Shown: positions 1-30,613 of the stretch, piece after piece | Layout of the letters: the number at the start of each line of letters is the position of its first letter | Numbering within the stretch: position 1 is the stretch's first letter | Made by a program: the position numbers and the translations under genes | Notes under the pieces: generated by a model | Seen by the model: the letters and a program-made list of their open reading frames with translations, nothing else | The model's database searches: none | What the model was told of the DNA's origin: nothing | DNA from: Myxococcota bacterium | Lineage (GTDB): Bacteria > Myxococcota_C > UBA6777 | Length of the DNA stretch: 30,613 nt | Reading direction: 5' to 3' | Assembly: GCA_023150835.1 (NCBI GenBank) | Contig: JAKLKB010000078.1 | Coordinates: 1 to 30,613 of the forward strand

Positions 1-175
1 AGCTCCCCTGGTATCTCGGGTTCTTTGAGTTCGTTCATAACGTACGAAGACGAGGGAAATCCCTTCTTTCTTCGCTGGTTGGGTGCCTTGTTGCATAAGA
101 CCTCAAAACACAACATGAGCCTGGCGTGTTATCGGGCAAGAGAGTGTTCTTGGCCAAGGATGGAGAGGTGATTCG

Positions 176-2170
176 ATGCATGGAATGGCGGAGATTGTGT
201 GGATTGCTTTGGCTTCGACGGCTGTGGTTGCTTTTTGTCATTGGCTCAAATTGCCGTCGTTGCTTGGATTTTTGGTGGTAGGGGTTTTGTTGGGGCCTGT
301 GGGCTTGGGGGTGGTTCATGATTCCCATGCCATCGAGTTTGCAGCGGAGATTGGGGTGGTCTTTCTGTTGTTTACGATTGGGTTGGAGATCTCGATAAGC
401 GACTTGGTGCGTATGGCGAGGCAAGTGCTTGTGGGGGGGGCGTTGCAGATGGGGATCACAGCGCTTGGGGTGGCGCTGTTGTTTGGGGTGATGTTTGGGA
501 GTAGCAAGGTCGGTTGGATTCTCGGTTTGTTGGTTGTCCCGAGTTCGACGGCGTTGGTGTTGCGTTTGATGGGCGATAGCGGCGAGTTGATGACGCCGTA
601 TGGTCGGCTTTCGTTGGCGATCTTGTTGATGCAGGACTTTGCGGTGGTGGGATTTATGCTGTTGCTTCCGATGTTTGCAAAGAGTGATGCCACGCAGATG
701 CAATTGGTTTGGAGTTTGGGGAAGGCGGGGTTGGTGACGGCAGGGATCTTTGTGTTGGGGCGTTTTGCCTTTCCTTGGGTGTTGCGGAAGATCGTCGCGC
801 TTCGCAGTCGAGAAGTGTTTTTGTTGGTGACGCTGAGCATGGTGTTTGGGACAGCGTTTTTGGCGGGAAAACTTGGACTTTCGCTGGCGTTGGGTGCGTT
901 TGTGGCGGGTATTGTGGTTTCCGAGTCCGAGTTTTCGCATCAGATGTTCGCCGAAGTCTTGCCATTTCGCGATATCCTCAACGGGTTGTTTTTTGTGTCG
1001 GTAGGGTTGTTGTTGCAGGCCGATGTGGTGCGTGCAAAGCCGTGGATGTTGTTGGGTTGGGTGGTGGGACTGTTGTTGTGGAAGTTTGTGGTGGTGGTGG
1101 GGATCGCGAAATTATTTCGTTTGTCGTGGCAAGCTGCTGTGTTTACGGGTGTTGCTCTTTCACAAGTGGGAGAGTTCGGTTTGGTGATGGTGAAAGAAGC
1201 GACCGCGTTAAAGCTGATTACGCAGGAACAGCGGGGCATGTTGATCGCAGCGTCTTTGGTCACGATGATCTTGACGCCGTTGTTCTTGATGTGGCTGCGT
1301 GCAAGTTGGCCGAAGCATCGGGCTGAAGTACAGGCCGATGTGGATACTGAGATGGCGCAAGAATTGGACAAACACGTGATCCTTGTGGGGTATGGGATCA
1401 ACGGTCGCAACGTTGCGCGGGCGTTGCAGTATTTGGGGGTCAAGTTTGTGGTGGTCGAGATGAACCAGCAGACCGTGCAACGGGAACGCGAGAACGGGAT
1501 ACCGATCTGCTACGGCGATGCGACAAGTCATATCTTGTTGGAGTTGCTGCATGTCGAGCGCGCGCGGGTGTTTATTACGGCGATTGCGGATGCTGCGGTG
1601 ACGCGAACCATCGTTGCACAGGCACGGCATGCCAACCCCAAGATGCAGGTGATCGCACGAACACGCTATATCGCAGAGATTGGGCCGTTGCGTGAACTGG
1701 GTGCAGATATCGTGGTTCCTGAAGAGTTTGAAACATCCATCGAGTTGTTTGGTCGGATCTTGCTGGCGTATGATATCCCTGAATTTCAAGTGGATATGGA
1801 AAAGCGGAAGTTGCGTAACGAAGAATACAAGGTGCTTTTGGATGAAACTGTAAAGCCCGTCGTTTCGTGGGCAGATTTTTTTTCGGGGCTTCAGATCGAA
1901 CGGGTGCTTTTGGAAGACGGTTGGAAGGGCGCAGAGAAGACACTTGGGGAACTGCATTTGCGGGTCAATACAGGAGCGACGGTCTTGGCGATCTTGCGCG
2001 ATGAGCAGGTGCATAGCGCGCCCGAAGGCGGATTTCGCTTGTCTGTGTGCGATACCCTGATCCTTGCAGGCGACGCCCAAGCCATGCAAAAGGCAAAGGA
2101 ATTGTTGCGCGACGGTGTCTTGGGGCAATCCTCAAAAAGTCTTCTGGTAGAGAAGACCAAAGAAGCTTGA
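176..2170 (+). CDS. KefB/KefC-type cation:proton antiporter (CPA2 family) with RCK domain
   Basis: This 664-residue inner-membrane protein probably exchanges K+ or Na+ for H+. Residues about 1-390 are almost entirely hydrophobic and form the Na+/H+ exchanger domain of roughly 12 helices; the early segment LLGFLVVGVLLGP is typical of the family. A TrkA-N (RCK) domain follows, with the Rossmann loop GYGING at residues 405-410 preceded by HVILV. A TrkA-C-like domain occupies about 575-650. The order and length match KefB/KefC and YbaL-type proteins. The ATG at 176 was chosen because GGAGAGG lies about 7 nt upstream; an in-frame ATG at 185 is the alternative. Nucleotide binding by the RCK domain would gate transport. 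No KefF/KefG-like ancillary oxidoreductase is visible. The gene stands alone, with only repeats and gene remnants downstream. Confidence 0.93.
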   Translation: MHGMAEIVWIALASTAVVAFCHWLKLPSLLGFLVVGVLLGPVGLGVVHDSHAIEFAAEIGVVFLLFTIGLEISISDLVRMARQVLVGGALQMGITALGVALLFGVMFGSSKVGWILGLLVVPSSTALVLRLMGDSGELMTPYGRLSLAILLMQDFAVVGFMLLLPMFAKSDATQMQLVWSLGKAGLVTAGIFVLGRFAFPWVLRKIVALRSREVFLLVTLSMVFGTAFLAGKLGLSLALGAFVAGIVVSESEFSHQMFAEVLPFRDILNGLFFVSVGLLLQADVVRAKPWMLLGWVVGLLLWKFVVVVGIAKLFRLSWQAAVFTGVALSQVGEFGLVMVKEATALKLITQEQRGMLIAASLVTMILTPLFLMWLRASWPKHRAEVQADVDTEMAQELDKHVILVGYGINGRNVARALQYLGVKFVVVEMNQQTVQRERENGIPICYGDATSHILLELLHVERARVFITAIADAAVTRTIVAQARHANPKMQVIARTRYIAEIGPLRELGADIVVPEEFETSIELFGRILLAYDIPEFQVDMEKRKLRNEEYKVLLDETVKPVVSWADFFSGLQIERVLLEDGWKGAEKTLGELHLRVNTGATVLAILRDEQVHSAPEGGFRLSVCDTLILAGDAQAMQKAKELLRDGVLGQSSKSLLVEKTKEA

Positions 2171-2173
2171 TCC

Positions 2174-2290
2174 ACGGAAAGCACGGAAAACACGGAAAGG
2201 GAAGAAGAGGAAGAAGAGGAAGAAGAGAGGGGAGAGGAAGAAGAGAGGGGAGAGGAAGAAGAGAGGGGAGAGGAAGAAGAGAGGCTTTCC
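2174..2290. repeat. Purine-rich short tandem repeats downstream of the antiporter
   Basis: Three repeat types are stacked just after the antiporter stop codon. First are three 9-bp units beginning ACGGAAA. Next come 9-bp GAAGAAGAG-like units. Last are three to four copies of an 18-bp unit beginning GGAAGAAGAG and continuing AGGGGAGA. The unit lengths are multiples of three, so several frames stay open across the tract and produce Ser/Leu- or Gly/Arg-rich false ORFs. The strong strand asymmetry (G+A on plus) is striking. No function is assigned. Confidence 0.85.
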
Positions 2291-2388
2291 ATGTTAGAGG
2301 GGGGATGATTGTTTTTGTGCGTTGTTTGGAGGAGTTGGGTAGGAGTGGTCTTGTGTCGTGGTGGGATGGGTTGTGTGGGTGTCGTTGG

Positions 2389-2484
2389 TGGATGGATGTC
2401 GTTGGTGGGGTTTGGATGGATGTCGTTGGTGGGGTTTGGATGGATGTCGTTGGTGGGGGTTGGATGGATGTCGTTGGTGGCTTC
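2389..2484. repeat. 24-bp tandem repeat (four units)
   Basis: Four consecutive 24-bp units begin TGGATGGATGTCGTTGG, at 2389, 2413, 2437 and 2461. The first three are nearly identical and the last is degenerate at its end. On the minus strand, in the frame of the amidotransferase remnant, each unit reads as an 8-residue NDIHP(N/T)PT peptide. The array therefore extends the C-terminal tail of that broken gene in frame. Confidence 0.9.
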
Positions 2485-2739
2485 GATGGGATGGGCGTTG
2501 GGGGAAGGGTAGGTGCGAAGGCGCATTCGCCAGTCGACGCCGACCATTTGACCGGGAAGGATGGGGAGCCAGACATTTTCACCTTGGAGAGGTTCACTGG
2601 AAAAGATCAGGTGGTTGACAAATCCTGTTTGGCTTTTGTGTTCACATTCCTGTGAGAAGCTGGGGCAGAGGTCGCGTTGTGAGCAGAGTGTTTTGTAGGT
2701 GCTGTAGTAGAGGTCTTTTCCGCCTTGGTGGGCAAGCAT
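2485..2739 (-). pseudogene. C-terminal remnant of a class II glutamine amidotransferase
   Basis: Reading leftward from 2739, the frame encodes about 85 residues that look like a conserved protein end: MLAHQGGKDLYYSTYKT, a Cys-containing stretch (CSQRDLC and ECE), then VNHLIFSSEPLQGENVW and GQMVGVDWRMRL. The SSEPL...W...PG...VD pattern matches my recollection of the C-terminus of YafJ/EgtC-type class II glutamine amidotransferases. Full-length members have roughly 250-300 residues and an N-terminal catalytic Cys2. That half is absent: the frame meets a stop a few codons upstream, around 2787, and plus-strand coding-like sequence occupies the place where it should be. The tail runs into a 24-bp repeat array and then purine-rich repeats. 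Family assignment is from recall of conserved blocks, so moderately sure; truncation is clear if the assignment is right. Confidence 0.5.
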
Positions 2740-2762
2740 GGTCGAGCTCTCTCGCCCTGATC

Positions 2763-3032
2763 TTGATCGGCGCACTTGGGGCGATTAGTTTCTTCTTTTC
2801 TCGCCCCACCACTTACCCCACGCCCTCAGGCCCTCGCTCCTACCGCAACTTCCCCCCTTACGCCCCTCCCCCAAACAACCCTCCCGCCTACCCCAACCAA
2901 GCCAGCTATCCCCAAATGCCCGCCCATCCGAACCCACCACACGGCACAGCACGCCCAAAGCAAAGCTTCCGACAACGCCTCAAAAACCTCCGACGTCGAC
3001 GCGCCAAATCTTCACAAGAGCGTCGATGGTAG
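2763..3032 (+). CDS. Headless proline-rich protein with one membrane segment (possible fragment)
   Basis: The frame encodes a short hydrophobic helix (LILIGALGAISFFF), then a Pro/Tyr/Asn-rich stretch (PPYAPPPNNPPAYPNQ) and a very basic C-terminus (RQRLKNLRRRRAK). This would suit a small protein with an inner-membrane anchor and a cytoplasmic basic tail. The start is uncertain. The frame stays open back to a GTG at 2652, but that part lies antisense to the amidotransferase remnant and is probably open by chance. TTG at 2763 is the first plausible start inside the convincing part, and it lacks a good ribosome binding site. It may be the 3' half of a longer gene whose 5' end was lost together with the neighbouring amidotransferase 5' end. 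No family recognised. Confidence 0.35.
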   Translation: MIGALGAISFFFSRPTTYPTPSGPRSYRNFPPYAPPPNNPPAYPNQASYPQMPAHPNPPHGTARPKQSFRQRLKNLRRRRAKSSQERRW

Positions 3033-3090
3033 CAAACATCGGCCGCTCGTTTTGAACGGGACTCGATGCAAGAGAAGAGGATCGGAACCA

Positions 3091-3134
3091 AGCGGTTGCA
3101 ACTCGACGCGCACGGATTATACTGTGCAACCGCT
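3091..3134 (+). promoter_or_regulatory. Candidate sigma70 promoter framed by a perfect 10-bp inverted repeat
   Basis: TTGCAA (3096-3101) and TATACT (3118-3123) are separated by 16 bp and resemble -35 and -10 elements. The arms AGCGGTTGCA (3091-3100) and TGCAACCGCT (3125-3134) are perfectly inverted with a 24-bp gap. The left arm covers the -35 and the right arm falls at the expected transcription start. The left arm also sits in a local GTTGCAAC palindrome. This is the geometry of a repressor operator, about 100 bp before the lipoprotein/ABC operon. As RNA the arms would form a hairpin only if transcription began upstream. Confidence 0.45.
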
Positions 3135-3139
3135 CGCTC

Positions 3140-3162
3140 AAACGCGCTGCGTTTGCGCAGCG
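3140..3162 (+). other. Overlapping, mutually exclusive short hairpins in the leader
   Basis: AAACGC (3140-3145) can pair with GCGTTT (3149-3154), while CGCTGC (3145-3150) can pair with GCAGCG (3157-3162). The two stems share bases and cannot form together. They lie in the putative 5' leader of the lipoprotein operon, about 70 nt before its start. No poly-U tract or leader peptide is seen, so an attenuator is not claimed. Confidence 0.3.
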
Positions 3163-3232
3163 ATCCAACACGACCCCATATTCGCCATCTGCCGAAGGCT
3201 TGGAGCTTTCGGGTACCTCAAAGGAGATCCTC

Positions 3233-5068
3233 ATGCGCTCTCGCAAGTCCCTCCTGCTCTTTGGCTGCTTGCTCTCGGCGTCTTTGCTGTTGGCTTGCAA
3301 AAAAGATCTTCCCCCCGGAAGCCCCGCTGCGATCCAAAACAGCACCTCCGCCCACACACCCACCCAACCGATCTCTGCGGTCCAACAAAAACAGATCGAC
3401 AGTCTGCTTCGCTACCTTCCCAAAAGCAGCGAATGGGTCTCGATCGTCCCGCGACTCGACGAATTCCCCCAACAGATCGATGCTTTCTTAAAGCGCGTTG
3501 AAGCCATCCGCAAAAATGACGAACTTCGCCGCCTTTTGATGGCCATGCAAAACCAGATCGGCGTCAATCCGCTCGATCCCAAAAGCCTCTCCCAAAGCGG
3601 TTTCGATCTCACCAGTCCGCTCGTGCTCGCCACCCTGCGGCAAAAAGCCGAAAACAAAACCTTTCTCTTGCTCGCCTTTCGCGCCCAAGATGCCAACACT
3701 CTTACACAAAAGCTCAAACACGCACTCACCGAGCGCCAGATGGCCAAAGAGACCCGCACCAAAAAGTGGAAAGAGCACACGCTTACAACCTTCTACAGCA
3801 TCGGCCTCTTCAACAAACCCAACGAAGATCTGAGTTATACCGTCCTCGACAAAAACACCCTCCTGATCGCCATCGAGACCACCGCCAAAGCCATGCCCGA
3901 TCCCGAAGAAACCAAAAAGCACACCGAGTCGGGTGCTGCGGCGCTTGAAACGCTTCTACAACTCGCCCCCCAAGACAGCCTTCAACACGATGCAAACCTC
4001 CAAGAAGCCCTAAAACAAAGTCCCTCTAGCCTGTTTTTGGTCTACACCGATCTCAAAGATATCGCCCAAAACATCGCCCGTTCAGCCGCCCAAAACGCTC
4101 CCATGCGCCTTCGAGGCACTCGACGCCTCCCGCTAGACTTGGACGCGATTAGTCGAAAAATGCCCTTGCGATGGGCATCTTCGCGCTTCACCCTCAACGA
4201 AAAGGGCGGTCAGATGGAGGCTTATCTGGCGATCGATCCCAAAGCCAGCGCGCAACTCAAGCTGCTCAAAGCCCCCAAAGGCGACGCCGCCCAACTCGCA
4301 CAGGCCGTCCACAAAAACGCGATCCTCACCCTCAAAGGCTCGCTCGATGCCAACGGCCTGCTCACACAAGCCGAAACACTCGCCAAGATCGCGGGCCTTG
4401 ATCTGGAACGGATCTACGCCATGATCGCCCAAATGACGGGCATCGACACCAAAAAAGAGATCGTCTCTCAAGCCGCTGGGCATGGATTCTTCTCGCTCTA
4501 CGAAGTCGATCCCGGCGTCCTCACCGAATGGCCCCAACAATACCGCCGAAACCCCTACTTTCTCCCACGCTACATCCACCTCGCCATCGTCGCCCAAGTC
4601 AACGACCCCAAAGCCCTCCAAACTACCCTCGAAAAAGCCGCCAAGACCTTCCGCCTCGGAAAGAGCAGTATCCAAACGGAAAAAGGCCAACACGGCTCCC
4701 CGATCTATAGCCTCGAAGCATGGCCGGGCGCACGCGCTTATTGGACGATCGACGGCGATGTCTTTGTCTACAGCATCGGTAACAAAGCCCTTCAATACAG
4801 CCTGCTCGCACGAAAACATCCCAAAGAGCGCCTGCTTTCGGATGGAAAAAGCCCGATACTCCTCGATCAAGGCAGCCAAGCCGCACTGCTCGACCTCAAA
4901 AACCTCCAAAAAGCACTCCAAGGACTCCAGCTACCCTTTACGGTGCGCTTGCTCCTTGGAAACGTCCTCCAACAAATCCAAGGCATCGACCGCCTCAGCG
5001 TCGGCTTGTCGCCCGCCCAAAACGCACTAGTGTTGCGCGGTCAACTGCTACTCGGAGAAGCCCGATGA
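3233..5068 (+). CDS. Lipoprotein of unknown function, first gene of an ABC-transporter operon
   Basis: This predicted 611-residue lipoprotein starts at ATG 3233, with AAGGAG at 3221-3226. That start gives a clean signal peptide, MRSRKSLLLFGCLLSASLLLAC, with the lipid-modified cysteine at residue 22; a TTG at 3200 would bury the signal. The mature part has no recognisable enzyme motif. It begins with a Pro/Thr/Gln linker, then alternating helix-rich stretches and segments such as LRYLPKSSEWVSIVPRLDEF. This resembles bacterial proteins that carry repeated 'value of each item' beta/alpha modules, but I cannot name the family. The stop overlaps the start of the ATPase gene by 4 bp, so translation is coupled. 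A partner role for the transporter, such as a periplasmic adaptor or client, is inferred from that. Anchored in the outer or inner membrane, facing the periplasm. Confidence 0.85.
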   Translation: MRSRKSLLLFGCLLSASLLLACKKDLPPGSPAAIQNSTSAHTPTQPISAVQQKQIDSLLRYLPKSSEWVSIVPRLDEFPQQIDAFLKRVEAIRKNDELRRLLMAMQNQIGVNPLDPKSLSQSGFDLTSPLVLATLRQKAENKTFLLLAFRAQDANTLTQKLKHALTERQMAKETRTKKWKEHTLTTFYSIGLFNKPNEDLSYTVLDKNTLLIAIETTAKAMPDPEETKKHTESGAAALETLLQLAPQDSLQHDANLQEALKQSPSSLFLVYTDLKDIAQNIARSAAQNAPMRLRGTRRLPLDLDAISRKMPLRWASSRFTLNEKGGQMEAYLAIDPKASAQLKLLKAPKGDAAQLAQAVHKNAILTLKGSLDANGLLTQAETLAKIAGLDLERIYAMIAQMTGIDTKKEIVSQAAGHGFFSLYEVDPGVLTEWPQQYRRNPYFLPRYIHLAIVAQVNDPKALQTTLEKAAKTFRLGKSSIQTEKGQHGSPIYSLEAWPGARAYWTIDGDVFVYSIGNKALQYSLLARKHPKERLLSDGKSPILLDQGSQAALLDLKNLQKALQGLQLPFTVRLLLGNVLQQIQGIDRLSVGLSPAQNALVLRGQLLLGEAR

Positions 5069-5766
5069 TCCGACTGGAACACGTCAGCCGCGTCTTTCAA
5101 GACGGAACCAAGCGGCTCGAGATCTTGAACGAACTTGACTGGTCCCTCGAAACCGGCCAATCCATCGCTGTGATGGGCCGTTCAGGAAGCGGAAAGTCGA
5201 CTTTGCTCAATATCCTCGGCGGTCTTGACCGAGAGTACGAAGGCAAAGTCTTCTTTGACGGACAAGAACTCAAGCAACTCAACGACCGACAGATCGCACA
5301 ACTTCGCAACCAAAAGATCGGCTACATCTTCCAAAGTTTCCATCTGCTCGATCAATTGACCTGCGAAGAAAATGTCATGCTCCCTAGCTGGTTTGCAGAG
5401 ATGTCCCATGATGCGGCCCTCCAACGCGCCAAAGATCTGCTCACCCGCGTCGGACTTGCCCACAAGATCGGCACTCGCCCGCAACGCTTGTCGGGTGGGG
5501 AAAAACAACGCGTCGCCATCGCACGCGCCCTGATGATGAAGCCTGCCTTGCTCCTTTGTGACGAACCCACCGGCAACCTTGACGAGGCCACAGGAGAAGA
5601 GATCCTCCAACTCTTCCTTCGCCTTCAAAAAGAAGAACACTTGACCTTGATCCTTGTGACGCACGAGATCCGCACCGCCGAGATCGCCGATCAAGTCTTT
5701 GTCCTTCAACAAGGCAAACTCGTTCAAGGCAAGCTCGAAGACGGTCACGCCGTCGCACACAGCTAA
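5065..5766 (+). CDS. ABC transporter ATP-binding protein, LolD/MacB type
   Basis: This 233-residue cytoplasmic ATPase has all the catalytic motifs: Walker A GRSGSGKST (38-46), Q-loop Gln90, signature LSGGE (142-146), Walker B LLLCDEP with catalytic Glu167, and switch His200 in LVTHE. Length and the FQSFHLLDQLT and EPTGNLDE segments place it in the LolD/MacB/FtsE group, which drives mechanotransmission rather than classical substrate import. The start codon overlaps the upstream lipoprotein stop (ATGA), and the partner permease follows 41 bp later. The likely job is lipoprotein release or envelope export, powered by ATP, with the FtsX-type permease as membrane partner. It is not possible to choose between Lol-like and Mac-like roles from sequence alone. 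Confidence 0.95.
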   Translation: MIRLEHVSRVFQDGTKRLEILNELDWSLETGQSIAVMGRSGSGKSTLLNILGGLDREYEGKVFFDGQELKQLNDRQIAQLRNQKIGYIFQSFHLLDQLTCEENVMLPSWFAEMSHDAALQRAKDLLTRVGLAHKIGTRPQRLSGGEKQRVAIARALMMKPALLLCDEPTGNLDEATGEEILQLFLRLQKEEHLTLILVTHEIRTAEIADQVFVLQQGKLVQGKLEDGHAVAHS

Positions 5767-5807
5767 CCACTCCCTTGCACCCAACGCTCCTTGCTTAGGA
5801 GGCTCCT

Positions 5808-7214
5808 TTGCGTATCTCTGCCTTTTTTCGATTGCTTTCTCTCAATATCCGACGCAACGCCCGCAATCTGCTTTTGAGCAGCACGGGGATCGTGATCGGC
5901 ATCGCTTCGTTTGTGTTTTTTGTGGCCCTTGGCTACGGCGTCCGCCAGATCGTTTCGCACGATCTGCTCGGCGCACTGCCTGTCAACCAGATCGCCATCA
6001 CCCCCAAAAGCTACGCAGCCGGGATGTTTCGCTTTGAATCGCTGTTGAGTCGTGGCATCACCGAAGACACGCTCGCTCGTTTTCGCGCTCTACCCGGCGT
6101 CAAGCGCGTCTACGGCAAAATGAATCTCAAAGCCCCTGCCCGAGCCGTCGTCCCCATCCCCGCTTTTCTCCAACAACAAGGCATGGCTTCCGCTTTTTAC
6201 ACAGAACTTGTCGCCCAAGGCATCGAACCCGAAGCCATCGACAAAAAAGACCTCGGTGGCCTTGACTTCATCTTTCACCCGCCACCCAAAGCCCCCACAT
6301 CCCAACCCACCACCCGCTCTCCTAAACCGCCGATCGACCGCGATGTCGTTCAATGCGGGCGCTTTCGCTTTTCCAAAAAGCCCGTCCCTGTGCTGATCTC
6401 TCGAAGACTACTCGATCTCTACAATTCCACCCTTGCGGGTACACGGGGGTTTCCAAAACTCAACGATCAATTTGTACGCGCCGTGTCTTTTGATATGTAC
6501 GTCGGTAGCTCCGCGTTTCAAAGAGATCGCCATCCTGCCGGGGTTTGCCGGATGAAATGCCGTGTGGTCGGCGTCTCCAACCGCGCCATATTGCTCGGGA
6601 TCAGCCTCCCTCTCGGTTACATCCAGCGCCTCAATCTGATCTACAACGACGCCACTTCTGCGCCCACCTACCAAAGCGTGATCCTCGAAGCTCACCAAGC
6701 CAGCGAGATCCCACAACTGCTCGCCACACTCGACAAGATGGGCTTTACTCTCGAAAGTGGGCAGATCTTTGCCCGAAAAGTCGGCGAAATGGTCTTCCTC
6801 TTTGCGCTGGTGCTCACGCTCATTAGCGTCATTATCATGGTGATCGCAGCGATATCGATCGGTCATACTTTTTTCATGTTCGTGTACGAACGCCGCTACC
6901 AGATCGGACTCATGCGTGCGATCGGTGCAACCAAGTCTTTGATCCGACGGCTGATCTTGATGGAAGCTGCGGTGGTGGGAATTGTCAGCGGCGCGTTGGG
7001 TCTTGGTGTAGCGTGGACAGCCACACACGGCTTGCGGTGGGCGCTTGAACGTTCACAACGCCTGCCCTTTGAAGCCGCCAAGCTGTTTTCCTTCCCGTCT
7101 TGGTTGCCTTGGGCGGCCCTTGGCTTTTCTGTACTCTTTTGCTTGATCGGTGCTTTTTTCCCCGCTCGACGCGCTGCGGCGCTCGATCCTGCCCGTGTCC
7201 TCACCGAAGGCTAA
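5808..7214 (+). CDS. ABC transporter permease, FtsX/MacB family
   Basis: This 468-residue integral membrane protein has the FtsX topology. One helix lies near the N-terminus (about 22-44), a long extracytoplasmic domain covers about 50-325, and three helices close the protein (about 329-353, 385-410 and 432-455). The coupling segment YERRYQIGLMRAIGATK after the second helix is the hallmark that docks on the ATPase, and the end ...LDPARVL is typical of LolC/E and MacB permeases. The start is TTG at 5808, supported by AGGAGG at 5797-5802 with 5-nt spacing. A Pro-rich insert near residue 165 (PPPKAPTSQPTT) interrupts the periplasmic domain. A single permease gene suggests a homodimer. The stop lies 12 bp from the convergent kinase stop, and no terminator is visible between them. 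Confidence 0.93.
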   Translation: MRISAFFRLLSLNIRRNARNLLLSSTGIVIGIASFVFFVALGYGVRQIVSHDLLGALPVNQIAITPKSYAAGMFRFESLLSRGITEDTLARFRALPGVKRVYGKMNLKAPARAVVPIPAFLQQQGMASAFYTELVAQGIEPEAIDKKDLGGLDFIFHPPPKAPTSQPTTRSPKPPIDRDVVQCGRFRFSKKPVPVLISRRLLDLYNSTLAGTRGFPKLNDQFVRAVSFDMYVGSSAFQRDRHPAGVCRMKCRVVGVSNRAILLGISLPLGYIQRLNLIYNDATSAPTYQSVILEAHQASEIPQLLATLDKMGFTLESGQIFARKVGEMVFLFALVLTLISVIIMVIAAISIGHTFFMFVYERRYQIGLMRAIGATKSLIRRLILMEAAVVGIVSGALGLGVAWTATHGLRWALERSQRLPFEAAKLFSFPSWLPWAALGFSVLFCLIGAFFPARRAAALDPARVLTEG

Positions 7215-7226
7215 AACCAACACTCC

Positions 7227-10200
7227 TCAACGGCGACGGCGTTTCACACGGCGTTTGGGTGGTTCGGGGGAGGGTTCCTCGTGGGGAGGGAGTGCTTTGG
7301 GCTTGTGTTTTTCGAGCAATTCTTTGACTTCCCCTGCTTTCCAAAGAGGTTGCTCCATATCGTTGTCTTGGCTGGCGGGTATGGCGACTTTTTTCTCAAC
7401 TCGCGGGTCACTTTCCAAGACAACACGCAGGCGGATCTCTTGGTGGGGGATGGTCAGGACAAAAGGTTTGTCTGTTTTTCCGATCGGTTTCTTAAAGCGA
7501 GGATGGTAGATGATCGCAGGTTGTCCTTGGGACAACAGAGTAACGCGGATCTGCGGAAAACGCTCTTGGATCAGTTGTTCTCGGCGATCATCGCGGATCT
7601 TGTAGGGACTGCTGTTGAAGAAACTCAGGCGATTCTCTTCGCTCTCGCACAAGAAATAGTACAGGCCGGGTTCAAGGCGGATCTGCGCTGTGTTCGATAG
7701 GCCTAATGTCTTTGAAACCATCTCAGGATCGGCTTTTTTGAGCAGATGAAGCTGACAGGCGGGTGAAAAATCAAAGCGCACCAACGCACGCCCATCTTCG
7801 AGCGTCCGAGAACGAACGAACTGAAAAGCTGCGTAAGACACCGCCAGAACCCCCACGAGCCCAACGAGCAAGATCAAACGCAACAACAAGCTCATGGTCT
7901 TGGCATCGTCTTGTTTCGGTGTCGCTAAGATCTGCGGTGAGGCATGAAGTGGCGTGATCGGTCGGGCGCTTGTGTCGAGACGTTCGGGGATACGTGGGGC
8001 GAAACGCCCAGCCGCATCGACGCCTTTGGCGAGTTCGGATGGGGCATACTCTGGCGGATGCACCGCAAAATCAACGTGTGGTATCTGTCCTGTCGCCACC
8101 GCACGAACAGGCTGGCGCAAGGGATCGTGGCTGCGATTTGTAGGCAAGGGGCTTGGCACAGAAGCCAATCCACCGCCACTTCGCGCAGTTTCCCCCTCGA
8201 CAGGTGTCGCTTTCAGGCGAACTTCGGCAAAAGACACCGATCCATGTTGGATCTCGTTTTGGCCCGCTCCTGCGGGCTTTTCAACACGTGCCACTTCTGG
8301 AAAAGAACGAGGTCGAACGGCCTCTTCCGTTTTTGGCAAAGCTCGCGGAACCTCCATCGAGAGGGGGGTGCCTGCGATCTGCGGGACTTCTTGAAGAGAA
8401 GGTCCACGTCCGCCTGCCCGAACTTGCGGGATCTCGTGCGCAGACAGAGGGCGTTTGGAGCTTCCGACTTGTGGGATCTCGGGAACAGAAAGTGGGCGCA
8501 TCGAAGCTCCCGCTCCTGCGGAGGAAACAGTAGGGATCTCGTGCGCAGAAGGGGGTCGGCCTTCTCGTTTTCCATCCGCAGAAACCATCGGTGGACGCGG
8601 TAGATTGGAAGCTCCGACCGCGTGGTCGGGGCGCTTGGGAACGTCGGCTGGCTCCCCAAGCGTCGCGTCGCCTGTCGTCTGATCGCCGCCTTCGGACAAA
8701 CGGCTGACTTTGCGCGGTAGGGGCAAGGGAGCCGCGTGAGGCGAAGGCCCCACCGTAAGATTCGTGTGATCTCCCGTATCTCCCGACACAGCAGGGATAA
8801 AGGTCTCTGTCGGGGCCATCACATCAAGCAGATCGTTCGGCTTATGGTAGGCATCCAGCAACGACAGAGCTTCTTGCGGGATCGCAAAATCCACCCCCAC
8901 CATCCCTGAATCTCCCCCCAAAGCATCCAAACCCGAGATCTTCGATTTTAAGATCGAAGCGGAAGGCAGAGCCTCCGAAGATCCCAACAGATCCGACAGA
9001 TCTTGGGGGCCTTGAAAAGCCGGAAGTTGCCGCGTGTCCAGCTTGCCTGTCGGTGCAGGCGAAGAGGACTTTAAAAGACTTGCGTCGCTCTCCATCGCCA
9101 CCACATCGACTGCGTCTGGGCGTGGTGACGATTTTCCGCCGGATTCGAGAAATGTCTCGTCGCCTGTGATCGTCTCATCGCCTGAGGTTTCTTCGTTTTC
9201 GGAGAGTTCGGAGATGTCCCATACATCGACGCCTTGAAGTGCAGGTCGGGGAGGCAAATAGCTCGGAGATGCTGGGTGATAGTTGGCCTCAGGATACACG
9301 GGTGGGACATAATCTGGATAAGCTTCTTGGGCGTGCGCATAATCGCCCATCGATTGGGCAAGAGATTGAAAATCTTGCGAAGCACCAACCAACGAGGCTT
9401 CGTTTTTGCTCGGGACAAAGTCGCCCACGGTTTCTTCGTAGAATCGGGCGAGATCTTCTTGATCGATGAACAGATCTCGCTCACGCAAGATCATATCCAA
9501 CTCACGTTGGAGATCGCGGGCATTTTGAAAGCGTTTTTCGGGGTCTTTTTCGAGCAGGCGAAACACCGCATCTTCGAGCTGTGCAGGGATATTTGGGGTC
9601 AAAGCAAACAAAGAAGACGGTGTGTTTTGTGTCACGGCCATCATAATGCTAAAGACTTCGTCGCCCGAAAATGGGCGCTCTCCGCTGCATAGTTCGTACA
9701 AGATCGAACCCAACGCAAACAGATCGGAACGAGCATCCAACGGACGAGCATAAATCTGTTCGGGTGACATGTACGAGGGAGTGCCTTTGATCTGGCCGTT
9801 AAGCGTATTTCCCTCTTTTGCCGGGTGGTTGGTGGCTTTGGCGATCCCAAAGTCGATCACTTTGACGAAGCCGTTGCGGCTCAACAGGATGTTGCTCGGC
9901 TTGAGATCGCGATGAACCAGATGCAGCGGACGACCGTCGCGACCCACATGCGTGTGTGCGTAATGAAGACCTTTGCTGACTTCGATCACAACATAGACCG
10001 CAAGACTCCAAGGGATCGGCTTTTTGGTGATCTCTTTGGAGCGGGCAAGGATTACTTCGAGATCGTATCCTTGAATGCGTTCCATCGCGATGTAGACGAG
10101 GTCTTGTTCTTCTCCGACATCGTAGATCTCGACGATATTCGGATGTTGAAGACGTGCAGCAAGACGTGCCTCGTGCAACAACATCCCCCGCTGTTCGGGC

Positions 10201-10364
10201 CCTGTCTTATCGTCGAGATGAACGCATTTCAACACAACTTCTTTGGAAAAGTCTCCCAAGCCGATCTGAACGGCCCCCCAAACCTCGGCTTGTCCCCCCT
10301 CTCCCAAGCGGGCGACCAACTTGTATTTCCCATTACCTATAAAGACGCCCGGTCTGAGTTTCAT
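7227..10364 (-). CDS. Membrane-anchored Ser/Thr protein kinase with long linker
   Basis: This 1045-residue Hanks-type kinase starts at ATG 10364; the frame is open further upstream to a TTG at 10457, but kinase homology begins directly after MKLRPGVFIG. The catalytic domain (about 12-290) has the glycine loop GEGGQAEVWG, Lys46, HRDLKPSN with Asp153, DFG at 171-173 and GTPSYMSPEQ. A long low-complexity region follows, rich in Pro, Ser and acidic residues. It includes about seven variants of an SxxE(I/V)P motif around residues 600-695. One transmembrane helix lies at about 829-847. The roughly 200-residue C-terminal domain would be extracytoplasmic and ends in a very basic tail (KRRVKRRRR). It has no PASTA-like repeats. 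This architecture is common in Myxococcota. The gene is convergent with the ABC operon, and its substrate is unknown. Confidence 0.93.
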   Translation of the reverse strand: MKLRPGVFIGNGKYKLVARLGEGGQAEVWGAVQIGLGDFSKEVVLKCVHLDDKTGPEQRGMLLHEARLAARLQHPNIVEIYDVGEEQDLVYIAMERIQGYDLEVILARSKEITKKPIPWSLAVYVVIEVSKGLHYAHTHVGRDGRPLHLVHRDLKPSNILLSRNGFVKVIDFGIAKATNHPAKEGNTLNGQIKGTPSYMSPEQIYARPLDARSDLFALGSILYELCSGERPFSGDEVFSIMMAVTQNTPSSLFALTPNIPAQLEDAVFRLLEKDPEKRFQNARDLQRELDMILRERDLFIDQEDLARFYEETVGDFVPSKNEASLVGASQDFQSLAQSMGDYAHAQEAYPDYVPPVYPEANYHPASPSYLPPRPALQGVDVWDISELSENEETSGDETITGDETFLESGGKSSPRPDAVDVVAMESDASLLKSSSPAPTGKLDTRQLPAFQGPQDLSDLLGSSEALPSASILKSKISGLDALGGDSGMVGVDFAIPQEALSLLDAYHKPNDLLDVMAPTETFIPAVSGDTGDHTNLTVGPSPHAAPLPLPRKVSRLSEGGDQTTGDATLGEPADVPKRPDHAVGASNLPRPPMVSADGKREGRPPSAHEIPTVSSAGAGASMRPLSVPEIPQVGSSKRPLSAHEIPQVRAGGRGPSLQEVPQIAGTPLSMEVPRALPKTEEAVRPRSFPEVARVEKPAGAGQNEIQHGSVSFAEVRLKATPVEGETARSGGGLASVPSPLPTNRSHDPLRQPVRAVATGQIPHVDFAVHPPEYAPSELAKGVDAAGRFAPRIPERLDTSARPITPLHASPQILATPKQDDAKTMSLLLRLILLVGLVGVLAVSYAAFQFVRSRTLEDGRALVRFDFSPACQLHLLKKADPEMVSKTLGLSNTAQIRLEPGLYYFLCESEENRLSFFNSSPYKIRDDRREQLIQERFPQIRVTLLSQGQPAIIYHPRFKKPIGKTDKPFVLTIPHQEIRLRVVLESDPRVEKKVAIPASQDNDMEQPLWKAGEVKELLEKHKPKALPPHEEPSPEPPKRRVKRRRR

Positions 10365-10796
10365 AAAATACGCTTTCCCTTGAAGCGGACTCGCTTCCTT
10401 GCGATTCGCAGATAGTCGCGGCTGGCTCTTTTCAAAACCATGAGACAACACAAGCAAAGCCTACACAAAACGCGCAGGCTCAAAAAGGTTATTTGACACG
10501 CACTTTTCACGCAAGACCCAAAAATGCTTGGCGCTTGCCTCTTGCACCGCAACGCAGCGAACAAGCCTCGCTGCTTAGGCACCAAGAAGGCACACGCAAC
10601 TGGGACGATCGTGGATGATTGTACCCATCCGCGCACAAAAGACAAACAAATCTTTCGCTCTACCGACCATCCTTGCGGCGATCTGAGCGGATGGCGCATC
10701 CTTGCCTATGATCCAAACCCAAACCATCTCGGTAACGCAGGGGACGAATTTGCGGGTGGCGGATGCCATCGCGCAGCCCAAGAATTTTTGAGTCGA
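10365..10796. other. Gap between DUF1015 gene and kinase gene
   Basis: These 432 bases carry no gene I can support. Short frames exist on both strands but have coding-unlike composition and no ribosome binding sites or recognisable motifs. The kinase promoter must lie here on the minus strand, but no convincing -35/-10 pair was found. A TTGACA on the plus strand near 10493 has no matching -10. Confidence 0.6.
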
Positions 10797-12053
10797 TCAA
10801 GGACGCCGCAACAAATGAACAAACAAACCTGATCGCAGCTTGGGTTCAAACCACGTAGACTTGGGCGGCATCACATGACCGGCCTCTGCGACCTCAAGCA
10901 ACTCCTCGACGGAGGTCGGATAACAGGCCCACGCAACACCCTCTGGATGGCGGCTCGCCATCGCTTCGAGCCCTTGGTATCCGCGAATGCCACCGACAAA
11001 AGAGATCCGTTTGTCTCGGCGAGGATCGACGATCCCCAAAACAGGAGCCAAAAAACGATCCTGCAACAAGCTGACATCCAATCGCCCCACAGGATCGTTC
11101 GGGATCTCCACTTCAGGCCGCAAGCGCAGGCGCCACCATGTTTTTTGAAAAAACAGATCAAAACAACGCGGCATCGGCGGCGAGAGTTTGGGCAGATCTT
11201 GCAACGGCTCACGCACAAACATCTGATCGACGTGCGACAAAAAGGCGGCGGCTGAGAGATCACCGAGATCATGCACAAGCCGATGGTACGGCAAGATCTG
11301 CATTTGATTGTGTGGAAAGACCACACTCAAGAAAAATTGCGAAGGATCTTCGGATGAAAGATGCGGCTCGGCTTGTCTTCGGGCTTGCGCCACCCGCGAT
11401 GCCGCTGCGGATCGATGATGCCCATCCGCCACATAAATCAACGCAACGTGTTCCCGAAACAGCGCTGCGATCGACTGATTCGTTGCGTCGTCTGTGATCT
11501 CCCAACAACGATGCTCGATCCCGTCCGTCGCCTCAAACGCAAGCGTCGGTGGTTGGGCGCTGATCTGCTCTAGCAACGCATCCAGATCGGGTTGAGAACG
11601 GTATGCCAACAGCACAGGGCCTGTTTGCGCTCCTACCGTCGTGATGTGATTCACCCGATCGAGTTCTTTGTCTGGGCGCGTAAACTCGTGCTTGCGAACG
11701 ATCCCCTTGTCGTACTCCGCACACGAAGCCAAACCAACAAATCCTGTTTGACGATGCTCTCCCATCACCAACTGGTACACATAAAAACGTTCCGCACTGT
11801 CTTGTACCAAAACCCCCTTCTCAACGAACGATCGCAACTTGGCTTGGGCGTACTCGTACACCTCTAGCGCGTGAGGCTCCACCTCTTCTCCCAACTCGAC
11901 TTCTGCCCTCGTCACGCGCAAAAAACTGTAGGGATTTCCTTCCACCAAAGCACGCGCTTCTTCCGTATCCATCACATCATACGGCAAAGACGCCACACGA
12001 GAAGCCAACGCAGGATCAGGGCGCAATGCCCGAAAAGGCCGATATATCGCCAT
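10797..12053 (-). CDS. DUF1015 family protein
   Basis: This 418-residue predicted cytoplasmic protein belongs to the DUF1015 family. Recognition rests on the N-terminal block YRPFRALRP followed by SLPYDVM and the NPYSFLRVTRAE segment. The central EFTRPDKELDRVNHI block and the ADGHHRSAAA motif, with its paired histidines, are equally typical. Usual family length is about 400-420 residues, so it is complete. ATG 12053 is preferred because GGAG lies 8 nt upstream and the family begins there; an upstream in-frame start at 12092 would add 13 unlike residues. The conserved polar motifs suggest an enzyme, but the family has no agreed biochemical function that I can cite. In many genomes it sits near amino-acid metabolism genes; no such neighbour is present here. 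Same strand as the upstream-lying kinase gene but 432 bp apart, so probably transcribed separately. Confidence 0.88.
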   Translation of the reverse strand: MAIYRPFRALRPDPALASRVASLPYDVMDTEEARALVEGNPYSFLRVTRAEVELGEEVEPHALEVYEYAQAKLRSFVEKGVLVQDSAERFYVYQLVMGEHRQTGFVGLASCAEYDKGIVRKHEFTRPDKELDRVNHITTVGAQTGPVLLAYRSQPDLDALLEQISAQPPTLAFEATDGIEHRCWEITDDATNQSIAALFREHVALIYVADGHHRSAAASRVAQARRQAEPHLSSEDPSQFFLSVVFPHNQMQILPYHRLVHDLGDLSAAAFLSHVDQMFVREPLQDLPKLSPPMPRCFDLFFQKTWWRLRLRPEVEIPNDPVGRLDVSLLQDRFLAPVLGIVDPRRDKRISFVGGIRGYQGLEAMASRHPEGVAWACYPTSVEELLEVAEAGHVMPPKSTWFEPKLRSGLFVHLLRRP

Positions 12054-12128
12054 CTCTTCCACTCCATCAACACCATCTCTATTTGCGCTCAAACCAACGC
12101 TGCTTGCACCACCACTCGATCCATCCCC

Positions 12129-12200
12129 ATCGATGCGATTTTTCCGTCTCCCATCAATACGATTTTTCTATCTCCGATCGAGTTGATTTTTCGCAAACAA
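12129..12200. repeat. Three imperfect 24-bp tandem units upstream of the DUF1015 gene
   Basis: Units begin at 12129, 12153 and 12177. Each has the pattern ATCRA followed by a GATTTTTC core. Within the 594-bp gap between the divergent DUF1015 and lipoprotein genes, this is the only tract with clear periodicity besides the hairpin repeat at 12362. It could be an iterated protein-binding site or a decayed minisatellite. Confidence 0.5.
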
Positions 12201-12361
12201 CCACCGACACTCCGCGCTTTGGCCTATACACCAACTTCGCCACTCGCGCAACTCCCCGCCTCTTTGTTTGCCCTGCTCTTCATGCCCAAAGAAACGGCAC
12301 ACCCCACGCGCCTCTCGCTGTTTCCGCTCTCAACGCCAAAACATCGGCACAGAGCCCTCAC

Positions 12362-12440
12362 ACGATATCCGAGAGACGTGTGATCGCGTAAAGGCCCTGC
12401 TCTTGGGCAGCCACAGGGGCTGCCTCTACATCACACAACG
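12362..12440. repeat. REP-like intergenic hairpin repeat
   Basis: GGCAGCC (12406-12412) and GGCTGCC (12418-12424) form a perfect 7-bp stem with a 5-nt loop. The flanking text (TGTAGAGGCAGCCCC... read on the minus strand) resembles a type of dispersed palindromic intergenic repeat seen in many genomes. A related string, GGGGCTGCCCCTACAT, recurs near 26542. Read on the minus strand, it produces a deceptively protein-like frame of 61 residues. Confidence 0.5.
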
Positions 12441-12554
12441 GGCGAATTTCGTATCGCAACCCTCCGGCTGCCCGCGCCTCAAATCTCGGTAAATTGCCGA
12501 GCGTTTCAATCTCACGCCACACAAAAAGCCGTCCAATCGCCAAACGATGGGGTC

Positions 12555-12583
12555 TTGTATCCGTCTTTTTCTGAGCGTATACA
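12555..12583 (+). promoter_or_regulatory. Candidate promoter of the MopE/WD40 lipoprotein gene
   Basis: TTGTAT (12555-12560) and TATACA (12578-12583) are spaced by 17 bp. The -10 is a fair match and the -35 a weak one. Between it and the ATG at 12648 lies a short inverted repeat, GACAAG (12595-12600) and CTTGTC (12608-12613), that could form a leader hairpin. Confidence 0.3.
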
Positions 12584-12647
12584 CGCCCCCATACGACAAG
12601 TGCGTATCTTGTCCGATTCTTCGACCTGTTTGGGAGAATGAAGCATC

Positions 12648-15600
12648 ATGGAACGACGACTCCTTTGGCTGTTTCTTGCAACCGCCTTGACCTTTGTGTT
12701 TCTCGGTGGATGCGGGCCGATCACGCTAAACCCCAACCAAACGATCTGCACCGCCACCCAAGACTGCCCCGGGCGCTTGCGCTGCCAACAAGGCCGATGT
12801 GTCGCTCTCTCCACCGAAACGACACCCACCGAGCCTCTCCCTTCCGAAATCAGCGCAGAATCCACCGTCGAGTCCCTGCCTTCCGAACCTCCCTCCGAAC
12901 CCACTGTCGAATCCCTCACAGAGCCTTCTCTCGAATCCGTCCCCGAAGATGCTGGCTCTGAGCCTTCTCCAGAACGCCCGCCCGACGCCGTCTGCGAAGA
13001 CGAAGACAAAGACGGGTACTGCGCCAATCTACCCAACGACAAAGGCCAATACGACTGCAACGACAAAAACAAACAGATCCATCCCAACGCCCCCGAACAA
13101 TGCAACGGAGAAGACGACAACTGCAACGGGCAGATCGACGAAGATCTCACTCCCCCTCCTTGCAGCAAAACCCAAGGCGTCTGCTCAGGGGCAAAAAAAA
13201 CCTGCAAAGGCAAACAAGGATGGGCCGATTGCACCGATAGCGATTACCTCGTACACAGCGGAGATTACGAATCAAAAGAAACCACTTGTGATGGCAAAGA
13301 CAACGACTGCAACGGCCTAATCGACGATAACGTGTTCTTGCCCACCGCTCCCTGCCAAACTCCCCAAAAGCTCGGCGAATGCGCTCGCGGCCAATATACG
13401 GGCTGCAAAGACGGCAAACTGGTGTGTACATCCAACATCCAACCCCAACCCATCGAGATCTGCGACAACGGCAAAGACGACGATTGCAACGGCAGCGTCG
13501 ATGAAAATCCCCCTTGCGCCTGCATAAACGGCAAAAAAGAATCCTGCTACGACGGTCTCATCGGATGCACCCGAAAAAGCGACGGTTCCTACACCTGCAT
13601 CAGCCCCTGCCAAGCCGGTTCTCGAGCTTGTCTCAACAGCAGATGGGGAGCCTGCCTTACACAGATCACCCCATCATCCGAGATCTGCAACGGTAAAGAC
13701 GACGATTGCGACGGCACCATCGACAACAACACCACAGACAGCAACAAAGACTGCAACACCTCAAAACCCGGCATCTGCCAAGATGGCCGTACCCAATGCG
13801 CCAACGGTACGCTCTCCTGCACCTCCATCTTTCAAGCCACCCCCGAAACCTGCAACGGCAAAGACGACGACTGCAACGGAAACATCGACGACAATCCCCA
13901 AGAACAAGGCAAAGCCTGCCCTGCACAAGCCACAGGAGAATGCAAAAACGGCTCCTATCGCTGCGAAGCTGCCCGACTGACCTGTGTCCCCGCCTCGCCA
14001 ACACCCGAGATCTGCAACGGCAAAGACGACGATTGCGACGGTAGCATCGACAATACCGAAGGAACAAGCTTGCCGATCGCTCGTTCTTGCTACGGCGGCC
14101 CCGCCCAGTCCCTCGGCGTGGGCCTCTGCATCGACGGCACACAACGTTGCATCAACGGCACATGGGACGCTTGCAATAACGCACAAACTCCCCGCAGCAG
14201 CGAGACCTGCGACAATGCCGCTGACGACAACTGCGATCACTCCCTCACCTACGGATGCAACACCTGTAACCCAAGTCGCGTCAATTTCCCCCTCACCCCT
14301 TACGGCGAACACAGCGACGCCATCCGCGCCACCGCCCTCAGCCCCAACAATCTGCTTTTTGTCTCCGCTTCCAAAACGGGAGAGATCCGCATCTGGTCGC
14401 GCACGGATGGCCTTCTGCTTTCTTCCCTGCGCGCTCACACCAACGCCATCCAAGACCTCGCCATCAGCAACGACAACACCCTCCTCGCCTCCGCAAGCAG
14501 CGATAAATCCGCTGCGATCTGGACGCTCTCGACCGCACAACGCCTGCGCACCCTCTCCGGCCACTCAGGAGAAGTCGTGGGGATTCGCTTTATCGACAAC
14601 GATCAAGCCCTGATCACCGTCTCCGATGACGGCTACCTCCACCGCTACAACACCGCCGACGGAACACTCCAAAAACGCCTCAAGATCGGCTTTAACGCAC
14701 GCAGCCTCGCGATATCTCCACAAACAAACCTGCTCGCTGTCGGTGGAAGCCTCGGAGATATCGCCCTTTTTGACCTCTCCCAACACAAGTTCACCAAACA
14801 ATGGAAAGCCCACAGCGCTGCCGTCCTCTCCCTCGCCTTCTCTCCCGACGGCAAAGAACTCGCAAGCGGAAGCAGCGATCGCACCATCTTGATCTGGAAC
14901 ACAGACAACAACCTCGGACAAAAACTCTACACCCTCAGCGGCCTGCAAGCCGAAGTCTACAGCGTGTTCTACGATCCGCAAAAACGTTTCTTTTTCGCAG
15001 GTACCGCAGAAAAACTGGTTCGTGCGTGGCGTCTCCCTCTCTACACTTACGCTCACGCTTACACCTCGCCCAACGGCGCTGTCACCAGCATCCAAGCCGA
15101 AACCACCGGCACAACCCTCTACGCTGCCACCGATACGCCTCGCACTTACTCATGGCCGATCGCCTCCCCAACAGCCTCCGCCCGCCCTTTCCCCGCACAC
15201 AACAGCCACATCACCGCCCTCGCTCAAAACAACAACATCGGTCTGCTCGCCTCTGGCGATGATCGCGGCACCATCGTTCTTTGGAAACAAGGAACCCTTC
15301 TCCGCTCCTCCGCGCTCCTCAGCAAACACAACGCGACGATCTCACGGCTCGCTTTCACCGCAGACGGAAAAACCCTCGTCTCCACCAGTCGCAACGGCGA
15401 TATCGTCGTTTGGGAGACCAGCAACGCCACTCTCAAAACCACCTTTTCGAGCGCTCACCTCGGAAAAGCCGTCTCTGCCCTTTCCATCCAACCCAACAGC
15501 CCTTCCCTGTTCGTCTCCGGCGGCGATGATGGCCGCATCATCGCTTGGGATATCAGCAAAAACAAAGATATCTCGACGCTCGCCCTCCCCAACAGCGATC

Positions 15601-16082
15601 TCCCCCTTGACCTTCAATTCCAAGACGACAACAAAACCATCGCCGTCGGCGCAAGCAGCGGACGCCTCTACATCCTCAGCTTCGATGGCATCAACCTCAA
15701 GCTCGAAAGAACCCTCACAGAACACCAAAACAGCGTCCTTGCCGTCGCCTTTGGATCTCGCCCTACCATGGGCGCTCCTGTCCTCGCCTCTTCTGATGTC
15801 GCAGGACGGATCGTCTTTTGGACAACAACCTTATGGAACAAAGTCGGCGACTTTACCAAAGCCAACGCACGCTACAGCCGACTCCAATTCGGAAGCACAC
15901 CCCAATACCTTTTCGCTCAAAGCGACGCTTTTCTTACGGTCGATATCTTGGACGTCTCCAACCGCAAGATCACCCAAAGCCTCCGTGTTCCACAAAGCCT
16001 ACACAGCTTTTTGTGGCACCCTGAAAGCTTCACCTTGTTCGCAGGCAGCGACGCCATCCTCCACCGATGGACTTGCCCATAA
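12648..16082 (+). CDS. Surface lipoprotein with MopE-type repeats and WD40 propellers
   Basis: This 1144-residue protein has three parts. Residues 1-22 are a lipoprotein signal peptide ending FLGGC, with the modified cysteine at 22. A short Cys module and an acidic Ser/Glu/Pro stalk follow to about 115. Residues about 115-540 hold seven or so cysteine-rich repeats. The first is a complete MopE-type unit (DxDxDGYC ... DCND ... NGEDDNCNGQIDED); the rest are shorter CNGKDDDCDGxIDN units that probably bind Ca2+ through their Asp-rich loops. From about 547 to the end lie a dozen or more WD40 repeats (for example LASGSSDRTILIWN and FVSGGDDGRIIAWD), enough for one or two beta-propellers. GGGAGA lies about 11 nt before the ATG. 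The product is expected on the cell surface as a binding or scaffold protein. No enzyme motif is visible. Next gene follows 146 bp later on the same strand. Confidence 0.92.
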   Translation: MERRLLWLFLATALTFVFLGGCGPITLNPNQTICTATQDCPGRLRCQQGRCVALSTETTPTEPLPSEISAESTVESLPSEPPSEPTVESLTEPSLESVPEDAGSEPSPERPPDAVCEDEDKDGYCANLPNDKGQYDCNDKNKQIHPNAPEQCNGEDDNCNGQIDEDLTPPPCSKTQGVCSGAKKTCKGKQGWADCTDSDYLVHSGDYESKETTCDGKDNDCNGLIDDNVFLPTAPCQTPQKLGECARGQYTGCKDGKLVCTSNIQPQPIEICDNGKDDDCNGSVDENPPCACINGKKESCYDGLIGCTRKSDGSYTCISPCQAGSRACLNSRWGACLTQITPSSEICNGKDDDCDGTIDNNTTDSNKDCNTSKPGICQDGRTQCANGTLSCTSIFQATPETCNGKDDDCNGNIDDNPQEQGKACPAQATGECKNGSYRCEAARLTCVPASPTPEICNGKDDDCDGSIDNTEGTSLPIARSCYGGPAQSLGVGLCIDGTQRCINGTWDACNNAQTPRSSETCDNAADDNCDHSLTYGCNTCNPSRVNFPLTPYGEHSDAIRATALSPNNLLFVSASKTGEIRIWSRTDGLLLSSLRAHTNAIQDLAISNDNTLLASASSDKSAAIWTLSTAQRLRTLSGHSGEVVGIRFIDNDQALITVSDDGYLHRYNTADGTLQKRLKIGFNARSLAISPQTNLLAVGGSLGDIALFDLSQHKFTKQWKAHSAAVLSLAFSPDGKELASGSSDRTILIWNTDNNLGQKLYTLSGLQAEVYSVFYDPQKRFFFAGTAEKLVRAWRLPLYTYAHAYTSPNGAVTSIQAETTGTTLYAATDTPRTYSWPIASPTASARPFPAHNSHITALAQNNNIGLLASGDDRGTIVLWKQGTLLRSSALLSKHNATISRLAFTADGKTLVSTSRNGDIVVWETSNATLKTTFSSAHLGKAVSALSIQPNSPSLFVSGGDDGRIIAWDISKNKDISTLALPNSDLPLDLQFQDDNKTIAVGASSGRLYILSFDGINLKLERTLTEHQNSVLAVAFGSRPTMGAPVLASSDVAGRIVFWTTTLWNKVGDFTKANARYSRLQFGSTPQYLFAQSDAFLTVDILDVSNRKITQSLRVPQSLHSFLWHPESFTLFAGSDAILHRWTCP

Positions 16083-16164
16083 ATCCACAAAAACGTAATC
16101 GCCCCAAATTTGCAAACAAACCACCGCACCCTTCACCAACAACCTTGTGTATCCTCTCTTTTTC

Positions 16165-16193
16165 TTGATGGGCTTGTCCATCACACCGATGAT
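16165..16193 (+). promoter_or_regulatory. Candidate promoter with operator-like inverted repeat before the esterase gene
   Basis: TTGATG (16165-16170) and GATGAT (16188-16193) are spaced by 17 bp, each matching four of six consensus bases. A perfect inverted repeat, TGATGG (16166-16171) and CCATCA (16178-16183), overlaps the -35 and spacer. The start codon is 35 bp downstream of the -10. Evidence is by eye only. Confidence 0.3.
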
Positions 16194-16228
16194 ACCGACG
16201 CAATCTCCAACCGATAGGATCCAAAACC

Positions 16229-18532
16229 ATGCACCGTTCCTCACAACAAAACACCCTCTATCGGCTTTTTGGATGGCCTCTACTCGCTCTCTTCCTTGCG
16301 ATCACCCCCTCCCTCGCTTGTGATGGCCTCCCACCCACCGAGACCCTCCATGAACCCTCCGCCGAATCTTCCCAAGAACCCGCTCCCAACGAGCCTTCCA
16401 CAGAATCCAAGACCGAATCTTCCCAAGATTCCGCTCCCATCGAACCCTCACAAGAATCCACAACCGAAATCTCACAAGAACCCGCACCATCCGAGCCTTC
16501 CACCGCAGAAACCACCACCGAACCCGCCCCACCCGACCAAGAACCCGCACCCACCGAGTCGCCTCAAGAATCCACACAAGACGCCACCGCAGAACCCATT
16601 GCAGAACCCGACCCCACCGACGCACAAGAGCCGCTCCCCGAAACCAACACCGAAACCCAACCCGACGGCCTACCCGAAACCCAATCCGACGGCCTACCCG
16701 AAACCCAACCCGACGGCCTGCCTGCACTCCAAGTCAAAGCGATCAGCCTGCGCACTCCGTTGCTCGAAAACTCCGCACAAAGCGGGCTTCTCGAACGATC
16801 TGCGGATGGCAAAACGTGGCATCGGATCCTCTGGCTCCCCGCTGGCTCGTTCTCTTTTACTTTTCAACTCGACAAGCAAACCGCTCCCGTCGGCATCCTT
16901 CAGCAATCCACATGGCCGCTGCAAGGCTTTCTCCAAACAGCCACCGCCCCGATCCAAACAAACACCCCACAACAAGGCCGTTATCGTATCACCGTCGACA
17001 CCACAAACGCCTCGTTTCGCATCGAAGCCCTCCCCGCCATCACTGCCGCCCGTCTCGTCGGCACATGGAACGCCCAAAGCAACCAGCAGATCGCCCTCGC
17101 TCTTGACGCCCAAACGGGCCTATTTCAAGCCGATATCTCGATCAAGGCCGGCAATGCCACGTTTTCCCTCGAACTCCAACAACAAGGCGCTTGGCGACGC
17201 TATAGCCTTACCCACACACCCTACAACGCCTTCCCACAAGGCGGAACCCTCGAAGAAAACACCTCTCCAAGTCTTTCTCTGATCCCACAAGACGACACCT
17301 ACCGCTTTTCCATCGATCCCAAAGATCTCCGCTTTGCACTTCACTACACACCCGATGATCCGACTCTTCGCTACCAAGCCCTGCTCCAAGATCTCAGCAC
17401 CCTCTCCGATCCTGCTCAAAAAAATGCGCGGATCCTCCCCTTCTTCCGACGCTTAACGGCCCTTCGACAGATCCCCATCGTCAAAGGCCGCGACGTTGTC
17501 TTCTTGCTGTGGTGGTCCATGCAAGCCCCCGCCTCCGTCGCTGGAACCTTCAACCAATGGCAAGCCGGACAACATACTCTCCAACGCATCGCTGGCACCG
17601 ACTTTTATCACCTCAAACTCACCATGACACAAGATTCCCAATACGCCTACAAATTCGTTGACTCCGCAGCCACCCCTCAATGGATCACAGACCCCGTCAA
17701 TCGGCGATTTGAATACGGCCCTTTCGGCTCCAACTCCCTCTTCAATACCGACGCCACCACCGACACCAGCACACTCGAACAACACAACGAATTCTCCGCC
17801 ACCAAGCTCCAAAACAAACGCAAGCTCATCGTCTACCTCCCCCCCAACTATCGCAGCGCCAAAACCCGCTATCCCGTCTTGTATATGCACGACGGACAAA
17901 ACCTCTTTGATGATCAAGCGATCTGGGGCGGATGGGGCGTCAAAAGCTGGGCCGATCAGATGATCAAAGCTGGACAACTCAAGCCTTTTATCGTCGTCGG
18001 GGTCGAAAACACCATCGGCAGAATGGACGAATACACCCACACCACCGACAAGATCAGCGGAACCTCTACCGGAGGCAAAGCCAACGACTACGCCGACTTC
18101 TTGCTCAAAGATATCAAACCCTACATCGACGGGCTTTATCGCACACATCCCGATCACCGCCACACCGCCGTAATGGGCTCTTCGCTTGGTGGCTTGATCT
18201 CTCTTTGGCTGGGCGTCCATTATCCCCGTACCTTCTTCCGCATCGGTGCCCTCTCTAGCACCTTTGGATGGGGCAAGATCGCAGCAAACAACCCCACCCT
18301 CGGCGAGATCTTCCAAAACAAAGGCTTCCAAAACCTCGTCGTCTACATCGATTCGGGCTCCCCCCAAGACAACTATCAAGTCACCCTCCAGATGCGAGAC
18401 ACCATGCGACAACTCGGCTACCTCGACGATCTCAACCTACTCCATTACGTCGAACAAAACGCCATCCACAACGAAAAAGCATGGCGTGACCGCCTCCATC
18501 GCCCCCTTTCTTTCCTCCTCTCTTGGCCCTGA
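16229..18532 (+). CDS. Secreted esterase with carbohydrate-binding-like domains and acidic stalk
   Basis: The 767-residue product is an exported alpha/beta hydrolase. The signal peptide ends SLAC at Cys31; the lipobox is atypical (Ser at -3), so lipidation is likely but not certain. Residues about 35-165 are a Ser/Glu/Pro stalk with repeated EPSxES and ETQPDGLP units. Two beta-rich segments (about 170-390) resemble SusE/F-like or CBM-like domains. An E-set/CBM48-like domain follows (about 420-505: VAGTFNQWQ ... YAYKFV). The C-terminus (about 525-765) is a putative esterase of the EstD/Fes type. It has VYLPPNY, YMHDGQNLF, the nucleophile Ser652 in GSSLG and the catalytic His747 in HNEKAW. The substrate could be an acylated polysaccharide or an iron-siderophore ester; the sequence does not decide. 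AGGA precedes the ATG by about 10 nt. The gene ends 33 bp from the convergent kinase gene. Confidence 0.9.
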   Translation: MHRSSQQNTLYRLFGWPLLALFLAITPSLACDGLPPTETLHEPSAESSQEPAPNEPSTESKTESSQDSAPIEPSQESTTEISQEPAPSEPSTAETTTEPAPPDQEPAPTESPQESTQDATAEPIAEPDPTDAQEPLPETNTETQPDGLPETQSDGLPETQPDGLPALQVKAISLRTPLLENSAQSGLLERSADGKTWHRILWLPAGSFSFTFQLDKQTAPVGILQQSTWPLQGFLQTATAPIQTNTPQQGRYRITVDTTNASFRIEALPAITAARLVGTWNAQSNQQIALALDAQTGLFQADISIKAGNATFSLELQQQGAWRRYSLTHTPYNAFPQGGTLEENTSPSLSLIPQDDTYRFSIDPKDLRFALHYTPDDPTLRYQALLQDLSTLSDPAQKNARILPFFRRLTALRQIPIVKGRDVVFLLWWSMQAPASVAGTFNQWQAGQHTLQRIAGTDFYHLKLTMTQDSQYAYKFVDSAATPQWITDPVNRRFEYGPFGSNSLFNTDATTDTSTLEQHNEFSATKLQNKRKLIVYLPPNYRSAKTRYPVLYMHDGQNLFDDQAIWGGWGVKSWADQMIKAGQLKPFIVVGVENTIGRMDEYTHTTDKISGTSTGGKANDYADFLLKDIKPYIDGLYRTHPDHRHTAVMGSSLGGLISLWLGVHYPRTFFRIGALSSTFGWGKIAANNPTLGEIFQNKGFQNLVVYIDSGSPQDNYQVTLQMRDTMRQLGYLDDLNLLHYVEQNAIHNEKAWRDRLHRPLSFLLSWP

Positions 18533-18565
18533 TCGATCCACACGCCCCTCTCTCTCTCTCCCAAC

Positions 18566-20884
18566 CTACTTGCCCACGCTCCTTTTTCGCACACCAAACG
18601 ACAAGGGCTTTGGCCCGATATCAAACAGCCTCGTAAACAAAAACAACAAAAACAACAAACCAAACGTCGCCGCCAACCCGATCCCCACAAACGACCGTCT
18701 ATTCTCCGCGATCCGCTGCTCCACGTCCTCCTGCGTTCGCCTCACCACCAACACCGCACGCACCCGATTGCTCTTCGTCAATTGCGACGTACCCGCCCAA
18801 CCATAACCCACATTCAAAGCCTTCCCAGTCTCCCCATGACACGCTTGACAGGGCTTTCCATTCGGAACTGGCCAATACACCGTCAACACCTTGTTTTCTC
18901 CAAACAACTCCATAAAAGAAACCGCCCTCTCCTTTGTCAACGCATCGTTCCAACGATCCTTTTCAACCCGAAAAGCCGTCTTCTTTTGCGCCAACAACCC
19001 TTTGTGCGCTTGATCGATATTCAAAAAACCGATGCGCTTGAGCTCGCTGACTTTGGACAATAGCTTCGGATGCTTCTGCTTGATCCATTCAAGAACCTTC
19101 GGATCAGACAAGCGTTTCTCCACAAACTGCCGCGTCGAAAGATCCGTGTACGCATACGTCTTGTCCAATCGCACCACTTCGATCGACGCGATGGTCTTGT
19201 CTTTTCGGAGCTTTGACACCAACTCCCGCACGATATCCGCCCGCCCCTCAACCATATTGGCCCCGATCGCTCGCTGAAGCGTGGCCGCTTGATCCAACGC
19301 TGCCTTGCGATCTTGTTCCCGTAATGCCTGCCCCGTGTTGTGCAGATTGAACACCAACAGCGAACCAAACGCGAACACCATCACCAACAACAAACCCAAC
19401 ACCGACGCAACCCCCGCAAAGACCGCACGATTCCGACGCATCAACTTCTGAAATCGCTCTGCACGTGTCAATGGGTGCGCCTTGATCGGCTTTTCCGCAA
19501 GATACGCATCGATATCGTCTGCAAAATCCGCCGCCGACGCATAACGCCGCCCCGCCTCCTTCTCCATCGCTTTCAAACACAAAATGTCCAATTCTTGCGG
19601 AATCTTCCGCCCCAAAACACGCTGCGCCACCTCTGACGGTGCCTCCACCTCGTTCGAGATCACCTGCATCATTAACGAAAACAACGTATCTCCCACAAAC
19701 GGCACCCGACCCGTCAACAAGTGAAACATCGTCGCTCCCAACGAATACACATCGCTCAACGGACCCACATACTGCACTTCCCCATTCGCCTGCTCGGGCG
19801 ACATATAATACGGCGTCCCCATCGTCGCTTTGGTCGCCGTCAAATTCAGCCCTTGTTCGCGATCTTTCGCGATCCCAAAATCCATGATGTACGGCTCGCC
19901 TTGTTGATCGATCAAGATGTTGTCTGGTTTGACGTCTCGATGCACAATCCCCCGTCGATGCGCATAATCCAACGCACGACAACACTTGCTCAAGATCTGT
20001 AGCCCCCGCCTCATCGCCTCCTCGCTCTGCTCGTCTATTAGATCTTGAAACGTCTTCCCCTCGATCCAATCCATCACAAAATAAAACGTCCCCGGCTCTT
20101 CTCCCGCATCAAACACCGAGATGATGTTCGGATGCCGCAGCCTCCCCGCAAGCATCGCCTCATTTTGAAACCGCAAGATCGTTGCTTCGTTGATCTGTTT
20201 CCCAACCTTCATCACCTTGATCGCACAAAAACGACACAGATTCAGCGAATACGCCTTGTAAACCTTCCCCATACCCCCTTCTCCTATCTCCCCAAGCAGA
20301 TCATAAGCCCCCAAACGACCGATCACATCGGTCGAAGAATACGGCAACGCAAATGCTTGCTGCTCATCCCCCTGCAACACACGACGATCTCCCATCGCCG
20401 TTGTCAGCACCCCGTCTCGATAACGCCGCAACTGCTTTGCGCGTACCGTCTGACTCCCGCCTCTCGCCTTCCCACCTGTCGCACGACCCTCCACAACGCC
20501 CACCACCACCGAAACAGCGTTCTCGCCCGTCGCCTCAAACGCAACGTCTCCACCTTCCAACACCGTCCTTCCCGCCTTCTCCTCATCAAACACCGTCCTT
20601 CCCGCCTTCTCCTCATCAAACACCGTCCTTCCCGCCTTCTCCTCATCAAACACCGTCCTTCCCGCCTTCTCCTCATCAAACACCGTCCTTCCCCCCGTAT
20701 CCGCCCCAATGACCGCTTCTTCGACCTCCCCCACAACAAACACATCCACCGCTGTACGTTCGGGGCGCTCGTCCAACGTATTTGCGAAAAGATCCCATCC
20801 ACCCACGCTTTTGACACGCCCTTCCTGATCGCCGATCACCCGTTTCTTGCTCGAACCCTCTTCGCTCTTTTTCTCGCTTGACAT
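18566..20884 (-). CDS. Ser/Thr protein kinase with extracytoplasmic haem c (CxxCH) sensor domain
   Basis: This 772-residue kinase starts at ATG 20884, with GGAGGAG about 7 nt upstream. The N-terminus is acidic and holds four to five identical 10-residue GRTVFDEEKA repeats (about 65-110). The kinase domain (about 195-470) has IGEGGMGKVY, Lys223, IVHRDVKPDN with Asp317, DFG at 335-337 and GTPYYMSPEQ. Helix 1 lies at about 488-513 and helix 2 at about 733-752. The roughly 215 residues between them should be periplasmic. They end in VYWPVPNGKPCQACHGE, with Cys679, Cys682 and His683 forming a c-type haem attachment site. This domain resembles the DUF3365/Tll0287-like sensors usually found on histidine kinases and chemoreceptors. 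A role in sensing redox state, oxygen, NO or CO is inferred. It lies divergent from bL31 and 2.2 kb from a cbb3 oxidase operon. Confidence 0.93.
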   Translation of the reverse strand: MSSEKKSEEGSSKKRVIGDQEGRVKSVGGWDLFANTLDERPERTAVDVFVVGEVEEAVIGADTGGRTVFDEEKAGRTVFDEEKAGRTVFDEEKAGRTVFDEEKAGRTVLEGGDVAFEATGENAVSVVVGVVEGRATGGKARGGSQTVRAKQLRRYRDGVLTTAMGDRRVLQGDEQQAFALPYSSTDVIGRLGAYDLLGEIGEGGMGKVYKAYSLNLCRFCAIKVMKVGKQINEATILRFQNEAMLAGRLRHPNIISVFDAGEEPGTFYFVMDWIEGKTFQDLIDEQSEEAMRRGLQILSKCCRALDYAHRRGIVHRDVKPDNILIDQQGEPYIMDFGIAKDREQGLNLTATKATMGTPYYMSPEQANGEVQYVGPLSDVYSLGATMFHLLTGRVPFVGDTLFSLMMQVISNEVEAPSEVAQRVLGRKIPQELDILCLKAMEKEAGRRYASAADFADDIDAYLAEKPIKAHPLTRAERFQKLMRRNRAVFAGVASVLGLLLVMVFAFGSLLVFNLHNTGQALREQDRKAALDQAATLQRAIGANMVEGRADIVRELVSKLRKDKTIASIEVVRLDKTYAYTDLSTRQFVEKRLSDPKVLEWIKQKHPKLLSKVSELKRIGFLNIDQAHKGLLAQKKTAFRVEKDRWNDALTKERAVSFMELFGENKVLTVYWPVPNGKPCQACHGETGKALNVGYGWAGTSQLTKSNRVRAVLVVRRTQEDVEQRIAENRRSFVGIGLAATFGLLFLLFLFTRLFDIGPKPLSFGVRKRSVGK
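20561..20692 (-). repeat. Perfect 30-bp tandem repeat inside the haem-kinase gene
   Basis: Four full units at 20561-20590, 20591-20620, 20621-20650 and 20651-20680 are identical base for base. A partial fifth unit ends at 20692. The unit is in frame and encodes the 10-residue period TVFDEEKAGR. Identity at synonymous positions implies recent expansion or ongoing slippage. Confidence 0.95.
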
Positions 20885-20962
20885 CACTCGCTCCTCCCAG
20901 CACAGGGCTTACGCAGATCGGTTTGCTTGGCGGGGCTTTCCCTCACACCCCACAAAATCACC

Positions 20963-20992
20963 TTGACAAATCCCCCCTCTTTTGCCTATCTA
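20963..20992 (+). promoter_or_regulatory. rpmE: Candidate promoter of the bL31 gene
   Basis: TTGACA (20963-20968) is a perfect -35 hexamer. TATCTA (20987-20992), 18 bp later, is a weak -10. It lies in the 205-bp divergent region between the haem kinase and bL31 genes and would give a leader of about 90 nt. Confidence 0.4.
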
Positions 20993-21047
20993 TTCGCTCG
21001 CCTTGCGCCCCTGTTGATGGCGATAGTTCTCCATTTTACACAGATTT

Positions 21048-21064
21048 CAAGGTCTTACACCTTG
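21048..21064 (+). other. Leader hairpin just before the bL31 ribosome binding site
   Basis: CAAGGT (21048-21053) and ACCTTG (21059-21064) form a perfect 6-bp stem with a 5-nt loop. The stem ends 12 nt before AAAGGAG (21077-21083). L31 leaders with autoregulatory roles are known in other bacteria; whether this one belongs to that class is unknown. Confidence 0.35.
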
Positions 21065-21089
21065 TTTGCATACCCCAAAGGAGTTTCTC

Positions 21090-21341
21090 ATGAAAGCAGA
21101 TATCCATCCCAAATACAACCATGTGATCTTTACCGACGGCGACTGGGAACTCGTCACCCGCTCCACCATGAAAAGCAACGAAGTCAAAAGCATCAACGGC
21201 GTTGATCACTACGTGATCCCCCTCTCCGTTAGTGCTTATACGCACCCTTTCTGGAACGGTGGTAGCCAACGCTTTGTCGACACCGCAGGTCGCCTTGAGC
21301 GCTTCCAACGCAAATACGCCCGACCCGCTCGCAAAGCCTAA
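21090..21341 (+). CDS. rpmE: 50S ribosomal protein bL31, zinc-independent form
   Basis: The 83-residue product is the large-subunit protein that bridges the central protuberance to the 30S head. MKADIHPKYNHVIF at the start, RSTMKS in the middle and HPFWNGGSQRFVDTAGRLERFQRKY at the end are all diagnostic. The zinc-binding cysteines of the C+ form are missing, and Thr or other residues stand in their place, so it is the zinc-independent (C-) type. ATG 21090 is preferred over an upstream in-frame ATG at 21066 because AAAGGAG lies 6 nt before it and all family members begin MK.DIHP. It appears monocistronic with its own promoter. In some bacteria C- paralogues are induced by zinc shortage; whether a C+ copy exists elsewhere cannot be seen here. 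Confidence 0.95.
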   Translation: MKADIHPKYNHVIFTDGDWELVTRSTMKSNEVKSINGVDHYVIPLSVSAYTHPFWNGGSQRFVDTAGRLERFQRKYARPARKA

Positions 21342-21346
21342 TCCCT

Positions 21347-21416
21347 CATCGCGTCTCTCCCATCGCGTCTCTCCCATCGCGTCTCTCCCATCGCGTCTCT
21401 CCCATCGTGTCTCCCA
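21347..21416. repeat. 14-bp tandem repeat after bL31
   Basis: Five 14-bp units of CATCGCGTCTCTCC start at 21347, 21361, 21375, 21389 and 21403. The first four are identical and the last has diverged. The array begins 6 bp after the bL31 stop. It has no palindromic content and is not a terminator or CRISPR. Confidence 0.92.
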
Positions 21417-21659
21417 CCCAAAACCTCCGTTTCAGCCCCGAAGGGCTTGGGCAACGAGCCGCGTCACCCTCGCCCATCGTTCCTCACCCTTCAACCCCCG
21501 TTTTACCGCCGCTCTTCCTCAAAGCAAAAACTCTATGCTTATTCAATAGATAACAGGCATAATTTTCATCTTTTTTGCGATTGTTTATCGGCTCCTCTAT
21601 GCTCCAAAACGAAAGGCCCACCACAACGGACCCCCGACTCTTGGACAGGAGATCTGCCG
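21417..21659. other. Gap between the 14-bp repeats and the small Cys protein gene
   Basis: No gene is supported here. An AT-rich stretch at 21535-21600 stands out from the G/C-rich surroundings and includes CATAAT (21558-21563), a possible -10 for the next gene. No convincing -35 accompanies it. A small AGCCC/GGGCT stem near 21434 lacks a T tract. Confidence 0.4.
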
Positions 21660-21974
21660 ATGACACTCGAAGAAATGAAACAAATGGCCTACTGGCACGC
21701 CGACGCAGAAACACCCGGCCCTTTTTGCCCGGGATGCTACTCTCCCTTGCACGGCGATCTTGCTTTCTTTTGGCACAAACAATGTTTCCTTGGCCTTGCT
21801 GGACCTGCCCCTCTGCCCACCGCAACCCCACAAAACCGACGCCGACAACCGCCTGCCCCACCACGCCTCGCCCCACAACATCGCCAACCTCCGCCTTCCT
21901 ACACCCAACAACCCTCCCAATCCTTCGAGGCTTTCTCTCGCCCTGTCCTCCGCTGTCATCCCTCTTCTCGTTAA
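21660..21974 (+). CDS. Small putative zinc-binding protein with proline-rich tail
   Basis: This predicted 104-residue cytoplasmic protein starts at ATG 21660, with AGGA 9 nt upstream; an open frame extends further upstream but has no coding character. Residues about 1-50 are folded-looking (TLEEMKQMAYWHADAETPG) and contain FCPGC followed by HKQC, a possible CxxC...HxxxC zinc site. The rest is rich in Pro, Gln and Arg (APPRLAPQHRQPPPS) and probably disordered. No known family recognised. It is followed 272 bp later by the FNR-like regulator on the same strand. Regulatory or adaptor roles are possible but unsupported. Confidence 0.55.
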   Translation: MTLEEMKQMAYWHADAETPGPFCPGCYSPLHGDLAFFWHKQCFLGLAGPAPLPTATPQNRRRQPPAPPRLAPQHRQPPPSYTQQPSQSFEAFSRPVLRCHPSSR

Positions 21975-22246
21975 AAACGCCGTCCCTTCTCTCCTCTCAA
22001 AAATAACTCCGTTTGTTTGGGCGCTTGACGAAGCAGCGTCGATCCGTATGCTGACGGGCGTTGGGTGTTGACACAAAGCTTCTCGAAACGGCCCTCCCAA
22101 CCCCGAAAGACGTACCTCCCACAGGTACAAAGACATCCCAAGGAAAGAAACTGGGAGCGGCGTTTCTGTTGTGTCGCCTTCAAAGCGACCGTTCCGAGCA
22201 TCCCCACCGCGCCCCCAGACCTCCATCCCAAGCGGAGAGACCCACC

Positions 22247-23002
22247 ATGCACCGCACCAAAGAACAGAAAGACCTTCCATGGCAAGCAGGACGCAACAGC
22301 AGCCCCGCTTGTTTGTCTTGCGACAAACGCCTTCACAACCAATGGAAAGTCCTTGATGAAGAGCAGCTTCGCGACCTCAACACCGTCAAGTCGTGCAACA
22401 CCTACCAACCCGGGCAAGTGATCTTCTACCAAGGCAACCCATGTATGGGCCTTTATTGCATCGAATCTGGAACGGTTGCTCTGCGCAAGATCGATATACA
22501 CGGAAACAGCGTCGTGATCAAGCTTGCCCATGACGGGCAAACCCTCGGCTATCGCGCCTTTTTCTCCAACACAGAGTACTCCGTCTCCGCAGAAGCCGTC
22601 ACGGCTTGCCGTGTCTGCTTTATTCCCCGTGACTTTGTTCGTGATATCTTGCTCAAAAACCTCCAATTCGGCTATGAGTACCTTTCTCGCCTTGCCACCG
22701 ACCTCGGCGAGTCCGAAGACGAGAAAATGAAGATGTCCACGCTCCCTGTCCGTACCCGCCTCGCGCATCTTCTGCTTTCCCTCAAAGAACACTACGGACA
22801 CGTCGATGACGACGGCGTCCTCACCATCGAGCTCCCCATCTCCCGCCAAGATATGGCTTCCATGCTCGCCATCCGCCCCGAAACTTTATCTCGAGCGATC
22901 CGCGCTCTCGAAAAAGATGAGGTCGCCCTCTTTGACCGCCAAGCCGCCTCCATCGCTGATCTCGACGCCCTACTCGATGAGATCGAAAATCCCATCCCCT
23001 AA
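22247..23002 (+). CDS. Crp/Fnr family transcription regulator, FNR-like
   Basis: The 251-residue product has an N-terminal cyclic-nucleotide-binding-type beta-roll (about 40-150), a long dimerisation helix and a C-terminal winged helix (about 165-235). ATG 22247 follows GGAGAG by about 8 nt; upstream codons are not coding-like. Cysteines are at 22, 25, 50, 66, 71, 121 and 124. Cys22/Cys25 form a CxxC near the start, and Cys124 in VCFIPRD aligns with the central FNR cysteine (VCEIPFE). The spacing of the other N-terminal cysteines differs from E. coli FNR, so an iron-sulfur cluster is plausible but not certain. The recognition helix reads PETLSR (211-216), keeping the Glu, Ser and Arg with which FNR reads TTGAT half-sites. 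The cbb3 operon starts 105 bp downstream on the same strand, making control of that oxidase the likely role. Confidence 0.9.
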   Translation: MHRTKEQKDLPWQAGRNSSPACLSCDKRLHNQWKVLDEEQLRDLNTVKSCNTYQPGQVIFYQGNPCMGLYCIESGTVALRKIDIHGNSVVIKLAHDGQTLGYRAFFSNTEYSVSAEAVTACRVCFIPRDFVRDILLKNLQFGYEYLSRLATDLGESEDEKMKMSTLPVRTRLAHLLLSLKEHYGHVDDDGVLTIELPISRQDMASMLAIRPETLSRAIRALEKDEVALFDRQAASIADLDALLDEIENPIP

Positions 23003-23107
23003 CGCTTGCCACTTCTACCCGATGGATTCGCGTCCTCTTTCAAACGCCCACAGTTCGCAACCATACGTGCGGACTTCATCTCGCAAACACAAACACCGAG
23101 GAATCCG

Positions 23108-25396
23108 ATGGAACATGTCGCTGAATCGCAACGGCTCGAAAAGTTTGTTTATGACGACGATATCACACGCAAATTCGTCTTCGCCACAGTCCTTTGGGGA
23201 ATCGTGGGGATGCTTGTCGGATTGATCGTCGCCTTTCAACTCGTCTTGCCGTGGCTCAATCTTGAAATCGAGTGGTTGACCTTTGGCCGCCTGCGTCCCC
23301 TTCACACCAACGCCGTGATCTTTGCTTTTGCCTGCAACGCTGTCTTTGCCGGTATGTACTACTCCAGCCAACGCTTGCTCAAAACCCGTATGTTTAGCGA
23401 CATGATGAGCCGCATCCACTTCTGGGGCTGGCAGTTGATCATCGTGATCGCCGCCATCACCCTCCCGCTCGGCATCACCCAATCCAAGGAGTATGCAGAA
23501 CTTGAGTGGTGGGTCGATCTCCTGATCACAGCGGTTTGGGTGATCTTTTCCATTAACTTCTTTTTAACCATCCGTATCCGCCGTGAGCGCCATCTCTACG
23601 TCGCGATCTGGTTTTACATCGCTTCGCTGATCGCCGTCGCGATGCTTCATCTCTTCAACAACCTTGTCATCCCCGTCAGTTTGACCAAAAGTTATCCCAT
23701 CTATTCGGGGGTTCAAGACGCTTTCATGCAGTGGTGGTACGGACACAACGCCGTCGCTTTTGTCCTCACCACGCCCTTCTTGGGCATGATGTACTACTTT
23801 ATGCCCAAAGCCGCCGAACGGCCCGTCTACTCTTACCGCCTTTCGATCCTCCACTTTTGGACGCTGATCTTCCTCTATATCTGGGCGGGCCCCCACCACC
23901 TCCATTACACCGCACTCCCGGGGTGGGCGAGCACCCTTGGGATGGTCTTCTCCATCATGTTGTGGATGCCCTCATGGGGGGGCATGATCAACGGCTTGCT
24001 CACCTTGCGCGGCGCATGGCACAAAGTCGCCCGTGATCCCGTCCTCAAATTCATGGTCGTCGCCATCACCTTCTACGGCATGTCCACCTTTGAAGGCCCC
24101 TTGCTCTCCATCAAGTCCGTCAACGCACTCGGCCACTATACCGACTGGATCATCGGTCACGTACACAACGGAACCCTCGGATGGAACGGCTTTTTAGCCT
24201 TTGGCATGGTGTACTGGTTGATGCCTCGCTTGTTCCAAAACACGATCTGGAAACCCCAATGGGTCGAGCTACACTTCTGGATCGGCACCATCGGCATCTT
24301 GCTTTATATCGTTTCGATGTACGTCGCAGGCATCACCCAAGGCTTGATGTGGCGCGCTTTTGATCCCAAAACCGGCCTGCTCGCCTACCCCGACTTCGTC
24401 GATACTGTCATGAACATCCGTTACTTCTACTGGGGCCGCGCTCTCGGCGGAACTCTCTATCTCACAGGCGCTATCCTCTGCGGGATCAACCTCTATATGA
24501 CGTGGGCCACGCGCACCAAAAAAGAATATGACGAAGAGATCCAAGAAGCCCCTGCCCTCCAAAACATCCACTTCGGCGAGATGAAAACCCCTTCGCGTCT
24601 GCGCGAGCGCGGCGCACACGTCGCCGATATCGCCTACAAGATCGAAGCCCTGATCCAACTTTATTGGCACCGCAAATGGGAGCGCTTGCCCCTCACCTTG
24701 ACTGTCATGGTCGTCATCGCCGTAGGTTCCGCCTCCCTCTTCGAGATCATCCCCACCTTTGCCATCAAGTCCAACGTCCCCAAGATCGCCTCCGTTAAGC
24801 CCTATACTCCGCTCGAATTGGCTGGACGCGATATCTATGTCAGCGAAGGCTGCTACAACTGCCACTCCCAAATGGTTCGCCCCATGCGTGCTGAAACCGA
24901 ACGCTACAACTTCCCAACCGTCGACCCCAACGCCTCTTTCGCAAGCCAAAGCTACAGCAAGCCCGGGGAGTTTATCTACGATCATCCCTTCCAATGGGGT
25001 TCTCGACGCATCGGACCTGACCTCCACCGCGAAGGAGGCCGCCGTACCGACGATTGGCACTACAAACACATGATGAACCCTCGCGGTACCCAAGGCGAAG
25101 TCCTTGTCGAAAACTCCATCATGCCCCCCTATCCGTGGCTTGCGCACAAACCCACCGACTTCTCGATCCTCCCCAAAAAGATCTGGGCCATGCGCTTACT
25201 TGGCGTACCTTACACGCTCGAACAAGAAAAAACCTCCATCCAACACGCCAAAGCCCAAGCCAAAGAGATCGCCGATCGCATCCGCATGAAGGGCATCCCC
25301 GGCAAGCACGAAGACAAACAGATCATCGCCCTGATCGCTTATCTCCAACGCCTCGGAACCGACATCCTCAAAGAATATCAAAACAATAGAATGTGA
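23108..25396 (+). CDS. ccoNO: cbb3-type cytochrome c oxidase, fused subunits I and II (CcoN-CcoO)
   Basis: This 762-residue fusion joins the catalytic and the mono-haem subunits of the high-affinity terminal oxidase, which reduces O2 to water and pumps protons. Residues about 1-475 are CcoN, with about 12 helices. They include His66 (RPLHTNAVIF), His213 (WYGHNAVAF, CuB), His263-His264 (GPHHLHY, CuB) and His351/His353 (GHVHNG, haem ligands). A short linker (DEEIQEAPALQNIHFGEMK) leads to a helix at about 530-555. CcoO follows, with CYNCH at 582-586 and an axial Met in SIMPPYPW. GAGGA lies about 7 nt before ATG 23108. In most Proteobacteria ccoN and ccoO are separate genes. Fusions are known, notably in Bacteroidetes, but this one is intact and in a single frame. 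ccoQ-like and ccoP follow. Confidence 0.96.
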   Translation: MEHVAESQRLEKFVYDDDITRKFVFATVLWGIVGMLVGLIVAFQLVLPWLNLEIEWLTFGRLRPLHTNAVIFAFACNAVFAGMYYSSQRLLKTRMFSDMMSRIHFWGWQLIIVIAAITLPLGITQSKEYAELEWWVDLLITAVWVIFSINFFLTIRIRRERHLYVAIWFYIASLIAVAMLHLFNNLVIPVSLTKSYPIYSGVQDAFMQWWYGHNAVAFVLTTPFLGMMYYFMPKAAERPVYSYRLSILHFWTLIFLYIWAGPHHLHYTALPGWASTLGMVFSIMLWMPSWGGMINGLLTLRGAWHKVARDPVLKFMVVAITFYGMSTFEGPLLSIKSVNALGHYTDWIIGHVHNGTLGWNGFLAFGMVYWLMPRLFQNTIWKPQWVELHFWIGTIGILLYIVSMYVAGITQGLMWRAFDPKTGLLAYPDFVDTVMNIRYFYWGRALGGTLYLTGAILCGINLYMTWATRTKKEYDEEIQEAPALQNIHFGEMKTPSRLRERGAHVADIAYKIEALIQLYWHRKWERLPLTLTVMVVIAVGSASLFEIIPTFAIKSNVPKIASVKPYTPLELAGRDIYVSEGCYNCHSQMVRPMRAETERYNFPTVDPNASFASQSYSKPGEFIYDHPFQWGSRRIGPDLHREGGRRTDDWHYKHMMNPRGTQGEVLVENSIMPPYPWLAHKPTDFSILPKKIWAMRLLGVPYTLEQEKTSIQHAKAQAKEIADRIRMKGIPGKHEDKQIIALIAYLQRLGTDILKEYQNNRM

Positions 25397-25405
25397 GTTT
25401 TCTCG

Positions 25406-25639
25406 ATGCGAATCAGCGAGATCGTCTCCAATGCCAGCCGCAGCACCTTGTGGGTCGAGATGGCACTTGTCCTGTTTTTTACAGTCTTTGTCGGCGTCAT
25501 CTTCTATCTTTGGTTCTTGATCAAGCCCGAAGCGCTCGAACGCGCCGCACAAATGCCCCTTGATGACCTCCACCCCCAAGAGCCGCTCACCCTTCCAAAA
25601 GACCCACACGCCGACCACGCACACAAAGGAGAACGTTAA
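25406..25639 (+). CDS. ccoQ: CcoQ-like small membrane subunit of cbb3 oxidase
   Basis: This 77-residue protein has one transmembrane helix at about 18-40 (ALVLFFTVFVGVIFYLWFLI), preceded by a short N-terminus and followed by a polar tail. The tail is rich in Pro, Asp and His (DPHADHAHKGER) and could bind a metal, which is not usual for CcoQ. Identification rests on size, topology and its place between ccoNO and ccoP. It starts 9 bp after the ccoNO stop. Its stop (TAA) overlaps the ccoP ATG by one base, so the genes are translationally coupled. CcoQ usually stabilises the complex rather than taking part in catalysis. Confidence 0.75.
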   Translation: MRISEIVSNASRSTLWVEMALVLFFTVFVGVIFYLWFLIKPEALERAAQMPLDDLHPQEPLTLPKDPHADHAHKGER

Positions 25640-26256
25640 TGCACCACCATTCCACCACGGAGATCGTCGAAGAGTTCACCGAGCCTTCTTACGACAAACT
25701 CCTCGATCACGAATACGATGGCATCCGCGAATACGATAACCCCTTGCCCGGATGGTGGAAGAATCTCTTCTACCTCTCTATCCTCTTCGCTTTCGGCTAC
25801 TGGGGGTACTATCACTTCGGTGGCTCCGCACTCTCCGTCCAACAGATCCACGCCCTCGAAGTCGCCCAAGCCAACGCTGAAATGAAACAGCGACGCGGCA
25901 AAGACTTTGAAAAAAATCTCGCCAACGATTTCCAAAAGATCGTCGGAAACCCCCAATCCATCGCCAAAGGCAAAGAGGCTTATACCAAAAACGGTTGCCT
26001 TGCCTGCCATCGCCCCGACGGCGGCGGACTCATCGGACCCAACCTAACGGATCGCTTCTGGATCTTTGGGCCTCAACCCGTCCAGATCTACAAAGCCATC
26101 TCCAACGGTGGTCGCCCCAACAAAGGCATGGAAGCGTGGGGTAAAAAGATCGCGCCTGACGATATCAAAGCCCTTGTCGCCTACGTCATCAGTTTGCGCG
26201 GCACCAACCCACCCAACCCCAAAAAACCCGAACCCGACGAAACCCCATTCCCCTGA
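25639..26256 (+). CDS. ccoP: cbb3-type cytochrome c oxidase subunit III, mono-haem CcoP
   Basis: The 205-residue product has the conserved CcoP start: an acidic segment with YDGIREYDNPLPGWW, followed by one helix (about 38-60) and a periplasmic cytochrome c domain. That domain has one haem site, CLACH at 120-124, and an axial Met in NKGMEAW. Classical CcoP has two haem c domains and is about 290 residues long; here one is absent, so the electron path is shorter. AAAGGAG precedes the ATG by about 7 nt. It closes the oxidase operon. The assembly genes ccoG, ccoH, ccoI and ccoS are not found in the window. Confidence 0.93.
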   Translation: MHHHSTTEIVEEFTEPSYDKLLDHEYDGIREYDNPLPGWWKNLFYLSILFAFGYWGYYHFGGSALSVQQIHALEVAQANAEMKQRRGKDFEKNLANDFQKIVGNPQSIAKGKEAYTKNGCLACHRPDGGGLIGPNLTDRFWIFGPQPVQIYKAISNGGRPNKGMEAWGKKIAPDDIKALVAYVISLRGTNPPNPKKPEPDETPFP

Positions 26257-26349
26257 TCCCATCGGAGCCACGCATCCCAATAAGTTTTGTGGGGCTTTGC
26301 CCCATAGGCGCTAGGTTACATGGTTGGCCCCCCACCAAGGCCAAAGACC
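26257..26349. other. cbb3 operon 3' region with palindrome
   Basis: TGGGGC (26290-26295) and GCCCCA (26299-26304) form a perfect 6-bp stem with a TTT loop, 34 bp after the ccoP stop. No T tract follows, so it is only a weak candidate terminator. It sits at the outer edge of the dispersed repeat beginning at 26350. Confidence 0.35.
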
Positions 26350-26544
26350 GTGAACAGGGGAGGGAGCGAAAGTCGGAGGCAGCGAGGTTTTGGTTTTGTA
26401 TGCCACACGCTGTTTGCACAAGAGCTTGTCTTTGCCTGATCCAACTTCCCCCCGTTGGCCGGGGGGAATGAGGGGGGCGACAAAATAAAGAACGATCATC
26501 CTCGACTATCCGGTGTTTCCGCCTTAACAAGGCGCGTATGGGGG
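26350..26544 (+). repeat. Left copy of a ~195-bp palindrome-rich dispersed repeat
   Basis: This stretch matches the reverse complement of 30408-30604. Shared blocks in the same order include GTGAACAGGGGAGGGAGCGA, CACGCTGTTTGCAC, CCAACTTCCCCCCGTT, GACTATCCGGTGTTTCC and CCTTAACAAGGCGCGTATGG; the spacers differ. It contains a CCCCCC...GGGGGG hairpin and no protein-coding frame with support. The nearby 26545-26590 bases are unremarkable. The element resembles a MITE or intergenic palindromic repeat and appears at least twice here. Confidence 0.85.
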
Positions 26545-26590
26545 CTGCCCCTACATTTTGCGATCATTGGGTCGGTGATTCGATTTGATC

Positions 26591-28450
26591 TCAATAATAC
26601 CGACAGATGCTGTTCCCTATCGACATTATCGCACATTTGGCTGGGGTACTGCCGCGTGTCGGGCAATCCGAGCAGTCCGCATCAGATTTGCATGACACAA
26701 GCTGGACAAAGGCGCTTTCACAAGAAGTGCTCCCCCCTTTACAAGCCGTGTTCCCCTGCGCGCAAACGGTGGCGGATCCTTGCGTCGTGATCGTATAGCA
26801 AACGGTGGAAGGTACGTTGTCGTCGATGGTTCCGTTGCAATCATCGTCTAGGTTGTTGCACTGCTCGACTTGAGGGGGGACTTCGCCCAGACAATCCCCC
26901 CAACCTTTGCCGTTTGCATGGCAGGTTTGTGTTCCTGCTTTGCATATCCCCGTGCATTTGTAGCTGTTTGTGGTGGTCGATGGGAAGCAGCCTGTGCTGT
27001 AGTTGTAGCAGGCTTGCGTGGTGTTGGGGATACAGACGCATCCCGAGGCGTCATCCACGCTTCCGTTGCAATCGTTGTCTTTGCCGTCACACTTGGTTTC
27101 TTTGGTTTCGTAGTCGGGGTTGGCCGCGTAGTCGCAGACCCACCCGCCGTTTTGACAGGTTTGTCGTGTACCGCTGCATACGCCGCTTTGTTTGCTGCAC
27201 AAAACAGGCGTGAGGTTGTTGTCGATCTGCCCGTCGCAATCGTCATCGATCCCGTTGCACTCTTCGGCCTTGTTCGTGACGGCTCCGATACAAGCGGTCC
27301 ATTGGCCGTTTTGGCAGGTCTGCGTTCCCGTTTTGCAGGGAAGCGTGCAGTTGTAGCTGCTTCCGCTTTGGGGGCAGCCTTGTGTTCCGGGATAACAGGT
27401 TTGGGTCGCTCCGTGTGTGCAAATGCAAGCGCTGTGTTCGTCCGTCTTGTCGTTGCAATCGTTGTCTTTGCCGTCGCATTTGGTTTCGACAGCTTCGTAG
27501 TCGGGGTTGGCTGCGTAGTCTGCGGCTGTGCAATCGACCCATGCTCCTTTCACGCAGGTTTGCTTGGAGCCGTTGCAGACGCCTTTTTGGTTGCTACAGG
27601 GTTTGGAGGGGAGGTTGTTGTCGACGGCACCGTCGCAGTCGTCGTCTTTTCCGTTGCAGTCTTCAGGGGTAGGAACTTGTGCATCGCAGTTCCCCCATGT
27701 ACCGTTGCTACACGTTTCTTTTCCGACGCCGCATTTGGATGAACAGGGGCGAGTGACGCCATCGTCGGTGGTACCGTCACAATCGTCGTCTTTGTTGTTG
27801 CATTCTTCGATCTTCTCGACGACTTGCCCTTGGCATGGGCCCCAAACCCCATTGTCGCAAGTTTGTGTTCCTTCTTTGCATTCCCCCTTGCCTTGTGTTC
27901 CTGATGTTCCCGAATAACAAGGCCGCGTTTCTTTGTTTTGGCACTGGAGATCGGGCTTTGGCTCAGGTGCGGGTTCGGGTATCGGCTCCGAAGTGGTTTC
28001 GGGCGAGTCCTCACTTGCATCCGCCTTTTCGTCGGTGGGTTCGGTGTTGACCGATTCTTGGGGATTTTCGACGGAGGGTTCGGTGTTGACCGATTCTTGG
28101 GGATTTTCGACGGAGGGTTCGGTGTTGACGGACTCTTGGGGGTTTTCGTTAGAGGATTCGGTGTTGACGGACTCTTGGGGGGGTTCGTTAGAGGGTTCGG
28201 TATTGGCGGACTCTTGGGACTTTTCGTTAGAGGGTTCGGTATTGGCGGACTCTTGGGACTTTTCGTCAGAGGGTTCGGTGGAAGAAGTGGTGGAGCCGCA
28301 GAGTCCTTGATTGCAATCGAGTCCTCCGCAGTCCACGCTCGTTTGGCAAGGTTTCAGATGTGGCGAAAGCGAGGGGACTTGGCAGGCCAAGCCAAAGCAC
28401 ATGAGCGCAGAGAGCCATATCCATCCAAGGTATCGAGATATCCGCGTCAT
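26591..28450 (-). CDS. MopE-like cysteine-rich lipoprotein (paralogue A)
   Basis: This 619-residue protein starts at ATG 28450 with AAGGAGT about 6 nt upstream. A further in-frame start at 28483 has no such site. The signal peptide ends FGLAC at Cys23, an atypical lipobox but followed by a mature start CQVPSLSPHLKPCQTS that is shared with the next paralogue. Residues about 60-160 are a stalk of 13-residue repeats (TEPSxExxQESxN). From about 170 to 560 lie units of the CNxxDDDCDGxxDD type alternating with GTQTCxNGxWxxC modules. The Asp-rich loops probably bind Ca2+; MopE itself binds copper, which cannot be inferred here. The end is a distinct Cys module (SCKSDADCSDCP ... CRYY), conserved in the paralogue. 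It should be displayed on the cell surface. No catalytic motif. Confidence 0.9.
   Translation of the reverse strand: MTRISRYLGWIWLSALMCFGLACQVPSLSPHLKPCQTSVDCGGLDCNQGLCGSTTSSTEPSDEKSQESANTEPSNEKSQESANTEPSNEPPQESVNTESSNENPQESVNTEPSVENPQESVNTEPSVENPQESVNTEPTDEKADASEDSPETTSEPIPEPAPEPKPDLQCQNKETRPCYSGTSGTQGKGECKEGTQTCDNGVWGPCQGQVVEKIEECNNKDDDCDGTTDDGVTRPCSSKCGVGKETCSNGTWGNCDAQVPTPEDCNGKDDDCDGAVDNNLPSKPCSNQKGVCNGSKQTCVKGAWVDCTAADYAANPDYEAVETKCDGKDNDCNDKTDEHSACICTHGATQTCYPGTQGCPQSGSSYNCTLPCKTGTQTCQNGQWTACIGAVTNKAEECNGIDDDCDGQIDNNLTPVLCSKQSGVCSGTRQTCQNGGWVCDYAANPDYETKETKCDGKDNDCNGSVDDASGCVCIPNTTQACYNYSTGCFPSTTTNSYKCTGICKAGTQTCHANGKGWGDCLGEVPPQVEQCNNLDDDCNGTIDDNVPSTVCYTITTQGSATVCAQGNTACKGGSTSCESAFVQLVSCKSDADCSDCPTRGSTPAKCAIMSIGNSICRYY
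28046..28279 (-). repeat. 39-bp tandem repeat encoding the lipoprotein stalk
   Basis: Six consecutive 39-bp units, bounded at 28279, 28240, 28201, 28162, 28123 and 28084, encode variants of TEPSxExxQESxN. A degenerate seventh lies below 28046. Two neighbouring units, 28046-28084 and 28085-28123, look identical while others differ at a few codons, so the array grows by unit duplication. Length change would alter stalk length in frame. Confidence 0.9.
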
Positions 28451-28466
28451 TGAACACTCCTTGCGT

Positions 28467-28496
28467 AAAGAAAGAAGCCTCAAGGGGGGGTGAGGC
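28467..28496 (-). terminator. Candidate intrinsic terminator of paralogue B
   Basis: On the minus strand GCCTCA (28496-28491) and TGAGGC (28482-28477) form a perfect 6-bp stem around a C-rich loop, followed by the T-rich tract TTCTTTCTTT (28476-28467). It lies 44 bp after the stop of the 28540-30237 gene and 17 bp before the start of paralogue A. Paralogue A would depend on read-through or an internal promoter. Confidence 0.45.
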
Positions 28497-28539
28497 GAAA
28501 GTATGGGGAAGATGTCTTTTCTCGCTCGTAAGCCCAGCG

Positions 28540-30237
28540 CTACGGGTAGATGCAGAATTTCCCGTTTTCAGTTCCGTTGATGCAATTGGGACCTTTTCCG
28601 TTGTGCAGAGGGCATCCGTTACAACTCGCAGCGTTGGTACAACTGAGCATAAACGTCGATTTGCATTGTTCTTGGCCGCTCACGCATTGTACGGTACCTT
28701 TGTAGCAGATATGGAAGCTGCCGACCTTGATACGAGCGCGGCATTCGCGAGGAGCGATATCGTCGATGGTGCCGTTGCAATCGTTGTCGATGGTGTCGCA
28801 GAGTTCAGGGGCAGGAATGATCGCGTCAACACATATCCCCCATGCTTTTCCATCGGGGTTGCAAGTTTGTTTTCCGGCGCGACAAGCCCCCGTGCAGGAG
28901 TACCGACCTCCGATAAGTACACACCCGGGTTTGGCGGGGTAGCAGGCTCTTTGTTGGCCGGGGGTGCAGAGGCATGTTTCGTCGATTTGGCCGTCGCAGT
29001 CGTTGTCTTTGCCGTCGCACTTGGATTCCACTCCTTCGTAGTCTGTTCCGTAATCGCAGTTCAACTGGCTCTCTTTGCAGGTGTATCTTACGCCTTGGCA
29101 GACGCCGATTTGTTTGGGGCATAGTTGTGGGAGCGGCAAGTTGTTATCGATTTGGCCGTCGCAATCGTTGTCTTTGCCGTCGCAGATCTCGGGCGTGTTG
29201 GTGATCTGGCCGTCGCATGGGCCCCACTGTCCGTTTCTGCATGTTTGAGAGCCTGCTTTACACGGAGCTTTGCAGGTGTAGAAACCGTTTTGAAATAGGC
29301 AGCCTTTTGTTCCTGTGTAGCAAGGTCGAGAAGAGCCATCTTGACAAGAGCATCCGTCATCGATTTGGCCGTTGCAATCGTTGTCAAGGCCATCGCATTT
29401 GTTTATTTCTGGATCGAGATATTCGGGGATACTGTTGTAGTTACAGCGGCTCCATTGGCCGTTGTTGCAGGTCTCGAACGAGCCTTTGCAGACGCCTCTT
29501 TGCTCGCAATCTCTTGTAATGCCGTCGATCTTTCCGTCACAATCGTCGTCTTTGTTGTTGCATATTTCGGTTTGGGGAGCGGGGGCGTCACAAGCTCCCC
29601 ATTTTCCTGCGTTGCAGGTTTGCTTACCGCTTCCACATTCGCTGTTGCAGGCTTTTTGGAGGTTATCGTCGATTTGGCCGTTGCAGTCGTTGTCTACGTT
29701 GTCGCATTCTTCGGGGGTTGGGGGGATTTCGCCCACACAAGCATCGGCCCATTTTCCATTTTCGCAGGTTTGTGTTCCACTTTTACACGGGGCTTTGGGG
29801 GGAAGTGAGCCACCTGAGAAGCATACTCTGGTTTGCCCGTCGGTACATTCGGCTTCGAGGGGGTCTTCTGCGACGATGAATTCGAAAGGCTCGGGTGGGG
29901 TTTCGGGGGTAGGTTCCGAAGCGTCTGTGATCTCATCGGTGTTTTCGGGGATTGGTTGTTCTGTGGGAGGCTCGGAAGCGTCGGTTGGCGCGATCTCGAT
30001 GGTGGTTTCTTGCGTATCGGTCGGGGGTTCGGAGGGGGTTTGTTCTACGGAAGGCTCGTGTGGGGAGGATTCGGTTTGGGAGGAGCCACAAAGTCCTTGG
30101 TTGCAATCCGCTCCGTCGCATTCTGCGCTGGTTTGGCAAGGACGGAGATGGGGGTTGAGTGTGGGGGTTTGGCAGGCCACAAACGCGGCGAGAGCAAACA
30201 GAACGATGCAACAGAACAAACCGAAACGAACGGACAT
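28540..30237 (-). CDS. MopE-like cysteine-rich lipoprotein (paralogue B)
   Basis: This 565-residue paralogue of the adjacent gene starts at ATG 30237; GAGG lies about 9 nt upstream. The signal peptide is MSVRFGLFCCIVLFALAAFVAC, with lipid cysteine at 22. The mature start CQTPTLNPHLRPCQTS and the following ECDGADCNQGLCGSS match paralogue A almost residue for residue. The stalk (about 55-125) is acidic and Pro/Thr-rich but lacks the perfect 13-residue periodicity. Cysteine-rich CDGxDNDCNGQIDD and SQTCRNGQWGPC modules alternate from about 130 to 510. The C-terminal module (SCTNAASCNGCP ... CIYP) is shared too. Tandem duplication followed by divergence is the simplest history. Surface display and Ca2+-dependent folding are inferred from the family. 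Nothing catalytic is visible. Confidence 0.9.
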   Translation of the reverse strand: MSVRFGLFCCIVLFALAAFVACQTPTLNPHLRPCQTSAECDGADCNQGLCGSSQTESSPHEPSVEQTPSEPPTDTQETTIEIAPTDASEPPTEQPIPENTDEITDASEPTPETPPEPFEFIVAEDPLEAECTDGQTRVCFSGGSLPPKAPCKSGTQTCENGKWADACVGEIPPTPEECDNVDNDCNGQIDDNLQKACNSECGSGKQTCNAGKWGACDAPAPQTEICNNKDDDCDGKIDGITRDCEQRGVCKGSFETCNNGQWSRCNYNSIPEYLDPEINKCDGLDNDCNGQIDDGCSCQDGSSRPCYTGTKGCLFQNGFYTCKAPCKAGSQTCRNGQWGPCDGQITNTPEICDGKDNDCDGQIDNNLPLPQLCPKQIGVCQGVRYTCKESQLNCDYGTDYEGVESKCDGKDNDCDGQIDETCLCTPGQQRACYPAKPGCVLIGGRYSCTGACRAGKQTCNPDGKAWGICVDAIIPAPELCDTIDNDCNGTIDDIAPRECRARIKVGSFHICYKGTVQCVSGQEQCKSTFMLSCTNAASCNGCPLHNGKGPNCINGTENGKFCIYP

Positions 30238-30261
30238 GACGAGAACCTCGAAAAGTGAATG

Positions 30262-30290
30262 GATATGTACAGGCGTCACGCGGTTGCCAA
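30262..30290 (-). promoter_or_regulatory. Weak candidate promoter of paralogue B
   Basis: Read on the minus strand, TTGGCA (30290-30285) and CATATC (30267-30262) are spaced by 17 bp. The -35 matches five of six bases and the -10 three of six. The 30291-30407 bases further upstream hold nothing recognised. Confidence 0.28.
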
Positions 30291-30407
30291 AAAACCCCGT
30301 GTTCGCGGTATTTCAAGCGACAGAGTCGTTTGTGTGAAAGATCTGTGCTCTTTTCGCCAACATGGGGTCAAGGGGGCTGTGCTAAGGGTGCGGGGTATGG
30401 GGCAGCG

Positions 30408-30604
30408 CCCCATACGCGCCTTGTTAAGGTGGAAACACCGGATAGTCTAGCCTGATCGCCGTTTCTTTTTCTACCCCCCCCCTCAATCCCCCCGTGAACG
30501 GGGGGAAGTTGGAACGGGCAGCGTCTGCGTCTCGTGCAAACAGCGTGCGTCATGAAAAAACAAAATCCCCGCTGCTTCCGACTTTCGCTCCCTCCCCTGT
30601 TCAC
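30408..30604 (-). repeat. Right copy of the ~195-bp dispersed repeat (inverted)
   Basis: This is the inverted counterpart of 26350-26544. It carries a perfect 9-bp hairpin at its inner edge (GTATGGGGC and GCCCCATAC around AGC, 30395-30415) and CCCCCCGTGAACGGGGGG-type palindromes. At 30590-30613 it enters a CCCTCCCC...GGGGGAGGG palindrome that reaches the end of the window, so its true right boundary may lie outside. Confidence 0.85.
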
Positions 30605-30613
30605 GGGGGAGGG

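Follow-up and report, generated by a model that had tools for sequence, protein, structure and literature searches.

The stretch of DNA analysed here, hereafter the window, is an entire contig (G000:C11) of 30,613 bases from a genome of 7.56 Mb in 239 contigs. An open frame on its minus strand (18566-20887) begins with GTG at 20887 and has an ATG one codon further on, at 20884. The following features make up the gene and its surroundings.

18566-20884, minus strand: complete coding sequence of 772 residues from ATG (773 from GTG), according to the frame translation; the orthologue in a congeneric genome (L006) likewise starts with ATG.
20559-20693, minus strand: perfect 30-bp tandem array of 4.5 copies encoding GRTVFDEEKA, within the N-terminal region, which is cytoplasmic and of low complexity.
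19544-20305, minus strand: Hanks-type Ser/Thr kinase domain, its catalytic motifs all present (Pfam Pkinase, E 1.1e-48).
19349-19423, minus strand: transmembrane helix 1 (TM1), approximately residues 489-513 in GTG numbering, with the basic flank ERFQKLMRRNR before it (hydropathy and sequence).
18683-19351, minus strand: extracytoplasmic sensor, residues 513-735 in GTG numbering, c-haem sCache / Mcp40H-like (profile and alignment comparisons).
19253-19255, minus strand: invariant Met545 in GTG numbering (544 from ATG), predicted to be the distal ligand of the haem; it aligns with Met60 of GSU0935.
18836-18850, minus strand: CQACH haem-c attachment motif, Cys679/Cys682/His683 from ATG; CQxCH is invariant in nine aligned sensors.
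18623-18697, minus strand: transmembrane helix 2 (TM2), with a short basic tail in the cytoplasm after it (hydropathy and Pfam).
21090-21341, plus strand: rpmE, the ribosomal protein L31 gene, between the kinase and the FNR-like gene (Pfam Ribosomal_L31, E 1.4e-19).
22061-23002, plus strand: neighbouring gene for a Crp/Fnr-family regulator.
23006-25396, plus strand: neighbouring fused ccoN-ccoO gene for cbb3 oxidase subunits.
25639-26256, plus strand: neighbouring gene for a ccoP-like cytochrome subunit.

The encoded protein thus has a disordered cytoplasmic N-terminal region, a Hanks kinase, TM1, a periplasmic sensor, TM2 and a short tail. The kinase matches PF00069 over residues 195-448 (GTG numbering) with its G-loop, Lys, HRD and DFG, and all the motifs are there (GEGGMGKV, AIKVM, HRDVKPDN, DFGIAK and SPEQ). 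Hydropathy gives two hydrophobic peaks, at approximately 486-518 and 731-758, with Arg/Lys-rich cytoplasmic flanks and about 218 residues between them, which places the intervening domain outside. A Pfam scan of the protein detected no HAMP or other domain after TM2. An earlier, sequence-only reading of this DNA had described a complete Hanks kinase with two membrane helices and an external loop carrying Cys679, Cys682 and His683; the architecture and topology were confirmed, and the residue numbers are exact from the ATG. It had put the loop at about 215 residues, which is close, but had let it end at PCQACHGE, after which some 48 further outer-domain residues follow, among them a conserved strand, VRAVLVV.

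The GRTVFDEEKA array is present in four copies in the window protein versus one GRTVF unit in the L006 orthologue, which is 30 residues shorter. Its TVFD resembles the pThr-x-x-Asp motif bound by FHA domains, and the repeats may form a variable autophosphorylation or docking array.

A phylum-level search, which covered only five genomes, showed the 223-residue sensor to be kept in three genomes besides that of the window, with 94, 48 and 43% identity. One Met, EGRADIVR and CQACHG are invariant in the sensors of all four. Conservation over the full length of the domain in these genomes, with CQACHG unchanged, shows that the sensor is not a chance resemblance. The motif is kept in all the orthologues found, in line with the conservation that the sequence-only reading had taken as decisive for its haem assignment. 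The nearest named relative is the congeneric Myxococcota MAG KLAP109, the sole record matched in the contig scan, and viral contigs scanned for further sensor homologues yielded none.

To which family the outer domain belongs was less straightforward to establish. Taken singly, the window sensor scores 18.3 bits against PF21563, the Mcp40H-20_sensor family (E 0.003; curated cut-off 27 bits), and 15.2 bits against PF11845, the Tll0287-like or DUF3365 family (E 0.03; curated cut-off 24.1), so that it falls below both cut-offs, which we count against our preferred explanation. All four family sensors nevertheless match both PF21563 and PF11845, with a best E-value of 2.4e-5. A profile built from all four of these sensors (A1) retrieved, from other phyla, c-haem sensors that belong to HAMP-adenylyl cyclases, with E-values of 1e-5 to 3e-19: L044 (E 3.3e-15) and L046 (E 1e-5) in a search of 386 genomes and, at E 1e-12 to 3e-19, further HAMP-cyclase sensors from the phylum to which L044 belongs. 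The L044 sensor is itself above the PF21563 cut-off (39 vs 27 bits), and homology to PF21563 across the domain was found by way of this intermediate and of profile comparison. With hhalign, the window group aligns with 13 PF21563-type sensors at 99.2% (E 2.7e-19, 155 columns) versus 76% with Tll0287-type sensors. Among PDB chains, 3b42 is the only plausible match; it is the c-haem domain of GSU0935 and gives E 0.09 with the single sequence and 0.0065 with the profile. The other chains listed, 3b47 (GSU0582) excepted, give noise-level scores. The sensor of another of the cyclases, L233, matches both 3b42 (E 4e-4) and 3b47 (E 2e-3). An AF2 model of the sensor, from an input of two sequences only, has a pLDDT of 35. 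A conserved CXXCH in an extracytoplasmic domain also makes it a candidate sCache_heme domain in the sense of PMC12889525, a superfamily that includes GSU0582 and GSU0935 and whose Cache fold bears CXXCH on a helix-loop insertion.

Given the hhalign values, these sequence comparisons indicate that the outer domain is very probably a covalent-haem-c sensor of the Mcp40H (GSU0935/GSU0582) type rather than of the Tll0287 type. The sequence-only reading had proposed a DUF3365/Tll0287-like haem sensor on a kinase and a profile search as the way to recognise it; a haem-c sensor on a kinase stands, the subfamily is to be revised, and the match emerges through the A1 profile and intermediates, single Pfam models remaining sub-threshold. 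The window genome also encodes a separate Tll0287-like domain (PF11845, 71 bits) after a lipoprotein-like signal, with no kinase (L001:279-1781, G000:C21).

Kinase and sensor occur together in three of the four genomes. In the fourth (G002), the relative at L008:3181-4920, whose sensor is 47% identical, keeps the juxtamembrane segment, the transmembrane helices and the haem sensor and lacks the kinase domain, another point that we count against our preferred explanation. A Ser/Thr-rich region occupies the place of the kinase in this protein. One could imagine from such a sensor without a kinase that the haem domain is an electron carrier or a structural cap that does not control the kinase, all the more as stand-alone members of the family look redox-functional (PMC12889525). 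We find this unlikely, as every one of the nearest homologues serves as the sensor of a HAMP-cyclase or an MCP, and kinase and sensor stay paired in the other genomes.

Alignment of nine diverse sensors over 232 columns leaves only Ile29, Met33, Pro161, Asn164, Cys168, Gln169, Cys171 and His172 invariant (sensor numbering). Met33, that is Met544 from ATG, aligns with Met60 of GSU0935; in 3b42, Met60 is chain position 26 and Cys140 chain position 106. The Met60 stretch alone scores only 0.6 bits and gains its weight from the nine-sequence alignment. In GSU0935 the distal ligand of the haem is Met60; one monomer of the crystal has it bound, and NO and CO displace it (PMC8396549). The CXXCH motif is 99% conserved as the haem site of the sCache_heme family (PMC12889525). 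Haem attachment would be feasible in the window organism, since its genome encodes cytochrome c assembly proteins and cbb3 haem-c subunits. That this is a divergent Cache domain without haem, in which CxxCH is a vestige, forms a disulfide or binds a metal, would fit the sub-threshold Pfam scores and the low-confidence AF2 model. It is very improbable in view of that family-wide conservation, of the invariance of CQACHG and the distal Met despite divergence to 43% identity, and of the invariance of CQxCH and this Met across phyla.

The architecture, the conservation, the family relationship and the alignment of ligand residues are observed. On these grounds the window protein is probably a real, functional c-haem receptor kinase, its haem binding and kinase control being what we infer. 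We consider it fairly likely that it is a membrane receptor kinase with a periplasmic Mcp40H-type c-haem sensor, in which a Met/His-ligated haem switches the kinase. By analogy with GSU0935/GSU0582 and with the 2026 sCache_heme work, CQACH would hold haem c on the periplasmic side, His683 serving as the proximal ligand, and Met544, on the N-terminal helix, would be an exchangeable distal ligand displaced by NO binding or by iron oxidation. The Met-bearing helix is predicted to be continuous with TM1. Because it comes after TM1, and TM1 after the kinase, an exchange of the ligand would shift TM1 and reach the kinase by that route. It is tempting to speculate that this movement alters how two kinase domains meet in a dimer and thereby turns (trans)autophosphorylation up or down.

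Two stimuli are conceivable for this switch. In one variant of the proposed mechanism, the protein senses redox potential and not NO: Met would bind ferrous iron only, and oxidation would free it and set the state of the kinase. This is the model proposed for GSU0935 and GSU0582, with potentials of -251 and -156 mV, respectively (PMC8396549), and the distal Met is conserved in the nine-sequence alignment. Nevertheless, a signalling-associated c-haem Cache protein released NO slowly, as NO sensors do, and gave no stable oxy complex (PMC12889525). We regard a redox sensor as possible, though we hold to it only tentatively.

The genomic neighbourhood was considered as well. The sequence-only reading had pointed to an FNR-like regulator and a cbb3 oxidase as neighbours, and both are present, with rpmE intervening. 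It had gone on to suggest a respiratory or redox signalling module, in which the kinase would act with these adjoining gene products. The FNR-like, ccoNO and ccoP genes lie upstream of the kinase gene on the opposite strand, and the FNR-ccoN-kinase order is unchanged in the congeneric genome (G001/L006). Both the nature of the neighbours and their retention within the genus would agree with a module. However, the orientation is divergent, and synteny is lost outside the genus: the neighbours in G004 encode aconitase, a P450, an ABC transporter and TyrRS, and no respiratory gene was found in 7 kb in the G002 relative. Furthermore, at least 152 Hanks kinases are encoded in the 7.56 Mb of the window genome, roughly one per 50 kb. 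A kinase near any given locus is thus common, and adjacency to the FNR and cbb3 genes means little. The module is improbable, and we have set the functional link aside.

Other features of the window and of related genomes are worth recording. The fused ccoN and ccoO genes form a single frame, as in NCBI subfamily PRK14485. A second Hanks kinase of 1076 residues is encoded at 7227-10457, with a long C-terminal region without a Pfam match. MopE-type putative metal-binding repeats (PF11617) are found at 12648-16082, 26591-28483 and 28540-30279, one of these proteins also having WD40 repeats. In the relative genome G003 there are 138 matches to the window kinase.

How common such fusions are was assessed beyond the window's own family. 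PF11845 is present in 88 of the 386 genomes, and a kinase was looked for at approximately 90 PF11845 match regions (among them most of the long-frame matches listed) and some 30 PF21563-type loci. A single fusion came to light, L129. Its phylum, which we would guess to be Planctomycetota from an N-terminal zinc-binding segment, contains nine matched kinase-TM-c-haem-TM loci, in 8 of 294 genomes. The pairing of a kinase with a c-haem sensor is rare, as the sequence-only reading had thought, and not unique. L129, L139-L145, L147 and L164 have the same domain order as the window protein, and their kinases are 36-42% identical to its own, but their sensors are of the Tll0287 type (by hhalign, 99.4% to the Tll0287 group vs 14.6% to the window group). 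Since the sensor of the window protein is of the Mcp40H type, separate recruitment is likely, and kinases have probably acquired c-haem sensors at least twice. The L129 and window kinases are reciprocal best matches and group together with modest support (81/91). We do not conclude from this that the fusions had a single origin, as the score of a WD40 kinase from the same genome is nearly as high (218.6 vs 224.1 bits) and the sensors belong to different subfamilies. In the open-access literature searched, we found no haem-bearing bacterial Ser/Thr kinase; architecture databases may list such fusions.

The window protein can be compared with several known systems. With GSU0935 and GSU0582 (PF21563; PDB 3b42, 3b47) it shares an outer domain between two transmembrane helices, CQxCH, an upstream Met at the position of the distal-ligand Met60 and a V/L-rich strand after the motif. 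Those proteins have HAMP-MCP modules after TM2, whereas the window protein has its Hanks kinase before TM1 and nothing after TM2. Its sensor is also longer, with 135 residues from the Met to CxxCH versus 80, and scores below the family cut-off. The HAMP-class III adenylyl cyclases (L044, L046 and L233-L236) have the nearest sensor sequences outside the window's family, but their output, a cyclase, comes after HAMP. DUF3365/Tll0287-like domains (PF11845) probably belong with the window sensor to a common c-haem Cache superfamily (sCache_heme) with CXXCH, the similarity between them being weak. Receptor kinases of the PknB/PknD type share the cytoplasmic kinase, the transmembrane helix and the extracytoplasmic sensor; their sensors are PASTA domains or beta-propellers without haem (PMC6213207), whereas that of the window protein is predicted to hold one. 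In characterised receptors with an Mcp40H-type sensor, HAMP and then the output module come after TM2. With the kinase before TM1 and no output after TM2, the signalling geometry of the window protein is unlike that of characterised proteins, which also counts against our preferred explanation.

The outputs named for c-haem Cache domains are histidine kinases, chemoreceptors, GGDEF/EAL enzymes and cyclases, Ser/Thr kinases being absent from the main text of that work (PMC12889525). Our analysis adds the Ser/Thr kinase to these outputs. It is found in two phyla, joined to sensors of two subfamilies, and it lies at the opposite end of the sensor from the output of characterised chemoreceptors. 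We see about an even prospect that Hanks kinases are gated directly by an extracytoplasmic covalent haem whose distal-ligand helix is continuous with a transmembrane helix, and that this arrangement arose at least twice with two sensor subfamilies. To our knowledge, most receptor-type Ser/Thr kinases of bacteria have no known ligand. As a covalently held chromophore would report its ligand and redox state by its colour, one protein would allow both stimulus and kinase activity to be followed, a direct way to test NO or redox switching of a bacterial Ser/Thr kinase. If the proposed mechanism is true, this would be the first characterised kinase of its type with a covalent gas- or redox-responsive cofactor.
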